A stretch of 59,702 nt of DNA from a virus, in IMG/VR virus record IMGVR_UViG_3300029309_000016, positions 1 to 59,702 of that record. The stretch is one strand, 5' to 3'. Positions 1 through 59,702 of the stretch are shown here, piece by piece. Each line of letters opens with the position of its first letter. The first letter of the stretch is position 1. The notes beneath the pieces were generated by a model. It saw only the letters and a program-made list of their open reading frames with translations. It had not been told where the DNA came from and made no database searches. A program made the position numbers and the translations under genes.

Positions 1-822
1 AGAGGAATGGTTTGGAACAACTCTAGATTCTTTATTAGACACACTGGTAAATATCATATTGCTAAGCTAGAGCAAAGAAACATAGGATCAAGAGACTTCG
101 AATATAAATCAGCAGAGCTTAGATTTAGACTACCGCTAGGTAGTAAAGCTTCTATTTCAGCTGGTGCAATCTACCGTACTCATCAACGTGGTTATGGATT
201 TAATCCAATAGAGCTTTGGTTAAACCAAATGGAAACAGATGAGTTTGGTAATCAATACCCTGCAAATCCTTGGTATAGTCTTGGATATCAATACGGATAC
301 GAAGACGTATACTACTCATCTACTGTCTATAATAATGATGGTACAGTTGAACAAATGGGAGACTGGTTATGGAGAGACGATCAGGGAAATATAGTTGCAT
401 ATACAGACTTACAGTTTAGAAATACTGTATTTAGAAAACTCATGAATAGGTATAATAGAGAGTTCTGGGAAACTGTAGAACCTTATCATGTTGTATCACC
501 TATTGTAGGTATGGATTTCTATCATTATAAGTCTAGTTTTTGGATACATGCATATGCTAGTGTACTGCTTCCTTATCATAAATATATATTTAATGATAGA
601 GAGTGGGATGAACTAAACTATGGATATAGAAATGGATGGAAGTACGATCCTGTAACAGGAGATGAAAACGAATTTGAACAATGGTTAGACTACCAAGGGG
701 GTCTAAACATGGGATGGAAAATTAGTAAAACGCTTGGAGTGTTTGTAGAGGGCGAATATACTAAGATGTGGGATACTGAATTTTTTAACTCAACCTTTGG
801 AATTAATTATACATTTAGATAA
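1..822 (+). CDS. Outer-membrane beta-barrel-like protein, 5' end cut by window
   Basis: The reading frame is open from the first base, so the first ATG at 7 is probably internal and the N-terminus, where a signal peptide would lie, is missing. The 271 visible residues are rich in aromatic residues and alternate polar and hydrophobic positions, as in amphipathic beta strands. The chain ends in FGINYTFR, close to the aromatic C-terminal signature of outer-membrane barrels. Strand-like stretches include FWIHAYASVLLPYHKYIF and TLGVFVEGEYTKMW. If it is a barrel, it would be made late and could alter the host surface, for example in superinfection exclusion. A tail component is the alternative. The barrel call is inference. 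Confidence 0.5.
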   Translation, partial: RGMVWNNSRFFIRHTGKYHIAKLEQRNIGSRDFEYKSAELRFRLPLGSKASISAGAIYRTHQRGYGFNPIELWLNQMETDEFGNQYPANPWYSLGYQYGYEDVYYSSTVYNNDGTVEQMGDWLWRDDQGNIVAYTDLQFRNTVFRKLMNRYNREFWETVEPYHVVSPIVGMDFYHYKSSFWIHAYASVLLPYHKYIFNDREWDELNYGYRNGWKYDPVTGDENEFEQWLDYQGGLNMGWKISKTLGVFVEGEYTKMWDTEFFNSTFGINYTFR

Positions 823-823
823 C

Positions 824-880
824 ATGAAAACAAATTTTATATGTCCGTTTTGCATAGGCTGTGGTTTATGTGGTGATTAA
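824..880 (+). CDS. Candidate 18-residue four-cysteine miniprotein
   Basis: An ATG one base after the preceding stop opens an 18-codon frame, MKTNFICPFCIGCGLCGD. It ends eleven bases before the ATG at 892. Four cysteines are spaced CxxCxxCxxC, which could bind zinc or an iron-sulfur cluster. It fills the gap between two genes almost exactly, as real phage microgenes do, but a frame this short can arise by chance. No homologue is recognised. Confidence 0.35.
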   Translation: MKTNFICPFCIGCGLCGD

Positions 881-891
881 ATGAGAAAGCT

Positions 892-1212
892 ATGGCACGA
901 CAATTAGACGAAAATACATCCATGGGTATAGATATAGATGGAGATGGTAAATCAGATTTCGCTATATCACTTAAAACAATAGGAGGATTAATAGCGGGTA
1001 TTGTAGCATTAGCTGGTATGTGGTTTACACTGCAGGCAGATATAGCTGAAGCTAAAGAGTTGCCCAAACCAGAAATATCTAGAACTGAGTATGATCTAAA
1101 AGACGAATTAATTAGATCTACAATACTAGATACACAAGATGATGTTGAAGATATAAAAGATAAACTAGATAAGATAGACGAAAGGCTATACGAAATACAG
1201 AAACAAAGATGA
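892..1212 (+). CDS. Single-TM coiled-coil membrane protein, spanin-like
   Basis: 106 residues. An N-terminal Asp-rich loop (GIDIDGDGKSDF, about 12-23) resembles a calcium-binding DxDGDG loop. One membrane helix follows (about 28-48, IGGLIAGIVALAGMWFTL). The rest is a charged, mostly helical coiled coil ending in ERLYEIQKQR. Similar small proteins with a GDGKSD loop, one helix and a coiled coil occur beside lysis genes in marine phages. The shape suits an inner-membrane spanin or a holin accessory. The stop overlaps the next start (ATGA), so translation is probably coupled. An alternative start is M11 (922). Function is inference. Confidence 0.65.
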   Translation: MARQLDENTSMGIDIDGDGKSDFAISLKTIGGLIAGIVALAGMWFTLQADIAEAKELPKPEISRTEYDLKDELIRSTILDTQDDVEDIKDKLDKIDERLYEIQKQR

Positions 1213-1619
1213 AACACATAATACTATTACTAATAAGCTTCTATACCTTTGCTCAAAGCGATGTACCAGAAGAGTATTGGATTGATGATAGCAACTTTGA
1301 AGAAACAATAAATCAAAGATCCGCATTTGGAGATGATAACCTACAACCTATAGTGGTAGAGTTCTGGGCAGAATTTAATAAAGAAAACTGCTTTGCAGAA
1401 TGGGATAAAGTAGAAAATGCTTTATACTATAGAATAGATATATCAAAAGCACCTAATGCGAAAAAGAAATACAAAGTGCGTATGGCACCCACCGTTATTA
1501 TATTTTATGACGGTATGAAAGAAACAGCTTTCAAGGCAGGTTTAGATCTACTGCTACCTGCAGATTTAGCTGATATACAAGAAGCAGTAGACCAAGCCGC
1601 ACAAGCGGGACAATTTTAA
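1209..1619 (+). CDS. Secreted thioredoxin-fold protein without CxxC
   Basis: 136 residues. MKHIILLLISFYTFAQS is a short signal peptide of Bacteroidetes type, with likely cleavage after the FAQ region. The mature part follows the thioredoxin pattern: a core strand IVVEFWAEFNKENC where WCGPC would be, a middle strand YYRIDISK, then the cis-proline loop and strand KVRMAPTVIIFYDG. Only one cysteine remains at the active-site helix (NKENC), so a dithiol redox reaction is unlikely. It may be a periplasmic binding or inhibitor module. It overlaps the upstream membrane protein by four bases, which suggests that the two proteins act together in the envelope. Confidence 0.7.
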   Translation: MKHIILLLISFYTFAQSDVPEEYWIDDSNFEETINQRSAFGDDNLQPIVVEFWAEFNKENCFAEWDKVENALYYRIDISKAPNAKKKYKVRMAPTVIIFYDGMKETAFKAGLDLLLPADLADIQEAVDQAAQAGQF

Positions 1620-1623
1620 AGAT

Positions 1624-1842
1624 ATGAATATATTAAAAAGATGGTGGACTAAGTTATGGAGTAAAACCACAGTTGACGAGAAAGCCATAGCAACAGTAAA
1701 AGAAGTTAAAAGACGTGCTAAAAATGTAGGTCAAGAACTATCTGATGTAGGTAGTGCTATGAAAGAAGTTGGTAATCAACTTGGTGATGTAGGAGCAGCA
1801 GTAAAAGGTAAAAAAAGAAAAGGAAGAAAAAGAAAAAAATAA
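1624..1842 (+). CDS. Small amphipathic helical protein with basic tail
   Basis: 72 residues. A Trp-rich N-terminus (MNILKRWWTKLW) precedes an apolipoprotein-like helical repeat, in which VGQELSDVGSAMKEV is followed by GNQLGDVGAAVK. The C-terminus is almost only Lys, Arg and Gly (GKKRKGRKRKK). The stop shares bases with the next ATG (TAATG). It starts the run of small basic genes. Membrane or nucleic-acid contact is plausible; no family is recognised. Confidence 0.6.
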   Translation: MNILKRWWTKLWSKTTVDEKAIATVKEVKRRAKNVGQELSDVGSAMKEVGNQLGDVGAAVKGKKRKGRKRKK

Positions 1843-2006
1843 TGAATTTATTTAGTTTAATTCATATTCGTCTTCTAGGAGACGGTGCTTTATTAGGATT
1901 TACTTATTTTAGTAAAGATGATAGAATACCTGAGTATGCAGACGAAGATTGGTATGAACTAAATATTTATTTTATTATAATTGCAATAACACTTAGATGG
2001 CATTAA
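1842..2006 (+). CDS. Small protein with C-terminal hydrophobic segment
   Basis: 54 residues from an ATG that overlaps the previous stop (TAATG). It starts MNLFSLIHIRLLGDGALLGF, has an acidic middle (PEYADEDWYEL), and ends in the hydrophobic run NIYFIIIAITLRWH, which may sit in the membrane. It is unlike its basic neighbours. The tight coupling on both sides supports a real gene. Function unknown. Confidence 0.5.
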   Translation: MNLFSLIHIRLLGDGALLGFTYFSKDDRIPEYADEDWYELNIYFIIIAITLRWH

Positions 2007-2007
2007 T

Positions 2008-2181
2008 ATGAAAGTAAAAGGCGTAAACGTAGATAGTCTAAATAAAAGACAACAGAATGCTCTTAAAAGGCATTCTAAACATCATACAGTAAAGCATATA
2101 AGAAGTATGGTTACTGCTATGAAAAAAGGCGCAACGTTCGGTAAATCGCATAAAATGGCGATGAAGAAAGTTGGTAAATAA
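2008..2181 (+). CDS. Small basic protein, marine-phage KRH/KMAMKKVG type
   Basis: 57 residues. The pattern LNKRQQNALKRHSKHHTVKH, then a Met/Lys-rich helix, then SHKMAMKKVGK matches a short protein found in many marine phages near structural and lysis genes. It is strongly basic and probably helical. It begins one base after the preceding stop. Its role is unknown; nucleic-acid binding or virion packaging is a guess from composition and position. Confidence 0.65.
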   Translation: MKVKGVNVDSLNKRQQNALKRHSKHHTVKHIRSMVTAMKKGATFGKSHKMAMKKVGK

Positions 2182-2207
2182 TTGTGTAACTATATAATAT
2201 TTTCAAA

Positions 2208-2351
2208 ATGGGAAATAAAAAAATGAAATATGGAGGCGGTGGTAAAACGAATAAACCAACTCCAGGCTATTATGCTATAGGTGGGATGTTAGATAAGAAG
2301 CTGGGTGGCGGAATGCTAGCTGCTATGAACATCAAAAAAAGAAAAGTATAA
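2208..2351 (+). CDS. Small Gly-rich basic protein
   Basis: 47 residues from ATG 2208. The Gly-Gly motifs KYGGGGKTNK, AIGGMLDKK and LGGGML resemble those that recur in the large cargo proteins downstream. The C-terminus is basic (NIKKRKV). It may be a free-standing version of the Gly-Gly linker found there, so it could be a packaged peptide. No family is recognised. Confidence 0.5.
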   Translation: MGNKKMKYGGGGKTNKPTPGYYAIGGMLDKKLGGGMLAAMNIKKRKV

Positions 2352-2353
2352 CC

Positions 2354-2479
2354 ATGGGATGTGGATGCATGAAAAAAGGTGGATCTACAAAACGTAAGAG
2401 AAAGAAAAAAACTTATTCTTACGCATATGGTGGTATATTAAGTTTAAAGAAATTCCGTAAGGACGGATGTAAAATGTAA
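2354..2479 (+). CDS. Small basic Gly-Gly protein with MGCGC start
   Basis: 41 residues, two bases after the previous stop. It begins MGCGCMKKGGSTKRKRKKK and continues YSYAYGGILSLKKF, so it carries two Gly-Gly motifs and three cysteines (residues 3, 5 and 39). No signal peptide precedes the cysteines, so lipidation is unlikely. It belongs with the neighbouring basic microgenes. Function unknown. Confidence 0.5.
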   Translation: MGCGCMKKGGSTKRKRKKKTYSYAYGGILSLKKFRKDGCKM

Positions 2480-2484
2480 TTATT

Positions 2485-2652
2485 ATGGCAAAAAAAAAGA
2501 AAAAAGGATTATACGCAAATATCCATGCTAAAAGAAGACGTATCAAAGCAGGCTCTGGTGAAAAAATGAGAAAGCCAGGATCTAAAGGAGCTCCTACAGC
2601 TGCAAACTTTAGGAGAGCTAAGAAGACTGCTAAGAAACGTAAAAAGAAATAA
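2485..2652 (+). CDS. Small basic protein, KKGLYANIHAKR type
   Basis: 55 residues. KKGLYANIHAKRRRI, then AGSGEKMRKPGSKGAPTA, then a Lys/Arg-rich tail is the pattern of a short conserved protein recognised from many marine phages. It has almost no hydrophobic core, so it is probably disordered or folds on a partner such as DNA or RNA. Its biochemical role is not known to me. Confidence 0.7.
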   Translation: MAKKKKKGLYANIHAKRRRIKAGSGEKMRKPGSKGAPTAANFRRAKKTAKKRKKK

Positions 2653-2654
2653 TT

Positions 2655-2939
2655 ATGGCAAAGGCGATTAGACGTACTACAGGCAAAGGCGGTAACTACC
2701 GTAAAACTAAGTCTGGAGCAGGCATGACTCGTAAAGGAGTTAAAGCTTACAGACGTGCTAACCCTGGATCTAAACTTAAGACAGCTGTTACCGGTAAAGT
2801 TAAAAAAGGTAGCAAAGCTGCTAAAAGACGAAAGTCATACTGTGCTAGAAGCTTAGGACAACTTAAGAGGTCTAGTGCAAAAACTAGAAATAATCCGAAC
2901 TCTAGAATAAGACAAGCTAGACGTAGGTGGAAATGTTAA
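2655..2939 (+). CDS. DUF6321-type small basic protein
   Basis: 94 residues. GKGGNYRKTKSGAGMTRKGV, YRRANPGSKLKTAV, GSKAAKRRKSYCARSLGQ and the C-terminal NPNSRIRQARRRWKC are hallmarks of the DUF6321 family found in marine phages. It is very basic, with two cysteines, one of them the last residue. It begins two bases after the previous stop, in the middle of the small-basic-gene run. Function is unknown; nucleic-acid binding is likely from charge. Confidence 0.85.
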   Translation: MAKAIRRTTGKGGNYRKTKSGAGMTRKGVKAYRRANPGSKLKTAVTGKVKKGSKAAKRRKSYCARSLGQLKRSSAKTRNNPNSRIRQARRRWKC

Positions 2940-2957
2940 ACACTTAAATAAATAATT

Positions 2958-3044
2958 ATGCCTAAAGGTAAAGGAACATACGGGTCTAAAATGGGAAGAC
3001 CTCCTAAAAAAAAGAAAAAAACCACTAAGAAAAAAAAGAAATAA
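2958..3044 (+). CDS. Very small Lys-rich protein, GKGTYGSKMGRPPKK type
   Basis: 28 residues, MPKGKGTYGSKMGRPPKK followed by a nearly pure Lys/Thr tail. The GKGTYGSK-GRPPKK core is a short conserved sequence that I recognise from several marine phages. It ends three bases before the holin start. GRPPK resembles an AT-hook (RGRP) minor-groove-binding core, which would suit packaging or condensing an AT-rich genome. That role is inference. Confidence 0.6.
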   Translation: MPKGKGTYGSKMGRPPKKKKKTTKKKKK

Positions 3045-3047
3045 ATT

Positions 3048-3479
3048 ATGGGAAAACCAAAAAAGAAGTTTTCTGAAACTAAGGTAGGAGCATTCTTATC
3101 TAAGGCTGCTCCTGGTATATTAGGTATAGCAGGAGATGTACTACCTGATGCAGGTGTATTAGGCTTAGTAAAAAATCTTATATCAAAAGATAAAACTATG
3201 CCTCCTGAAGATAAAGAAAAAGCAATGAAGTTGTTAGAAATTGACATGATAGAGATGCAAGAAGTGTCTAAAAGATGGACTGCTGATATGGCTAGTACAA
3301 GCTGGCTTAGCAAAAACGTGCGTCCTATAACTTTAATTTTCTTTTCAGTATCCTATATAGTAGGTTGGTATTTAGGTTATCAACTAGATAGTGTAGCAGG
3401 AGTTCTTTCATTAATTGTAGGAGCATACTTTGGTTCTAGAGGGATTGAAAAGGTAATGGGTAATAACAGACATAAGTAA
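3048..3479 (+). CDS. Holin, 3-TM type
   Basis: 143 residues resembling the 3-TM holin family of phages and gene transfer agents. It has an N-terminal Gly/Ala-rich helix (GILGIAGDVLPDAGVLGL), a charged central helix rich in Met and Glu, the marker stretch WTADMASTSWLSKNVRP, and two membrane helices (ITLIFFSVSYIVGWYLGY and SVAGVLSLIVGAYFGSRGIEK). It would permeabilise the cytoplasmic membrane at lysis. The last two bases of its stop TAATG overlap the next ATG, so it is coupled to the peptidase gene. Confidence 0.8.
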   Translation: MGKPKKKFSETKVGAFLSKAAPGILGIAGDVLPDAGVLGLVKNLISKDKTMPPEDKEKAMKLLEIDMIEMQEVSKRWTADMASTSWLSKNVRPITLIFFSVSYIVGWYLGYQLDSVAGVLSLIVGAYFGSRGIEKVMGNNRHK

Positions 3480-5983
3480 TGAAAATAAGAAAAGAATATA
3501 CATATAATCCGAAAAAGTATCAAAATGGGGCGCAGTTACCTGCTATGATGCCGGCTCCACCTACCCCTGCTACTATCTCACAAGCTCCTGGCTTTTTAGA
3601 TAACATGGTTAGTGATGTTCGTTCTATTGTTAAATATCCTTTTCAATCAGCAAGAACATTCTTACAGCAAGGTGAAATACCTTATAACTTAGATAAAGCC
3701 ATAGATGCAGATAATGTACCAACACAGCCTATGGACTTTGCTGCAAATATGGTTAATGTACCAGGGGCTGTATTAAAAGGTGCGGAGTCTCTTATGGACG
3801 GAGATCTAGGTAAATCAGCAATGAATTTTGCAAGTGTATTACCTTTTGTAAGACCATTAAAAGCAGTAGGAGTTAGTCCAACAACTGCGAAAGCGGTATC
3901 TAAAGGTGTTAATAAATCATTAAAAGCAAATACATCTTATCAAGGAGGAGGTCAAACACCAATATTTCAAGATAAAAAACTACAAAGACAGTTTGACATA
4001 CCTACTTATAATGAGTTTGCTGAAAAGTATAATATTAATCCTGCTGATACAACGTTTTTTGGTTTTGGTGATAATATGATGGGGATGGTAGCAGATAACT
4101 TAAGAAATGCTAGAATACAAAAAAGAATAGATGATGGAGAAACAAGTTTTACATTGCCTTATATAAATCAAAACTTTTCAACGGATAACTTTATAGAGCT
4201 TCCTTCTAAGAAAGAAGGTAAACCGCCTTTAAAAATATACTTTGAAAAGTATAATAAAAATGAATTACAAGGTGGAGGTATGCTTATGTCTAGAGAACAA
4301 ATAGCTGCAGAGATGGAAAGAATAAATGAAGCCAAGGCTGCAGAACAAGAAAGACTAGCACAATTTCAACAAAATATACAAGGTCAACTGCCTAACTATG
4401 CTACAGCAGAAGAAAGAGATGCAAATCCACGAAATCAAAAAAGTATAGACTCAACTGAAGTTATAGGTCCTACGTTTAATTATTTAAACTCTTTAGCAGA
4501 CCAAAATAAACCTTCTTATGGTTGTACAAGTTACGGTTGTGGAATGATGAGAGAAGCAGGAGCTACACTACAAGGAGATGTAAATATTGCAGGTAGAGAT
4601 TATTCATCTGGAGATAAACTACCTATTATGGCAGGTAATGCTATGATGAATTCTATGATAGAACAAGATCCTGCAGCTATGGGATTTGAAATTATTAATC
4701 CACAATCATATGATGATCTACAACCAGGAGACAGAATTGTAAGTGACTACAGTACTGGTGGACCTGAAGGAGGACAACACACACAAATATTCTCTGGACA
4801 AGTTGACGATCAAGGAAGACCTATAATAATGGAAAACATGGGAGGTAGCTTTAGAAAAGGAATATCTTCAAGAGCTGTAGATTATAATTTTGCTGATCCT
4901 AATAGTGGATATAGAGTAACTAGATATACGGGTAACATGCAAAACCTTAATAACGAACTAGCTAAATATCAAGAAATGTTAGACACAGGAAAAGTTAGAC
5001 CAACAGCTGTTAGTACATTAACAGGTGAAGGTATACAACCTGTACTTACTGGAAGTACAGAAATGCAAACAACACCTTTACGAGGACTAGGTATGGGTAA
5101 AGGAGGAAGTGTAAGTTGGATGTTTGGAGGTAAAAAATATAGTGGTACTCTTATACCAAGTATGGAAACAGATAAAGCTAGATTTGCAAGAACACACAAC
5201 GGTAAAATAAAAACACTACCTAAGAAAAAAATGGAAACTGGTGGAGGGACTGAAGGAACAGCAGACGAAGCAGAAAAAGGAATGGGCTTTATGGGTAAAA
5301 ACACTGGATTTGGTAAAGCTATGGGCAACATACCCTTTGCACAACTAGGATCTCTAGGAGCTGGTTTATATAATGCTAGTCTTGGCTCTGATCCTACAGA
5401 AATATCAGAAGGTGAAGCAGGAACAGCTGGAGCAATAGGTATGGCAGGACAAGGAGCATCTATGGGAATGGCACTAGGTCCTATAGGAGGAATAGTTGGA
5501 GGAGTGTTAGGAGCTATAGGTGGTGGGTTATTAGGAAAAAGCCAACATAAAAAACTATTAGCAAAACTAAAAAGACAAAAAGAAGAAGCATTAAACAATA
5601 GATTATCAGCAATGTCTGCACAAGATCAAGTTAATGCAGCTAGTGTCTTAAGTCAATATCCAACTGAGGGCGTAGATAATTATAGTTACTACGCAGAAGA
5701 TGGTGGAATGATGAAAGCACCTGACTATACTGTAGAAGGAGGAGAACTAATGATGGGACCTGCAAATAATCCTCCACAAACAGATGAAAACGGAGAAGTT
5801 CGTAAAATTGGACCAAATATGTTTAAATTTGTAGGAGATACTCATGATGCACCTTCGGGAGGTATAGGAGTAAAAGGAGGAAACACCGGGTTTGGTTCAC
5901 AAACTAATCAAGCATTGGATGCAGGATTTGTATTCTCTGATAGATTAAAAACTAATGTTGACGACTACTTAAAATATATATAA
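3479..5983 (+). CDS. Virion cargo protein with Cys/His peptidase domain
   Basis: 834 residues. A central domain (about 335-490) looks like an NlpC/P60- or amidase-like cysteine peptidase: SYGCTSYGCGMMREAG (C349, C354), then LQPGDRIV, then GGQHTQIFSG (H434). It would cut peptidoglycan or a cross-link during DNA entry or at lysis. Gly-Gly motifs recur (YQGGGQT, LQGGGML, MGKGGSV, MFGGKKYSG, AEDGGMM, VEGGELM). Around residues 655-690 a Gly/Ala-rich stretch may cross a membrane. The end, AGFVFSDRLKTN, is a short motif I recall from other Bacteroidetes phage virion proteins. It leads a row of four large genes ending in the RNA polymerase, so co-packaging is likely. Catalytic assignment is by eye. 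Confidence 0.65.
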   Translation: MKIRKEYTYNPKKYQNGAQLPAMMPAPPTPATISQAPGFLDNMVSDVRSIVKYPFQSARTFLQQGEIPYNLDKAIDADNVPTQPMDFAANMVNVPGAVLKGAESLMDGDLGKSAMNFASVLPFVRPLKAVGVSPTTAKAVSKGVNKSLKANTSYQGGGQTPIFQDKKLQRQFDIPTYNEFAEKYNINPADTTFFGFGDNMMGMVADNLRNARIQKRIDDGETSFTLPYINQNFSTDNFIELPSKKEGKPPLKIYFEKYNKNELQGGGMLMSREQIAAEMERINEAKAAEQERLAQFQQNIQGQLPNYATAEERDANPRNQKSIDSTEVIGPTFNYLNSLADQNKPSYGCTSYGCGMMREAGATLQGDVNIAGRDYSSGDKLPIMAGNAMMNSMIEQDPAAMGFEIINPQSYDDLQPGDRIVSDYSTGGPEGGQHTQIFSGQVDDQGRPIIMENMGGSFRKGISSRAVDYNFADPNSGYRVTRYTGNMQNLNNELAKYQEMLDTGKVRPTAVSTLTGEGIQPVLTGSTEMQTTPLRGLGMGKGGSVSWMFGGKKYSGTLIPSMETDKARFARTHNGKIKTLPKKKMETGGGTEGTADEAEKGMGFMGKNTGFGKAMGNIPFAQLGSLGAGLYNASLGSDPTEISEGEAGTAGAIGMAGQGASMGMALGPIGGIVGGVLGAIGGGLLGKSQHKKLLAKLKRQKEEALNNRLSAMSAQDQVNAASVLSQYPTEGVDNYSYYAEDGGMMKAPDYTVEGGELMMGPANNPPQTDENGEVRKIGPNMFKFVGDTHDAPSGGIGVKGGNTGFGSQTNQALDAGFVFSDRLKTNVDDYLKYI

Positions 5984-5984
5984 C

Positions 5985-7601
5985 ATGGCAAAAAAAATGA
6001 CATACGCAGATATAGCAGAGAAGTTATCTAACGCATATAATAAATATGATAGTGCATTACAAACTGCCACAAATGATGCAGAAAAAAATGCAGCTACACT
6101 CATGTTAAAACGTGTGTCAGATAGACTCAATAATTTAATGCTTGATAATCAAGCACAGGCAAATGAATCAGATCAAAAAGAAACGGCTCCTGATTCACCA
6201 GACCAAAGCATTGCTCAAAGAGAAATGCGAATGATGGGTAAAGGAGGTAAACTTAAACCTGTACCAAAAGGTAAAAAAGGCAAAGGGTTATCTAAATTAC
6301 CTAAATCAGTGAGAAACAAAATGGGATTCATGGAAGATGGAGGCAACCTCAAACCTATACCGCCAGGCAACAAAGGATTACCTAAGTTACCTGAAGCAGT
6401 TAGAAATAACATGGGGTATATGAAAAAAGGAGGTTCAACGTTTCCAGATCTTACAGGAGATGGTAAAGTAACGTTTGCGGATATATTGAAAGGTAGGGGA
6501 GTTTTTCAATCCGGAGGACAGTTATATGATAATGTAACAGATGACTTACTAACAAAAGAATTGTTAGAAGAAGCTGGAATATTATCAGGACTAGGTGGTG
6601 AGTTTAATCCTAGAAATCCTGAACATGTAAAAAAACTACAAGAAGGATTACTAGGAGCTTACACAGGACCTGGAGCTGATACAATGTTATCAGGAACAGA
6701 GTTAGAGTTTATAGGACCTGATGGTCCACAATCTGTTAATCAAGCAGGAGTAGATGGTAAGTTTGGTATTGATACATTTACTGCTTTACAGCAATTTACA
6801 AAAAGAAAAGATAATCCATTTGCTAATTTAAAACCATTAGAGGTAGAACCACTAAAGGTAGCACCAGTTGAAGATGTTATACCTCAATTAATGAAACAAA
6901 CAACAGCAACTCCTTCAGAAACTGAAACTACAGGAGGTGATGAGTCTAGTAAAGAAACTACAGGATCTGGAAAAGCTGTAAATACTATAGTTGATAATCT
7001 ATTAGGTCCAGGAACAAAAGCATTAGAATACTTTGATAAACTTAACTTAATTAGAGGAATGAGACCTCCTGAAGATATGTTACTACAAAGTCCAGTGTTT
7101 TTAAATACTAACACTAGTATAGATCCACAGCTGTCAGATTTAAATGATCAAAGAATAATGAGAGAAAGAGCTCTAAAACAAAGCAGAACAAAAAGACAAA
7201 ACGTTGATGCTAACCTAGCTGCTTCTGAAGCACAAGCTAATAGAGCAAGAGCTAAATTATTCCAGCAAAAAAATCTAACGGATCAAAAAAATAGAAATAT
7301 GCAAACTATGTTAAACTCTAACATAGAAAAGTTAAATAACCAAACTTCGTTTGATAATGCTTTTGCTCAAACAGACTTCTTAAATAACAGAGACAGAGCA
7401 AGATCAAGATTATTTTCTGGTATAGTACAAGACGCACAAGATTTATTAACACAAAGAACCGGTAGAAGATCACAAGAGGCACAACTAGAAGCACTTACTC
7501 CTTACTTAAATATGTACGGAGTTATGGATAGAAATGCTCCTCAGTTTAGTGATGCACAACTAGCTAATTTAATGAGAAGGCTATTAGGACAAACCACATA
7601 A
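5985..7601 (+). CDS. Virion cargo protein with peptidoglycan-binding motif
   Basis: 538 residues. The N-terminus is helical. Between about 80 and 185 come four Gly-Gly modules, MGKGGKLKPVPKGKK, EDGGNLKPIPPG, MKKGGSTF and FQSGGQLYDN, and between the last two lies a calcium-type loop DLTGDGKVTFADILKGRG. Residues about 210-270 (VKKLQEGLLGAYTG, then GVDGKFGIDTFTALQQF) fit the PG_binding_1 pattern of peptidoglycan-binding domains. A long charged coiled coil rich in Gln, Asn and Arg follows (about 380-510). Its place between the peptidase and the RNA polymerase suggests an ejected internal protein that contacts the cell wall. The two GGxLKP modules look like an internal duplication. Confidence 0.6.
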   Translation: MAKKMTYADIAEKLSNAYNKYDSALQTATNDAEKNAATLMLKRVSDRLNNLMLDNQAQANESDQKETAPDSPDQSIAQREMRMMGKGGKLKPVPKGKKGKGLSKLPKSVRNKMGFMEDGGNLKPIPPGNKGLPKLPEAVRNNMGYMKKGGSTFPDLTGDGKVTFADILKGRGVFQSGGQLYDNVTDDLLTKELLEEAGILSGLGGEFNPRNPEHVKKLQEGLLGAYTGPGADTMLSGTELEFIGPDGPQSVNQAGVDGKFGIDTFTALQQFTKRKDNPFANLKPLEVEPLKVAPVEDVIPQLMKQTTATPSETETTGGDESSKETTGSGKAVNTIVDNLLGPGTKALEYFDKLNLIRGMRPPEDMLLQSPVFLNTNTSIDPQLSDLNDQRIMRERALKQSRTKRQNVDANLAASEAQANRARAKLFQQKNLTDQKNRNMQTMLNSNIEKLNNQTSFDNAFAQTDFLNNRDRARSRLFSGIVQDAQDLLTQRTGRRSQEAQLEALTPYLNMYGVMDRNAPQFSDAQLANLMRRLLGQTT

Positions 7602-7610
7602 AAATATAAT

Positions 7611-9575
7611 ATGAGTTATTATCCAGGATATTACGGACCAAGAGAATACTACAGAGGTAGAAGAAGAAGGAGAAGCCCTTTTGATGATATGAACTTAGCG
7701 TCATTAGGTAAACTATATACAGACGTTCCTGTTACAGCTGTACAAACAGCTATGGAGGGACTTAATAAAGAATACTTAAGAGTAGCAGATCAAAAAGATG
7801 CTTTATCAGAAGCACTAGCTGCAGCTCAAGTAATGGAAGGAGATAACCCAGAAAAACAAAATTTAATTAAAGGACTACAAGATCAAATAAATACTTTTGT
7901 AGAAGACACAGGGGGTGCATTTGAAAAAGGAGATAAGTTTGTTAGAGGATTAGCAAAAGATGTATCACAGAATCCTTGGCTATATCAAGCAATAGAAAAC
8001 AAAAAACTATTTGATGAAGATCAAAAAATGTTAGATGAGATGAGAGTTAAAGGACTTGCTCCTTTATATTTAGCTGATGAAAACTTTACTACAATGGGTG
8101 CAGATGGTGCGCCTCAAGGCTATCAATCTTATATTGGTTCTAGAGTAGACAGAAGACCAGTATTGGAATCTTTCTTTAATCAAATTAAAGCAGATAGAAG
8201 AGACTTAGTAGATGAGTTCATGAATATAACAACAACTCAAACAACAGAACCAAGAGTAAAAGAAGTTATAGGTGAAGCTTTTGACATACTTAAAGGAACT
8301 AAAGAGTATCAACAATCTTTAGAAAATGCTAAGGCAGAAGCTAACTTTAATGGTCAACCATTTGATCAAGCTGCTTTTGACAATCAATGGAAGAACGATC
8401 TTAGACAAGTAGGTGCAGAGTTTTCTTATACACAAATATCAGAAAATCCTAACAGAACATTGTTTAATGCTGCTTTTCAGCGACCAGGTGATACAGGTCC
8501 AACAGGATTTTCACAAAACACACTTCAACCACAAGGATCAAGTTACATGAGAGGAACCGATACTGATGCTATGTTTAATAATCCGTTAGGTCTTGGAGGT
8601 GATGATAGTTATAGATTCTTTACTGAGCAACGTGTTAAAAATCCTACTATGCAAAATCTAGACTCTAATGGTCAACGTATTATTACAGTTGGTAGAACTT
8701 TTAGCGGTCCTGTAATAGATATGACTGATGAAAGAGATAATCAAGGAGGATCAGAAGGTCAATTTAGACTTTCACCTAGTGGAGGTGCTTACAATGCTAC
8801 TCCTACTGGTGAGTTTGTTACTGTTCCTATAGTAGTAGGAGATAATAATGCATTTTATAAAGGACTAGAAGAAGAAATAAGAAATGCACTTATAGCTCAA
8901 GATGATACTTATAACTGGACAATGTCTACTCAAAAAGGGTTTGCAGGAGAAATGCCTTATGCTGGTGCTATTTCAGGTCTGGGCAGAGGAAGATATGGCG
9001 ACATTGAAGCAGATATAAAACCTTTACCTCTTACAGTACAAAAAACATTTGTAAATGAAGCAGGAGAAGAAAAGACAGCAAGTATTCCAATGTCTTATAT
9101 TGTTAAAAATGGTCAACCTTTAATAGTAGAGTCTGAGCCGTTTGCTATATTTGATACATTTGATAGTGCAGATCCTGCAGAAGCTAACAATAAAGGTAGA
9201 GTATTACAGTTACTTGACCCAACAGTAGCTGCTAACCAAAACCTCAAAACATCTTATAGAACATTATATCAAGATGGTGGAGGAGACGCTGCTAATCTAG
9301 GTAATATGGACTTTACAATTGGATTTTTACAAGATTTCGAAAAAGGACTAAGTCCTAATAATCCATTGTATCAACTTACAATAGAATCTCTTAATGCAGC
9401 AGTAGAAGTTAGAAACAAGTTTAACGAAGAAGGAGGAAGATTAGATGCTATAGACTATGCTGTTATGCGTGAAATTGATCAAAAGTTAATGGGCATAGTA
9501 TTAAAAGCTTTAAATCCAGATCCTACTATAGTAAGAGAGTTATCAAAAACTAGAAACAACTCTGGTAGATTATAA
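7611..9575 (+). CDS. Large virion cargo/structural protein
   Basis: 654 residues. The start is Tyr/Gly-rich, then an Arg block (YRGRRRRR). A helical region of about 170 residues follows (LGKLYTDVPVTAVQTAMEGL; FVEDTGGAFEKGDKFVRGLA). The rest is mixed alpha/beta with no catalytic motif that I can see. In crAss-like phages a protein of this size and style lies beside the virion RNA polymerase and is part of the ejected cargo; that is the basis of the call. The Gly-Gly modules of its neighbours are mostly absent. The RNA polymerase gene follows after 15 bases. Confidence 0.5.
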   Translation: MSYYPGYYGPREYYRGRRRRRSPFDDMNLASLGKLYTDVPVTAVQTAMEGLNKEYLRVADQKDALSEALAAAQVMEGDNPEKQNLIKGLQDQINTFVEDTGGAFEKGDKFVRGLAKDVSQNPWLYQAIENKKLFDEDQKMLDEMRVKGLAPLYLADENFTTMGADGAPQGYQSYIGSRVDRRPVLESFFNQIKADRRDLVDEFMNITTTQTTEPRVKEVIGEAFDILKGTKEYQQSLENAKAEANFNGQPFDQAAFDNQWKNDLRQVGAEFSYTQISENPNRTLFNAAFQRPGDTGPTGFSQNTLQPQGSSYMRGTDTDAMFNNPLGLGGDDSYRFFTEQRVKNPTMQNLDSNGQRIITVGRTFSGPVIDMTDERDNQGGSEGQFRLSPSGGAYNATPTGEFVTVPIVVGDNNAFYKGLEEEIRNALIAQDDTYNWTMSTQKGFAGEMPYAGAISGLGRGRYGDIEADIKPLPLTVQKTFVNEAGEEKTASIPMSYIVKNGQPLIVESEPFAIFDTFDSADPAEANNKGRVLQLLDPTVAANQNLKTSYRTLYQDGGGDAANLGNMDFTIGFLQDFEKGLSPNNPLYQLTIESLNAAVEVRNKFNEEGGRLDAIDYAVMREIDQKLMGIVLKALNPDPTIVRELSKTRNNSGRL

Positions 9576-9590
9576 TAAATAATTGTTTTT

Positions 9591-12500
9591 ATGTCAACTA
9601 AGAAAACACAAGGTAAAAAATTACAGAGTGGTGGACAGCTACTAGAGAAACTTCAAAACTTTACTCCGCCTACTGATAATAAAAATACTACTCCTGTAAC
9701 TGAAAGAGTTCCTCTTATAACCAGTGAGCTTATATCTAATTATGCTCCTAGAAAGAACGATCCTTTTTCTCGTTTTAGTTTAAATAAAATGAAGGACAAC
9801 CCTGAGTTTACAAGTCCTTATATGAATGAAAAAGTAGATACTGTAGGAGATTTAAGTGCAGCTAATTATGGATTTCCTACTCAGTTAGAAGAGGGAGACC
9901 CAGGATATACTCCTCCTTTAATTCCTATTTCACCGGATGAAATGATTACACCTGATGTATGGGCTCCAGAAACTATGATACTAAATAGACCTAATACTAC
10001 TTATCTTTCAGGAGGATCAGGTAGATCTGAATTTAATCCGGCTGCTACAATAGCAAAAAGAAAAGGGGTAGAAGCAGGTAGATCAGGTAGAGTTATTCTA
10101 GAAGATGGAACTAAAGTTGACTTTAGTGATCCAGAAAGTAAATATAGATTTGACAATCCTAACTGGCTTCAAAAAATATTTGGAGAAGATAATGATGGAA
10201 ATATGTTCAAACGTACTTATGATTATGAAGAGGACTTTCAAGTAAACCCTGACGCTCTAGAAACTTATGGTCAAGATTTCTCAAACCTAGTTCAAGAACA
10301 AAGAGAAAGTATACTAAAATTTCTGCCTTTTAAAGGAATGGACACTTCAGGGTATTATTATAAAGAAAAAGGATACTATCCAGTATATGATGAAGATGAA
10401 GAACAATGGTATCTACAAGAAACAAGCTTATCTGAAGACAAGTTTATGAAAATGAGAAGTGCATTACTTAGTCCTTATGGAGTAGGTCAAGTACAAAAAG
10501 GTACATTACATTCTTTTGTAGATGGATTTAGCGATGGTTTAGGTAGTACTTGGGAAAGTCTTGTAAACTTTGGAGAAATAGTTGGAGATGCTTTTGATGG
10601 TGTAGACTCAGATCTAGAACCTGACGGTTTTACTGATAGACTTGCGGCTTCTGCTAGAACTGCTTACAACTTTAACAAGTATGCAAAAACAGCAATGCAA
10701 CAAACAGACTCTATGTTTTCTAGTGGAGATGCTTTTGGAAACGGATTAGGCAGTGGTCTTGCTTCTTTGTTATCTTTTTGGGGGTTAGGTGGAGTCGGAG
10801 CAGCAGGAGCAAAAGGAGCTGTAAAACTAGTTACTAAAAAAATGCTTACTAAGTTTCCTAGAAGAGCAGTAAGTATGATTGGTCATATGTCGGGAGGTAT
10901 GCCGTTAAATGCTGGAGAAGTATACTCAATGGCTAAAATGGATGGACTAGATGATGATGATGCAGCAGGCTTAGCACTTACTGTAGGATTTATAAATACC
11001 TTAGTAGAGTATGGTGTAGGAACAAATGCGCTGGCTAATAGAGCATTTGGTACATATGGTACAAGAGGAATGACTAAAGCTATATTAGATTATGGTAAGA
11101 AAACAGGTATGAGGTTTAATAGTAAACAAACCTTAGATCAAGCTACTCCTTATATACTACAAAAAATTAATAAGTTTTTACAAAAAGGTGATGACTTTCT
11201 TAACTCTCCGTTTAGAGCGTTAGAAAACGTAGGAGTTAAAAGTGCAGGTAAATATGGTACTAACTTACTAACAAGAACAGCTAGAGCAACTGGATCTGGA
11301 CTTGAAGAAGGAAGCGAAGAATTTATACAAGGTTCTATTATAGATGGAGCTACAAAAACTTACAACAACTTAATAGCAGGAGAGGATGGTAAAAGACCCG
11401 GTATGGGAATGTTTAATACTTCTCCTTTTGATGCAAATAAATTACTAGAAGAAGCAGCTATTGGATTTATACTAGGAGGATCAACTAGATTTATTAGTAA
11501 TGCTAGAGGTGAGGCAGATCTTATGAGAATGATAGCAGAAGGTAATGGACAAGAACTACTAAACCAAGTAGATCATTTAGGAGGAATGAATTTATTAGGT
11601 AAGTATCAAACTAAAAAACTAAAGAAAAGAATAGGTGATTTAATTAATGTGTGGAATGCTAATGGTGCAGGCTATAGTCATTTATCTATAGAAGATCAAG
11701 GTCTTGTTGGACAGTTCTTATTATCTGAACAAGAAAATAATAAACAGATAGACTCTCTAAATAGAAGAATATCTAAAGTAAATGCTGATCCTGATCTTAG
11801 CAGCAAAGAAAAAAACAAAAAAACAAGACAACTTAAAATAGAATTAAATGCACGACAAGAACAGAAAAAGGTTTTAGAAAACTTTTTAGATATATATTCT
11901 GATCCAAAGAAAGTAGATGAAACACAGATAAATAAAATGCCTTCTGTTGTAAGAAACGCTATCTTTCATTTATCTAGAGAAAAAAGTTTACATCAAAGTA
12001 GAATAGAATACTTAAGAGACTTACTTGTAAATGATACACCTGCAAATAGAAGAAGAGCAAGAAACGTATTAAAGAAAATATTAGGAGACGCTGAACTTAA
12101 AAGAACTTTAGGTGCTCTTACTGCGGCTCAAAAACAACAAGTAGAAGATGAAATTAAAAAGTATGAAAAATACATAGAGCAAATTGATGAGCAGATGGAT
12201 GGATACTTTACAGACTCTAGTCAATGGGATGGAGTAGTAGAGAAAGTAGAAAATGAAATGAAATCACAAGAAGAAAAAATAGCAGAAGAAGAAAAACCAT
12301 TAACTACTAAAGCTAAAGATCAACCAAAGAAAAATGAAACTCCACAACAAAGAAGAAATAGAGAAGCTAAAGAAGAGGTAGAAAGAAAAATTAATAATCA
12401 AAATCAAGCTATATCAAATGTAATAGTTCCTACTAGTGAAGTTAAGATGGTAGAAGATAAAGAAGGAACCTTACATCAAGTAGCAGGCATAGAAAAAGAT

Positions 12501-15500
12501 GCTAATAATAAAATTGTATATGTTAGTCAGACTTTAGATGATAAAGGTAATCCTATAAAAATACTTCAAGATGACGTAGCATTAGTGGTTACTGACTTCG
12601 GAAGAGAAAAACACAGAGATAACTTTCTAAAAACATATTGGCTACACGCTGTTGGTTTAAATGATGAACAGCGAGATGAACTAGAACGTAAAATACTTCA
12701 AGATAAAGATCTAGTAAATAGAATACAAATACAATTTGTTTACAAAAAAAGAGAACTATCAGACTCTGCTATAAAAGAAGAGAACATGGATATAAACATG
12801 AATGGCTCTTACTTAAAAATAGTAGATACAGGTGATAAGTCTGTAATAGCAGTTATAAGAACACCCAATAGGTTTTATGATAAAGCTGGTAAACTTATAC
12901 CTGGAGACAAAATGACTAGACAGTTTTTTTCTGATAACTTTAGTAAAGATAGACCATTTACAAAACAACAATGGAAAGAGTTTGGTATGAACTATACTAA
13001 ACTAGTTCAACTAATAGAATACTTAGAAGGAGAGTATAAAGATGCTACTGAAGAAAATCCTATTGTTCTTGATGAGTCACAGTTTAATATTAGTTTTGAC
13101 GTTGGATTAGTTAGTAATGAAAGTAAGAAAAGATTATTAATTACAGATTTACTCGTAGGAGATCATACTTTTGATGGAGACTATAGAATATATGATAGAC
13201 AAGAACAAAAAGCTATTATAGGAAAAGAATTTACAAAAGATGAACTAACTAATCTACCATCTATTGACGGTAGGTATTTTGCATTAGTAAAAAGAGGCAA
13301 CGCTCCTAAATGGGTTAGAGTTATGCCTAGAGAACTAGCTAGTGCAGATATTACAGAAAGACTTAAACGTGCAAAGAATGCAATACAAAAAGCAAATAAA
13401 ATTAAAAAAGAGGGAAGTGAAGCTGTTGATTTAAAAGACTATATAGAGAGTATTAATAAAGATTTAGATTTATTTGTTGCTGCAGAAAAAGATATAGGCA
13501 TACATATAATAGCAGACTATAATAGAAAGACTGACAGCTACGAATTAAAGCTAGAAATAACTCAAAGAAAAAATGGAGAGTATGTTAAGTTATATAAAAG
13601 AGTACAAAATCCAGATGTAACATTACCTAATATTATATCAACTGTAAATAATCAAATGAAAAAATACGGACTATCTACTATAGGAGTAAATAGTTTTAAA
13701 CAAAGCATACCCTTACCAGGAGAAGGTGTAGTAGTTGATCCTAATTCTTTTGAAAGTACATTAGAAGTATCAAGTAGAAATTTTATAAATCCTACTATGA
13801 TAATTTCTCCTAAAAATGAATTCTTTGAAACTCCAGTAAAAGGAAAACCTATAAAAGCACAGAAAAAAACAAAAGTAAGAGAAGAAATAAAACTAGATGA
13901 TAATAAAAAGACATCAGCAGAAAACCTCTTAGACGAACTTAATGAAGAGGGCGGAGATCTTATGGCTTCATTACCAGAAGGTAGACTAAATAACGAAGTA
14001 CGTAAAGATATTGTAAAACAAATAGTTGCTAAATATATATATGGTGCAAATGACTATAGTATAACTACAGCTATTATGGATTCTGCTAGATTAGAAACAC
14101 CTCTAGAAGATTCATTAATAGAAAAAATACTAAATGCATATATAGCCGGATTAACTCCTCAGAGTTTTATGGATGGATCTAAAGAGTATACTACTGAAGA
14201 AGTTACTAGTATAAAAAATAACTTTAGACAGGCATTCTTAACAAAACTAAAACTAGAAACAAATAAAGAAATAAGAGATGATATTATAGATGAGGTAAAA
14301 AGACAGGTTGTTTTTTTACAAGATGATTTAGATATATTAGATCAAATACAAACAGACTTTAATGTAGATTACACACAGCTCGGAGGAATTAAGTCTTTAT
14401 CTTCTAGAATAAAACAATTTATATCATTACTAACCTCTGAAGCTAAAGATAACTTTGGTAGAACTAAGTGGCAGTCTAAACAATACGGTACAGAAACTAT
14501 ACGTAAAACTTTAAACGGACATAATCTTGCATCTCACTTAATAAAAGCTCTAGCAAATGATGGCAGTTTAGTTAACTTACAAAGAAGACTTGAGGCTCTT
14601 GCTAAATATGATGAACAAGCAGAATTAGTATTATCTGCATTAAATGATCCTGCACACAAGCATGTAAAAACAGCATTTGAAAACAACTTTAATAAAGAAC
14701 CAATGAAGTTCTTAAAGCTTGTCGGTGATAGTAAAGGTCAGTTTATATTTATAGATCCACTAGAAAACGATGGTTCTAATCAAGTGTTTAGAATGTGGAA
14801 GAGTAAAAATACAAAAGACAGAAAAGCTGTAAATAATATTGTAAATCTAATAGAAAGTATAGAATCTGATCCTACTGCTGATCAAATAAATAAATTAATA
14901 AAAGAGTTTGATAATCTAGGATGGCAATTAAGTAAAGGAGCAGCTGCGTTTATACTTGGAGACGAACAAGTAGTAAGTGCATTTACAGAACTGCAAACCA
15001 ATGAGCTAATAAGTAATCCTAAAAAGTTCTTTAAAGGGTATGTAGCTGACTTTAACAAGAAAAATAAAACAAAAACCAATATGTTTAAACTAGCACAGAT
15101 AGCTGCTATGTTTGACCCTACTGTATACGAACCTAATTATATAGATGCTGATGGTAATGCTCACTATAAATACACACATAGAAACTATTACATAGATGCA
15201 ACTAACTCAATAAAAAAAGGAGGAAAAAGTTTTATAAAGGCAGGAGATTATAATTTACTGATTAAAAAAGGAGCCTTAAACACACTAGACTTACAATATG
15301 TAGGGGACGTTGTCTTAAATAAAAAAGGTAAAGTAAATAAAAACCTAGTAGAAAGAGAAAGAATGTTATTACATTTTGCACTGTTCCAAAAAAGAGACAT
15401 ACCAGGAACAGCTTACTATATACCTCATGTAATTGCAGACAAGAAAACAATGTTTGGTATAAGAATGCCAGTAATAGATACATACTATAATGAAGGTGTA

Positions 15501-18500
15501 ACTCAAGAAGCAATAGATGATGTATACAACTCTATATTTGTTAGAGAGGTTAATAGAAATGCATCTGGAGAACTTTTAATAAGTAAAAAAAATGAAGTTA
15601 AATATTTTGGTGTACTAAGTCAACTAAACGATGTTGAGTATGAAGGTCAACTTCTTCCTGACTTCTTAACAAAGAAAAAAAATAACTTAGATGGTCTAGC
15701 AGCTGATATAAAACAAAAGGTTATAAAACCTATGTTAGAACAGGTTGTTGCTGATACTAATGAAAGAATAGATAATTTAAATGTTAGAAAGCAACTTACA
15801 GATCTTAGACTTGACAGTCCTCTTCAAGGTACTATTAATAATAAAATAGGAAGATTTGCTATTAATCATTTTGTAATGTCTGTTTCTTGGACTCAATTAA
15901 TGCATGGTGATGCAAACTTTGTAGACGACAGAGATATGAATAAAAGATTAGCAGGGTTTAATGCAGCAGGTGCAACAATGGGTACATCAGACTATAACTA
16001 TTTATTTATAGAGGATGAAATAATAGACACTGAGTTTGGATCTCCAAGTAATACTAGCGATGCTCAAGTATATATGACTGAAGAGCAATATGCAATGCGT
16101 CAATTAGAAGCAGGTGAATATAGAAATGATATAGAGTTTTCAGCTTTAACTAAATTAGCGGCTAGATTAGATGATCCTTCTATAGAATTAACTCCTGAAG
16201 AACTAAACTCTTTAGATTTAAACAGCACAAAAACAGTATCAGAAAATAGTGAAGACTACTTTAAAAAGTCTGATAACATAATTACAAAAGAAGAAGCAGA
16301 AGCAAATCCAGACGTAGGTCGTATATACAATCTTCTTAATTCTAATAGGATACTATACTTAGTTCCTCTTAGTGCTCAAAAAAGAAAACCTGGACGTGCA
16401 CTTCCTGCAAACTTCTTTAAAGCAGATAACAAATTAGATACTAGTCTTATAAGAACAGGTAACTTAAGATTTGAAAGAAATCAAGTTATTAATAGATCTA
16501 AATCTAGAGTAGGAAAAGTGAATGATTCTGTTATGGCAAAACAAGTTCATGACCTCATTGGTTCTGTAATTACAAAAAATAGATCGTTGGTTGATACTAT
16601 AAATCAAGCTAACGCAGATCAAAAAGCAGCATATACAGCAGTTGTAAATGCTTTCTTAGATCCACAAAACAGTGAAGCTTTACGTGCACTGTTATATATG
16701 AATGCACAAAACAATAGAGGACCACAAATATTAGGATTCTTAGATCCTTCTATTTCCAAACCGTTTAACCTAAGCCTAGGTAATATAAAAACCTATGTTG
16801 AAAATGCTCTTGTAAATGTGTATAATGATGGACCATTGAAGTCTAAAGTTGTAGGGGGAGTTGCAACTTTAATTTCAGGTACACATTACATAAACCCACA
16901 GACAGGTCAACCATTACGTATACACAGAAACGTAAATGGTAAGATAGAATATGCAGAAGTATTAGCATCTAGAAAATTCTTTGGTCTAAGTAAATATGAT
17001 ACCATAGAAGATGTTCCAGATGAAAGGATGTTGCAGGCTTTTGGTACTAGAATACCCGCACAAACATATCATTCTATGATACCTATTAAAGTTGTAGGGT
17101 TTTTACCAAATTCAAAAGGAGACTCTATAGTAACACCTAGAGAGCTTCCAGGACTTGCAGGATCTGATTATGACTTAGATAAACTTTATCTACATAGGTA
17201 TGCAAGCCATGATGGAAAAGTAATAGAGGATCCTAATGACTTAATAGAGTACAAAAGATTCTGGAGTGAAACTCCTTTTGTAAAGCTAATAATGAGTACG
17301 TACAAAATAGACTCATCAGAAGCTATGAAAAGACTAAACTTAATAGATGAAGATGGTAGTGCAGCTGTATCTCATCCTAGAGTAGAACAAAACAAAATGC
17401 TTGATAATATGTTACAAGTATTTAATGACCCAGAAGTACAAGAGGTTATGTTTGTTCCTGCTTCAGAAGGAGAAGCTGATGCATTTTTAGAAAAGTATCC
17501 TAACTTAGATAAACTAAAACCTATACATACAGTTGTTGGAGTTTTAGATTATCATACACAAAATAAATTAGGTGCAACAAACGTAGGTATAGCTGCAAAT
17601 TTAAATACTCTTGTATCTTTCATGACTCAGTTTGCACCTGATACGTCTACTGTAGGAATAGATATAAATGATGAATACTTTGGTTCTTTTGGTAGAATAG
17701 TAGATCCTACAGGTAAAAATAAATTTGACTCTATATCTACATTAATAACTTGGTTTGTAGATAATGTTAAGTTAGGTGTTGCTCCTAGATTAAACTTAGA
17801 CCCAGATATGTCACAAACTTTTGGACATCTAGTGGGCATGGCAGTATCTCAAATGGAAGCTTTAATGCTTGTTAACCAGCCTATACTTAGATTATATAAT
17901 GAGCTAAAAGAAAATGATCCTAAATTAAGTATAGCAAAATCTAGACAAGATGCAGCAAAAAGAAGAGGAGAAATAAGAGCAATGTTAGTAGAAAAAATAC
18001 GAGCTGTATCTAATAACAAAGGAATGCCTTTTACTACTGAAAATCTAGACAAAGGACTTACATATGATACAGATATAAAAACTCTTTTAAATCTAGGTTT
18101 ACCTAATCAAGTATTAAAACTAGAACTTAATGAAGAAGATAATGCCTTCTTAGGCACACAGCTAAAAGCACTAGAATTTGTAGATGAGGTTGTAAGAAAA
18201 TATGAAACAGAGTATGGTGACATGATACAGTTTATGACTACAACTAGAGGACTAAAAGGAGTAGATGCCTTAAGAAACATGAAAATATCAGATCCTTTAC
18301 TTGTTCATCCTGTTTTCCAAGCTAATGCAACGTTAATAAAACAAATGACACAAAACATTGGATCTAAGTTTTTAACTAATTCAGAGGTTGCAGATGCTTT
18401 TATATCAGTATACGGTAAGACTACTCCTAAAGAAATGCAAGATGTTTTAGCTAAAATACAACAACTAAAAGCAGATCCTAAGTATAATTCTAACGGTGCA

Positions 18501-21500
18501 CTACATAATTTATTACGTATAGAAAAAGATGAAAATGGTAAACTTACATTGCTTGCAGACTCCTTTACTGTAATGTCACCTGAAATAGAAGGAGAAATGA
18601 TGGGTATGTTTGAAGACTTATTTGAAGATAACCCAGGATTATCAGATCAGTTATTAAAATATTTATTTGGTACTTCTTTATTAGAGTTTAAAGCAAATTC
18701 TTTTGTAAAATACTTACCTCCAAATATATTTAGAAAATGGTCAGATGCTTTAGATTCTTATGAAAGAACTCCAGAAAAAAGAAAGGTAGCAGACAATGAG
18801 TATAAAAAACTTAAAGTAAAAGCAAAGGCATATGCCGGAGAAGTAGAAGAAGGATTAGAAACTACGTTACCAACAGACAGAGAACAGTTTAAAAATGGTA
18901 CATATACTATTGATAAGATAGCATCAGAACTATTAGTTGATGATGGCTTTAAAAATTTATTAAATAAACTAACTTCACAGGGAGTTGAAGTAGAGTATAC
19001 AAGAGGAGGTGCTAGTTATTATTCTAACAATAAAATATATCTAGGTAAGTTAGATCAGAATACTTTCTTAGAAGAAGCGGTGCACGCAGGACTAGATATA
19101 CTACCTAAAGATCAAAAAAATAAATTAAGAAAAGATGTATTGTCTTGGTATAAACAACTTATAAAAGATCATGCAGGTAAAAACGAAATACAAACAATAC
19201 AAAGAATATTTAATAGGTATAATAACTTCTATAAAAACGAAGAGAAAGCAGCAGAAGAAATTGTAACACATTTACTATACAATGAATATGGTATAGCTCA
19301 AGATCTTAATAACTTAGTATCTCCAGATGCACAAGAAGGAGGCATTCTAAAAAGAATGTGGAATAAGTTTATACAAATATTATCTAAGTATCTAGGTATA
19401 GAAGTACAAGAAGGGTCTGAGCTAGAAAAACTATCTTCTTTAATGCAGCCTGTAAACAGATTACTACAAGACGGTGAAGTAGAATACAGCAATGAAAGAT
19501 CTTCAGATCAGCTGTTTAGTATGCCCCATGGTAAGTTATATGATAATCTTACAATTAAAAATGTGACACCAGATACTATGGCGAAAATTAATGTAGAAGG
19601 AGAAGGTACAGTTATAATGTTTGATGGATTAAGAATGCCTGTTGAACAAACCATTGTCAATTTAGCTAAAGGAGGAAAGTATGGTGCTACTGTATATGTT
19701 AAGAAAAAAATTCCTATAAGAAACTTTGCAGTATTAAACAAAGTTACAAAAGAAAAATATGCAAAAGATTTAGGGTTTGATAATTTTGCTGACTTAAAAA
19801 AGAAAGCAAAGGGTAGATTATTAGAATTTGTAAATGGTAGAAGAGAGGGCATGATAATGCAAGTAGAACAATTCCTACCTAAAGAATTAGAAGATTTAAT
19901 ACAAATGAATTCTGTAGATCCTTATAGTAATGTTGTTAATAATATACTTATAAAGTTATATAAACAATTAAAAGATTTACAACAAGTAAAAAACATAGAG
20001 TTTGCAACTAATAGATCAAACAGACTTAAAAAAATTATAAATCAAATAGAACAAACAAGAGACTTGTTTACATCTGTTGCTGACTTTCATGATGATGTTA
20101 TTACACAGTCTAAATTATTTGATGAGTTTTTAGAAACTATACCTGAAGAACTTAAAAAAGGGAACAAAGGATTACAAACTGTTATAAATGTTTTGTTTAG
20201 AATGCAAACGTTATACCAGGATATGAGTTTCTTAGAAGAACTACCTGATGTTTTTGTAGAAAAAATTAAAGATCCAGAATACAAAGCACCAAATGATGTA
20301 TTAAAGAAATTACAGGAAGCTGCACAGACTTTAGACTTAATGAAACAAAAGACTAGAAAACAGTTTATTCCAATAGTAGCAGAAAAACTATTTCCATTTA
20401 TTGAAAGGTCAGGTCCTGCAACAAAAGCATACGTTGACCAAAGACTTGATCAAGTACAAAAACAAATAGAACGAGTTAGAAAAGCTGATATTTCTGATTC
20501 TAAGAAAAATAAAAAAATAACTCAGCTACAAAAAGAGTTTGCTAGACTTACAAGATTAGCAGAACAAGCTCCACAAAGTGTAGAACAATACAAAAACTTC
20601 TTTATGTATACTACGCATGATGATTCATTTATAAATTATCTTCTTACATCGCCAGCTACTTCTGGAGATCCTGGTGTTGCAGCATTAGTAAACTATACAA
20701 ATGCGTTATATAATGATATAAGAATGCAAGCTTTAGATATAGCAAATCAATTGGAAAGTGCTGAGGGATTAGTAATAGAAGGATTAGAAGAAGCCGGTAC
20801 TCCTGCTAAGAAAACAAAAGGAGTTTATAATCCTAAAGATTTATATGATGCACTAATACAAAAAATTGATGATAACGGTAGAGAAGTTTATCAACTAGTA
20901 ACTCAGTATGATTCAGAGAGATTTCTACGAGAGTTAAAAGCAGAAGAAGAAAAGAAAATAAAAACTCAAGAAGACTTCTTAAGATTTAAAGAACAGTTAG
21001 AAAAGAGAAGAAAGAAAACACTACAAACTTATAAAAACAAACTAGCTGCTTTTAATAGACTTGATGATGAATTAAAAACTGCGATAATACAACAACAAAT
21101 ATCAGAGTTAGAAGCTTCTATATCTAGAGTTGAAAATCAAATTCAAAAAGGAGCAACTGAAAGAGAAGTTGTTAGGTTTGCTACAAGACTCTGGAGAGCT
21201 CAAAACACTGTTCCTAAAGATGTAAAAGAAATACAAGCTATTATTAAAAGGTTACCTCCTGCAGAAGTAAGAGCTTGGGCTTCTAATCAAATGAATTATG
21301 CTGCAATGTATTATCATAATATAATTAGTGCAGAAGAGTATACTTTGTTACAAGATATAGATAAAGCTTCAGGACTAAAACCAACACAAGACAGGCAATA
21401 TTTTGGTGTCCAGGTTACAATACCTAAGTTTATAAATCCAAAGTGGAGAAAGTTGTATAAGAGAGTAACAAGGAAAGGACCGGACGGTCAGAGTATTCAG

Positions 21501-23408
21501 GTAGAAGTTCCAAAAAATAAATTAGGACAAGCTCATGAAATATTTACTAAAGTCTATAAAGATTCTTTAGCTACAACAGGAGTTCAGTTAAATGTTGATA
21601 TGCAACTTCCTTCTATAAGAAGAGGAACGTTAGATAGAATACTAGACTATGGAGTTTGGAGTGAGATAAAAGAACAAGCAAGTAGATTATTTACTATAGA
21701 CGAAGATGATGCTTTTGTATATGGTAGTGCTGTTATAGAAGGACAATCTAGCAGAAGGGCTCCTGTGTATTTTACACAAGATATAGATGCAAATGATGTT
21801 AGTTTAGATATAAAGAGCTCTATTATGATTTTTGCAAACTCTGCAGCTAGAACAGAAGCTAACAATGAAGTATTAAAAACTGCATATCTACTAGAAGATA
21901 TATACAAAAAAGAAAGAGTAGTTGATCCAGAACAATCTTCTATAATAGGCTTACAAAAACAAGGAAGAAAAATATTAAATTATAGAGAAGGGCAATCTAA
22001 TTCTGAAAAAAGAATTGAGAAGTTTATAGAAATGGTTTTATTAGGTCAAACTAAAAAAAGTGATCAAGTAGAAATATTTGGTAAAACATTACAATTTGAT
22101 AAAGTAGTAGATGGTCTTTTAGGATATACTGCTATTACAACACTAGGACTCGACTTCTTAAAAGGTACAAGAAACGCACTTACTGCATTTTGGCAGCAAG
22201 CAATAGAGTCTGGTGCTAACAGAGCTAATAAAGATAGACTTAGTACTAAAGATTTTATTGCAGGACATCGTATAATGAGACAAGGATGGTATGAGTTGTA
22301 TAAAGACAAGTATGAAAGACTAGGAAATAGATCTAAACTAGGACAGCTGTTAATAAAGTTTGATGCTATACAAGGAAACTTTGAAGACTTTGTTGGTAAA
22401 CAATTAGTAGGTAGACAAGCACTAAGAGCATTTATTTCAACAGATAGTTTCTTACTAAATTATCATGTAGGTGAGGTACAAATGCAAGGAGCAGCGGCAA
22501 TAGGACTTATGCTTAAGAAAAAAATTAAGTTAGGAAATAATGAGTATAACCTATACAATGCTTTCTTTGTTAATAAAGAAAATAAATTAGAATATGTAGA
22601 GGGAACACCAGAACAAAAGAAAGAAGCTGATAAAATAGTTAGAGATACTATTAATGAAATTAGAGAAATGAATAGAAGACTTAATGGTAACTATAGAAGT
22701 ATGGATAGACCTCCTGCAGAACAAAGCAGTATAGGTAGAGCTGCTATGTTATTTAGAAAGTTTTTAGTTCCTATTGCTATGAATAGATGGAGAGCTGATT
22801 TTGTTAACCATGAATCAGGTAGACCAGATGGTGGATTTTATAGAAGATTCTTTAGAGATTTTATAAACAATTTAAAAACAAGTGTAGAGAAGAATGCATT
22901 TAGTAAGATTATGGATGCAGGTAAAAGAGCAACAGCTACTAAAGAAGATAGAGAATTAGCATTTAAAATGCTTCATGAAGTAGGAGTTCTTAGTATATTA
23001 GGATCAATAGGTCTTATGTTAACTGCAGCTTTAGATGACGAGGATGAGGAGTTTATAAATTATCCTGCTTACTTAGCATTATATCTAATAAAAACTACAT
23101 ACGCTGAAATACAAGCATTTTCTCCTTTCTTAGGTCCTTTACCTATAAACTTTACAGGTATGTTTAGAGAAGGACTAAGAGTTGTAAGATCTCCTTCTGC
23201 TATGACTACTGGTATAGATAGATTTATTAAATTCAACGCACAGTTGTTTGACCCGTTTGAAGAGTATCAAAGAGACGCAGGTCAATACAAAAAAGGAGAT
23301 AATAAACTTAAGGCAAGATTCCTAGAAGTATTAGGTTATTCTTCTGGACTGCAGTTTAATCCAGACGCAGCACTAGATAACTTCCTAGCCGCTAATAAAA
23401 GATTATAG
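9591..23408 (+). CDS. Giant virion-associated RNA polymerase-like protein, 4605 aa
   Basis: The catalytic signature of two-barrel RNA polymerases lies at about 2486-2534: GTRIPAQTYHSM, then PIKVVGFLPNSKGDSIVTP, then AGSDYDLDKLYLHR. D2526, D2528 and D2530 form DxDxD, the metal-binding triad in crAss-like phage and YonO-type polymerases. The arrangement of R-x-P, then GD, then the aspartates matches the beta-prime barrel. Other parts: a Gly-Gly motif at the N-terminus (KLQSGGQLLEK), a hydrophobic Gly/Ala stretch (about 385-413), EEAVH (3161-3165, HExxH-like but lacking the first His), an ASCH-like stretch (about 3315-3430), coiled coils (about 3600-3660), and one C-terminal membrane segment (about 4464-4482). 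The length, twice that of phi14:2 gp66, suggests a polyprotein or a fusion with ejection proteins. It would be packaged and transcribe early genes after injection. Confidence 0.85.
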   Translation: MSTKKTQGKKLQSGGQLLEKLQNFTPPTDNKNTTPVTERVPLITSELISNYAPRKNDPFSRFSLNKMKDNPEFTSPYMNEKVDTVGDLSAANYGFPTQLEEGDPGYTPPLIPISPDEMITPDVWAPETMILNRPNTTYLSGGSGRSEFNPAATIAKRKGVEAGRSGRVILEDGTKVDFSDPESKYRFDNPNWLQKIFGEDNDGNMFKRTYDYEEDFQVNPDALETYGQDFSNLVQEQRESILKFLPFKGMDTSGYYYKEKGYYPVYDEDEEQWYLQETSLSEDKFMKMRSALLSPYGVGQVQKGTLHSFVDGFSDGLGSTWESLVNFGEIVGDAFDGVDSDLEPDGFTDRLAASARTAYNFNKYAKTAMQQTDSMFSSGDAFGNGLGSGLASLLSFWGLGGVGAAGAKGAVKLVTKKMLTKFPRRAVSMIGHMSGGMPLNAGEVYSMAKMDGLDDDDAAGLALTVGFINTLVEYGVGTNALANRAFGTYGTRGMTKAILDYGKKTGMRFNSKQTLDQATPYILQKINKFLQKGDDFLNSPFRALENVGVKSAGKYGTNLLTRTARATGSGLEEGSEEFIQGSIIDGATKTYNNLIAGEDGKRPGMGMFNTSPFDANKLLEEAAIGFILGGSTRFISNARGEADLMRMIAEGNGQELLNQVDHLGGMNLLGKYQTKKLKKRIGDLINVWNANGAGYSHLSIEDQGLVGQFLLSEQENNKQIDSLNRRISKVNADPDLSSKEKNKKTRQLKIELNARQEQKKVLENFLDIYSDPKKVDETQINKMPSVVRNAIFHLSREKSLHQSRIEYLRDLLVNDTPANRRRARNVLKKILGDAELKRTLGALTAAQKQQVEDEIKKYEKYIEQIDEQMDGYFTDSSQWDGVVEKVENEMKSQEEKIAEEEKPLTTKAKDQPKKNETPQQRRNREAKEEVERKINNQNQAISNVIVPTSEVKMVEDKEGTLHQVAGIEKDANNKIVYVSQTLDDKGNPIKILQDDVALVVTDFGREKHRDNFLKTYWLHAVGLNDEQRDELERKILQDKDLVNRIQIQFVYKKRELSDSAIKEENMDINMNGSYLKIVDTGDKSVIAVIRTPNRFYDKAGKLIPGDKMTRQFFSDNFSKDRPFTKQQWKEFGMNYTKLVQLIEYLEGEYKDATEENPIVLDESQFNISFDVGLVSNESKKRLLITDLLVGDHTFDGDYRIYDRQEQKAIIGKEFTKDELTNLPSIDGRYFALVKRGNAPKWVRVMPRELASADITERLKRAKNAIQKANKIKKEGSEAVDLKDYIESINKDLDLFVAAEKDIGIHIIADYNRKTDSYELKLEITQRKNGEYVKLYKRVQNPDVTLPNIISTVNNQMKKYGLSTIGVNSFKQSIPLPGEGVVVDPNSFESTLEVSSRNFINPTMIISPKNEFFETPVKGKPIKAQKKTKVREEIKLDDNKKTSAENLLDELNEEGGDLMASLPEGRLNNEVRKDIVKQIVAKYIYGANDYSITTAIMDSARLETPLEDSLIEKILNAYIAGLTPQSFMDGSKEYTTEEVTSIKNNFRQAFLTKLKLETNKEIRDDIIDEVKRQVVFLQDDLDILDQIQTDFNVDYTQLGGIKSLSSRIKQFISLLTSEAKDNFGRTKWQSKQYGTETIRKTLNGHNLASHLIKALANDGSLVNLQRRLEALAKYDEQAELVLSALNDPAHKHVKTAFENNFNKEPMKFLKLVGDSKGQFIFIDPLENDGSNQVFRMWKSKNTKDRKAVNNIVNLIESIESDPTADQINKLIKEFDNLGWQLSKGAAAFILGDEQVVSAFTELQTNELISNPKKFFKGYVADFNKKNKTKTNMFKLAQIAAMFDPTVYEPNYIDADGNAHYKYTHRNYYIDATNSIKKGGKSFIKAGDYNLLIKKGALNTLDLQYVGDVVLNKKGKVNKNLVERERMLLHFALFQKRDIPGTAYYIPHVIADKKTMFGIRMPVIDTYYNEGVTQEAIDDVYNSIFVREVNRNASGELLISKKNEVKYFGVLSQLNDVEYEGQLLPDFLTKKKNNLDGLAADIKQKVIKPMLEQVVADTNERIDNLNVRKQLTDLRLDSPLQGTINNKIGRFAINHFVMSVSWTQLMHGDANFVDDRDMNKRLAGFNAAGATMGTSDYNYLFIEDEIIDTEFGSPSNTSDAQVYMTEEQYAMRQLEAGEYRNDIEFSALTKLAARLDDPSIELTPEELNSLDLNSTKTVSENSEDYFKKSDNIITKEEAEANPDVGRIYNLLNSNRILYLVPLSAQKRKPGRALPANFFKADNKLDTSLIRTGNLRFERNQVINRSKSRVGKVNDSVMAKQVHDLIGSVITKNRSLVDTINQANADQKAAYTAVVNAFLDPQNSEALRALLYMNAQNNRGPQILGFLDPSISKPFNLSLGNIKTYVENALVNVYNDGPLKSKVVGGVATLISGTHYINPQTGQPLRIHRNVNGKIEYAEVLASRKFFGLSKYDTIEDVPDERMLQAFGTRIPAQTYHSMIPIKVVGFLPNSKGDSIVTPRELPGLAGSDYDLDKLYLHRYASHDGKVIEDPNDLIEYKRFWSETPFVKLIMSTYKIDSSEAMKRLNLIDEDGSAAVSHPRVEQNKMLDNMLQVFNDPEVQEVMFVPASEGEADAFLEKYPNLDKLKPIHTVVGVLDYHTQNKLGATNVGIAANLNTLVSFMTQFAPDTSTVGIDINDEYFGSFGRIVDPTGKNKFDSISTLITWFVDNVKLGVAPRLNLDPDMSQTFGHLVGMAVSQMEALMLVNQPILRLYNELKENDPKLSIAKSRQDAAKRRGEIRAMLVEKIRAVSNNKGMPFTTENLDKGLTYDTDIKTLLNLGLPNQVLKLELNEEDNAFLGTQLKALEFVDEVVRKYETEYGDMIQFMTTTRGLKGVDALRNMKISDPLLVHPVFQANATLIKQMTQNIGSKFLTNSEVADAFISVYGKTTPKEMQDVLAKIQQLKADPKYNSNGALHNLLRIEKDENGKLTLLADSFTVMSPEIEGEMMGMFEDLFEDNPGLSDQLLKYLFGTSLLEFKANSFVKYLPPNIFRKWSDALDSYERTPEKRKVADNEYKKLKVKAKAYAGEVEEGLETTLPTDREQFKNGTYTIDKIASELLVDDGFKNLLNKLTSQGVEVEYTRGGASYYSNNKIYLGKLDQNTFLEEAVHAGLDILPKDQKNKLRKDVLSWYKQLIKDHAGKNEIQTIQRIFNRYNNFYKNEEKAAEEIVTHLLYNEYGIAQDLNNLVSPDAQEGGILKRMWNKFIQILSKYLGIEVQEGSELEKLSSLMQPVNRLLQDGEVEYSNERSSDQLFSMPHGKLYDNLTIKNVTPDTMAKINVEGEGTVIMFDGLRMPVEQTIVNLAKGGKYGATVYVKKKIPIRNFAVLNKVTKEKYAKDLGFDNFADLKKKAKGRLLEFVNGRREGMIMQVEQFLPKELEDLIQMNSVDPYSNVVNNILIKLYKQLKDLQQVKNIEFATNRSNRLKKIINQIEQTRDLFTSVADFHDDVITQSKLFDEFLETIPEELKKGNKGLQTVINVLFRMQTLYQDMSFLEELPDVFVEKIKDPEYKAPNDVLKKLQEAAQTLDLMKQKTRKQFIPIVAEKLFPFIERSGPATKAYVDQRLDQVQKQIERVRKADISDSKKNKKITQLQKEFARLTRLAEQAPQSVEQYKNFFMYTTHDDSFINYLLTSPATSGDPGVAALVNYTNALYNDIRMQALDIANQLESAEGLVIEGLEEAGTPAKKTKGVYNPKDLYDALIQKIDDNGREVYQLVTQYDSERFLRELKAEEEKKIKTQEDFLRFKEQLEKRRKKTLQTYKNKLAAFNRLDDELKTAIIQQQISELEASISRVENQIQKGATEREVVRFATRLWRAQNTVPKDVKEIQAIIKRLPPAEVRAWASNQMNYAAMYYHNIISAEEYTLLQDIDKASGLKPTQDRQYFGVQVTIPKFINPKWRKLYKRVTRKGPDGQSIQVEVPKNKLGQAHEIFTKVYKDSLATTGVQLNVDMQLPSIRRGTLDRILDYGVWSEIKEQASRLFTIDEDDAFVYGSAVIEGQSSRRAPVYFTQDIDANDVSLDIKSSIMIFANSAARTEANNEVLKTAYLLEDIYKKERVVDPEQSSIIGLQKQGRKILNYREGQSNSEKRIEKFIEMVLLGQTKKSDQVEIFGKTLQFDKVVDGLLGYTAITTLGLDFLKGTRNALTAFWQQAIESGANRANKDRLSTKDFIAGHRIMRQGWYELYKDKYERLGNRSKLGQLLIKFDAIQGNFEDFVGKQLVGRQALRAFISTDSFLLNYHVGEVQMQGAAAIGLMLKKKIKLGNNEYNLYNAFFVNKENKLEYVEGTPEQKKEADKIVRDTINEIREMNRRLNGNYRSMDRPPAEQSSIGRAAMLFRKFLVPIAMNRWRADFVNHESGRPDGGFYRRFFRDFINNLKTSVEKNAFSKIMDAGKRATATKEDRELAFKMLHEVGVLSILGSIGLMLTAALDDEDEEFINYPAYLALYLIKTTYAEIQAFSPFLGPLPINFTGMFREGLRVVRSPSAMTTGIDRFIKFNAQLFDPFEEYQRDAGQYKKGDNKLKARFLEVLGYSSGLQFNPDAALDNFLAANKRL

Positions 23409-23486
23409 ATAAAGGTGAGCATTACTATTGTGGATGACGACCTATATTTTAGTCCACAATAGAACCAGTGTAATACCCACCTATCT
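23407..23486. terminator. Long convergent hairpin, probable bidirectional terminator
   Basis: The whole gap between the converging polymerase and glycosylase genes folds on itself. The inner arms are a perfect 10-base inverted repeat, CTATTGTGGA (23425-23434) and TCCACAATAG (23453-23462), around an 18-base loop. Outer, imperfect arms pair the AGAT...AGGTG...ATTAC region (23407-23424) with GTAATACCCACCTATCT (23470-23486). There is no strong U-tract on either side. It is the only barrier between the two blocks and would work in both directions. Confidence 0.6.
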
Positions 23487-23489
23487 ATA

Positions 23490-24581
23490 CTACCAAAGAA
23501 TATTCTTATTAAACTTGTCTAAGAATTCATTGCACTTTGTAAAAGGTTTTGACCCAAAAAATCCAGAGTTACCACCGCTGTATGCTTCTGCAGCTGGATG
23601 AGGTGCTTTTATCACATGTATATACTCTTGATTTACATCTTCTGGTATACACTTTTGTGCTTCCTTACCCCATAGTATTAGAACTAAAGGTTCTTTTCTT
23701 TGAATTTTAAAGTCAATTAGTATTCGTAGAACAAGATCTACAAAGCCCTGCCATTGTTTTTGGTGCGAGAGAGGCTTACCTTGCTCAACAGTCAAAGATT
23801 TATTTAATAATAATATACCTTGACTTGCCCATCTTGTTAATACAGGACTGTGTGCGGACTTAAATGCAAAGTTCTCTGCATATATGTCATCCTGTACTTC
23901 TTTCAAGATGTTCTTAAGAGATGGTGGTATTTTAGTTTGACCTTCTCGTATAGAGAAAGCTAAACCATGAGCACTACCATCATGATAAGGATCTTGTCCT
24001 ATGATTACTACATTAGTATCTAATAAATCACAATACTTAAAAGCATTAAATGTTTCGCTAGCTGAGGGATAGACAACAGTTTCTTTACGTCTCTGTTTTA
24101 ACCACATGCCTAGCTGTAGCATTTCTGGTTTATTAAATACATGTTTTATTTCAGACCACCATTCGTAACCTAATCTGTCACAAAGTATCTGGTCTTGTTT
24201 TTCATTAAATTTTATACTCCAATACTTTATTGGTATATATAACTTTTCTGTATAACTAGCATTTTTATAAATCATTCTACCTGATCTAACTTTTGCATCT
24301 TGTGTGTCTATAGTGTACACAGCTCTTTCCGTAGTGTATTCAATACGTTGTGCAAAATCTAAAATTCTGTTATGTATACTCCAAGCTTTTGTTTTTCTAT
24401 AAATATCAGATTCTTTTTCACGTTTTTTATATGTAAACGTTCCGTCTGATTGTGGTTCTAAAAACCCTACCATACGTGATCTGTTTTCATTTGCTTGTAC
24501 AATGTGCACCTGGTATGGTGCTTCTTTATCTATAATAAGTTCATTACCAAACTTATCATTAATTTTCATATTCTGTTCCAT
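23490..24581 (-). CDS. ung: Uracil-DNA glycosylase, family 1, with N-terminal extension
   Basis: 363 residues; the family is usually about 225. The catalytic domain (about 138-363) aligns by eye with bacterial Ung: VVIIGQDPYHDG (D197 in the water-activating motif), then AHGLAFSI, then LLLNKSLTV, LILWGKEAQ, and PHPAAEA with H328, ending in SGFFGSKPF. The usual HPSP is HPAA, so the Ser is lost. The first 137 residues are an unrecognised mixed beta domain. The enzyme removes uracil from DNA; crAss-like phages commonly carry one. It is the last gene of the early block and overlaps the gene upstream by 23 bases. Confidence 0.93.
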   Translation of the reverse strand: MEQNMKINDKFGNELIIDKEAPYQVHIVQANENRSRMVGFLEPQSDGTFTYKKREKESDIYRKTKAWSIHNRILDFAQRIEYTTERAVYTIDTQDAKVRSGRMIYKNASYTEKLYIPIKYWSIKFNEKQDQILCDRLGYEWWSEIKHVFNKPEMLQLGMWLKQRRKETVVYPSASETFNAFKYCDLLDTNVVIIGQDPYHDGSAHGLAFSIREGQTKIPPSLKNILKEVQDDIYAENFAFKSAHSPVLTRWASQGILLLNKSLTVEQGKPLSHQKQWQGFVDLVLRILIDFKIQRKEPLVLILWGKEAQKCIPEDVNQEYIHVIKAPHPAAEAYSGGNSGFFGSKPFTKCNEFLDKFNKNILW

Positions 24582-24744
24582 CTTTTATTTCTGTTATTTT
24601 ATACGCTATTATATTTCTATTTCTCATAAACTGATCTATTGACCAATTTAATCTATCTGTTTTTAATATTACATAGTCTTCTTCTTCTAGCTCTTGACCA
24701 GGATGAAGTTCTGTGTAATCTAATCTATAACTCTTTATGCTCAT
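24559..24744 (-). CDS. Small acidic hypothetical protein
   Basis: 61 residues, MSIKSYRLDYTELHPGQELEEEDYVILK to the end, rich in Glu and Asp at its centre. It overlaps its neighbours by about 20 bases on both sides, which supports coupled translation. No family is recognised; the beta-rich pattern would fit a small inhibitor or binding protein. Confidence 0.6.
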   Translation of the reverse strand: MSIKSYRLDYTELHPGQELEEEDYVILKTDRLNWSIDQFMRNRNIIAYKITEIKDGTEYEN

Positions 24745-25207
24745 CTATTGTTGATTTAAGTTTCTTTACTTCATTTAATAAATACTCAACCTTTTCGAAA
24801 ATATTATATATATCTACATATTCTATTTCTCCATCAGTTGCTTTTTTTATTTTAACAAGTTCAGTAAGACTATTATATACACATAGATACCACATTTCTA
24901 GTTGCGGATCTTGTGCTATAGTATAAGGCATTCTTTCCTTATGGTATAATACACTAGAATGATGCATATCTATAAATCTAGCTATATGTGTTACGCTTGT
25001 AATTGTAAACTCACAAGCAAATAAATAAAATAAACCTCGAGCGTTTATGTATTCACGCTTTCTAGTTTTTATTCTTATATCTAGTTTTGTTATCTCTCTA
25101 ACTACTTTTTCTATTTCTAATAAACTAATATAGTTCTTATCCTCCAGGGGAAGATTTATTGTTACCGGTTTTATCATCGTAATACTTTTTATATTTATTG
25201 TATACAT
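24725..25207 (-). CDS. DnaA domain IV-like DNA-binding protein
   Basis: Up to 160 residues; M11 (start at 25177) is an equally good start because it reduces the overlap with the upstream gene. The central part matches the C-terminal DNA-binding domain of DnaA: VREITKLDIRIKTRKREYIN, a helix GLFYLFACEF, then VTHIARFIDMHHSSVLYHKE. HHSSVLYH corresponds to the DHTTVLHA signature that reads the DnaA box. There is no AAA+ ATPase domain. A C-terminal coiled coil (about 125-160) may dimerise it. It could mark the phage origin, or compete with host DnaA. The fold is recognised; the role is inference. Confidence 0.75.
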   Translation of the reverse strand: MYTINIKSITMIKPVTINLPLEDKNYISLLEIEKVVREITKLDIRIKTRKREYINARGLFYLFACEFTITSVTHIARFIDMHHSSVLYHKERMPYTIAQDPQLEMWYLCVYNSLTELVKIKKATDGEIEYVDIYNIFEKVEYLLNEVKKLKSTIDEHKEL

Positions 25208-25631
25208 TAGGATAATTCTTTCTCAAGTAAGCACCTTCAGTTCCTGCATCTCCAGGTTGTACTGTATAGTCCCCAAACTGCGGATCATGTGCTTTTGCTT
25301 TACCTAAGAACTCTATCTTTATATCTTCTTGTTCTTTAACAAGAGCATACCCCAAGTGTACATAATTTATTAAATCAACATATCGTTCTTTAATAGGTTC
25401 TGATTCTTTTAAACTAGGATTTTTTGCATGTGATACTACTGATTGCACATGCTTTATAAAAAATACAGACCAAGCCTCTAGCGGTGATATACCTACTAGA
25501 TCTGCTGTACTTTTAAAATTGTGTAACACATCCTCATTTTCACCTGTATACTCAGGTTGTTTTAAGGACATGACTCCCTTAGCACACTCGTTTAAATGTG
25601 CTCGGAGATTCTCGTATTTTTCTTTTGTCAT
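25137..25631 (-). CDS. Helical protein, DUF6378/MazG-like pattern
   Basis: 164 residues. The segment NEDVLHNFKSTADLVGISPL, followed by helices and ERYVDLINYVHLGYALV, has the NF...A.....D.INY spacing seen in small phage proteins related to nucleotide pyrophosphatases (DUF6378/DUF1599 style). The expected acidic metal ligands are only partly clear. The C-terminal 45 residues (DPQFGDYTVQPGDAGTEG onward) are polar and may be disordered. It overlaps the next gene. The family assignment is tentative. Confidence 0.5.
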   Translation of the reverse strand: MTKEKYENLRAHLNECAKGVMSLKQPEYTGENEDVLHNFKSTADLVGISPLEAWSVFFIKHVQSVVSHAKNPSLKESEPIKERYVDLINYVHLGYALVKEQEDIKIEFLGKAKAHDPQFGDYTVQPGDAGTEGAYLRKNYPNVYNKYKKYYDDKTGNNKSSPGG

Positions 25632-25816
25632 TGTATATTATACTTTTCTTTTACTTCGTTTACTTTTTCTTTATTACAGTAGATAACGCAGCCATCCACA
25701 TAAAATGGACCAGCTACGTTCTTATTATCTACATGTCTCTTTATACTACTTTTAATCTTATCAAGTGCTACTTGTGACTTTTTATTATACTTAGCTTTTT
25801 CTTCGTTAGTTATCAT
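25628..25816 (-). CDS. Small basic hypothetical protein
   Basis: 62 residues, Lys-rich, with an N-terminal helix (NEEKAKYNKKSQVALDKIKS) and a short beta-like end (PFYVDGCVIYCNKEKVNEV). Overlaps of 4 and 11 bases with its neighbours place it firmly in the operon. No family is recognised. Confidence 0.6.
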   Translation of the reverse strand: MITNEEKAKYNKKSQVALDKIKSSIKRHVDNKNVAGPFYVDGCVIYCNKEKVNEVKEKYNIQ

Positions 25817-26744
25817 GTTCTTTAAAAATAGTTATTGATTCTCCTTCGAGTATTTCTCTCCGGTCGGACCAATTTGCTCTATCTTTATGCCAAGCTATTC
25901 TATCAAGTAAGTCTTTGTATTTCTTTCTACCTGCTTCTAATAAACAAGTATCAATTTCAAACACTCTAGTTTGATAATAACCTGTAGTTTCTACTGCTAT
26001 TATATACACCTCGCCAATAGGTCCGATGTTCTGATCTACAAGAGCATCATAATAAAATGCTAGTTGTCTATCGTAATGATAATAGTCAAAAGAACTCCTA
26101 AAGAATTCTACACTCTTAGATGTCGTTTTCAGATCTACTAAATGATATTTGTGATCATCACAATCACATTCAGCAAGTCTATCTATCTTAGATTTGTAGG
26201 TAGAGTTAGGTCCCCAATACAATTCTTTCTCATTTTCACCATTGCCAAATAATAGCTCTGATGCTTTTTTATTATTCTTGAGAGAATCGCTAACAGCGGT
26301 AAGCATAGCTGCCATCTTAGCATCTATACAGGTTTTACCGTCAGCTCGTAATAAAAAGTTATAATAGTCATTACCTTGATCTATTATCTTTTTAATTAAT
26401 GTATCTGGTTTCCAACTCTGTCCATAGTTGTATTCTTTTGCACTACCAAAAATGTACTCTTTGTGCGATTCTAACGCACTATCCATTTCTCCTCTTGTAA
26501 TCTCATATACTTTATCAATAATCCGTACAATTGTATCACTAGGTCGCTCTACGTCTGATATAGCAAACGTATCTGGCTCTAGTATAAACTTATGTATGGT
26601 AGTACCAGCGTACAGAGAAGGTGTCTCTAAATGCTCTAAATTACCATCTAGGTAATCTTTAAACTTTCTAGGAGAACCGCCTTGATCTGGATTTATTAAT
26701 GATAAGGATGAGTTACTAATCTTTTTACTTTGTAAATAATCCAT
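25806..26744 (-). CDS. PD-(D/E)XK exonuclease, RecE/exodeoxyribonuclease VIII-like
   Basis: 312 residues. ISNSSLSLINPDQGGSPRKF, then LYAGTTIHKFILEPDTF and later KSKIDRLAECDCDDHKYHLVDLKTT match the exodeoxyribonuclease VIII-like nuclease family (PF12684 type). The metal site would be D in KSKIDR, D in LVDLKTT, and that Lys; the H in IHKF and the E in ILEP belong to the conserved N-terminal helix. These enzymes digest duplex ends to give single strands for annealing. The Sak4-like ATPase, SSB-like protein, NinB and RusA genes in the same block would make a full recombination set. Confidence 0.85.
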   Translation of the reverse strand: MDYLQSKKISNSSLSLINPDQGGSPRKFKDYLDGNLEHLETPSLYAGTTIHKFILEPDTFAISDVERPSDTIVRIIDKVYEITRGEMDSALESHKEYIFGSAKEYNYGQSWKPDTLIKKIIDQGNDYYNFLLRADGKTCIDAKMAAMLTAVSDSLKNNKKASELLFGNGENEKELYWGPNSTYKSKIDRLAECDCDDHKYHLVDLKTTSKSVEFFRSSFDYYHYDRQLAFYYDALVDQNIGPIGEVYIIAVETTGYYQTRVFEIDTCLLEAGRKKYKDLLDRIAWHKDRANWSDRREILEGESITIFKEHDN

Positions 26745-26779
26745 AATACAATATAATAATTAAATTAAACAAACACAAA

Positions 26780-26795
26780 GGGGACCGAAGTCCCC
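26780..26795 (-). terminator. Hairpin terminator after rIIB
   Basis: On the minus strand a perfect stem GGGGAC-TTCG-GTCCCC, with a very stable C(UUCG)G tetraloop, lies 19 bases after the rIIB stop. It is followed by TTTGTGTTTG, a weak U-tract. It probably ends or reduces transcripts before the nuclease gene. Confidence 0.8.
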
Positions 26796-26813
26796 AGTGC
26801 ATTATAAACCATC

Positions 26814-27944
26814 TTAAGCTACTGATATAAGTCGTTCTTTTATGATACCAACTTTCTCACCGGCTCTTTCTTTCTTAAACTCTTCGAGTTCTTTCTCTAG
26901 AGCTTCTGTCTCCCATGTTTTGTAGTCATGCTCAAAGTATGGTGTAGTTATAGACATATCATTGTCTAAATCTACAATACCATAAGCATAGTACTCACAA
27001 CATCTCATCTTCATATAAGAATAATCAGATGGTACTGCAACTACATTCATAGGATTTACAAGACATGCAAGGTAAACGTTACCTCCACTTCCGCCAAATC
27101 CTTTGACGTATCCTGGTGCACCAACATGTAGTCCACTAGAACAAGTATTCATAGGATTGCTATCACACTTACCTCTATCCATAGTAACAGGAGAGCCAAG
27201 TCTGATTTGTGTACTGCCTTGATGCCAATCAGTAAACTCTGGTGCTTCTACCGTTTCATCTGTAAGATTATTTATAGAAGTAAACATCTCTTCTAGATTA
27301 CCAGCAACATGATCTGGTGCAATAAAGTTACCAGAACTATCTGTTATCAGATCAGTCTCTACAATAGAAAAGTCACCATTTTTATCTACAACTGTATACT
27401 TTGTAGGATCACCACCAGAAGCTTTTAATTGTATATACTCTTTTGGTACCCACATATTTACTGCTTTGTATGTTTTCTTGGTCTTCTTTACAGACTTGTA
27501 AGCTATAAAATAACCAGAGTCTGTAATAGGAAACTCATACTGATCCATAAAACTATACAGATCTCTCTTTACATGATCTGCAGGATTTAACATAGTCAAC
27601 TTCCAAAAGTTAACAAGAGGAGTTAGAGGAATATCGTTCTCTATAAACTCTCTCATTTTATTTAGAAGTTTAGACGGTAGTGGTTCACTATAACCTTTAA
27701 GAAACCAGTTACCCATACTATCTCTTACAAGACTATCTTGACCATATATCGCAGATGTAGGATCAAATTCTTGTATGAGTTCTTCTACAAGTAAATTAGT
27801 TGGATTCAATGCTACAGTCTTTATTCTTTCGTATAATGACTGAGCTTTAGTCTTATCGGATTCGCTCTTGTAGTAGCTTATACCGTTGACCAACGCAGTA
27901 ACATCTTTGTCACTGCGTATTGCAAATATTTGATTTTTACTCAT
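26814..27944 (-). CDS. rIIB: rIIB-like protein
   Basis: 376 residues from MSKNQIFAIRS. This start sits one base after the rIIA stop and is preferred to an upstream ATG at 27977 that would overlap rIIA. The middle (PLVNFWKLTMLNP, then SGYFIAYKSVKK) and the C-terminal part (CSSGLHVGAPGYVKGFGGSG, then VNPMNVVAVPSDYSYMKMR, then CEYYAYGI) match the conserved pattern of T4 rIIB relatives. rIIB works with rIIA at the membrane and is linked to exclusion by resident prophages. Its biochemical role is not settled. Confidence 0.85.
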   Translation of the reverse strand: MSKNQIFAIRSDKDVTALVNGISYYKSESDKTKAQSLYERIKTVALNPTNLLVEELIQEFDPTSAIYGQDSLVRDSMGNWFLKGYSEPLPSKLLNKMREFIENDIPLTPLVNFWKLTMLNPADHVKRDLYSFMDQYEFPITDSGYFIAYKSVKKTKKTYKAVNMWVPKEYIQLKASGGDPTKYTVVDKNGDFSIVETDLITDSSGNFIAPDHVAGNLEEMFTSINNLTDETVEAPEFTDWHQGSTQIRLGSPVTMDRGKCDSNPMNTCSSGLHVGAPGYVKGFGGSGGNVYLACLVNPMNVVAVPSDYSYMKMRCCEYYAYGIVDLDNDMSITTPYFEHDYKTWETEALEKELEEFKKERAGEKVGIIKERLISVA

Positions 27945-27956
27945 TTTACTTAAATT
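27944..27956 (-). repeat. Third copy of the AATTTAAGTAAAA start-site repeat
   Basis: Minus-strand AATTTAAGTAAAA at the rIIA stop/rIIB start matches 13 of the 14 bases of the tandem repeat in front of rIIA (30254-30281). It contains the rIIA stop TAA and its last base begins the rIIB ATG. It may serve as a translation-enhancing A-rich leader in a host that does not use Shine-Dalgarno pairing. Confidence 0.6.
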
Positions 27957-30249
27957 TATTGATTTTATAATATACAACTTTATAATGGTCTTTTATAATA
28001 CTTTTTAGTATGTTAAGACCTTTCTCTGGAGTATTTTTATACTCTTTTAAATTACTAGGGGACACATCTACAGTATATGTTAAGTAGTATATCTCATTAA
28101 ATATACTTCTAAGCATATTGTTAATAGACTTTATACAATATCCGTTGACAGAAAAGTTATCTGGAGCATATGGAATACCGTAGTATTCTAGTAGCTTCTT
28201 AACTTCTACTTCCATCTTACCTTCTTTGTACTCTTCTCCCATATCTCCTCTTCTACGTGTATTAAAAATAGGGTCTACTTGACCATAGTTTTGTATTGCA
28301 CAAGTTTTTGTAAATATCCCTTCAAAGGATTTAGGAAATATGTTAGTGTTCTCTATTATAGTATTAAGATGTTTATAGAAATTGTTAAAAGTTTCAGCCT
28401 CTTTAAACGAAGTTATCCAATTGTAATTCTTGATAATGTACTCCTTTATAGATAATGCACCCATGTTAGAATAATGTTTAACATGACTGCCTGCTATCTT
28501 GTGTATTTGTACACGCTTTTTACCAATTTGTAACACGTCTCCACGTCTATCCATTCTACCACCCATATAAGAAAATATATAACTAAACTTATCTAGAATA
28601 TCTATTTCGTCTTGTGTACCATATATAATAGTAGTACCAGAATTTATTAATTCTTCTACCGCTACATAGGTAGTACTAAGTTTTTTATATGTAATATCAG
28701 ACTGACTATCTCTATGATAATATCTTTCATAGTGAGGTATTCTAGCACATACAGCACCTCTAGGTGCTTTTGTTTTAACTCTAGTAGCTACAACTGGTTT
28801 ATAAGACTCAGGTACAACTATCTTGTCATAGCTTTGTGTGTTATCTTTTATATATTTTAACAACAAAGGTTTGACTATCTTATAGTCTTCTTGTGCGTCT
28901 TTATACCAATTGCTTTTATTCCAGTCGGGCTCTTGTTTAGCTTCTACACATACAAAAGTACCAGATTGAATTACTTCATCATGAATATAATTACTCTTCA
29001 AGGAACTAAGCTTGTCTGCTTTTCTAAACCAATGATCTAGATCATAGTTAGTAAACAAAGTGTGAGCTTCATTGCCATACTTCTTTAAATTTCTCTGACC
29101 GTCTATAATTCTATAAGTCTTTAAAACTAATGATAGCATGTTTTGATCTACAGCAACTCCCCATGGAGCAAACTTAGGACGATCTGCACTTCTCATAGTA
29201 AAACTAATATCTATAGTATATTCTCCTACAGGTAGTTTAATTATATTACTATTTCTATGATTACAGTCTATAAAGTACTGTCTAAAATCTGTTACTTTAT
29301 CCCAGTTAGTCTGGTACATATCTATAAGCTCTTGTCTAGCTAGCTTATACTTGTCTTTTATTGCTTTGATAGTTCTATCATTATACTCAATGCTTTCACG
29401 AGACATAGTTACGTCTATCTCACCGATATCAAACTTAAGAGCAATTGTAGTTCTATTCCAATAATTACAATACATACTATCATCTTGAGTATACTCACTT
29501 AATTCAGCAAGAGATTTATCTAGAGGATAACTTACACCGCCAAGACATATAGATAGATTATACTCAGTGTTATTATCAGTAGAGGCAATCCAATGTTTAC
29601 CTTGAATGACTTTGTAATCACGATCTATATCTAGTCCTATATAACGAATGTTACTAAAAAATCTAAGCTGATGTTTACACTCATCCTTAAACTTCTCTTC
29701 GTCTCCTGCTCTAACTGGTAGAATAACAGTAGTACCATTACGTTCAGTTGATTTCTCTTGCTTTAATAATTTGATTACAGGTACTTCTTCTCCTCTATGT
29801 ACTACATAGTTGTATGATATACCACCATATATGGTGTTAACCTCAAATACATCAGTGTAAGCTAGAGGACTCTTTGCACCTATACCAAATCCACCAATCT
29901 CATTATTTGTATCTCTCTTGGTGGAGGAGAAATACTTGGAATATATATCCTTGATTCTTTCAGGGCTTAGACCAACACCCACATCCTGGAAGCTAATCTT
30001 ACCGTTCTTTCCTGTCAAAGGATCTGCTGGTACCATAGTAATGACAACGTCATCTTTTATATCAGCTTCTCTATGAGAGTCAAAACAGTTAGAAGTTACC
30101 TCACGAACGATAGAACCAATCTTGTTAGAATATAAGGTGTCAGAGAAACCTCTAAATAATATACCTATATTCTTTTTATCTATTCCAAAGTCTATACTTT
30201 TATTCACAGTTCCTACACTCTGAATATCAGAATTACTTACTATTTTCAT
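27946..30249 (-). CDS. rIIA: rIIA-like GHKL ATPase
   Basis: 767 residues. The N-terminal GHKL ATP-binding fold shows the Bergerat motifs REVTSNCFDSHREAD (the Asn/Asp helix), then FQDVGVGLSPERI, then GGFGIGAKSPLAYTDVF (glycine lid). The remainder is long and less conserved, as in T4 rIIA. It would form a membrane-associated pair with rIIB, directly downstream, and protect infection against host or prophage exclusion. It ends in NKFK, like the gene upstream (VKFK), because both stops lie in the same leader repeat. Its start follows two tandem copies of that repeat. Confidence 0.9.
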   Translation of the reverse strand: MKIVSNSDIQSVGTVNKSIDFGIDKKNIGILFRGFSDTLYSNKIGSIVREVTSNCFDSHREADIKDDVVITMVPADPLTGKNGKISFQDVGVGLSPERIKDIYSKYFSSTKRDTNNEIGGFGIGAKSPLAYTDVFEVNTIYGGISYNYVVHRGEEVPVIKLLKQEKSTERNGTTVILPVRAGDEEKFKDECKHQLRFFSNIRYIGLDIDRDYKVIQGKHWIASTDNNTEYNLSICLGGVSYPLDKSLAELSEYTQDDSMYCNYWNRTTIALKFDIGEIDVTMSRESIEYNDRTIKAIKDKYKLARQELIDMYQTNWDKVTDFRQYFIDCNHRNSNIIKLPVGEYTIDISFTMRSADRPKFAPWGVAVDQNMLSLVLKTYRIIDGQRNLKKYGNEAHTLFTNYDLDHWFRKADKLSSLKSNYIHDEVIQSGTFVCVEAKQEPDWNKSNWYKDAQEDYKIVKPLLLKYIKDNTQSYDKIVVPESYKPVVATRVKTKAPRGAVCARIPHYERYYHRDSQSDITYKKLSTTYVAVEELINSGTTIIYGTQDEIDILDKFSYIFSYMGGRMDRRGDVLQIGKKRVQIHKIAGSHVKHYSNMGALSIKEYIIKNYNWITSFKEAETFNNFYKHLNTIIENTNIFPKSFEGIFTKTCAIQNYGQVDPIFNTRRRGDMGEEYKEGKMEVEVKKLLEYYGIPYAPDNFSVNGYCIKSINNMLRSIFNEIYYLTYTVDVSPSNLKEYKNTPEKGLNILKSIIKDHYKVVYYKINKFK

Positions 30250-30253
30250 AATT

Positions 30254-30281
30254 GTTTTACTTAAATTGTTTTACTTAAATT
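30254..30281 (-). repeat. Tandem 14-bp repeat before rIIA
   Basis: Two perfect, adjacent copies of AATTTAAGTAAAAC (minus strand) fill the 21-base gap between the zinc-ribbon gene and rIIA and reach into the end of the zinc-ribbon gene. The first contains that gene's stop codon. A third, 13-base copy sits at the rIIB start. It is either a leader element for translation or a protein-binding site. Confidence 0.7.
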
Positions 30282-30513
30282 TCACTGTATTATTTCCTAC
30301 ATGAACAAAGTCATGCCCGCACTTTTCACAATTGGCTTCATTAGTTTTCCAGTTAAAAACTAGATAACTCTTGTAACAATTAGGACACATTATTGCTGGT
30401 GTCTTATTGCTAGTCATCATAGGTTCTTCTGGTATATTCATGCCTGCTTGATCTCTAGCTTCTTGAGCTGCTTGTTCTTGCATTTCAATAAACAGTTGTT
30501 TCATTTTACCCAT
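30271..30513 (-). CDS. Small zinc-ribbon protein
   Basis: 80 residues. The N-terminal half is a Gln/Glu-rich helix. The C-terminal half is a four-cysteine zinc ribbon, CPNC...NCEKC in IMCPNCYKSYLVFNWK and NEANCEKCGHDF. Such small ribbons often bind DNA, RNA or polymerase. It overlaps NinB by eight bases and precedes rIIA. Function unknown. Confidence 0.7.
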   Translation of the reverse strand: MGKMKQLFIEMQEQAAQEARDQAGMNIPEEPMMTSNKTPAIMCPNCYKSYLVFNWKTNEANCEKCGHDFVHVGNNTVKFK

Positions 30514-30985
30514 TATTTTCTATTTTAATGTCATATTTAATTTCTGTTTGAGGGTCTGGTATCTCTATATCTAAACTACCTACCGCCCAGTTTCTTACAT
30601 TATCTAGATACTTAACAAATTCATCCGTAGACAATTGTTTAGTAGACTTTGATAATGTCCCTAATACCTCACCATCACCAGAAACTATATCGTCTCTTAG
30701 AAAATTAGATCTAAGAAACTGATGTACATCGTCTCTAGTCAATGGACTGGTAACACTATGATCATCAATATCAGTACGAGTATACCCAAGCTCAATGAAT
30801 CTTTCTCTAATGAGATGTACAACTACACCCCAATAGTACCTATTCTGAGGATTGGTACGCTTGTTCGTTTTATTGATGGTTATCTCTACCACTTTCTCAT
30901 GGTAGGTATTCAGCTCATCGTTTACTACGAGAGGCTGATCCGGTATAATTCTACCGCTGCTAATCTTCGCTATAAAATTCATCAT
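30506..30985 (-). CDS. NinB-like recombination protein
   Basis: 159 residues. KTNKRTNPQNRYYWGVVVHL matches the QNxxYW core of NinB-type recombination proteins. The end (TDEFVKYLDNVRNWAVGSL, then IEIPDP) matches their usual C-terminal helix and PDP motif. Lambda NinB binds single-stranded DNA and can replace host recombination functions. It overlaps the RusA-like gene by 26 bases, so the two are probably coupled. An alternative start is the second Met. Confidence 0.85.
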   Translation of the reverse strand: MMNFIAKISSGRIIPDQPLVVNDELNTYHEKVVEITINKTNKRTNPQNRYYWGVVVHLIRERFIELGYTRTDIDDHSVTSPLTRDDVHQFLRSNFLRDDIVSGDGEVLGTLSKSTKQLSTDEFVKYLDNVRNWAVGSLDIEIPDPQTEIKYDIKIENNG

Positions 30986-31562
30986 AAAAATTATGTTTTA
31001 ATACTTCATCACGTTCTTCTGACTCTATTATAAATACTAGCTTACGCTGTGATTCATTATCAACAGGCACAAATTCTGGTGCCGCTGACTTTGTAACATA
31101 TCTAATATCATCATCAGGTATGATTCCTTTCTTTACTAATAAATCCTGAAAACACTTGTTATAAAGCCACTGGTTATCTAAATCCCAGTTTGCTTGCCTT
31201 ATTGTATCATGCATTTTCAATGATATTCTTATAGGTAAATTCTCTATAGGTTTTAAATCTTTTATATGTGGTATAAAAGAATCCTTTACAGAGTTTACAA
31301 CCTTAGATCTTATATGTGGACTCATTCTTGCATTATATAATGCTTGTCCGTTTATAGTAAGATACTTTGGTTTACCAATAGTTCTTGGATTTGCAACAAC
31401 AAACTCACCGTTTGCGTCTATCATTCTACCTCTAGAATCAAAACTATTATTTTTATATTTTTTAGGTATTTTACCACCTCGTTTATAATATTTGATTCTT
31501 CTGGCTTTTGATATCATTACCTTCTTTAAAAATAAAGGTATACTTATTTCTATTTTATCCAT
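30960..31562 (-). CDS. rusA: RusA-like Holliday junction resolvase
   Basis: 200 residues. WDLDNQWLYNKCFQDLLVKK followed by GIIPDDDIRYVTKS has the D-x-D-N...K...D/L then IIPDDD pattern of RusA endonucleases, which cut four-way junctions. The acidic residues there would bind magnesium. The N-terminal 60 residues are basic (KKVMISKARRIKYYKRGGK). It is longer than E. coli RusA (120 residues) because of this extension. It is nested by overlaps between NinB and the primase. Confidence 0.85.
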   Translation of the reverse strand: MDKIEISIPLFLKKVMISKARRIKYYKRGGKIPKKYKNNSFDSRGRMIDANGEFVVANPRTIGKPKYLTINGQALYNARMSPHIRSKVVNSVKDSFIPHIKDLKPIENLPIRISLKMHDTIRQANWDLDNQWLYNKCFQDLLVKKGIIPDDDIRYVTKSAAPEFVPVDNESQRKLVFIIESEERDEVLKHNFYDEFYSED

Positions 31563-32545
31563 GGAAATTTCTTTTTTGCTTGTGCAACTAAGTTTAATGT
31601 AGACTCTAGTCCATGCGTGCGATAGTAATCAGATATATCCTTTGCTCTATAGTCTATACTACCAAACCTACCATTCGTTAGAAACATAGGTTGAGCATTG
31701 TACTTTCTAAACAGCACGTTAGCCATCTTAATACCAGGTAGATCAAAGTCCATAAAAGAAAACAAATGTTGAAATCTTGTGGACAAGTCTTCAATATCTT
31801 TATCTTCTATTTGTACAACCTCAGATGCAGGAGCACATGCTATTATACCAAGATTACGAAGACACATAACATCCTTCATAGACTTGGTAATAATCAAATA
31901 TGATCCTGAAGGAGGAAGTTGATCCATACCCTGCCAGCTATTAAAATTAGATATCCATCTAAATGCATTCCGCTGAGGCATATATATTTTATACTTGCCT
32001 ACACCAAATCTATATGCATAAGCTAAATCACTCTTAGCTCTAGAATATATGACTTTGGTATTGTAGAATACTATTTCACATGGATACACATTATACATAT
32101 CTAGTGTACCTCGGTTGATTCCATACGATGACCAATACTCTCTATCATGTTGATCCCAATGTCTTACCTTTATTTGTATTACAGACTCTTTGGGTTCTAA
32201 CTTAATTTTAGAATACTCTTGTATCTTACCAACACTTACTACACCTCTACCATTAACAAGATTAAAATCCTCTGCACATCTATGTAGTGCTTCTTGATAA
32301 TTAAGACCATACTTATATTGTATTATCTTAATCCAATCACCACTAAATCCTTGAGCCCAGTCTTTGAAGTAAATAGTACCATTACCATTTGCCCAAAAAC
32401 TACAGGAAGGATTATTATCTCTTCGCAAAGGAGATCTAACACTCTTGTTATTAACACGTATGCCCAAGTAATATTCTAATATTTGTACTTGGTCTAATCT
32501 ATCTAGTATAAACTCTTTAGTTACAACTGGATTTAAATTATACAT
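31550..32545 (-). CDS. DNA primase, TOPRIM type
   Basis: 331 residues. The N-terminus (VRSPLRRDNNPSCSF, GTIYFKDWAQGFSGDWI) is the CHC2-type primase fold without its zinc cysteines. The TOPRIM domain follows: LIITKSMKDVMCLRNLGI (the Glu of the usual 'EG' motif is replaced by KS) and then LFSFMDFDLPGIKMAN (DxD). It would prime replication for the DnaB-like helicase and polymerase A in the same block. There is no helicase domain, unlike T7 gp4. It is preceded by a hairpin, so it may be made at a lower level than the SSB-like protein. Confidence 0.85.
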   Translation of the reverse strand: MYNLNPVVTKEFILDRLDQVQILEYYLGIRVNNKSVRSPLRRDNNPSCSFWANGNGTIYFKDWAQGFSGDWIKIIQYKYGLNYQEALHRCAEDFNLVNGRGVVSVGKIQEYSKIKLEPKESVIQIKVRHWDQHDREYWSSYGINRGTLDMYNVYPCEIVFYNTKVIYSRAKSDLAYAYRFGVGKYKIYMPQRNAFRWISNFNSWQGMDQLPPSGSYLIITKSMKDVMCLRNLGIIACAPASEVVQIEDKDIEDLSTRFQHLFSFMDFDLPGIKMANVLFRKYNAQPMFLTNGRFGSIDYRAKDISDYYRTHGLESTLNLVAQAKKKFPWIK

Positions 32546-32567
32546 ACTATTATATTTAATAAGAAAA

Positions 32568-32585
32568 GGACACCGTTAGGTGCCC
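32568..32585 (-). terminator. Hairpin between SSB-like gene and primase
   Basis: On the minus strand GGGCACC-TAAC-GGTGTCC (one G-U pair) is followed by TTTTCTT. It lies 72 bases after the SSB-like gene and 23 before the primase start, so it probably attenuates transcription and lets the SSB-like protein be made in excess. Confidence 0.75.
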
Positions 32586-32657
32586 TCTTCAATTATAAAA
32601 CTAAATTAAAAATTTAAACTAAACTTATGTCACGAAAACATAAATAAAGATACAAGT

Positions 32658-33281
32658 TTACCAGAGATCACCTTCAGAACCAGATGATTCTTTAGTTATT
32701 TCTGCTTCACTTGTAGGTGCTGCCGCATTTAAGTTATCTCTAGAAGAGACAGTTAAATTGACATCACTATCTTGAGATAAGATAAAAGGTTGTAGAGGAC
32801 GCTGAGGGAACTGTAAATACTTACCCTGTTTGTCATATACACACTTTATCTTAAACTTCAGACCTTCATATGAGTTACCAACAAGATCTATAACGTTCTT
32901 GCCAAGCTCATCCCATGTAGCACCTTGTAACATTGCCTTCTCTTTTGGAACAAAAGCACACAATATATGAAATAACGACTCACCTACATTACGTAGTAAG
33001 TCTTTGTGTAATTGTTCGGGTGTAGAAGACCAAGGTCTACCAGAAGATGCAGCGTTCTTAGCTGACTCTTTGAGTCTATCTAAGGATGTAACTTCCATAT
33101 AAGTCTGTGTAAATTTAGCACCTTCATCATCTTGGAAGTAAAATCTAATTACATTACCTCCTGTGCCATCTTGTCTTAGAGTGTCGAACGTTACGTCTAC
33201 TAGACTAACATTCTCATTAATACCAGCATTCATTAGTTTGTAGTTGCTAGTATTAGGTTGTGTTTCTACTAATTTGTACAT
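32658..33281 (-). CDS. Single-stranded-DNA-binding-like protein
   Basis: 207 residues. A beta-rich start (VSLVDVTFDTLRQDG, then VIRFYFQDDEGAKFTQTYMEV) suits an OB fold. The end is a Ser/Glu/Asp-rich flexible tail finishing GSEGDLW, like the acidic aromatic-ended tails of phage SSBs that recruit partners. Its place beside the Sak4-like ATPase, and a separate hairpin giving high expression, fit an SSB. The family is not certain. Confidence 0.6.
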   Translation of the reverse strand: MYKLVETQPNTSNYKLMNAGINENVSLVDVTFDTLRQDGTGGNVIRFYFQDDEGAKFTQTYMEVTSLDRLKESAKNAASSGRPWSSTPEQLHKDLLRNVGESLFHILCAFVPKEKAMLQGATWDELGKNVIDLVGNSYEGLKFKIKCVYDKQGKYLQFPQRPLQPFILSQDSDVNLTVSSRDNLNAAAPTSEAEITKESSGSEGDLW

Positions 33282-33329
33282 AAAAATTGATTTAAAATTA
33301 TATTAAAATTGTATATGCAATATACAAAA

Positions 33330-33995
33330 TTAATCTGATTTGTATATTCTTTTCCACTCAAAATCAAAGATCTTTCCGGCTAGATGAGGTAGTCTAGTAC
33401 CTGCTTCAACTTCATCAGAAGACTGAAATGATATAAGCAGTTTGCCTTGTGACTCACTTCTATATACAAATCCAATAGCGTCAGATTTAGCCATGACATA
33501 ATTCTTTAATTTTCCTGATAAATCTAGAGAGCTAACATTAACTTCTACTGAGTCCGTACCAATGATAGTTTTCTTTCTGTGTCCTATAATAATAACTTGT
33601 TCACAGCATTCCATAAGAGCACTAATCATATTCATGACTCGTGTTCTTACTTGATTATAACCATCACCAAACGGGATTTTAGCATAGCTTTCTACATTAT
33701 TTGCAATTGCTACGTCCTTCTCGAACCACGCAACCACATTATCAATAGTATCAAGAGCAATGTAATCATAATTGTTACCTTCTTTTAGTGCTTTTACTGC
33801 TGCCTTTAGTTCAGATGTGTTGTTAACTTGCAGTTTCATAGCATCTACATACTTCGTGCCCTTTTCTGTATCAATAATTAAACAGTTATCTAATTTAGAT
33901 AACATCGTTGTCTTCCCTACTTTTGACTGTCCAAAGATAGTTAACAGTGAGGGGTTTACTGTTTTTGATTTAATAACTTGTGTGGGTAATTCCAT
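33330..33995 (-). CDS. RecA-fold ATPase, Sak4/AAA_24-like
   Basis: 221 residues. The Walker A motif is FGQSKVGKTT, the Walker B region YDYIALDTID, and QVIIIGHRKK follows, as in the AAA_24/Sak4 family of phage RecA-like proteins. These help single-strand annealing or recombination together with an SSB, which is the neighbouring gene here. An A/T-rich leader precedes the start. Confidence 0.85.
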   Translation of the reverse strand: MELPTQVIKSKTVNPSLLTIFGQSKVGKTTMLSKLDNCLIIDTEKGTKYVDAMKLQVNNTSELKAAVKALKEGNNYDYIALDTIDNVVAWFEKDVAIANNVESYAKIPFGDGYNQVRTRVMNMISALMECCEQVIIIGHRKKTIIGTDSVEVNVSSLDLSGKLKNYVMAKSDAIGFVYRSESQGKLLISFQSSDEVEAGTRLPHLAGKIFDFEWKRIYKSD

Positions 33996-34013
33996 TTTTT
34001 ATTTTATTTTAAT

Positions 34014-34976
34014 TTAAAAAAGTTTCTCTTCGTAGGTGTCAAATCTACCGTGCTGTAGATTATTACGCAATCTTGTCAGTCCTGCTGTGCCTGTTCTATT
34101 CTTTAGACAATGCAGAGCTACAAGATCAGTCGTAGGAAATCTCTTCTTACCATAGTATTCTAAGTTAAGAAGTGCCGGTTGATGCAGTACCATAACTACA
34201 TCAGCTGAATGATAGATCTGTTTGCTACCGTGTATATCTGTTTTTGTAGGATAATGCAAAGACGGATTTGTAGGATCCCTACGTTCTTTCGATTCCATCT
34301 TGTCATTCATCTGTCCAACCAGTATATTACAAGTACCAAATTCTTTTCGTACTTGTATAAACATCTTGCCTAGTTCTGCAAGAGATTGTATTTCATTCTC
34401 TCCTGCAGTTGGTGTAACTAGTAAGGTGTGATCAAGAGATACAACTACTTTACTATCTTTGAATTCATTACAGAAGTCATTAATAGTAGCATATATTCTA
34501 TCTCTAGTAGAGGGGGTCTCAACATAATAGACATTATTATTCTTCATCCTAGAGTATGTTTCTCTAATAAGATCAAGCTCTTCCATGCTTAGAGGCTTGT
34601 CAGATGATACTAGTTTTCTATAGTCAACATCATTCAGTTGTGATATCTTTCTAATCATTTCATCTTTGGCGTGCATTTCAAAACTAAAGTGTAATACTTT
34701 TATGTCTTGATTACCTAAATAATACGATGTAAAGTCTGTGTGCAACATGTTGACAAAGAAAGACTTACCATGACCTGATGCTCCAGCAAGAAAATATGTT
34801 TGTCCAAAATGAAAACCACCAAGTAGCATAGTATTTACTTTCTGCCACCGTGTAGCAAGAAAGGGTCTCTTGTTTAGAGCTCCTTCCTCTAGGAATTTAT
34901 CGGCTTCCTTTATAGCCTGATCTGCTGTCTTTATCTGAAGACTAGTAAATCTTTTCGTTTGGAGATTCGAATCCAT
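34014..34976 (-). CDS. DnaB-like replicative helicase, C-terminal domain only
   Basis: 320 residues. It has LLGGFHFGQTYFLAGASGHGKS (Walker A in GASGHGKS), then VLHFSFEMHAKDEM, VVVSLDHTLLV (Walker B region), and CNILVGQMNDKM, with a C-terminal arginine-finger-like KNRTGTAGLTRLRN. This is the RecA-like motor of DnaB helicases. The N-terminal primase-binding domain of full DnaB (about 460 residues) is absent. It unwinds DNA for polymerase A. It overlaps the gene upstream by 35 bases. Confidence 0.85.
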   Translation of the reverse strand: MDSNLQTKRFTSLQIKTADQAIKEADKFLEEGALNKRPFLATRWQKVNTMLLGGFHFGQTYFLAGASGHGKSFFVNMLHTDFTSYYLGNQDIKVLHFSFEMHAKDEMIRKISQLNDVDYRKLVSSDKPLSMEELDLIRETYSRMKNNNVYYVETPSTRDRIYATINDFCNEFKDSKVVVSLDHTLLVTPTAGENEIQSLAELGKMFIQVRKEFGTCNILVGQMNDKMESKERRDPTNPSLHYPTKTDIHGSKQIYHSADVVMVLHQPALLNLEYYGKKRFPTTDLVALHCLKNRTGTAGLTRLRNNLQHGRFDTYEEKLF

Positions 34977-35508
34977 CTGTATCTGTTTTCATAAGTTCTA
35001 AAATAGTTTTCCATTGCTCTGTCTCTATCCACTTCTCCATGCCCATAGTAATCAGATGATTATCTTTTGCATAGTCTAGACACTTCATGACTTTCATATG
35101 CAGAGCTCTTCTTGTAGCAATCTTTTTCTTATAATAATTACGTGTGCGCATCGTAGCATTACGACCGGGTAATCTCTTACTATCTACATATATATGTACA
35201 GGATACGCTTCAAAGAACTCTTCGTATGCAGCACTTGCGTCTGTATTGTAAAGATCTTTTATAAACTTATCTGTAACTGTATAGTTATCAGCAAGAGATG
35301 ATTTGGAATTGGGATTATCATCAATAAGATAACCCCTTTCTACCATATCATGTAACTCAGATGTAGAGAATCCACCCTCCATATGTACATACTTATATAA
35401 GGATGCATAATCATTCTCATATACTATGTACAAAAACAAAAACTGTGATGGACTTAACCCGTGTTTAGTCAGGAAGTCCACGTATTGTGCGGGTGTTTCT
35501 AAAATCAT
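34942..35508 (-). CDS. Winged-helix-like replication-block protein
   Basis: 188 residues. The first part (LSPSQFLFLYIVYENDYASL, then FSTSELHDMVERGYLID) looks like a winged helix. The second part is basic (RLPGRNATMRTRNYYKKKIA) and helical to the end. It lies between the SF2 helicase and the DnaB-like motor and overlaps both, so a helicase-loading or DNA-binding role is plausible. No family is recognised. Confidence 0.5.
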   Translation of the reverse strand: MILETPAQYVDFLTKHGLSPSQFLFLYIVYENDYASLYKYVHMEGGFSTSELHDMVERGYLIDDNPNSKSSLADNYTVTDKFIKDLYNTDASAAYEEFFEAYPVHIYVDSKRLPGRNATMRTRNYYKKKIATRRALHMKVMKCLDYAKDNHLITMGMEKWIETEQWKTILELMKTDTDGFESPNEKIY

Positions 35509-36743
35509 TCTTCTACGTTTAAATAATTAAGTGACGCTTGTCCTAGATGATGTTTCATATCATCTATGCAACTTACGTTTATAGTATTGACTGTTTTCTT
35601 CTGTCTAGCCTTCAACCATTTCTCGTCTTGCGAGTCACGAATATACAAATTTACAATAAGTCCTGTCTTACCAGGAGCCCATCGTATTGCTCTACCCGTA
35701 CGTTGAAGATCTTGTCTAGAAGTAGACGTACCGCTGCATATAATTGCAAGAGTAACATCTTGTATATCAAAGCCCTCATCTAGAGCTCTCGCTGTAGATA
35801 TAACCTTAATATCTGATCTGTCATCGTTGAACTGTTCTATAGCCTTTATCTTAGCATACTTACCCATTTTAGAGTGATATGATATCGCCCATGGATAGCA
35901 TGCTTTAGTTAGCTCATCAGCAAACTTGACAGTCTCAGAGAAAGTTATTGTCTTTACATCAAATGTATCAATCAATTTCTTAGCAATCTGTATCTTAGAA
36001 GGATGGTTGTATAGGAAAGTCTTCCTTAAACGCATATTCTTAGACCAATTGACTGCAGCACTCATTATACCTTTAGGATCATATCCTGTTCTAGCAGCGT
36101 AGTGCTCTCTGAATTCTTGGCTTTGTAAGCATTTCATAGCAGTCTGAAAGTTGAAGTCAAACCACTTAAAATACTTATTAAAGCTATCGTGCATAGTTTC
36201 ATACTTGAATCTCTCTTTATCATCAAGTTCAATACCTAAATTAAATATCTTAAAGTCTGATACATAGCCCATAGATAGAGCTTCTTGCATAGAAACAGTA
36301 TCTATAACAGGACATTGCTGTTCTATTATGTAATGTTTCTTATCATTACGCTCTAACGTAGCTGTAAGACCAAGGATATATTTGTAGAAGATCTTTGTAA
36401 ATACATTTCTAAACACATCAGATGCGTAGTTATGTATTTCATCCAGAATCAATAGATCTGCTGTTCTAGTGGCTTTTACACCGGTGTTTACTACCATAAT
36501 AGTAACGTTGCACAGCTCCATTTCATTAATCCTATTGACCCACTGATCTCTTAGGTATCTTGTAGGTACTATTACTGTTGTACTTGCCTCTGGTTGCTTC
36601 TTATTCATTTGTTGTATGATAAGACAGGCTACATATGTTTTACCGAAGCCTGTTACAGCCTCTAACGTACCTTTATAACCATTAGCTTTCCATATATCTA
36701 TTGTTTTCTGTTGTCTTATTAATCTTGTTTTATCTATTTTCAT
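35505..36743 (-). CDS. SF2 DNA helicase, UvsW/XPB style
   Basis: 412 residues. The motifs run in order: motif I in LEAVTGFGKTYVACL, Ia in VIVPTRYLRDQW, II in LLILDEIHNYAS (DEIH), III in ILGLTATLERND, IV-V in VISTARALDEGFDI, and VI in SRQDLQRTGRAIRW. The size fits single-subunit phage helicases that rewind or branch-migrate DNA during repair. It sits between polymerase A and the DnaB-like motor. It starts from an AT-rich leader. Confidence 0.9.
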   Translation of the reverse strand: MKIDKTRLIRQQKTIDIWKANGYKGTLEAVTGFGKTYVACLIIQQMNKKQPEASTTVIVPTRYLRDQWVNRINEMELCNVTIMVVNTGVKATRTADLLILDEIHNYASDVFRNVFTKIFYKYILGLTATLERNDKKHYIIEQQCPVIDTVSMQEALSMGYVSDFKIFNLGIELDDKERFKYETMHDSFNKYFKWFDFNFQTAMKCLQSQEFREHYAARTGYDPKGIMSAAVNWSKNMRLRKTFLYNHPSKIQIAKKLIDTFDVKTITFSETVKFADELTKACYPWAISYHSKMGKYAKIKAIEQFNDDRSDIKVISTARALDEGFDIQDVTLAIICSGTSTSRQDLQRTGRAIRWAPGKTGLIVNLYIRDSQDEKWLKARQKKTVNTINVSCIDDMKHHLGQASLNYLNVEE

Positions 36744-36786
36744 CTATATACTTATTTAAGATACGAAATTTTAGTGTCATATCAAA

Positions 36787-37041
36787 TTAAACTATTGGTT
36801 CAGGTTTATGTATTAAATATACATATGCAGCTCCTGTATCTTCATCTTCATCTACTAAATATTCAGCTGTAGCTATATAGTCAGGAAAGAAAGAATTAAA
36901 AGTATCTAAATCTACCTTATCCCAATAACCAAACCGTATATACAGAGCTTTATCACTGTGTACACCTATCTCAAAGTCATCTGAACCGTACCATTGTTCT
37001 ATTTTCTTAAAAACTGTAAAATCTATTCTCATTTTTGCCAC
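36787..37041 (-). CDS. Small acidic hypothetical protein
   Basis: 84 residues, MRIDFTVFKKIEQWYGSDDF onward, with an acidic stretch VDEDEDTGAAYVYL near the end. Beta-rich. It overlaps the polymerase A gene by 13 bases, so it is translated after it. No family is recognised. Confidence 0.6.
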   Translation of the reverse strand: MAKMRIDFTVFKKIEQWYGSDDFEIGVHSDKALYIRFGYWDKVDLDTFNSFFPDYIATAEYLVDEDEDTGAAYVYLIHKPEPIV

Positions 37042-38876
37042 TGTTTAGAAATGTTTGTATCTGATTTCAATAATCCGTTATCAATTATAGTCAGTGCAGC
37101 AGATTCCATTGTCTCTCTTAGAATATTAGACCATTGCTCAGCAAAGTCTTTGTGACATATTGTGTCTATCTGATCATGCACTGTCATAATTAATTTAACC
37201 GGATATTTATTATCGTGAATAATATCACGCAACTTATAAAGAGCAAGTTTAGTCATGTCTGCACCTGTACCCTGTATAGGGGTATTCTTGGATGCACGTT
37301 CTATGCTACCAAGTATTGCAAAATCAGTATCCTTGCCATTCCAGTCCTCAAACCAACGGATACGCTTGTAAGGAGCAAAAGTCCTAATATGACCGTTGTC
37401 TTTACCATAGTTACCTAGATTAGTAAGAAACTTCTTAATAGCAGGAAACACAGTAAAGTATTTCTTGATCATAGTTTTAGCCTCTTTTACAGGTATACTA
37501 AGTGTATCTGCAAGTTTGAACTCACTCATACCATAAGCTAGACCGAAGTTGATAGACTTTACAGCTGTACGTAATCTCTTACGTTCAACTGCGTTGCCTT
37601 CAGCATCTTTCCATTTCTTATCAAATATGAGTTCTGCACATATAGAGTGAAGATCCGCTCCTTGTTCTAATGCTTTCAACCATACAGGATCACCAGATCC
37701 GTACGCAATAATACATAACTCCTGTGATGAAAAGTCAGAAGATACAAATACATCGTTCTTATCTTTAGGAACAAATGCATTTCTATATGTATTACTGCTA
37801 GGAATCTGTTGCATGTTTGGTTTTCTTGAAGATACTCTACCAGTATTTAGTATCTGTTGAAAAGATGTATGTACTTTACCATCTTTATGTAGATACTTGT
37901 AGAAATCTTGACCATACGCATTATATAATTTACTCTGCTCTTTGAAATGTATATACTTTTCTATTATCGCATGTGTGTTCTTGTATGTAGCGATAAGTTT
38001 AGCATTTACACTGTCAAGCTCAGGTATTATTACCTTAAATAGTTTGAGTACTTGTGAGGGTGAGGACCATAGAATATCTGTTTGTCTAAGATCACTCGAA
38101 GGAGTAAACATATCAGTCTGTAGTTCTTTTATTCTAAAGTTATCAAACTGATCCTCTTGTGCAATAAATTTGTCGAGCTCTAGTTCTGTTTTCTCAAGCT
38201 CAACACCAACGGCAATAGTATTCCTACTCCATTTATCCTTGTCAAGATATATACCGTTGTATTCCATGTCAGCAAATGCTAGACATGCTTTGTTCTCAAG
38301 TTCGAGAACATTCAATAAATCAAGATCAGACAACATTACAAGCTGTTTTTGTCTAAGTTCTATTAGATACTGTGTGTCATCCATAGCATAGACAAGTTGT
38401 ATTTTTGTAAAATTACCTTTATGATTTATAAAAGAAGCACGTGCCTCTTTGCTTAGTGTAATCTCTAGATGTCTGTCTAATACAACATCCAAAGAATACT
38501 TTATACTTGCTTTACCACAGTGTATAAGCTGATCAGCAAGCATTGTATCGTGTATATTTTCACATCTTATACCGTTTGCTAACAAAAACTTGTAGTCAAA
38601 CTTTGCGTTGTGAAATATTTTTATAACCTTCTTACTACTAAACATAGGAGCAAGAGGTGTAATGTCTACATTTCTGCAGTCTATAATGTAATTATGCTTT
38701 TCTGAAGATATTTGTAACAACAGTAACTTATCATCATACCAATGAAAGCCTGTAGTCTCAGTGTCAACAGCCACTACATCACACTGTTTAAGGTGTGATA
38801 TAGCTTCGTTGATATTGATTATTCCAAACCCTTCATAAGCACTTTGTGACTTACTATTAGTTATCAAATAATTCAT
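37029..38876 (-). CDS. polA: DNA polymerase family A with 3'-5' exonuclease
   Basis: 615 residues. The exonuclease has VDTETTG (Exo I), FHNAKFDYKFL (Exo II) and YAMDDTQYL (Exo III). The polymerase motif A is VSSDFSSQELCIIA with D380. Motif B is RTAVKSINFGLAYG with R436, K440, F444 and Y448. Motif C is TVHDQ with D568. F444 sits at the E. coli F762 position, which favours normal nucleotide selection. Motif C has Gln where most members have Glu (HDE). There is no 5'-nuclease domain. It is the main replicase of the phage, directly upstream of helicase genes. Confidence 0.95.
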   Translation of the reverse strand: MNYLITNSKSQSAYEGFGIININEAISHLKQCDVVAVDTETTGFHWYDDKLLLLQISSEKHNYIIDCRNVDITPLAPMFSSKKVIKIFHNAKFDYKFLLANGIRCENIHDTMLADQLIHCGKASIKYSLDVVLDRHLEITLSKEARASFINHKGNFTKIQLVYAMDDTQYLIELRQKQLVMLSDLDLLNVLELENKACLAFADMEYNGIYLDKDKWSRNTIAVGVELEKTELELDKFIAQEDQFDNFRIKELQTDMFTPSSDLRQTDILWSSPSQVLKLFKVIIPELDSVNAKLIATYKNTHAIIEKYIHFKEQSKLYNAYGQDFYKYLHKDGKVHTSFQQILNTGRVSSRKPNMQQIPSSNTYRNAFVPKDKNDVFVSSDFSSQELCIIAYGSGDPVWLKALEQGADLHSICAELIFDKKWKDAEGNAVERKRLRTAVKSINFGLAYGMSEFKLADTLSIPVKEAKTMIKKYFTVFPAIKKFLTNLGNYGKDNGHIRTFAPYKRIRWFEDWNGKDTDFAILGSIERASKNTPIQGTGADMTKLALYKLRDIIHDNKYPVKLIMTVHDQIDTICHKDFAEQWSNILRETMESAALTIIDNGLLKSDTNISKQWQK

Positions 38877-38879
38877 AAT

Positions 38880-38945
38880 TTACTCATTTTTAAGTAGTAG
38901 GTATAATGCTATTAGATACACAATACCTGTTATTAACGCTAACAT
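38880..38945 (-). CDS. Candidate 21-residue single-TM miniprotein
   Basis: MLALITGIVYLIALYLLLKN then Glu, one hydrophobic helix with a charged end. Its ATG overlaps the stop of the upstream gene by seven bases and it ends three bases before the polymerase start. It therefore fills a gap that is otherwise empty. Too short for any homology call; it could be a membrane anchor or simply a spacer. Confidence 0.45.
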   Translation of the reverse strand: MLALITGIVYLIALYLLLKNE

Positions 38946-39589
38946 ATCTCAAATCCTCCAGATTGATAGCAGAAGTTAGCAAAATCTCTGACATTTTCAA
39001 CAGAAAAAGGATAAGAATCTGACCAGTCTTTCTCTGCTTGCAGTTTATCCCACATTTCTTTCTCTTTCTTAGGATAATCCATAGGAGCTATAAACTCCTC
39101 TCTTTTATCCTCTAGTTCTTGATCAGAATAACCAAGTTTAATATACTTTTGTTGATTCTTTTCTATAACTATTTGTTTTATAATCTCACATTTGTCTTCT
39201 ATCTCCTTATTGTGTTTCTTAGCTGCTTTAGCTTTAACATTTAACTCTTCTTCATGTGTCTTAGCATGCTTAGAGTCTATTAGTTCATGTAACTTAGTAG
39301 CTATTCTCATAGAAGTTTCTTCATCTATTTGATAAGCACTGTTATGATGTCCAGACTCCCAGTCTTTTTCACTTAGACAATTAGTATAATTATAAATGTA
39401 GTCCCATAAGGGTCTCCACCACCATACATTGTTTCTGAAATAATGACCAGGAACTTGTGATTCATAATAATCTATTGACTTAAAATAGATATCTTTTTCT
39501 TCCTCAGTATGCTCGTTAGACCAGTCAATCGTTGGTTTAACAAGCTTCTTAGGATTGTGAGGATTCAATCCATATATATCAAAACCCAT
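38939..39589 (-). CDS. Conserved phage protein, GFDIYGLNP type
   Basis: 216 residues. MGFDIYGLNPHNPKK, then HYFRNNVWWWRPLWDYIYNY, and the end FANFCYQSGGFEIC form a conserved pattern seen in many environmental phages. The middle is a long charged helix (about 110-160). Function is not known to me. It sits directly before the polymerase in the early block. Confidence 0.7.
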   Translation of the reverse strand: MGFDIYGLNPHNPKKLVKPTIDWSNEHTEEEKDIYFKSIDYYESQVPGHYFRNNVWWWRPLWDYIYNYTNCLSEKDWESGHHNSAYQIDEETSMRIATKLHELIDSKHAKTHEEELNVKAKAAKKHNKEIEDKCEIIKQIVIEKNQQKYIKLGYSDQELEDKREEFIAPMDYPKKEKEMWDKLQAEKDWSDSYPFSVENVRDFANFCYQSGGFEIC

Positions 39590-39617
39590 AATTTATTTAA
39601 TTTAGTTTTAGTGAAAC

Positions 39618-39776
39618 TTAACAGCGTGTGAACTTTTGCTTTTTAGCATTCCAACACTTCTGTGATTTATAATATTTCTTCTTAGATTTACACATTCTCT
39701 GTGAAGCACAGGATGACACTAGAAAGAGTCCTGTTAATAACGTAGCTATTAACGTTAATTTACTTATCCTTCTCAT
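39618..39776 (-). CDS. Small lipoprotein
   Basis: 52 residues. MRRISKLTLIATLLTGLFLV is a signal peptide with the lipobox VSSC (C23, lipidated). The short mature part has three further cysteines and many Lys residues (CKSKKKYYKSQKCWNAKK). It would be an envelope lipoprotein. It follows, with overlap, a coiled-coil protein and the DUF4846 gene, and the trio may form an envelope unit. Confidence 0.6.
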   Translation of the reverse strand: MRRISKLTLIATLLTGLFLVSSCASQRMCKSKKKYYKSQKCWNAKKQKFTRC

Positions 39777-39903
39777 AATTCTTTATTTTTTTATTTAACT
39801 TATTTATCTCTTTATTCTTTTCATCTATAACAGAGCTGAGGCGAGTGATTTCTGTTTCCATCGCCTCTATTCTGTCTAGATGGTATTTACTATTATCTAC
39901 CAT
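39760..39903 (-). CDS. Small coiled-coil protein
   Basis: 47 residues, heptad-like throughout: HLDRIEAMETEITRLSSVID, then KNKEINKLNKKIKNYEKDK. There is no signal or membrane segment. It overlaps the DUF4846 gene by 7 bases upstream and the lipoprotein by 17 bases downstream, so all three appear to be co-translated. Confidence 0.55.
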   Translation of the reverse strand: MVDNSKYHLDRIEAMETEITRLSSVIDEKNKEINKLNKKIKNYEKDK

Positions 39904-40784
39904 TTGAATCGTCTTAAATTTTGTGAATTAAACGTCCATGTGTATGTATATATTGGTCCTTCTTCTTTCATATCAAACCACACATCACCGTCTTGAGGAT
40001 CAATAAGTATATGCTGTTCTTGTGCAGGCATATACGATTGAGCTAACATAAATACTTTATGTCCTGTCTCATTATGTATAGCTACATCTACTACGGTAAC
40101 TGCATGTCCAGGAAAACCTCCTTGAACAAATACATCACCCGGTTGCATATCAGTTATTGGAATAGTATCTGTTTCCAAATTTTCCAATGACCATGTGCCA
40201 GCATATATCCACATATGTTCCATATATCTGAAGAATGTATTGTAATCAGATATAGTTATATTATTATCTCGAAGCCAACCCCAGTAACTGACATAAGTTC
40301 CATCTGTATAATGAAATCCTATCTCTGATTCTCTGTTAGACTCCCATAAATAATATGCTCTTAACCAAAATGCTGCGTCAGCACATTGATGTAAGTCTTT
40401 GTTACCTATCTCGTAAGTAAATGTTGCAGCGTATGTTCTGCCTTTGCCTTTTACAATACCACCATTGTGATATCTAGCATAACCTGTATGTATAGGTAGA
40501 TTGTATAACCATAATGAATACTCATCATAGTTCTTTCGTTTGTAATCCTGTGGAGTATCAAACTCATCTAATATCGTTGTATACTTATTCTCATAGTTGT
40601 ATTGTTGAGCGTATGAACACTGAGTTGCAACAGCTATAAGTAAGACTGTTATTATTAATCCAACTATAGATACAAATGTAAACTTATATTGTTCTCTAAG
40701 TTTTCTTTTACTGCGACCTTGTCTATACTTTATGTCGTTAGTATCTGTAACTTGTAGAGTACCTATTTTTCTTTTTCTTTGCAT
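39897..40784 (-). CDS. DUF4846 protein, predicted membrane-anchored Cys/His hydrolase
   Basis: 295 residues. A cytosolic basic start is followed by a membrane segment (about 33-55, FVSIVGLIITVLLIAVATQC). The periplasmic part matches DUF4846: QCADAAFWLRAYYLW (C134), GTWSLENLE, MQPGDVFVQGGFPGHAVTVV (H227), and LAQSYMPAQEQHILIDP. The PGDVFI-PGHAV pattern resembles NlpC/P60-type folds, so C134 and H227 may be the catalytic pair. The family is typical of Bacteroidetes, so it was probably taken from a host. A cell-wall or envelope role is inference. Its placement in the early block is odd for a lysin. Confidence 0.85.
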   Translation of the reverse strand: MQRKRKIGTLQVTDTNDIKYRQGRSKRKLREQYKFTFVSIVGLIITVLLIAVATQCSYAQQYNYENKYTTILDEFDTPQDYKRKNYDEYSLWLYNLPIHTGYARYHNGGIVKGKGRTYAATFTYEIGNKDLHQCADAAFWLRAYYLWESNRESEIGFHYTDGTYVSYWGWLRDNNITISDYNTFFRYMEHMWIYAGTWSLENLETDTIPITDMQPGDVFVQGGFPGHAVTVVDVAIHNETGHKVFMLAQSYMPAQEQHILIDPQDGDVWFDMKEEGPIYTYTWTFNSQNLRRFKW

Positions 40785-40816
40785 GTCAAAAAATTTATAT
40801 GATTATAAAATAGAGG

Positions 40817-40855
40817 AAGGCACCGGAATAAATCTTACTTAAAGACCAGTGCCTT
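40817..40855 (-). terminator. Hairpin terminator after the 40886 gene
   Basis: Plus-strand arms AAGGCACCGG and CCAGTGCCTT (one mismatch) form a 10-bp stem around a 19-base loop. On the minus strand TCCTCTATTTTATAATC follows. It separates the probable abundant early protein from the DUF4846 gene. Confidence 0.65.
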
Positions 40856-40885
40856 ACACTCTATCTCTCGCACACCAAACTAATA

Positions 40886-41395
40886 TTATTCAGCGAACGA
40901 ATCTTCATTAACTACTTCCTCAACAGAAACCTTAGCTGCTTCTTCGATTTCTTGGTGCTCAGCGGCAACATTGAAATCTTTAGCAGAGTTACCAGCCAAT
41001 TCTTGACCAGCATCTCTTATCATCTGATTAACAGCAGACTGAAAATTAGCATCGGATTCTAAAGCAGGAACAAAACCAGTATATGTATTTACTGTTCTGG
41101 ACTCACCATTCTCGTCAGTGATATCATAATCAGCGACTTGTGCAGTATAAATAGTACCTGCAACAGCTTGACCTTCCTTAGCATTATACATATAGTGTCT
41201 AGTACCATCTAGATAAGACTCTTCCCAGACACATTTCTTAGTTGTCTTTGGAGCAGCCATAGCTAGTACAGACTCACCTGTAGCAGGGTCAACGACCTCT
41301 CTAAACCCAGGTGTTTCAAACGTAATAACTTTGTAGTTATTACCGTTACGATCCTCAATCGGATCACTGATAGATTGAATTCTAACAATACTCAT
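40886..41395 (-). CDS. Early protein, OB-fold-like, acidic tail
   Basis: 169 residues. The beta-rich start (IVRIQSISDPIEDRNGNNYK, then VITFETPGF) could be an OB fold, and the tail is acidic (EEAAKVSVEEVVNEDSFAE). An AT-rich leader and a hairpin after it suggest a highly expressed single unit. A second ssDNA-binding protein is possible; no family is recognised. Confidence 0.45.
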   Translation of the reverse strand: MSIVRIQSISDPIEDRNGNNYKVITFETPGFREVVDPATGESVLAMAAPKTTKKCVWEESYLDGTRHYMYNAKEGQAVAGTIYTAQVADYDITDENGESRTVNTYTGFVPALESDANFQSAVNQMIRDAGQELAGNSAKDFNVAAEHQEIEEAAKVSVEEVVNEDSFAE

Positions 41396-41413
41396 AATTA
41401 ATAATAATTAAAA

Positions 41414-41644
41414 TTAATTGGCTACTTTGAAAGAGGTAGTAACCGTTGACCTCATAAAATAATCTTGTAACTGTGATATCATAGACTCATCACGAAACAA
41501 AAATGCTTCCTTGATTTGATTATGCCACTTGTTTGGATATGACTTCAGTAGTTTATTATATCTGTCGTCTTCTATTTTAGCAACATGAAACTGTCCAGTC
41601 TCTATGTTACGAAGCATAGATGCTCCATCGTGCGAATAAAACAT
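41414..41644 (-). CDS. Small hypothetical early protein
   Basis: 76 residues, MFYSHDGASMLRNIETGQFH onward, mixed helix and strand, with no motif that I can identify. It sits in the leftward run of small early genes, a usual place for host-takeover proteins. Function unknown. Confidence 0.6.
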   Translation of the reverse strand: MFYSHDGASMLRNIETGQFHVAKIEDDRYNKLLKSYPNKWHNQIKEAFLFRDESMISQLQDYFMRSTVTTSFKVAN

Positions 41645-41668
41645 GATTTATTGGTTTAAAAAATTGAT

Positions 41669-41911
41669 TTAATTAATCTCCTCTGTACCATATGTTGGTA
41701 TAGGAGTTCCGTTATCATCAAAGTCTAAGTTGACTAAGATTTCTTTACACATAATGATCTCACCATTGGACACAAAGTCCCCTTGGTAGTTCCATTTGTA
41801 TTTATCTATGTCCCGTTGTGAGAGCTTGCGACTAACTCTCATTGGGAATTTACGTGTACCATGTTCAGTTTGAACAGTCGCCTGATACCAGATTCGTTCG
41901 TTATATGCCAT
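41669..41911 (-). CDS. Small hypothetical early protein
   Basis: 80 residues, beta-rich: RIWYQATVQTEHGTRKFPMR, then an acidic end (LVNLDFDDNGTPIPTYGTEE). It overlaps the membrane protein gene upstream by 11 bases. No family is recognised. Confidence 0.6.
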   Translation of the reverse strand: MAYNERIWYQATVQTEHGTRKFPMRVSRKLSQRDIDKYKWNYQGDFVSNGEIIMCKEILVNLDFDDNGTPIPTYGTEEIN

Positions 41912-42155
41912 GAGTCATATAGAACCAGATTAGAAATAAGATAAAACCTCCGAAGATAAATACTCGGCTCAAAAATTCTTTGACCTTTGACCACCAGAGA
42001 TTATGTTTATATACTTCTACATATAAATTGGGATATTTATACAAAAAGTCCTCCCAAGATCTAAACGTTTCTATTTCTATTGTCGTCTTGAGCTTGAAGT
42101 GAACGCATATTATACCTGTAGGTAACGCCTTGATATCTGTTATATGCTTTTTCAT
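41901..42155 (-). CDS. Small membrane protein
   Basis: 84 residues from MKKHITDIKALPTGIICVHF; a longer frame from 42248 is less likely because it would overlap the gene upstream. The C-terminus is one membrane helix (about 63-80, VFIFGGFILFLIWFYM) after an amphipathic stretch. It overlaps genes on both sides. Function unknown; it may act at the host membrane early in infection. Confidence 0.5.
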   Translation of the reverse strand: MKKHITDIKALPTGIICVHFKLKTTIEIETFRSWEDFLYKYPNLYVEVYKHNLWWSKVKEFLSRVFIFGGFILFLIWFYMTHGI

Positions 42156-42361
42156 AATAGTGTATTGATTAAGATGTCTACTATGAACACACGATATATC
42201 CCGAATGATATACCAGTTAAGGCTAATGTAATAAGACAACATACCCATACATTAACAGTAATGGATAGATACTTATTAGGTATTGTACTATTTATATCTT
42301 GTATTATTTGTAGATAACACGTTTTATAAATGTAATAAATAGATTTAAATATTGATTTCAT
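42152..42361 (-). CDS. Small membrane protein
   Basis: 69 residues from MKSIFKSIYYIYKTCYLQII; an upstream ATG at 42403 is possible. One or two hydrophobic segments are visible, mainly VWVCCLITLALTGISFGIYRV. The stop overlaps the next start (ATGA). It pairs with the neighbouring membrane protein. Function unknown. Confidence 0.45.
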   Translation of the reverse strand: MKSIFKSIYYIYKTCYLQIIQDINSTIPNKYLSITVNVWVCCLITLALTGISFGIYRVFIVDILINTLL

Positions 42362-42442
42362 TGTAATAATTGTTATAAAGTTTGATGTAATTTGTAAGCA
42401 CATATTGTAGACTAGCTTACAATTTAGTCTATATAATATAAT

Positions 42443-42573
42443 AGTATGATTGTAGATTGGGTTGGATGATAGGTAGAAACCTAGACGATAGACCTAGTCT
42501 ATACACAAACAACCACCGTTTGTTGTTGGAGGTTATGTAGGTAATACAATTAGATTGTATACAATCATATACT
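42443..42573. other. Possible structured RNA or DNA element
   Basis: Outer arms AGTATGATTGTA (42443-42454) and TACAATCATATACT (42560-42573) pair, apart from a two-base bulge. Between them lie three small hairpins: TAGGT-AGAA-ACCTA (42470-42483), TAGAC-CTA-GTCTA (42489-42501) and ACAAAC-loop-GTTTGT (42505-42523). Next to the outer arm is a 14-base palindrome, GATTGTATACAATC (42553-42566). No reading frame explains this. It could be a small RNA or the 5' leader of the membrane genes. Confidence 0.35.
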
Positions 42574-42576
42574 AAA

Positions 42577-42613
42577 ACCTAAACACCTGTTACTATTCTT
42601 CACAGGTGTAGGT
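42577..42613 (-). terminator. Hairpin terminator after the first early gene
   Basis: Perfect 8-base arms ACACCTGT (42583-42590) and ACAGGTGT (42602-42609), extended by ACCT/AGGT outside a two-base bulge, lie just after the stop of the gene at 42622. It lacks a clear U-tract on the minus strand. Confidence 0.6.
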
Positions 42614-42621
42614 ATGATGAC

Positions 42622-42891
42622 TTATACAGCCAACTCTTCCCTTGTGCTATACAAGTTCACAGTCGCAATAGCTATCATCTCATCAGGATTTTCTTTGTCC
42701 TGAACCTCGAGCACATTGAACTCATCTAGTTTCCCGTCCTTCGACTTGTTACCAATGGGTAGTGTATGCCAATCATCTTCACTACCTTCATCGAAAGTAG
42801 ATGTAGTAAAACTGACAAATGCACCAGCAGGTCCGTCAACTATTCTGACAAACTTGCCACCTTGTGCTCTTACATAATCTAATAATTTCAT
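42622..42891 (-). CDS. First leftward early protein, hypothetical
   Basis: 89 residues, MKLLDYVRAQGGKFVRIVDG, then AFVSFTTSTFDEGSEDDWHTL, and an end EMIAIATVNLYSTREELAV. It is acidic and beta-rich. As the first gene from the divergent control region, with a hairpin right after it, it is probably the earliest and strongest early product. Such genes often block host functions. No family is recognised. Confidence 0.6.
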   Translation of the reverse strand: MKLLDYVRAQGGKFVRIVDGPAGAFVSFTTSTFDEGSEDDWHTLPIGNKSKDGKLDEFNVLEVQDKENPDEMIAIATVNLYSTREELAV

Positions 42892-43056
42892 TATATGTAA
42901 GATTTATTTAATAATATGTACCAATTCTTATAGGGGGGTACTTAACCCGCAAGATTTACTGGGGGAGGTTTACACTAGGTGGTCTCTGTAAACATACCTA
43001 GGGGGGTTTTATATATAGGAATGCACCCCCAGGGAAACTTTTATTTTATTTTGTAA

Positions 43057-43191
43057 ATGCGCGTGAGTAAGTATAACATTGGGTGCAACGAAAAGTTTAA
43101 AGGATATGCTGCTTTTTCTCAGACGACTTGCTTTGCACGATCCAACAAGAGTGGTTACTTGAAGTTTAGCAGCTTGCAGATCTGCGACTGA
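43057..43191 (+). CDS. Candidate 44-residue protein in control region
   Basis: A frame MRVSKYNIGCNEKFKGYAAF, then SQTTCFARSNKSGYLKFSSL to the end, with three cysteines, follows an A/T-rich leader. It may be real, but its codon choice is less AT-biased than the neighbours and it crosses the palindrome at 43176. No homologue is recognised. Confidence 0.3.
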   Translation: MRVSKYNIGCNEKFKGYAAFSQTTCFARSNKSGYLKFSSLQICD

Positions 43192-43209
43192 GGAAACAAA
43201 GATTATAAA

Positions 43210-43217
43210 TAAATTTG
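43210..43217 (+). promoter_or_regulatory. Bacteroidetes -7 element TAAATTTG
   Basis: TAAATTTG fits the TAnnTTTG -7 consensus of Bacteroidetes sigma factors. It would drive rightward transcription into the late genes. No -33 TTTG at the usual spacing is clear, so strength is uncertain. Confidence 0.4.
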
Positions 43218-43271
43218 ACTTTACAAAAGGACCATGTCTTACATTATATAGAGACTTTATTTTATTTTTAC

Positions 43272-43279
43272 TATATTTG
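43272..43279 (+). promoter_or_regulatory. Bacteroidetes -7 element TATATTTG
   Basis: TATATTTG fits the TAnnTTTG -7 consensus and lies 20 bases before the ATG at 43300, giving a short leader. It is the likelier promoter for the first rightward gene and suggests use of host RNA polymerase for this block. Confidence 0.5.
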
Positions 43280-43299
43280 ATATATAAAATAGATATATT

Positions 43300-43431
43300 A
43301 TGTATGAAACAAATGCATTTGAGAGTGAGATATTTGATTATTGCAGGAAGTTAAATAAAGAAATACAAGAAGCAGTGGTGTTATTGAAGACCCATGGATA
43401 TGTGGTCTATGAAAAGGGTAAAAAGAAATAA
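43300..43431 (+). CDS. Small hypothetical protein, first rightward gene
   Basis: 43 residues, MYETNAFESEIFDYCRKLNK, then a helix and GYVVYEKGKKK. It follows a -7 element by 20 bases, which supports the start. It overlaps the next gene. Both this and the next product have a Leu-Leu...GY...K pattern, perhaps a duplication. Function unknown. Confidence 0.55.
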   Translation: MYETNAFESEIFDYCRKLNKEIQEAVVLLKTHGYVVYEKGKKK

Positions 43432-43642
43432 TAAAATTTTTAAAACGACCTCTATAATTGGTAGAGCTCAGGAGCAAGTCGATGCAATGAATCTCCTGAT
43501 AGCTCAGGGATACACTATCCTTGATTTAGAGGGAAATTTTTTGAACAAAGAGACACTTGATATGCCACAAGAAAGCTATCATGGGTCTAGACCTCGGTAT
43601 GATTACGTTAATATATACCAGAGAAAGAAAAAGTCTCTATAA
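43409..43642 (+). CDS. Small hypothetical protein
   Basis: 77 residues from MKRVKRNNKIFKTTSI; an ATG at 43394 gives five more residues. AQEQVDAMNLLIAQGYTILD resembles a helix and strand of a small DNA-binding or tail-assembly protein; the end is basic (YQRKKKSL). No family is recognised. Confidence 0.5.
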   Translation: MKRVKRNNKIFKTTSIIGRAQEQVDAMNLLIAQGYTILDLEGNFLNKETLDMPQESYHGSRPRYDYVNIYQRKKKSL

Positions 43643-43718
43643 ATAGACTCACCTATGAGAACTTTTTTATTTGATATATATTATTAATACATTTGAGTGT
43701 AAAGTAACAATAAATCAA

Positions 43719-44018
43719 ATGGACATAGTTAAACCAGGAGTAGAGTATAAAGCAACCGACTTCGCAGACAACAAAAAATTTCAAACAATTAAATTTACCG
43801 AAAAGCTAGATGGAAAGTTCCAGCCAGGAACCACCAATGAAGAGATAATTAATATCTTAATAGATAGATTTTATAGTTTACAAAAGAAAAATTTTTCAGC
43901 GGAGAACCAATGTATTATACTTCTCCTTAAAAATGTAAGGCAGTTAGTTGCAAAACGTCTGTCTAGAAAAATAGAAAAAGTTATAAAGTATAATGAAAGT
44001 ACAGATACCAACAAGTAG
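43719..44018 (+). CDS. Small hypothetical protein
   Basis: 99 residues from MDIVKPGVEYKATDFADNKK. A longer frame opens at a TTG (43671), but the ATG is the more likely start. The middle KFTEKLDGKFQPGTTNEEII precedes a helical, basic end. It overlaps the next gene by 26 bases. Function unknown. Confidence 0.6.
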   Translation: MDIVKPGVEYKATDFADNKKFQTIKFTEKLDGKFQPGTTNEEIINILIDRFYSLQKKNFSAENQCIILLLKNVRQLVAKRLSRKIEKVIKYNESTDTNK

Positions 44019-44343
44019 TGAAAGATTCCTTCAGGATTATTTATATACTGTAAATGGAATTTTAAAACTGACCAAGACGGAAATTAAAGTTTGTATGGAG
44101 CTCGTTAAAACAAATATAAACGATCCTTGTTCTATATCTAATAGAAAGCAAGTAGCAAAAAATTTGAAATGGGGCAGAGCTATACTTAACAACTCTATCA
44201 AAAGTTTAAAAGACAAGAAGGTCTTAGTTTATAATAAAGACAGTAAACCTAAGTACACCTTTCATCCTATAGTTTATAATTATAAAAATGCCGATTCGGT
44301 TAATTTTGAATTTATAATGCAGGATGGTGAAATACTTTATTGA
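43993..44343 (+). CDS. Winged-helix regulator-like protein
   Basis: 116 residues. LTKTEIKVCMELVKTNINDP, then SNRKQVAKNLKWGRAILNNS and IKSLKDKKVLVYNK, is the usual winged-helix pattern, with a recognition helix at about residues 58-75. A DNA-binding switch for late genes, or a replication initiator, is plausible from its position close to the control region. Family not named. Confidence 0.65.
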   Translation: MKVQIPTSSERFLQDYLYTVNGILKLTKTEIKVCMELVKTNINDPCSISNRKQVAKNLKWGRAILNNSIKSLKDKKVLVYNKDSKPKYTFHPIVYNYKNADSVNFEFIMQDGEILY

Positions 44344-44530
44344 TGTCAGGGTTGTTGGGTTAGAAAATGTATATGCATTTATTTCTATGCAAGAAGTACA
44401 GTTTCACGCTAGAGACGTATCTTTTGAGTATGATTTACTAATGCCGTCTGATGAGTTTGATACATATATTGTTAGATGTTGGATTAATCCAGCAGATATT
44501 GTAAATTTAGGTTTAGAAGATGGCTCGTAA
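44324..44530 (+). CDS. Small hypothetical protein
   Basis: 68 residues, MVKYFIDVRVVGLENVYAFI, then acidic EYDLLMPSDEFDTYIV and NPADIVNLGLEDGS. It overlaps the upstream regulator by 20 bases and the downstream basic gene by 11. No family is recognised. Confidence 0.6.
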   Translation: MVKYFIDVRVVGLENVYAFISMQEVQFHARDVSFEYDLLMPSDEFDTYIVRCWINPADIVNLGLEDGS

Positions 44531-44657
44531 AGTAGTAAATAATTATTATAAAAAAGTTAGAAAAAAAAGACCAGGTGTTCATTCTAAGAACAGATTTACC
44601 AAACAAAAAGGAGGTAAATATTATGATGGACCTAGGTACAGAGGACAAGGAAGATAA
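44520..44657 (+). CDS. Small basic protein, RPGVHSK/YRGQGR type
   Basis: 45 residues, MARKVVNNYYKKVRKKRPGV, then HSKNRFTKQKGGKYYDGPRY ending RGQGR. The RPGVHSK core and YRGQGR end are a short conserved protein that I recognise from several marine phages, usually near terminase. Strongly basic; role unknown. Confidence 0.7.
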   Translation: MARKVVNNYYKKVRKKRPGVHSKNRFTKQKGGKYYDGPRYRGQGR

Positions 44658-44665
44658 TAAACAGT

Positions 44666-44908
44666 ATGGCAAAGAATAAATTAAAACAAGAAATATATAA
44701 AGAAATAAAGGAGGAGATGGGTGGAAACATAGAAGAGATTGAGAGCATATGTGAATCTCAGTTTCAGTTTCTAGCATATACGATGAGTAAGGGAGAGTTT
44801 GATGGTGTAAGATTATCGTACTTTGGTAGGTTCCATGTAAATCCAAATAGACTTAAAAATTTAAATCATGAGGCTTTTCAAAGAAGACAACTTCAACATA
44901 GTGATTGA
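44666..44908 (+). CDS. HU/IHF-like DNA-binding protein
   Basis: 80 residues. KEEMGGNIEEIESICESQFQ, then GEFDGVRLSYFGRFHVNPNR, recalls the second half of the HU/IHF fold: LSYFGRF sits where HU has LPGFGTF, before the DNA-bending arm. It is shorter than the family's usual 90 residues. crAss-like phages encode such IHF subunits near the terminase and portal genes, which agrees with its place here. It may bend DNA for packaging. It overlaps the next gene by 41 bases. Confidence 0.65.
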   Translation: MAKNKLKQEIYKEIKEEMGGNIEEIESICESQFQFLAYTMSKGEFDGVRLSYFGRFHVNPNRLKNLNHEAFQRRQLQHSD

Positions 44909-45440
44909 TCCGGAAGCTAAAATCATTCCAGAATTTAAAAAAATAATAACAAGTGATAAAGACAGAAAAAAACGTAACGCACACAGAGAACTATCCTATA
45001 TTTACTTCATGTGCGACTATAGATCTCCCTACTCAATATATCCTAAAGAAGAGAGAAAACAAAGACTTATCAAAGACTTACAATTTAACGAAGACACTCC
45101 AGTCACCAAACTCGTACAGATGGGCATGGACAAGTACAATGAACTTCAGCGTACACCAACAATCACCAGCCTCAAAGCAATCAAAGAAGGACTCTTAACT
45201 TCTGCTAGAGTTATAAATGCATTACGATCACAAATAGAAAACTCTCTAGATCTTGTAGATGGAGAGGAAGATAAAGACATTGGTAACATAATGAAAGATG
45301 TTACTAAACTACTAGAGGTGTCTGAGAAATTACCTAAAGCAATAGATACAATAAATGCTTTAGAAGAAAAAGTTAAAAAAGAACAAGCTAATGAATCTAA
45401 GATTCGTGGCGGTGGAACTAAAGGAATGTTTGAAGACTAA
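44868..45440 (+). CDS. Conserved pre-terminase protein, small-terminase candidate
   Basis: 190 residues. RNAHRELSYIYFMCDYRSPY followed by SIYPKEERKQRLIKDL is a conserved block in Bacteroidetes phages close to the terminase. The second half is a helical coiled coil (about 110-175, TKLLEVSEKLPKAIDTINAL). The position between the HU/IHF-like gene and the large terminase fits a small terminase or packaging accessory, but no DNA-binding motif is evident. Confidence 0.5.
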   Translation: MRLFKEDNFNIVIDPEAKIIPEFKKIITSDKDRKKRNAHRELSYIYFMCDYRSPYSIYPKEERKQRLIKDLQFNEDTPVTKLVQMGMDKYNELQRTPTITSLKAIKEGLLTSARVINALRSQIENSLDLVDGEEDKDIGNIMKDVTKLLEVSEKLPKAIDTINALEEKVKKEQANESKIRGGGTKGMFED

Positions 45441-45814
45441 TGGCAAAAATTAAATTTAATACTAATTCTAAACTTAAATGTATCTGTGGACACAAGTTAC
45501 GTATCACAGATGTAGGTGAGGATGGTATAAAGTTTGAGAAATTTTGCCCACAGTGTGGACGTACGACTCATGTAGATGATAAAGGAAATGAATCTGGATC
45601 AGAGTTTGTACCATATGGAGCTGCACATTTTATATATGATAAGGATATAACCAAAAACTTTAGTGGTACAATAGAAAGAGAAAATGATCTAAAAGGATTA
45701 CAAGGGTATTGTCATCACCAATATGAAAATGGAGAAAGCTTTTATCTAGTAATATCTAGAATAAAAGAAGACGGCAGCGTAGAAACCATAAAAAAAGACT
45801 ACACAAAAAAATAA
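45440..45814 (+). CDS. Zinc-ribbon protein before terminase
   Basis: 124 residues. A four-cysteine ribbon, KLKCICGHKLRITDVGED and FCPQCGRTTHVDDKG, occupies the first 60 residues. The rest is beta-rich. It is translationally coupled to both neighbours (one-base overlaps). A role in packaging or late transcription is plausible, not shown. Confidence 0.65.
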   Translation: MAKIKFNTNSKLKCICGHKLRITDVGEDGIKFEKFCPQCGRTTHVDDKGNESGSEFVPYGAAHFIYDKDITKNFSGTIERENDLKGLQGYCHHQYENGESFYLVISRIKEDGSVETIKKDYTKK

Positions 45815-47772
45815 TGTTTGTAAATACACGGGAGTTTAGCAGAGAAGCACAAAAGTTTGTAAGATTAGGCTATTATTGCGAAGATCCACCAGGTAGCGCA
45901 CCTTTTTATGAGTATTGGACAGAGCAACTTAGACGATGTAAAGAAGGATATACAGTGGGAGACACTAGAATTACAGGACATCACTACTTTTATCTAAATT
46001 TTTGCAGAATAAAACTAACAGAACAGATAGGAGAACGCAAAGCTGGACTAAAAACTGTATCATTCCCTAATTTTTGGGACGGAGACTATCATTATTTTAA
46101 TGCATTAGAGGATGCTGCGTCTAAAGGACTGCATCTTATAGTAGCAAAAGCTAGACGTAAAGGATTTAGCTACAAAAATGCTGCCATATCTGCTAATTTG
46201 TACAATACAACTAAGAATTCTTACACATTGTTGTGTGCTCACGACAAAAAGTACCTATATCCTAAAGGTATTATGACAATGGTCACTGATTACATGAATT
46301 TTGTAAACGAACACACCGGATGGCAAAAAAGGAGGCAAGTTGTAGACAAGATAAACCATAAGAGAGCAAGTTATCTACAGTATATCAATAAACAAGCCAT
46401 AGAAAAAGGATATAAGTCAGAGGTAGAAGCAATTACTTTCAAAGACAATCCAGATGCTGCAAGAGGTAAGGATGCATCACTAGTTATATTTGAAGAGTGT
46501 GGTGCATTTAATAATTTAAAAGCATCCTATTTAGCAACACGTCCTTGTGTTGAGGATGGTGGTGTAGTAACTGGACAGATTGTTTTATTTGGTACAGGTG
46601 GTGATATGGAAGGTGGTACAATTGACTTTGAGTCTATGTTTTACAATCCAGAAGCATATGATCTGTATCCTTTTGATAATGTATGGGATGAAGGAGGAGA
46701 AGGGAGCACATGTGGTTTTTTCTTTCCATCGTTTCAAAACAAAATAGGTTACATGGATGAGAATGGAAACTCTTTAACCAAAGCTGCTAAGCAAATAGAA
46801 GAGGCTAAAAGAGAACAACTCAAAAAGGAAGCCAAAGATGCAAATACACTAGATAAGTATGTTACAGAGTATCCTTGGATGCCTAGAGAAGCTTTCTTAC
46901 AACAAAGAGGTAACATGTTTCCTGGAGGAGCACTAGTAGCATGGCGTAATGAATTAATGCGTACAGGACTACATACTAAAATGGCAGTAAATGGTATGTT
47001 AATAGAAACAGATAAAGGAATAGTATTTAGACCTAGTGATAAAGTTAGACCTGTTATGAAGTTTCCACATAATAAAACTGATAATATTTCTGGATGTGTT
47101 GTAGTATATCAATCTCCTGATGGATCTGGATCAGATATACCAGATGATCTATACTTTATAGTACATGACCCGTATGCAAGTGATGGATTCGGAGCTTCAT
47201 TAGGTGCAGCTTATGTTATTAAACGAATCAATCCACATTCTAAACCAGATGATATGATTGTAGCATCTTATGTGGGTAGACCAGATACTCAAGATGAATA
47301 TAACTATAATTTATTTCTGTTAGCTAGATATTTTAACGCAAGGATTGGATTTGAAAATGATAGAGGTGAAGTCATACCCTATGCAAAAAGACATAAGCTA
47401 CTAAATTATCTTATGCCAGAAGCAGAAATATTTGATAAAACAGACGGAGTAAAAATACGTAAACTAAACAGAACTTATGGTACATCTATGGGATCACAAC
47501 ATAGAAAAAACCAAGCAGAAATATATTTAAGAGACTGGTTAAAATCACAAAGAGGTAGACAAGAAGATGGTTTACCTAAACTAAACTTGCATTACATATA
47601 TGATATTGCATTGATAGATGAGCTTATAAAATATGGAAAAAAGGGAAACTTTGACCGTGTTTCAGCTCTATTAGTTGGTATGTTTCACATGAAAGATCTC
47701 TATAATAAGGAGCTAGAGGAGTCTTATGAAGAATCTGAGGATTCCTTTTTCAATAGAAGATTTTTTCAGTAA
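45814..47772 (+). CDS. terL: Terminase large subunit
   Basis: 652 residues. The ATPase has a variant Walker A in VAKARRKGFSYKNA (112-119) and Walker B VIFEECGAF (E227, E228), followed by the coupling strand IVLFGTGGD. The nuclease has HDPYASDG (D452), then IGFENDRGEV, and late FDRVSALLVGMFH, the usual three acidic clusters of the RNase H-like fold. It packages DNA into the prohead with the portal gene just downstream. Typical large-terminase size. Confidence 0.9.
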   Translation: MFVNTREFSREAQKFVRLGYYCEDPPGSAPFYEYWTEQLRRCKEGYTVGDTRITGHHYFYLNFCRIKLTEQIGERKAGLKTVSFPNFWDGDYHYFNALEDAASKGLHLIVAKARRKGFSYKNAAISANLYNTTKNSYTLLCAHDKKYLYPKGIMTMVTDYMNFVNEHTGWQKRRQVVDKINHKRASYLQYINKQAIEKGYKSEVEAITFKDNPDAARGKDASLVIFEECGAFNNLKASYLATRPCVEDGGVVTGQIVLFGTGGDMEGGTIDFESMFYNPEAYDLYPFDNVWDEGGEGSTCGFFFPSFQNKIGYMDENGNSLTKAAKQIEEAKREQLKKEAKDANTLDKYVTEYPWMPREAFLQQRGNMFPGGALVAWRNELMRTGLHTKMAVNGMLIETDKGIVFRPSDKVRPVMKFPHNKTDNISGCVVVYQSPDGSGSDIPDDLYFIVHDPYASDGFGASLGAAYVIKRINPHSKPDDMIVASYVGRPDTQDEYNYNLFLLARYFNARIGFENDRGEVIPYAKRHKLLNYLMPEAEIFDKTDGVKIRKLNRTYGTSMGSQHRKNQAEIYLRDWLKSQRGRQEDGLPKLNLHYIYDIALIDELIKYGKKGNFDRVSALLVGMFHMKDLYNKELEESYEESEDSFFNRRFFQ

Positions 47773-47784
47773 TTTGTAAATGAT

Positions 47785-50037
47785 ATGAGTAGCATTCCTA
47801 AGCAAAAGCTTCCACGTAGTCGGAAGACTAGGGAGTGGGGGAAAAATTCGATGAACGCCTATATTGATAGAAGTAGATTTTCTAATCAACATAAATCTGC
47901 TATGCATAAATTCTACGATGCATACAACGGCAACCTAAATGAGAATGACTATAACTATGTCATCAATCCATACAACTCAGAAAAGCACAAAACAAAAGGA
48001 TTTCCTGCAAGATTACGTAATTACAATATTATAAAACCTGTAGTAGATTTATTATTAGGTGAAAAAGCAAAAAGACCTTTTAATCACCAAGTAGTTGTAC
48101 GTAATTCTGATATGCAATCTATGCAACAAGTAGTTGTAAAGGATGAACTAAAAAAATATCTAGAACAAAAGTTTATTAATGATTTAAATGAATTAGGAGT
48201 AGAAACAGGTATGCCTACTGAAGAATTACCTGAATTAGGAGAGCTAGAACAAGAAATATACTCTAATTACAAAGATATTAGAGCTATTATGGGTCAAGAA
48301 TCCCTTGATTACCTAATTGATAGACTTGAATTACCAGATCAATTTCAGACTGCATTCTTTGATTGGTTAGTTGCAGGAGAATGTTATACATATAAAGATG
48401 TATGTATGAATGACTGTGATTATGAAATTGTATCCCCTCTAGATGTAGATTATGAAAAATCTCCTGATATTCAGTTTATAGAAGATGGAGATTGGTGTGT
48501 AAGAAAGAAAATAATGAGCGTAAATGCTATTGTAGATAACTTTTACGATGTTCTTAAACCGGCAGATATAGATAGATTGGAGAAACCTTCTCAAAAAAAG
48601 AGCATGGGGTTCATATCTCCTTTCAGCGGAAACTACTCATCGCAAGATGCAGAAAGGTTTGCGGAAGTATTACATGTTGTGTGGAAATCCTTCGCACGTG
48701 TGGGAATACTAACATATTTTGATGAATTAGGTCAAGAACAGTCGGTTGTTGTTGACGAAACGTACAAAGTAAATCCAGATAATAACGAAAGTATAGAATA
48801 CTTTTGGGTTAATCAGGTTTGGGAAGGGTACCGAATAGACGGTGATATATTTGTAAATATTAGACCACATCAGGTACAAAGAAATGAAATGTCAAATCTT
48901 TCCATATGTAAACTCCCCTACAACGGAAGAATCTACTCAAATAGACATTCAGATCAAGTATCTGTAGTATCTATGGGCGTACCCTACCAAATCCTATACA
49001 ATATATTTCACTATAGATTAGAATTATCTATTGCTAAAAATAAAGATAAGATCATGTTAATGGAAATGAACACTATTCCAAAAAGGCATGGTTGGGATGA
49101 AGAGAAGTTTATGTACTACGCAGATGCAATGGGCTTTGCTTTCATAGATTCTACAGCAGAGGGTAAACGTGGTGAAAGAGTGTCGTTCAATCAATTCCAG
49201 GTATTAGACATGAGTTTAGGTCAATACATAGCTTCTCAATTCCAACTACTACAAGCTATAAAAGCAGAGTGGGAAGAGTTAATAGGAATATCTAGACAAC
49301 GTAAAGGACAAGTACAAGCATCTGATGGTATTGGTGCTACTGAAAGGGCAGTATTCCAATCATCTGTAGTTACTGAAGAAATGTTTAGACGATTTGATAA
49401 GTTAGTTGAAAGAGAGTTTAACGGATTATTAGATGTAGCTAAAGTTGCATGGAAAGACGGACTTAAAACTCAGTATATAACAAGTGACTTTAGACAAGCA
49501 GTATTAGATATAGATCCTGGAATGTTCCAAGAAGCTGAATTTGGAGTATTTGTTAAGAACAACTCAATAGAAGCAGACAAACTAAGAGCATTAAAACAAC
49601 TAACATTATCATTTGCACAGAATGGTAGCAGTCCAGTTACTATAGCAGAAATATTAGAAGGTAGTAACTTTAGTAAGATTAAAGAAAAACTAGCAGAGGT
49701 AGATGCTAAAGAAAAGGAGCTACAAGCAGCACAGGCACAACAGCAACAACAGATGGCTCAAATGCAACAACAAGCACAGTTAGCTGATAAACAAGCAGAT
49801 AGACAGTTTACAGCTGAACAAAATCAATTAGACAGAGATGCAAAAATGGACATTGAAGAAATGAAAGTAGCATCTAAAGTTGTAGATCAAGATATGAACA
49901 ACAACGGAATTAATGACGCAGTTGATTTAGAACGTGTGCGATTAGAAAGAGAAAAGCTTGATTTGAAAAGAAAAGAGCTAAATGATAAAAAAGAAATTGC
50001 TAATAAACAAATAGAAGCCCAAAAGGGTAAAAAATAA
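47785..50037 (+). CDS. Portal protein
   Basis: 750 residues, directly after the large terminase. IKPVVDLLLGEKAKRPFNHQ near the N-terminus and the long central helical region fit a phage portal that carries the packaging ring. The C-terminal ~120 residues are Gln-rich coiled coil (QAQQQQQMAQMQQQAQLADK) with a calcium-like loop DQDMNNNGINDAVDLERV. This tail is probably inside the capsid. Called from position, size and these features. Confidence 0.85.
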   Translation: MSSIPKQKLPRSRKTREWGKNSMNAYIDRSRFSNQHKSAMHKFYDAYNGNLNENDYNYVINPYNSEKHKTKGFPARLRNYNIIKPVVDLLLGEKAKRPFNHQVVVRNSDMQSMQQVVVKDELKKYLEQKFINDLNELGVETGMPTEELPELGELEQEIYSNYKDIRAIMGQESLDYLIDRLELPDQFQTAFFDWLVAGECYTYKDVCMNDCDYEIVSPLDVDYEKSPDIQFIEDGDWCVRKKIMSVNAIVDNFYDVLKPADIDRLEKPSQKKSMGFISPFSGNYSSQDAERFAEVLHVVWKSFARVGILTYFDELGQEQSVVVDETYKVNPDNNESIEYFWVNQVWEGYRIDGDIFVNIRPHQVQRNEMSNLSICKLPYNGRIYSNRHSDQVSVVSMGVPYQILYNIFHYRLELSIAKNKDKIMLMEMNTIPKRHGWDEEKFMYYADAMGFAFIDSTAEGKRGERVSFNQFQVLDMSLGQYIASQFQLLQAIKAEWEELIGISRQRKGQVQASDGIGATERAVFQSSVVTEEMFRRFDKLVEREFNGLLDVAKVAWKDGLKTQYITSDFRQAVLDIDPGMFQEAEFGVFVKNNSIEADKLRALKQLTLSFAQNGSSPVTIAEILEGSNFSKIKEKLAEVDAKEKELQAAQAQQQQQMAQMQQQAQLADKQADRQFTAEQNQLDRDAKMDIEEMKVASKVVDQDMNNNGINDAVDLERVRLEREKLDLKRKELNDKKEIANKQIEAQKGKK

Positions 50038-50117
50038 TAAAAAATGTCTATATAAAGGTGTTTATGTAGACAAAGATAAACATAAAAAACTAGTATAATT
50101 TAATTAATTTTGTAACA

Positions 50118-51242
50118 ATGAGTAAAGAAGAAAACTTAGATTTATCTAAGGTGACTGTAAGTCAACTATTAGATGATCAACAAATTCCGGAGTCTACAGA
50201 TCCGAAACAAGAAGAAAAACCTGTAGAAAACACTACTGAAGAGGTAGTAGAAGAGACTCAAGAGGAGTCGGTTCCTGAACAAGAAACTACAGATGAAGAA
50301 ACTGTAGAGGAAGTAAAGGAAGAACAAACAGAAGAAGCGGAACAACCCGTGGCTGAGAACACTGAGTCTGATGAGACAGATTCAGAGCCTTCAATAGTAT
50401 CAACCTTAATAGAAAGATTAGGGTATGATATACAAGGAGAGTTTAGTGATGATTACGATGGTATTGTCGGAGTTACTAAGGAAGCAGCTACAAAGATGGC
50501 AGAAGAACAGTTTCAACAAGTATTTTCAGCATTTCCAGATATACAAGAATACCTTAATTATAGAGTGTCAGGAGGAGATCCTGATAAATACTTTGAGGTA
50601 GCAGCAAAAGAGATTGATTTCTCTAAGCTGGAAGTTAATGAAAAGGATGTCGGAATGCAAAGAAAGATCTTAGAAACGTTTCTAACTTCTCAGGGATATG
50701 AACCAGAAGAAGTAACAGATACAATTCAAGATTATGAAGATGCTAAGATTCTGTATAAAAATGCTGGTAGAGCAGTGAAGAAACTAGCAGTTGCACAAGC
50801 AAATGCAAAAGAAACTTTACTAAAACAGCAGCAAGAAGAAGCAAAAGTTGTAGCTCAGCAAACCAAAGAAACTTGGAATAATATTAACCAAATTGTTAAT
50901 AAAGGAAAGTTGAAAGACTTTACTATTCCAGAGGCAGACAAGAAGAAGTTCTATAATTGGATGTCGGTCCCAGTTGATCAACAAGGAAGAAGTCAACGAA
51001 TTATAGACAGAGAGAAGCTAGATCAAGAGTCCATACTTGCTATGGAATACCTTATGTATAAGGGACTTGATTTGTCGAAGTTAATCAACACCAAAGCAAC
51101 TACAAGGCAGGCAGTGAATTTAAAAGCAAAATTAAAAGCTAATTCACAAACTGCATCCAGAAGAATGAAGGGTAACAAAGGAGGGTATAATAAAACTAGT
51201 AAAAGACCGAATATCCCATCTTTAGATAAGTTATTAGGATAA
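50118..51242 (+). CDS. Scaffolding-like protein
   Basis: 374 residues. The first 95 are strongly acidic and disordered (EEKPVENTTEEVVEETQEES, then EETVEEVKEEQTEEAEQP). The remainder is helical, and the C-terminus is basic (KLKANSQTASRRMKGNKGGY). This charge layout, between portal and major capsid, is that of a capsid scaffold. The 80-base gap before it can fold into competing hairpins. Confidence 0.65.
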   Translation: MSKEENLDLSKVTVSQLLDDQQIPESTDPKQEEKPVENTTEEVVEETQEESVPEQETTDEETVEEVKEEQTEEAEQPVAENTESDETDSEPSIVSTLIERLGYDIQGEFSDDYDGIVGVTKEAATKMAEEQFQQVFSAFPDIQEYLNYRVSGGDPDKYFEVAAKEIDFSKLEVNEKDVGMQRKILETFLTSQGYEPEEVTDTIQDYEDAKILYKNAGRAVKKLAVAQANAKETLLKQQQEEAKVVAQQTKETWNNINQIVNKGKLKDFTIPEADKKKFYNWMSVPVDQQGRSQRIIDREKLDQESILAMEYLMYKGLDLSKLINTKATTRQAVNLKAKLKANSQTASRRMKGNKGGYNKTSKRPNIPSLDKLLG

Positions 51243-51276
51243 GTTTAATTTTTAATTTTAATTTAATTTTTTTATC

Positions 51277-52713
51277 ATGGCAGCAGATAATTTAAAAAAG
51301 CTTCGTTTATACGAAGACATTTTCAACGCTGAGGGTATGACTGATGAGAACTCATTAGCGAACGCCCTTTTAACTCAGCCTGATGTACTGTCACCGGTAA
51401 TAACTCATCTAGCAGGAAGAGAAGATAAGAGGTTTCCTCTATCTTTCCTAACTGAAGGACAGGGAGCTATCAAGTACATCAACGACATTGAGTATGACTA
51501 TCCAGTAATGGGTAGAATTAACAAAACTGTAGAATCAAGCTCATTAGTGAGCGGTTCTGGAGTTAACTTCACTAGATTCAAAGTAAAGTTCAATGAAAAA
51601 TGGTTCATTAAGCAATACATTATTGAAAGTGAAGAAGGAATCCAAGCAAGAGTAATGACTGATCCTGTCGAATCAGACGGAGGTTGGGTATATACTTTAC
51701 AATTAGTTACTGCAGATGCAGCTGACTCTGTTGGCAGCGCAAACTGTGCAGGAAAGAAATGGGTACAATTATTTGCACCTACTGCAATTTCTGGATCAGT
51801 TGGTAACGAAAGTAATTGGGTTGCTCCATCTAAAATGAGAAACCAAATCTCTTTAATCAGAAAATCTTACCGATATGAAGGTAATATGCCTGACAAAGTG
51901 GTTAACTTCGAATTTAATGTAGATGGCAGAAAAACAAATCTATGGTATGACTTTGAAGAGTATCAGCACATGCTGAGATGGAAAGAAGAAACAGAGTATG
52001 CTCTGTGGTATTCTAAGTACAACAGATCTTCAGATGGTACTATTAATTTGAAGGATGACAATAACAAGCCTATTCCAATCGGAGCAGGAGTTATTGAGCA
52101 AATTCCTAACGTTGATACGTATTCTTCACTAACAACTACTAAGATCAAATCTGTAGTAAGAGATGCATTATATGGTGCTTCTGATGCTCAGCAAATGAAC
52201 ATTGTGTTGTTTACAGGAATCGGTGGTATGGAAGAATTTGATAACGCTATGAAGAGCGAGATCAGTTCTGGTACTTACATCAAAAACACAGATCCATCTA
52301 ACTTTATTTCTGGTAGTGGTTCTAACCTACAATTAGGAGGTTATTTCACTTCTTACCAGCATATTGATGGTCACGTGATTACAGTAAGACACTTACCATT
52401 ATTCGACCACGGTGCGAGATCACTAAACAGTCCAAAACATCCTGTTTCTGGTTTACCACTAGAATCTTATAGAATGTTATTCCTTGATATGTCTACATAT
52501 GATGGAGAAACTAACGTTCAAATGGTTTCTAGAAAAGGTAGAGAACTAGTAAGATGGGCAGTAGCTGGTGCTTCTGTTCCTCCAGGATTTAGCGGTGGTA
52601 ACTCACTAAGAGCAAACGATGTAGACGGTGCATCAGTTCACTTCATGAAAGAAACTGGTATTGCAATCAGAAGAGCTACAAATTGTTTACACTTAGAGTG
52701 TGTGAAATCATAA
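51277..52713 (+). CDS. Major capsid protein, HK97-type by context
   Basis: 478 residues after the scaffold-like gene, with an unusually A/T-rich leader and a strong hairpin after it, as for the most expressed structural gene. NLKKLRLYEDIFNAEGMTDE and ALLTQPDVLSPVITHLAGRE at the start, then a core strand region (YTLQLVTADAADS), match major capsid proteins of crAss-like phages as I recall them. Codons here are less AT-biased than elsewhere, as expected for high expression. Confidence 0.8.
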   Translation: MAADNLKKLRLYEDIFNAEGMTDENSLANALLTQPDVLSPVITHLAGREDKRFPLSFLTEGQGAIKYINDIEYDYPVMGRINKTVESSSLVSGSGVNFTRFKVKFNEKWFIKQYIIESEEGIQARVMTDPVESDGGWVYTLQLVTADAADSVGSANCAGKKWVQLFAPTAISGSVGNESNWVAPSKMRNQISLIRKSYRYEGNMPDKVVNFEFNVDGRKTNLWYDFEEYQHMLRWKEETEYALWYSKYNRSSDGTINLKDDNNKPIPIGAGVIEQIPNVDTYSSLTTTKIKSVVRDALYGASDAQQMNIVLFTGIGGMEEFDNAMKSEISSGTYIKNTDPSNFISGSGSNLQLGGYFTSYQHIDGHVITVRHLPLFDHGARSLNSPKHPVSGLPLESYRMLFLDMSTYDGETNVQMVSRKGRELVRWAVAGASVPPGFSGGNSLRANDVDGASVHFMKETGIAIRRATNCLHLECVKS

Positions 52714-52719
52714 ATTTCT

Positions 52720-52760
52720 TTTCAGAAGAGAGGGGACCAACGTCCCCTTTTCTTTCTGAA
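52720..52760 (+). terminator. Terminator after the major capsid gene
   Basis: AGGGGAC-CAAC-GTCCCCT followed by TTTCTTTCT, with partly paired outer arms (TTCAGAA and TTCTGAA), seven bases after the capsid stop. A Rho-independent hairpin that would give extra capsid messages. Confidence 0.85.
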
Positions 52761-52782
52761 TTTAACCTTTAATAATTTTAAC

Positions 52783-53589
52783 ATGAAACAAGTAATAATT
52801 AAACGTAGACCTAATGCTACTAACTTACCTGATGAAATATACAGTGAAGCAAAGAGAAAAATAGGTTCTACATTTTCTATGAATGGAGATACCAATACAG
52901 GGTTAACATTCGGAGAACAAAAAAAATACCTACCAGGTGTCATAGGGATAGATCCTTCTGACGTTAACTTTCAAAGAGAAGTTAAAAAGTATTTTCAAGA
53001 TATGTCATTAACAATTGAGAATACGGGTACTAAATTAGAAGTGGGTATAGATTCTAACGGAGATCCAGTTAATTTACTAGACTTTATCAGATATAAGTTT
53101 GCTTTAGCACATCCATATGTAGCAAAAGACGAACAAGAGTTATATTCTAATAAAAAGTATAAGTATTTTATCTACGACACTGCAATTGAAAAAGCTAAAC
53201 AAGCTGCAGGAGTTAAAAGTAGAAAAGATGCATATAAAGAGTTTATTAAATTATCTGCAGATTCTGCTAAAGTTAATCAAATGTTGTTAGTCTATGGATA
53301 TAATCCTAAATCTATGGATGAAACACAAAAAGAGATTACTTTAGAAGGAGAGTTAGACTCAAACCCATCTGAATTTTTAATGTATGCCCAAGATAAGAAT
53401 ATTGAATACCAAGCGTTTATCGAAGAGTGTTTAACAAACGATGTATTACGTAGGGTAGGCAATAGTTATTTGAATGGTGACGAAGTGATTGGAGATAGTC
53501 TAGAAGCAGCAGTTTTATATCTAAAAGATAAAAAGAACTCTGAAGTATATACTACTTTAAAAGCTCGTCTAAAAACATTTAGTGAATGA
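52783..53589 (+). CDS. Conserved structural protein after the capsid
   Basis: 268 residues. KQVIIKRRPNATNLPDEIYS, then FGEQKKYLPGVIGIDPSDVN, then KKYFQDMSLTIENTGTKLEV, resembles a family encoded next to the capsid gene in Bacteroidetes phages. The second half is mostly helical. It may be a head-completion or adaptor protein. It overlaps the tail adaptor gene by four bases. Confidence 0.6.
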   Translation: MKQVIIKRRPNATNLPDEIYSEAKRKIGSTFSMNGDTNTGLTFGEQKKYLPGVIGIDPSDVNFQREVKKYFQDMSLTIENTGTKLEVGIDSNGDPVNLLDFIRYKFALAHPYVAKDEQELYSNKKYKYFIYDTAIEKAKQAAGVKSRKDAYKEFIKLSADSAKVNQMLLVYGYNPKSMDETQKEITLEGELDSNPSEFLMYAQDKNIEYQAFIEECLTNDVLRRVGNSYLNGDEVIGDSLEAAVLYLKDKKNSEVYTTLKARLKTFSE

Positions 53590-54746
53590 CAGTATTAGAA
53601 ATGCATCATGCGGTAGAACAGGGTCTGCAAAAAGTAGCCTCTAACTCATTCGACACATTTTTGCCGGAGGAGATAGATTTTGCTTTGAATAAAATGCAAG
53701 AAAGATTTGTAAAACAAAGATTCTTTTTTGCATCAGATCCTAAAAGACAGGGTCTTCATGGATCTCAAAAAAGAGTAGATGATTTAAGAATTCTTACAGA
53801 ACTAGATTATTTAGATACTGTAATAACTCCAAATCCTGCTACAGATCATGAGGACTTTGATCTACCTACTGATTATATGTTTCTAATTAATAGCAGAGTA
53901 AATATACTTTATGATGACTGTAAAGTAGATCCTGAACTTGTATCTAATGGTAATTTTGATACTAATTCTAATTGGATATTAGGAGATGGAACAGATGATA
54001 GATGGACAATAAGTAACGGACTTCTATCACATGCATCTGGATCAGACACCAGTTACCAAGAAGCAGCTACCCAAGTATTAGAAGAAGTAAGAAGAGGTGA
54101 AACTTATCTTGTAACTTTTCTTTTACAAAGACCTGGTGTTCCTGCTGGTTACGCTGGTAGTTTTACAGTTTCTATTGGAGATCCTGTAACAGGAGGTATG
54201 AATACATCACTTACATTCCAGTATGATGCTTCTGCGGTTGCAGCTGGAAATGCTACTATCTATCAAAGTACATCTGAAGATAGTTCTGGTAATAATACCA
54301 TTGAAAAACAATTAGAGTTACAAGCATTAAGTGATCAAGCAGCAATAACTTTTACTCCTAGTCAAGATTTTACTGGAGTAATAGATAAAGTATCTGTAAA
54401 GAGGATAAAAGAGATTCCACTTAGAATAGTAGAACCTGATGATGCTTACAATATTTTAGGTAACCCTTTTGCTACAGCTACAGACCAAAGTGCATTTGGT
54501 ATTATAAATGGCACATCAATCAAGGTCTTTAGAAATACAAAAAACAACAAAAGTTATCTATTAAAAAGCTTGAGAGCAGATTACATTAGGATTCCTGTAG
54601 AAATCTCTCTATCTTCGAATGTAGATTGTGAACTAGCAGATCATACTCATCAAGAAATAGTAGACCTTACGGTCAAACACTTACTAGAAGCCACAGAGTC
54701 ACAGAGATACCAAACGAACACAGTAGAGAGTTCACAAACTGAATAA
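53586..54746 (+). CDS. Tail adaptor/ring protein with inserted lectin-like domain
   Basis: 386 residues. The N-terminal block MHHAVEQGLQKVASNSFDTF, then LPEEIDFALNKMQERFVKQR, is the recognisable start of the crAss-like ring/tail-stabilisation protein (T7 gp11-like adaptor). Residues about 118-277 are an insertion: LVSNGNFDTNSNWILGDG, then WTISNGLLSHASGS and GETYLVTFLLQRPG follow the jelly-roll pattern of carbohydrate-binding modules. After it the adaptor resumes (IPLRIVEPDDAYNILGN). The insertion could decorate the virion with a sugar-binding face. Confidence 0.75.
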   Translation: MTVLEMHHAVEQGLQKVASNSFDTFLPEEIDFALNKMQERFVKQRFFFASDPKRQGLHGSQKRVDDLRILTELDYLDTVITPNPATDHEDFDLPTDYMFLINSRVNILYDDCKVDPELVSNGNFDTNSNWILGDGTDDRWTISNGLLSHASGSDTSYQEAATQVLEEVRRGETYLVTFLLQRPGVPAGYAGSFTVSIGDPVTGGMNTSLTFQYDASAVAAGNATIYQSTSEDSSGNNTIEKQLELQALSDQAAITFTPSQDFTGVIDKVSVKRIKEIPLRIVEPDDAYNILGNPFATATDQSAFGIINGTSIKVFRNTKNNKSYLLKSLRADYIRIPVEISLSSNVDCELADHTHQEIVDLTVKHLLEATESQRYQTNTVESSQTE

Positions 54747-54775
54747 TTAATTTTTTAATTTCTAAATTTAATATT

Positions 54776-55624
54776 ATGGCAAATCTTAAAAAAGAAGTGT
54801 TGATCGTAAACAGCGATACTGCTGCATCATCTGCATTTGAAGCTGCTAAGTTCGGCTTTGTAGAAAACGGATCATCTTTCTCTGCTTTAGACAGTGGAGC
54901 AATTGATCTATCAGGCGGTGAAGAAGATGTATCATTATTTTTCGGTTCAAAACTTGTAGGTCCTATTAGTGAAGGGGACGTAAAAAAGACAACAGTAATA
55001 GCATATTCTGCTGGTACTGCACAAGTGTCTAAAGCACTAGTTGCGTTAGAGAGTGACAACTCTGCTTACGTAAAAATTATTAATACAACTAAAGGTACAA
55101 TGAACCTTCCAGTTATGACTTTTGAAGCAGTAGGTGCAGCAAGTGCTGAAGCAGCTGCAGACGCTATCAAAGCTCTAATGGATGTCGAATTTGCTAAGCC
55201 TCACTCTCCATTCTTTGGATTCAGTGCAGCGGATGTAGGATCTGACGCAGGAATTAACATTACTGCTCCAGTAGATTCTCATTTTAGATTAGCAATGAAT
55301 GACGCAGGTACTATTACTTACACAACTGCAGCAGTTCCATCATTTGGTACTGAAGCTAAAGTAAAAGTTTCTGAAGAAGAAGGATTTGTTGCTGATGGTG
55401 TATATGGCTTAGCTGGATCAGCTGCTACAATTAAGAAGCCTGCTTCTGTTGTTTCTGGTAACTATGATTTATTAGTTATTGAAGGAACAAAAGAATATGC
55501 TTCTAAAGCTGTAGGTAATGCAAAAGCATACGAAGACTTTTGTCTTTATGTCTGGGTGAAAGATGGTAATTCAACTATCACGCCTGCCGCTATCCAAACA
55601 GAAGTAGATAAGCTTAAGGCTTAA
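54776..55624 (+). CDS. Abundant structural protein
   Basis: 282 residues, Ala/Ser/Val-rich, with NLKKEVLIVNSDTAASSAFE and GGEEDVSLFFGSKLVGPISE. Own A/T-rich leader and a strong terminator, as for a highly made virion part such as a tail tube or decoration protein. No family is recognised. Its codons resemble those of the capsid gene. Confidence 0.55.
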   Translation: MANLKKEVLIVNSDTAASSAFEAAKFGFVENGSSFSALDSGAIDLSGGEEDVSLFFGSKLVGPISEGDVKKTTVIAYSAGTAQVSKALVALESDNSAYVKIINTTKGTMNLPVMTFEAVGAASAEAAADAIKALMDVEFAKPHSPFFGFSAADVGSDAGINITAPVDSHFRLAMNDAGTITYTTAAVPSFGTEAKVKVSEEEGFVADGVYGLAGSAATIKKPASVVSGNYDLLVIEGTKEYASKAVGNAKAYEDFCLYVWVKDGNSTITPAAIQTEVDKLKA

Positions 55625-55659
55625 TCAAACATTTTATTTTGTTTTAGTTTGTTGAAAAG

Positions 55660-55687
55660 AGGCGGTCTTAGTCACCGCCTTTTTTTA
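55660..55687 (+). terminator. Strong Rho-independent terminator
   Basis: Perfect 7-bp stem AGGCGGT-CTTAGTC-ACCGCCT followed by seven Ts, 36 bases after the stop of the gene ending at 55624. It separates the capsid/tail core from the metallophosphoesterase gene. Confidence 0.95.
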
Positions 55688-55733
55688 ATTAAATTAAAAG
55701 ATGTAAATTTATATGAACTAAACTAACCATAAA

Positions 55734-56945
55734 GTGGGATTAGAAGATTTAATAAGGGAAACCTTAATGCGGTTCCCAAATGAATCTTACAGTAAAACAG
55801 CGGACAGAATACTAAAGAAGAGCGATGCATTTTCGCATCGAACGATAAGAAGAAAAGTTGCAGAAGTAACAAAACAGTTAAAAAGAGATTCATACGGTGT
55901 ACCTACAGTGTACAATTATAAAGGTGAAAAACCTATTACATCGCTTGAAGAAGCGATAACGTTCTTTGATATTGATGTCAATGAGTATGAAGTCACAGGC
56001 TATTCTTGTAATGCTTGGGATGTTTCAACTAAGACGGGTAAAAAAACTAACTATCAAGTCAAGCTCTCCTTAAAACCGAGAGAAGAAGAAATAGACTATC
56101 AAACTATCAAGCAGGAACTTGATAAGGCGATATCTATTGTTAATGTAAAAAAGACTCCTGGAAAAAAGACTGGAGTTTTATGTCTGGCAGATTTACATAT
56201 TGGTGCTGATATTAGAAATTTACAACGTACGCCTGATTTTAATTATAAAACAGTAATTAAATATTTAAGATCAATTGCTGATCAGGTTAATAGTAGAAAC
56301 TATGAAAGTCTAGAAGTAATATTTCTGGGTGATTTTATAGAGTCATTTACAGGACTAAACCACATAAACTCTTGGAAGTCTATGGGTAAAGGAATGTACG
56401 GACATCACGTTGTGATTTTAGCATTTGAGATAATAAGAGAGTTTTTATCTAATATAAATAATCTTACATCGGTTTACATGGTTTCAGGAAATCATGATAG
56501 ATCAACCTCGGATGCTAAACATGACAACGAAGGAGATGTAGCTGGGTTATTATCTTACATGTTAAGAAATGCAATAACAGGTGTTAAAATTGAGTTTAGT
56601 CCTTTAGTAATAGGGAGTAAGATTGATAATATATATTATATTATGACTCATAATCACCACGGCTTATCAAAAAGAGACTTTGGTAAAGTCATATGGGAAT
56701 ATGGCAAACAAGGTTTATATAATGTTTTACTGGGAGGTCATTGGCACAGTAGAAAAACAAGAAAAGTTTATCATACGCTAAATGAGACTTATGTAGATCA
56801 AGCAAATTATAGGGCTATAGATGTTGCTCCATTGTTTACCGGCAATTTCTACAGCGAATCAAACGGGTGGACTAGCTCAGCTGGATATACCTTAATAGAA
56901 AACAATGGAACAGGTAAACCTAACGTATTTGATTATTCTTTATAA
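55734..56945 (+). CDS. HTH-metallophosphoesterase
   Basis: 403 residues from a GTG start; the next in-frame ATG is residue 12 and would cut a helix of the N-terminal domain. Residues 1-50 look like a helix-turn-helix (IRETLMRFPNESYSKTADRI, then SHRTIRRKVAEVTKQLK). The calcineurin-type core has CLADLHIGAD, FLGDFIESF, VSGNHDRS, MTHNHHG and GGHWHS, giving the two-metal site in order. It could cut DNA or nucleotides in a sequence-guided way. It lies behind a strong terminator among tail genes, as a separately expressed extra gene would. Confidence 0.85.
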   Translation: MGLEDLIRETLMRFPNESYSKTADRILKKSDAFSHRTIRRKVAEVTKQLKRDSYGVPTVYNYKGEKPITSLEEAITFFDIDVNEYEVTGYSCNAWDVSTKTGKKTNYQVKLSLKPREEEIDYQTIKQELDKAISIVNVKKTPGKKTGVLCLADLHIGADIRNLQRTPDFNYKTVIKYLRSIADQVNSRNYESLEVIFLGDFIESFTGLNHINSWKSMGKGMYGHHVVILAFEIIREFLSNINNLTSVYMVSGNHDRSTSDAKHDNEGDVAGLLSYMLRNAITGVKIEFSPLVIGSKIDNIYYIMTHNHHGLSKRDFGKVIWEYGKQGLYNVLLGGHWHSRKTRKVYHTLNETYVDQANYRAIDVAPLFTGNFYSESNGWTSSAGYTLIENNGTGKPNVFDYSL

Positions 56946-57289
56946 TGGGAGCAGGATCACATAATTTTAAAATAGAACAAGGGGCAACCTTTGGAAATAC
57001 AATTAAATACGAAGACGCTTCTGGTGCTGCGATAAATTTATCTGGTGCCAATATTAGTTTAAAAGCTAAAGATAATAGGAGTGATCAGAATTTTGTTTTA
57101 AATTTGTCTAATGGAAATGGTATAACTCTTAGTAATCCTTCCGGTGGAGAGTTCACCATAAACCTTACTGCAAATCAAACAAAGTTATTAAAGTTCAACA
57201 GAGCAGATTATGATTTAGATATAAACATATCTGGAACTGTTACAAGGTTGTTAACAGGACAGATTCAAATTATAAAAGGAGTTGGATAA
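56945..57289 (+). CDS. Tail/baseplate-like beta protein
   Basis: 114 residues. NFKIEQGATFGNTIKYEDAS, then GAAINLSGANISLKAKDNRS, then LLTGQIQIIKG, is the immunoglobulin-like strand pattern of small phage tail and baseplate proteins. One-base overlaps join it to its neighbours. It probably joins fibres to the tail. Confidence 0.6.
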   Translation: MGAGSHNFKIEQGATFGNTIKYEDASGAAINLSGANISLKAKDNRSDQNFVLNLSNGNGITLSNPSGGEFTINLTANQTKLLKFNRADYDLDINISGTVTRLLTGQIQIIKGVG

Positions 57290-57645
57290 TGTCACAAAAT
57301 AAGGTACAAATAACAACCCCAGCGGGTAACATTGTAAGACTATCAGATAGTACAAACAATAAAGTTACAACTTCTGGTAATATTGTTAAAATAGTAGCTG
57401 TAGGTACGCAAGGACCTGCAGGAGCAGGCGATCTTAATTTTGTACATACACAAAGTACAGCGGACGCAACATGGCAAGTCACGCATAATTTAGGAAAGTA
57501 CCCATCAGTTAGCGTAGTAGACACATCGGAAACTGAAGTAGTTGGTAAAGTGATATATAAAGACTGGAATACCGGTAATAGTAGCACTACCAAGTTACAA
57601 ATTTTATTTACCGCAGCATTTGCAGGTAAAGCTTTTTTAAATTAA
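57289..57645 (+). CDS. Small tail-fibre-like protein
   Basis: 118 residues. VGTQGPAGAGDLNFVHTQ, then ATWQVTHNLGKYPSVSVVDT, and ILFTAAFAGKAFLN at the end match the HNLGKYPSV-type fibre tip domain common in phages. Receptor-binding or fibre assembly role by analogy. Confidence 0.7.
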   Translation: MSQNKVQITTPAGNIVRLSDSTNNKVTTSGNIVKIVAVGTQGPAGAGDLNFVHTQSTADATWQVTHNLGKYPSVSVVDTSETEVVGKVIYKDWNTGNSSTTKLQILFTAAFAGKAFLN

Positions 57646-57659
57646 TAAAATAAAATACT

Positions 57660-59702
57660 ATGAGCATAAAATATTTAAACCATATAAATCTAGGAGGAAA
57701 TAGGCTAGAACAGGCTGCTTTAGAACCTTTATCATCTGCTCCTAGTAATAACTTACAAATAGGTAGAGTCTATTATGATACCTCATCTGGATTAGGAAAT
57801 GAAGACGGCTACGAACTAAAAATATATGATGGTACTGGTTTTGTATCCATCTCAGGAGATGTCAAAGGTGTAGCGAATACAACTACAGGACAACTTACCA
57901 TAACAAACCAAAATGGTCCTATACCAAGCTTTGCTATTTTAACTGGAGCTGTATCTGAAAACGGAGCTAAGCTAGCTACACAAGCACAAATTAAAGCTTA
58001 CGTAGACGCACAGGTAGATACACACGATACATTACATGAACTTACAGATACTAATCTAACATTACCTGCAGACGGATCTATGCTTCTGTACGATTCAGGC
58101 ACAGCAAAATGGATTGATAATGTAATGTCTGGAGATGCTACACTAGCAGATAGTGGAGCTCTTACTTTAGCTACAGTTAACTCTAATGTAGGATCTTTTG
58201 GATCTTCTACTGCAATACCGGTAGTAACAGTTAACGCAAAAGGTTTAGTTACTGCAGTATCTACACAAAGTATAAGTACTACTTTAACCGTAGATGCCGA
58301 TAGCGGTACAGGAAATGTTGCATTAGCCACAGACGATTTAAGAATTGTAGGTACAACTAATGAAATTGAAACCGCAGTAGGTAAATCAGGAACAGATGTA
58401 ACTGTAACAGTTGGTTTACCAAATGATGTATCTATTAACAGTCAGCTTACTGTTGGTACAGCTTCTGGTACAGATGCTCCTGTTATTAAATCTATATCTA
58501 ATTCTACTGCAGAAAATATATTATTAGAAGGTAGAGAGACTTCTGCTGATTCTGCTCCTGATTTAGTTCTTTATAGAAATGCAGGAACTCCTGTTGATAG
58601 TGATACTTTAGGTGTTCTTGAGTTTAGAGGTAGGAATGCAATGGGCACTCCTAACACAGCAGATATAAGTTATGCTGGTTTCTACAGTAGAATTTATGAT
58701 GCATCTAATCAAGACTCTATATTAAGTTTATCTTTAAATAAAGGTAATGGATCTGGAGCGTATAAATCAGCAGCTATATTTAAACTACTAGGAAGCAACA
58801 ACAGTGGTACTGGTGCACTTCTTATTAATCCTGCAAATGATTTATCAGTTCCTACACATAACTTAGATGTTAATGGTACTGCGCACTTTAGTGGAGCTGT
58901 AACTATTCAAGGTGATCTGACTGTATCAGGAAACCAAACAACTAAAAACTCTGAGGTTGTATTAATTGAAGATAATATAATTACTCTTAACAGTAATGAA
59001 ACTGGTACTCCTAGTGAAGACTCTGGTATTGAAATAGAAAGAGGAACATCAACTAATGCTATTTTATATTGGGATGAATCAACTGATAGATGGTCACAAA
59101 GACTGTCTGGAGGAACAGAATACAAACTACATACAGAACAACATGATGTAGTATTAGGTACTCATACTTCTGGTAACTATGTACAATCTATTTCTGCAAG
59201 CACTAATATAGCTATTACGAACGCAGGCGCGGGCGAGGGTACTACACATGCAATAAGTGTTACAGGTCTTGATAACTATGACTACTGGAACTTAAAAGTA
59301 AATGGTACATCTGTAGATAATATAAGTTCTACTGAATCTTTAGATTTTGTTAATGGTAATGCAATAACTGTTTCTTTTGCAAATGGTGAGGATATTCAAA
59401 TAGATCACAATGATACATCATCACAAGCATCAGTAAATAATTCAGGTAATGCAGTTATACAAGATGTTACATTAGATACATATGGTCACGTTACAGGATT
59501 AGTTTCTAAAACAATAGAAGTACCTACAGATAGAATGTTCTCTGGAACTATAGGTAATGGATCTGCTGTATCATTTAATATTGATAATAGTGGTGCTAGT
59601 TCACCTCATATAAACCATGGATTGGGTGCAGATTCTAGCCAGTTTATGGTACAATTAATAGAAGTTTCAACAGGTGAAACAGTACACGCAGATGTTGCTA
59701 GA
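57660..59702 (+). CDS. Long tail fibre protein, 3' end cut by window
   Basis: 681 codons are open to the last base, so the gene continues outside. After MSIKYLNHINLGGNRLEQAA come repeated strands of beta-helical fibre type: GDATLADSGALTLATVNSN, then IPVVTVNAKGLVTAVSTQS, then LTVSGNQTTKNSEVVLIEDN and later DVTLDTYGHVTGLVSKTIEV. Fibres of this kind bind host surface receptors. It lies two genes downstream of the baseplate-like gene. Confidence 0.8.
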   Translation, partial: MSIKYLNHINLGGNRLEQAALEPLSSAPSNNLQIGRVYYDTSSGLGNEDGYELKIYDGTGFVSISGDVKGVANTTTGQLTITNQNGPIPSFAILTGAVSENGAKLATQAQIKAYVDAQVDTHDTLHELTDTNLTLPADGSMLLYDSGTAKWIDNVMSGDATLADSGALTLATVNSNVGSFGSSTAIPVVTVNAKGLVTAVSTQSISTTLTVDADSGTGNVALATDDLRIVGTTNEIETAVGKSGTDVTVTVGLPNDVSINSQLTVGTASGTDAPVIKSISNSTAENILLEGRETSADSAPDLVLYRNAGTPVDSDTLGVLEFRGRNAMGTPNTADISYAGFYSRIYDASNQDSILSLSLNKGNGSGAYKSAAIFKLLGSNNSGTGALLINPANDLSVPTHNLDVNGTAHFSGAVTIQGDLTVSGNQTTKNSEVVLIEDNIITLNSNETGTPSEDSGIEIERGTSTNAILYWDESTDRWSQRLSGGTEYKLHTEQHDVVLGTHTSGNYVQSISASTNIAITNAGAGEGTTHAISVTGLDNYDYWNLKVNGTSVDNISSTESLDFVNGNAITVSFANGEDIQIDHNDTSSQASVNNSGNAVIQDVTLDTYGHVTGLVSKTIEVPTDRMFSGTIGNGSAVSFNIDNSGASSPHINHGLGADSSQFMVQLIEVSTGETVHADVAR

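Follow-up and report, generated by a model that had tools for sequence, protein, structure and literature searches.

Gly-Gly motifs at the edges of small recurring modules in the cargo cluster of a crAss-like phage

Described counterparts and the phage under study

Phage crAss001 carries a virion cargo bound in the lumen of portal and tail, gp45 (cargo protein C1, PDB 7qog), the gene of which adjoins the polymerase genes. This protein contains many sites of the form Phi-x-x-GG or A-x-GG, in combination with a 50-aa module (M3) bracketed by GG. In the gp45 orthologues of gut crAss phages, the GG-bracketed M3 reads GGGIHIKK.NRGKFT.YCGGKVT...RKRATFA.NAR.W...GG; it is duplicated in tandem in DAC15, and in cr108 the GGGIHI segment apparently follows the SHET domain instead of preceding it. 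Small stand-alone proteins with other modules are known as well. Gp44 (88 aa) of Pelagibacter phage HTVC027P, located next to the portal gene gp43, combines M6 with a module M2 that has a KKGG end, and gp63 (55 aa) of Roseobacter phage CRP-1 is a stand-alone M1 with a YMKDGG end, followed by a Cys-rich tail. Modules M7 and M4 have already been catalogued as DUF6321 (PF19846) and DUF5872 (PF19197), yet as separate entries that do not mention a shared GG-jointed arrangement.

The window analyzed here, i.e., the whole stretch of DNA under study, covers 59.7 kb out of a 67.1-kb IMG/VR record. Its terminase, portal and capsid are encoded among the plus-strand late genes and belong to PHROG head families (E below 1e-100). 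The best terminase matches are the Flavobacterium phages FpV4/FpV21 (39.6% identity), and Bacteroides crAss phages are also found among the 158 matching records; FpV4 is an isolate listed without an order. In addition, the 4605-aa ORF matches the catalytic RNA polymerase of phi14:2 and other crAss RNA polymerases (tblastn E 3e-8). Based on these head-gene matches and the Crassvirales-type polymerase, the window belongs to a crAss-like phage of Bacteroidota, with a cargo cluster that consists of the four large ORFs at 3479-23408:

3479..5983, plus strand: C1-like cargo protein of 834 aa in which GG motifs are scattered
5985..7601, plus strand: 538-aa cargo-cluster protein with the array [GG]-M1-[GG]-M1-[GG]-M2-[GG] near its N-terminus (module HMMs 42.4, 45.7 and 47.8 bits)
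7611..9575, plus strand: 654-aa cargo-cluster protein that lacks the strict motif
9591..23408, plus strand: 4605-aa giant protein, virion RNA polymerase of the Crassvirales type

The segment order of the 834-aa protein resembles that of crAss001 gp45, but there is no significant homology between both: the BLASTP match (E 0.002) is confined to a Gly-rich helix and the hhalign probability amounts to 12.6%. Searches of this ORF against phages and the PDB gave no match, and none of the modules M1-M8 was found in it. The module of gp45 is M3, in gut phages, and not M1 or M2 as in the window. A Cys/His stretch of the 834-aa ORF, at about aa 345-480 (YGCTSYGCGMM...GDRIVSDY...GGQHTQIFSG), has the look of an NlpC/CHAP-type cell-wall hydrolase; no NlpC/CHAP-type Pfam family matched it at E<1. 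In IMG/VR, a single relative was found for the 538-aa ORF and none for the 654-aa ORF and two parts of the giant protein.

Gly-Gly motifs and modules in the window

The initial annotation drew attention to a recurring Gly-Gly motif in three of the four large cargo genes and in two tiny upstream genes, and read it as a shared processing, folding or packaging signal. All six peptides it quoted are present in the window, and the count of cargo genes is correct, with the 654-aa ORF as the one without a match. Of the tiny genes, only the first carries the strict motif. Outside the 538-aa protein the sites are located as follows:

2208..2351, plus strand: 47-aa tiny Gly/Lys-rich ORF with one formula match (LGGGML)
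2354..2479, plus strand: 41-aa tiny ORF with MKKGGST and YAYGGIL, outside the strict formula (DUF7196 only at E 0.15)
4265..4285, plus strand: LQGGGML in the 834-aa ORF
5696..5713, plus strand: EDGGMM in the 834-aa ORF
9621..9641, plus strand: LQSGGQL in the 4605-aa ORF (aa 11-17)

Expressed as the formula.[SDKG]GG.[LM], the motif has eight matches in the four cargo ORFs and the two tiny ORFs compared to 1.56 expected after shuffling (P 0.0005), a P value that is optimistic since the formula was derived from the same sequences it was scored on. It is absent from the early proteins (0 in 6093 aa, 0.43 expected), where an equal frequency had been named as evidence against a shared signal, and from the other late proteins (0 in 5213 aa, 0.69 expected). 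Looser forms are enriched mainly in the cargo as well (GG.[LM], 18 vs. 5.5 expected; [FYWML]..GG, 23 vs. 8.7), whereas the plain GG count of 54 barely exceeds the shuffled expectation of 43. One of the eight formula matches, IGGGLL (aa 680-685) in the 834-aa ORF, is part of a hydrophobic, Gly-rich helix and probably a product of chance.

The 538-aa protein shows what the motif coincides with. Each of its formula copies is an edge of one of two conserved modules, M1 (twice) or M2:

6237..6254, plus strand: GKGGKL, GG directly ahead of the first M1
6252..6332, plus strand: M1 copy 1, LKPVPKGKKGKGLSKLPKSVRNKMGFM (HMM 42.4 bits; relatives on at least 120 viral contigs)
6333..6350, plus strand: EDGGNL, fixed GG closing M1 copy 1 and opening copy 2
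6348..6422, plus strand: M1 copy 2, LKPIPPGNKGLPKLPEAVRNNMGYM (HMM 45.7 bits; 68-73% identity to Roseobacter phages CRP-1, CRP-345 and CRP-13)
6423..6440, plus strand: KKGGST, GG end of M1 copy 2 and joint to M2
6441..6500, plus strand: M2 core, FPDLTGDGKVTFADILKGRG, dockerin-like Ca2+ loop and helix (HMM 47.8 bits)
6504..6524, plus strand: FQSGGQL, GG end of M2

The array joints thus comprise the three peptides GKGGKL, EDGGNL and FQSGGQL of the initial annotation plus KKGGST, a fourth GG that it overlooked, as it did the construction of the array from conserved modules. These modules were first defined by tblastn of the 538-aa ORF, which returned a 26-aa segment in phage HTVC027P and a second segment in Roseobacter phages. 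M1 follows the pattern LKPVP..NKGL.KLP..VRNKMG[FY]M and then xxGG; M2 follows FPDLTGDGKVT.ADILKGRGV, in most copies with three to five residues and GG thereafter. The M2 of the window is 84.6% identical to that of HTVC027P gp44 over 26 aa, but resides inside a large protein behind two M1 copies; its M1 is 71% identical to CRP-1 gp63.

Three further modules occur as stand-alone genes upstream of the cargo cluster:

2008..2181, plus strand: M9 (E 7.7e-9), joined behind M1 through KAGG in another locus (L114)
2485..2652, plus strand: M5 (phrog_16028), joined to M1 via KTGG in L013 and to M2 via LKGGG in L287
2655..2939, plus strand: M7, equal to DUF6321 (PF19846, 45.9 bits against a cut-off of 28.5)

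Five module types (M9, M5, M7, M1 twice, and M2) are consequently found within 5.5 kb of the window. The modules are 25-75 aa long and mostly very basic. By likeness alone, the GG sites of the 834-aa and 4605-aa proteins may be put in the same module-end class; no module is identifiable at these sites or in the two tiniest ORFs, and the latter have no relatives among the fetched loci. Further upstream, 1209-1619 encodes a small thioredoxin-like protein (Pfam E 7.8e-6), the N-terminus of which is signal-like.

Gly-Gly-ended modules in unrelated phages

The DNA patterns of M1 and M2 each gave at least 120 IMG/VR matches, in unrelated phages. Bacterial and archaeal genomes, 257 Gb in total, contain six M1 matches, all on single-cell or metagenome-assembled contigs. 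No Pfam family matches M1, M2, M5 or M6 above cut-off, and a literature search found no paper containing the module sequences, in agreement with the view of the initial annotation that such a signal had not been described. All loci had been selected for M1 or M2, and the counts below are taken from the matches listed; they are not population frequencies. When the modules were sought in each other's loci, M2 gave too few cases in those chosen by M1, and M1 was not found in those chosen by M2. M7 relatives are present on 112 of these fetched loci.

The conservation acts on the protein. The identical M2 peptide FPDLTGDGKVTQADILKG is encoded by 21 distinct DNA versions with 34% identity at four-fold degenerate sites, and the corresponding identity is 37-39% for the M1 and M7 cores. 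Identical peptides with near-saturated synonymous sites indicate old selection on the protein rather than recent spread. DUF6321 of the window (2655-2939) is among the most conserved small phage proteins met here; compared to its counterpart in an unrelated phage (L003), it shares 94% identity at the protein level and 74.5% at the DNA level.

Module genes are located in the late head region, where they adjoin genes for terminase, capsid, portal and adaptor. Among the 116 proteins encoded by the closest ORFs of 180 aa or more, 26 are SU10 adaptors, 12 SU10 portals (more by PHROG) and seven capsid proteins, and 113 of 120 neighbours are on the strand of the carrier. Several portal and terminase families are represented among these neighbours, which shows that unrelated phages are involved. 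The modules come alone as micro-genes, in tandem, or as parts of large internal proteins that resemble tape-measure or ejection proteins in type. Large carriers match tape-measure PHROGs through a C-terminal SDGEFV domain, and these matches depend on this domain of 40-100 aa; one large carrier has a LysM/endolysin part and the carrier of L040 is lysin-like. In Synechococcus phage S-P4 (L306:1130-2719), the 529-aa protein T4-GC119 contains likely relatives of M8, M4 (PSAYAS) and M7 (DUF6321). Its record reads "structural protein," but the paper calls it hypothetical, and we have not counted it as proof of a virion location.

Within these proteins GG is the fixed end of a module. It follows the M1 core after one or two residues in all 127 copies listed, with the same offset in 120, although the M1 search pattern did not include GG, and sequence conservation stops there. 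Moreover, the 35 C-terminal M1 copies have all retained GG while nothing is left to join, which argues that GG is more than a linker.

GG is also the joint at which modules are shuffled. Using HMMs of eight modules and spacers of 2-60 aa, we identified 57 adjacent module pairs in one ORF, 53 of which have GG in the spacer compared to 7.9 expected from composition. The observed pairings are M1-M1, M1-M2, M1-M5, M1-M6, M2-M5, M2-M6, M4-M1 and M3-M3. In one family of large proteins, M2 is located at the N-terminus in some members and ahead of the C-terminal domain in others. Similarly, a single 707-aa ORF (L103:680-2803) combines M1 with several PHROG families whose members are otherwise known as individual proteins (63-99 aa). 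An MMYGG repeat array is present at the end of this ORF.

The initial annotation proposed to scan related phages for the motif. Such a scan shows that the motif ends mobile modules across unrelated marine phages, and that it is not a property of the closest relatives. The cargo proteins of phi14:2, which are virion proteins by MS/MS, have few such motifs and no modules, and FpV4, the nearest isolate to share the gene order of the window, has a cargo without motif enrichment and without modules. The notion of a shared, strongly conserved element that is confined to cargo genes and small neighbours is supported; its restriction to this phage group is not. Given their absence from FpV4, the modules are dispensable for cargo loading in this lineage.

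On an 88-kb viral contig (L164:1-2454), an M3-like segment (RKRAxFAxNAxxW) directly precedes M2 in one ORF, with GS instead of GG. In combination with the M3 of gut gp45, this indicates that the GG-module way of building proteins extends beyond the sea. A homology between gut M3 and marine M6, suggested by a shared RxRAxxAxxxxK end, was rejected (hhalign probability 1%).

Possible roles of the modules

On balance, we lean towards the view that the GG sites of the 538-aa protein are the fixed C-terminal ends of modules from a library common to unrelated marine tailed phages, and that these modules serve as virion-internal beads. Such beads would hold DNA or portal-proximal proteins and would be able to pass the narrow portal and tail on ejection; in phiCrAss001, the constrictions of portal and tail are under 50 angstroms (PMC10172136). 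The Phi-x-x-GG sequence could then act as a flexible hinge or turn closing each bead, and the calcium loop of M2, a putative calcium switch, may stiffen the bead in seawater. This model is favoured by the presence of that loop and by predicted structures. In two weak AlphaFold models (pLDDT 66-69), the M2-M6 protein consists of helices and falls below pLDDT 50 only at residues 25-31, which correspond to the VFKKGGS joint, and one GG of the window array (EDGGNL) is situated in a turn. The M2-M6 model has no Foldseek match in the PDB. An exposed C-terminal GG as in ubiquitin was considered as well and is unlikely, given that the module is short and helical.

It is rather unlikely that the modules are simply stand-alone DNA-condensing basic peptides, which bind DNA non-specifically and in which GG is a neutral flexible linker. 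The charge of complete M1 carriers (median pI 10.7, above 9 in 95%) is in line with this explanation, as is the low confidence of the AlphaFold model at the joint. Yet, near-invariant modules and a GG that is invariant even at C-termini exceed what charge or flexibility would require.

Starting from the bead model, one may go further and propose that marine tailed phages of many lineages draw on one exchangeable GG-ended kit with a common portal or DNA partner, with M2 as a calcium switch that binds Ca2+ in seawater (10 mM) and releases it in the cell. We regard this proposal as tentative and unlikely to hold in full. If true, any protein would gain virion loading and threading by acquiring a module.

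The M2 loop itself invites a comparison with the Ca2+ loop of dockerin type I (PF00404). M2 has D1, T or N3, D5 and D12, at the dockerin Ca2+-coordinating positions, in 137 of 137 copies and G6 in 135, while backbone position 7 varies. The scan yielding these copies left the calcium positions free, although part of the sample originated from an earlier pattern in which these positions were fixed; the new loci likewise keep D1, D5 and D12. M2 would then be a docking tag that binds, dependent on Ca2+, to a cohesin-like partner on portal or capsid. This we consider improbable, despite the retention of the five residues in at least 98% of the copies and despite Dockerin_1 being the closest Pfam family (E 0.05): the score of 14.2 bits is below the cut-off of 22.9, the tandem duplication of dockerins is missing with a single M2 loop in 169 of 169 ORFs, and no cohesin is present among the 116 neighbours.

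Proteolysis appears distinctly improbable. A phage or host protease would cut after GG and free small basic module peptides, comparable to the internal peptides of T4. GG is positioned exactly at module boundaries and is kept where only a short basic tail follows, as expected for such a cleavage site. However, residues 425-552 of gp45 are ordered and continuous through GG 427, 434 and 447 in the phiCrAss001 virion (PMC10172136), and PHROG and Pfam searches of the main late head proteins of the window found no prohead protease. The processing at GG suggested by the initial annotation is thus unsupported.

We give hardly any credence to GG as a packaging signal that sends cargo into the capsid of crAss-like phages. 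The restriction of the motif in the window to cargo and tiny neighbours and the A-x-GG-rich gp45 orthologues of gut crAss phages would fit, but the modules are also carried by phages whose portals and terminases are unrelated, and the virion cargo of phi14:2 and the cargo of FpV4 do without modules and enrichment, so that a general crAss-like cargo-packaging signal is not at hand. Equally implausible is a chance product of composition in Gly- and Lys-rich small ORFs: the near-expected number of plain GG and the two tiniest ORFs without relatives agree with it, and it may apply to 2208-2479 and some GG sites of the 834-aa ORF, but for the 538-aa array it is excluded by conservation at near-saturated synonymous distance and by the GG content of the joints.

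Next to their portal genes, marine phage genomes abound in tiny, conserved and basic ORFs to which no role has been assigned. Many of these ORFs, together with parts of larger proteins, can now be described as some nine recurring modules that frequently share a GG at their end or joint. This reduces a scatter of hypothetical proteins to a single testable question for which cultured phages such as HTVC027P and CRP-1 are at hand, and connects crAss-like Bacteroidota phages with SAR11 phages, Roseobacter phages and cyanophages through modules of the virion region.

Two other ORFs of the record may be mentioned. In the early region, the minus strand encodes a 295-aa DUF4846 protein (39897-40784, E 2.6e-57). 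Beyond the window, a fibre-like ORF (L004:2185-9474, record positions about 59784-67073) begins after a short stretch of undetermined assembly bases and, with a length of at least 2430 aa, runs off the end of the record.

Follow-up and report, generated by a model that had tools for sequence, protein, structure and literature searches.

A 4605-residue fused two-barrel RNA polymerase, probably packaged in the virion, in a crAss-like phage genome

The stretch of DNA analysed here (the window, 59,702 nucleotides of a 67,075-base virus record) contains a giant open reading frame that starts with ATG and runs for 4605 residues without interruption. The features within this ORF and the genes that set it in context are as follows.

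3479-5983, + strand: probable cargo protein, 834 aa, with a glycine-rich hydrophobic stretch like that of crAss001 gp45 (PHROGs, hhalign)
5985-7601, + strand: probable cargo protein, 538 aa (hhalign to p-crAssphage gp47, E 4e-6)
7611-9575, + strand: probable cargo protein, 654 aa (by position; hhalign to an ORF of contig L089, E 1e-3)
9591-23408, + strand: ORF of the fused, probable virion RNA polymerase, 4605 aa
9591-13700, + strand: N-terminal extension, residues 1 to about 1370, probable gp47/gp67-type cargo/ejection region (weak hhalign matches)
14319-18731, + strand: gp66-like catalytic RNA polymerase (RNAP) part, residues 1577-3047 (collinear hhalign map)
15978-16490, + strand: first barrel (DPBB-B) region, approximately residues 2130-2300, with K2214, K2225 and K2264 (67-sequence alignment A2; AlphaFold2)
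16848-17225, + strand: second barrel (DPBB-A) region, approximately residues 2420-2545, with R2487, P2489 and the catalytic loop (alignment, AlphaFold2, Foldseek)
17166-17180, + strand: DYDLD metal-binding triad D2526/D2528/D2530
18891-19352, + strand: degenerate zincin-like domain, residues 3101-3254 (alignment A3 of relatives)
21522-23363, + strand: RNAP-associated part like phi14:2 gp65 and crAss001 gp49, residues 3978-4591 (phmmer, hhalign, hmmsearch)
22977-23033, + strand: hydrophobic, membrane-like segment, residues 4463-4481 (hydropathy)
45814-47772, + strand: terminase (PHROGs, E 2e-141)
47785-50037, + strand: portal (PHROGs, E 2e-129)
51277-52713, + strand: major capsid protein (PHROGs, E 2e-101)

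 and major capsid proteins all belong to matches with head-and-packaging families of PHROGs. The large terminase subunit is closest, among named phages, to those of the Flavobacterium phages Fpv3, Fpv4 and Fpv20 (39.6%), and the major capsid protein is 33-35% identical to those of Crassvirales; judging from these named relatives, the phage would be of environmental, perhaps marine, origin. The three ORFs immediately upstream of the giant ORF probably resemble the cargo proteins found ahead of the RNAP block. For the 834-aa protein this is suggested by weak PHROG matches to an internal virion protein and a tail lysin, together with an hhalign match to gp45 (E 2e-7 over 51 columns); by eye it also has a Cys/His stretch like that of an NlpC/P60-type hydrolase, for which Pfam gave no support. 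Elsewhere in the window, a homologue of T4 rIIA (27946-30249, − strand; PHROG E 2.5e-71) adjoins a homologue of rIIB (26814-27977, − strand; E 3e-36), and a 363-aa protein (23490-24581, − strand) has, by eye, the GQDPYH motif of uracil-DNA glycosylases in its C-terminal part, preceded by an extra N-terminal part. The latter protein matches PHROG 12143 (E 3e-53), a family without known function, and a uracil-DNA glycosylase is annotated in Fpv20. An open-ended ORF of at least 2430 aa with repeated segments resembling FYDSxxTxYxxxPxS (L091:2661-12074, positions 57660-67073 of the record and mostly past the window) is probably a giant tail fibre, and in the 698-aa ORF ahead of it, just beyond the window, a short run of N appears as XXXX in the translation.

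A reading made beforehand from the sequence of the window, hereafter the sequence-only reading, had proposed that the giant protein contains the active site of a two-barrel RNAP, on the strength of a DYDLD triad that follows R-x-P and GD motifs in the order of the beta-prime barrel. The positions bear this out, with RIP at residue 2487 and GD at 2510, both ahead of DYDLD at 2526-2530, which is the sole DxDxD in the protein. The triad alone is weak evidence for RNAP identity, as a DxDxD occurs in 77% of shuffled versions of the 4605-aa sequence, whereas the ordered and spaced string RxP...GD...GxDxDxD occurs in none of 2000. The string aligns with phi14:2 gp66 at D1361, with crAss001 gp50 at D1483 and with p-crAssphage gp44 at D1433, and it can also be aligned in Suoliviridae, Fpv20 and environmental relatives.

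Homology extends well beyond the motifs. In tblastn, residues 1500-3200 matched 138 phage records, mostly of crAss-like phages, the best being a "putative RNA polymerase" of crAss001 (E 2e-10), with phi14:2 gp66 at 3e-8. A search of viral contigs with the single sequence gave no match, while a search with the core alignment found relatives in at least 534. Conservation was assessed in alignment A2, which comprises 67 sequences over window residues 1766-2926 at a mean column identity of 13%; despite this divergence the invariant positions include K2214, K2225, K2264, R2487, P2489, G2524, S2525, D2526, D2528, D2530 and K2531. A profile of the 67 relatives found one match in the PDB, 6VR4_A, which is gp66 (E 3.7e-185). 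The window segment alone found no PDB chain in phmmer, and the structural link to 6VR4 goes through the family profile, the tblastn matches and the AlphaFold2 model.

The AlphaFold2 model of residues 1766-2926 (pLDDT 79, pTM 0.79) has a pLDDT of about 87-97 across most of the first barrel region. With this model, Foldseek placed 6VR4 at the top (E 8e-27), followed by the two-barrel RNAP QDE-1 (about 1e-5), and at E<=0.001 it returned two-barrel RNAPs only; against a viral library, the named matches were mostly crAss-like phage proteins. The structure prediction that had been proposed as a check on the barrel fold around D2526-D2530 therefore supports it at the level of the fold. A polymerase of the N4 (Schitoviridae) type, which has a T7-like single-subunit fold, was considered and rejected on the same Foldseek result. 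The hhalign map is likewise collinear, with blocks 1577-1738, 1830-2286, 2210-2896 and 2944-3047 (best E 1e-8, 4e-21, 6e-77 and 6e-7, respectively) matching successive parts of gp66 (206-1972) and crAss001 gp50 (285-2177). Pfam and PHROGs searches with the full 4605-aa protein returned nothing useful, and the cellular beta-prime model PF04997 had no match on the contig.

Homology, conservation across 67 sequences and the AlphaFold2 model together establish that the product of the giant ORF is a two-barrel RNAP of the same family as phi14:2 gp66: it shares with that family the DxDxD and barrel lysines, two double-psi barrels in the model, and the crAss-like gene context. One might still suppose that the fold is kept merely as a tape-measure or ejection scaffold and that the protein is catalytically dead, since the chain is very long and mostly non-catalytic and its gene sits in the cargo block. 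The invariance of the catalytic aspartates and the three conserved lysines argues against this, as does the finding that the catalytic stretch 2401-2600 is the block most conserved between the window and its two nearest relatives, L100 and L101 (59-60%), and we regard a dead scaffold as very improbable.

The protein is, as the sequence-only reading had noted, about twice as long as phi14:2 gp66 (2180 aa). This length cannot be taken as exceptional, because fused RNAPs of 4070-4620 aa occur in named crAss-like phages: p-crAssphage gp44 has 4070 aa, Fpv20 gp33 has 4419 aa, and further proteins with the DxDxD core in named phages have 4245, 4417, 4422, 4272, 4461 and 4620 aa. Relatives in IMG/VR reach 5677 aa, a review puts the upper limit for fused crAss-like RNAP proteins at ~6,000 aa, and the multidomain transcription block has already been described (PMC7886860). 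A length of 4605 aa is thus ordinary, and giant RNAP fusions are both known and typical of crAss-like phages.

The extra length is a fusion with adjacent virion proteins, which model phages encode separately, as the gp66-like part (about 1577-3047) and the gp65/gp49-like part (about 3978-4591) share one chain. The latter aligns with residues 755-1408 of gp65 (hhalign E 3e-106) and with crAss001 gp49 (E 2e-121), and is recovered by phmmer (E 7e-19) and hmmsearch as well. The membrane segment noticed beforehand falls within this part, and a hydrophobic segment is similarly placed in crAss001 gp49, phi14:2 gp65, Fpv20 gp34 and the more distant relative L174. An ASCH-like part that had also been suggested finds no counterpart, as PF04266 had no match on the contig at E<=10 in a search that did find its positive controls. 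The first ~1,370 residues are probably a cargo/ejection region of the gp47/gp67 type. Directly, this region had no hhalign match to gp47 or gp67; the suggestion comes from residues 568-638 (GSGLEEGSEEFIQ...), a short stretch with weak matches to about ten profiles of the N-termini of other fused crAss-like proteins (E 3e-7 to 2e-4); several of these profiles in turn match crAss001 gp47 strongly.

As the contig is metagenomic and carries the run of N just past the window, an assembly error or a sequencing frameshift could in principle have joined separate genes. This is strongly disfavoured because L100 and L101, two independent contigs with ~46% identity, have the same fusion, and L174 goes further, combining a gp47-type N-terminus, the RNAP and a gp49-type part within one ORF of 5677 aa; we consider an artefact hardly credible.

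Between the polymerase and the gp65/gp49-like part lies the zincin-like domain. The possible metallopeptidase remnant of the sequence-only reading is indeed present, in the form of EEAVH at residue 3161 (19071-19085), where 29 relatives have HExxH at the aligned place with a common downstream Glu. The window protein, L100 and L101 have EExxH, so that the Glu of the catalytic position, the second His and the downstream Glu (3223, the position of the third ligand) are retained and the first His is lost; in alignment A3, E133, H136 and E194 are invariant. The HExxH and downstream Glu ligand that define a zincin metallopeptidase are therefore incomplete in the 4605-aa protein. Across the HExxH, the A3 profile matches two podophage ejection or internal virion proteins of known structure, namely 9sfn_G (E 3e-16) and PhiM1 gp48, 8vb2_A (E 6.5e-8), a similarity that appears through the relatives' profile and for which the window clade alone gave no match. 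With an E of at most 0.1 (best 1e-4), 13 of the 32 sequences in A3 also match the SprT-like family of Pfam. A model of the region (pLDDT 65) had no meaningful Foldseek match in the PDB, and the zincin assignment therefore comes from sequence comparison. In the giant ORFs of L145 and L176, the HExxH stretch is followed, by eye, by a P-loop (GRGGTGKTT and GKAGTGKTT), and one A3 member matches AAA_30 (E 3e-21); some fused virion RNAPs (vRNAPs) may contain a helicase-like domain.

The state of this domain bears directly on the proposal that the giant protein is a self-processing polyprotein, in which its own metallopeptidase would cut the chain into gp67-, gp66- and gp65-like pieces acting as the subunits do in phi14:2. 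The idea has some appeal, in that phi14:2 and crAss001 encode these pieces individually and that the zincin-like domain is near the gp66/gp65 junction. It is opposed by the EExxH site of the window protein and both nearest relatives, with HExxH retained in relatives elsewhere, and by the lack of recognisable cleavage sites; searches of the literature turned up no account of such cleavage in fused crAss-like RNAPs. The vRNAP of coliphage N4 (about 3,500 residues), a giant, ejected virion enzyme whose RNAP domain is followed by a zincin-like (HExxH) domain, is moreover described as a single-chain multidomain enzyme (PMC12633501). We therefore judge self-processing to be improbable. Of the earlier proposal that such a polyprotein both enters the cell and transcribes early genes, the self-processing part found no positive evidence, while the coupling of entry to transcription seems plausible and had been published before (PMC10770324).

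Comparison with known systems places the protein more precisely. Phi14:2 gp66 (PDB 6VR4), taken with gp65 and gp67, has the same two-barrel RNAP in a single chain, the same DxDxD and RxP/GD order, collinear domains, a gp65-like partner and a context of cargo genes, at about 16% identity in the structural alignment; it differs in that three separate ORFs encode what is one chain here, and in that the HExxH of gp65 is intact. In p-crAssphage (Carjivirus communis), gp44 carries the annotation "RNAP catalytic subunit fused to unknown RNAP subunit" and has a C-terminal match to the same gp49-like module, but the zincin is annotated in a separate protein, gp45, whereas the chain described here also includes the N-terminal extension. 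Fpv20, in the nearest named group by terminase, has a giant gp33 with an N-terminal extension and both RNAP and zincin motifs; its chain stops after the zincin region and is followed by gp34 (1596 aa), and its zincin motif, HEVIH, is intact. The N4 vRNAP is comparable in how it works, but its fold belongs to another family. Thermus phage P23-45 gp96 likewise joins a two-barrel RNAP to a giant virion protein, and it has been suggested that entry and transcription are coupled in this way (PMC10770324), but there the fusion is to a tape measure and the C-terminal clamp region is absent; gp96 did not appear among the PDB profile or Foldseek matches of the RNAP part.

We conclude, with a probability of about 0.92, that the giant protein is a crAss-like virion-packaged RNAP consisting of an N-terminal cargo/ejection region, a gp66-type two-barrel RNAP, a degenerate zincin-like domain and a gp65/gp49-type part with a hydrophobic segment, which would be packed, ejected and used to transcribe early genes. 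Its homologues are virion components in phi14:2 (the record notes MS/MS), where the vRNAP transcribes early genes (PMC10136315), and in crAss001 the capsid contains the RNAP proteins, whose ejection, in a partly unfolded state, is thought to precede that of the DNA (PMC10172136). By analogy with these two phages, the 4605-aa chain would most likely be packed inside the capsid, travel partly unfolded through the tail with other cargo proteins before the DNA, and refold before transcribing early phage genes. Fusion as a means of coupling translocation to transcription has itself been proposed already (PMC10770324).

Apart from its zincin-like domain and ORF borders, this gene is an unremarkable hallmark of the order, and its presence here indicates that the giant vRNAP of gut phages is also kept by an environmental crAss-like phage. 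The ORF borders within the RNAP block vary by lineage: phi14:2 and crAss001 have separate genes, p-crAssphage and Fpv20 a partial fusion, and the phage described here a nearly complete one. To us the most interesting detail is that a domain resembling those of ejection proteins has been retained without its first zinc ligand, and it parallels the HExxH domain that follows the unrelated RNAP of N4. It is a possible, if doubtful, reading that giant vRNAPs repeatedly use this zincin-like domain, which they have in common with podophage ejection proteins, as a module linking ejection with transcription, and that in the window clade it has become a non-peptidase by the change of His to Glu, within one chain of ejection region, polymerase and associated part. 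A zincin that is conserved yet degenerate offers a lead on the role of these enigmatic domains, as a structural or ejection role would outlast the loss of peptidase activity.
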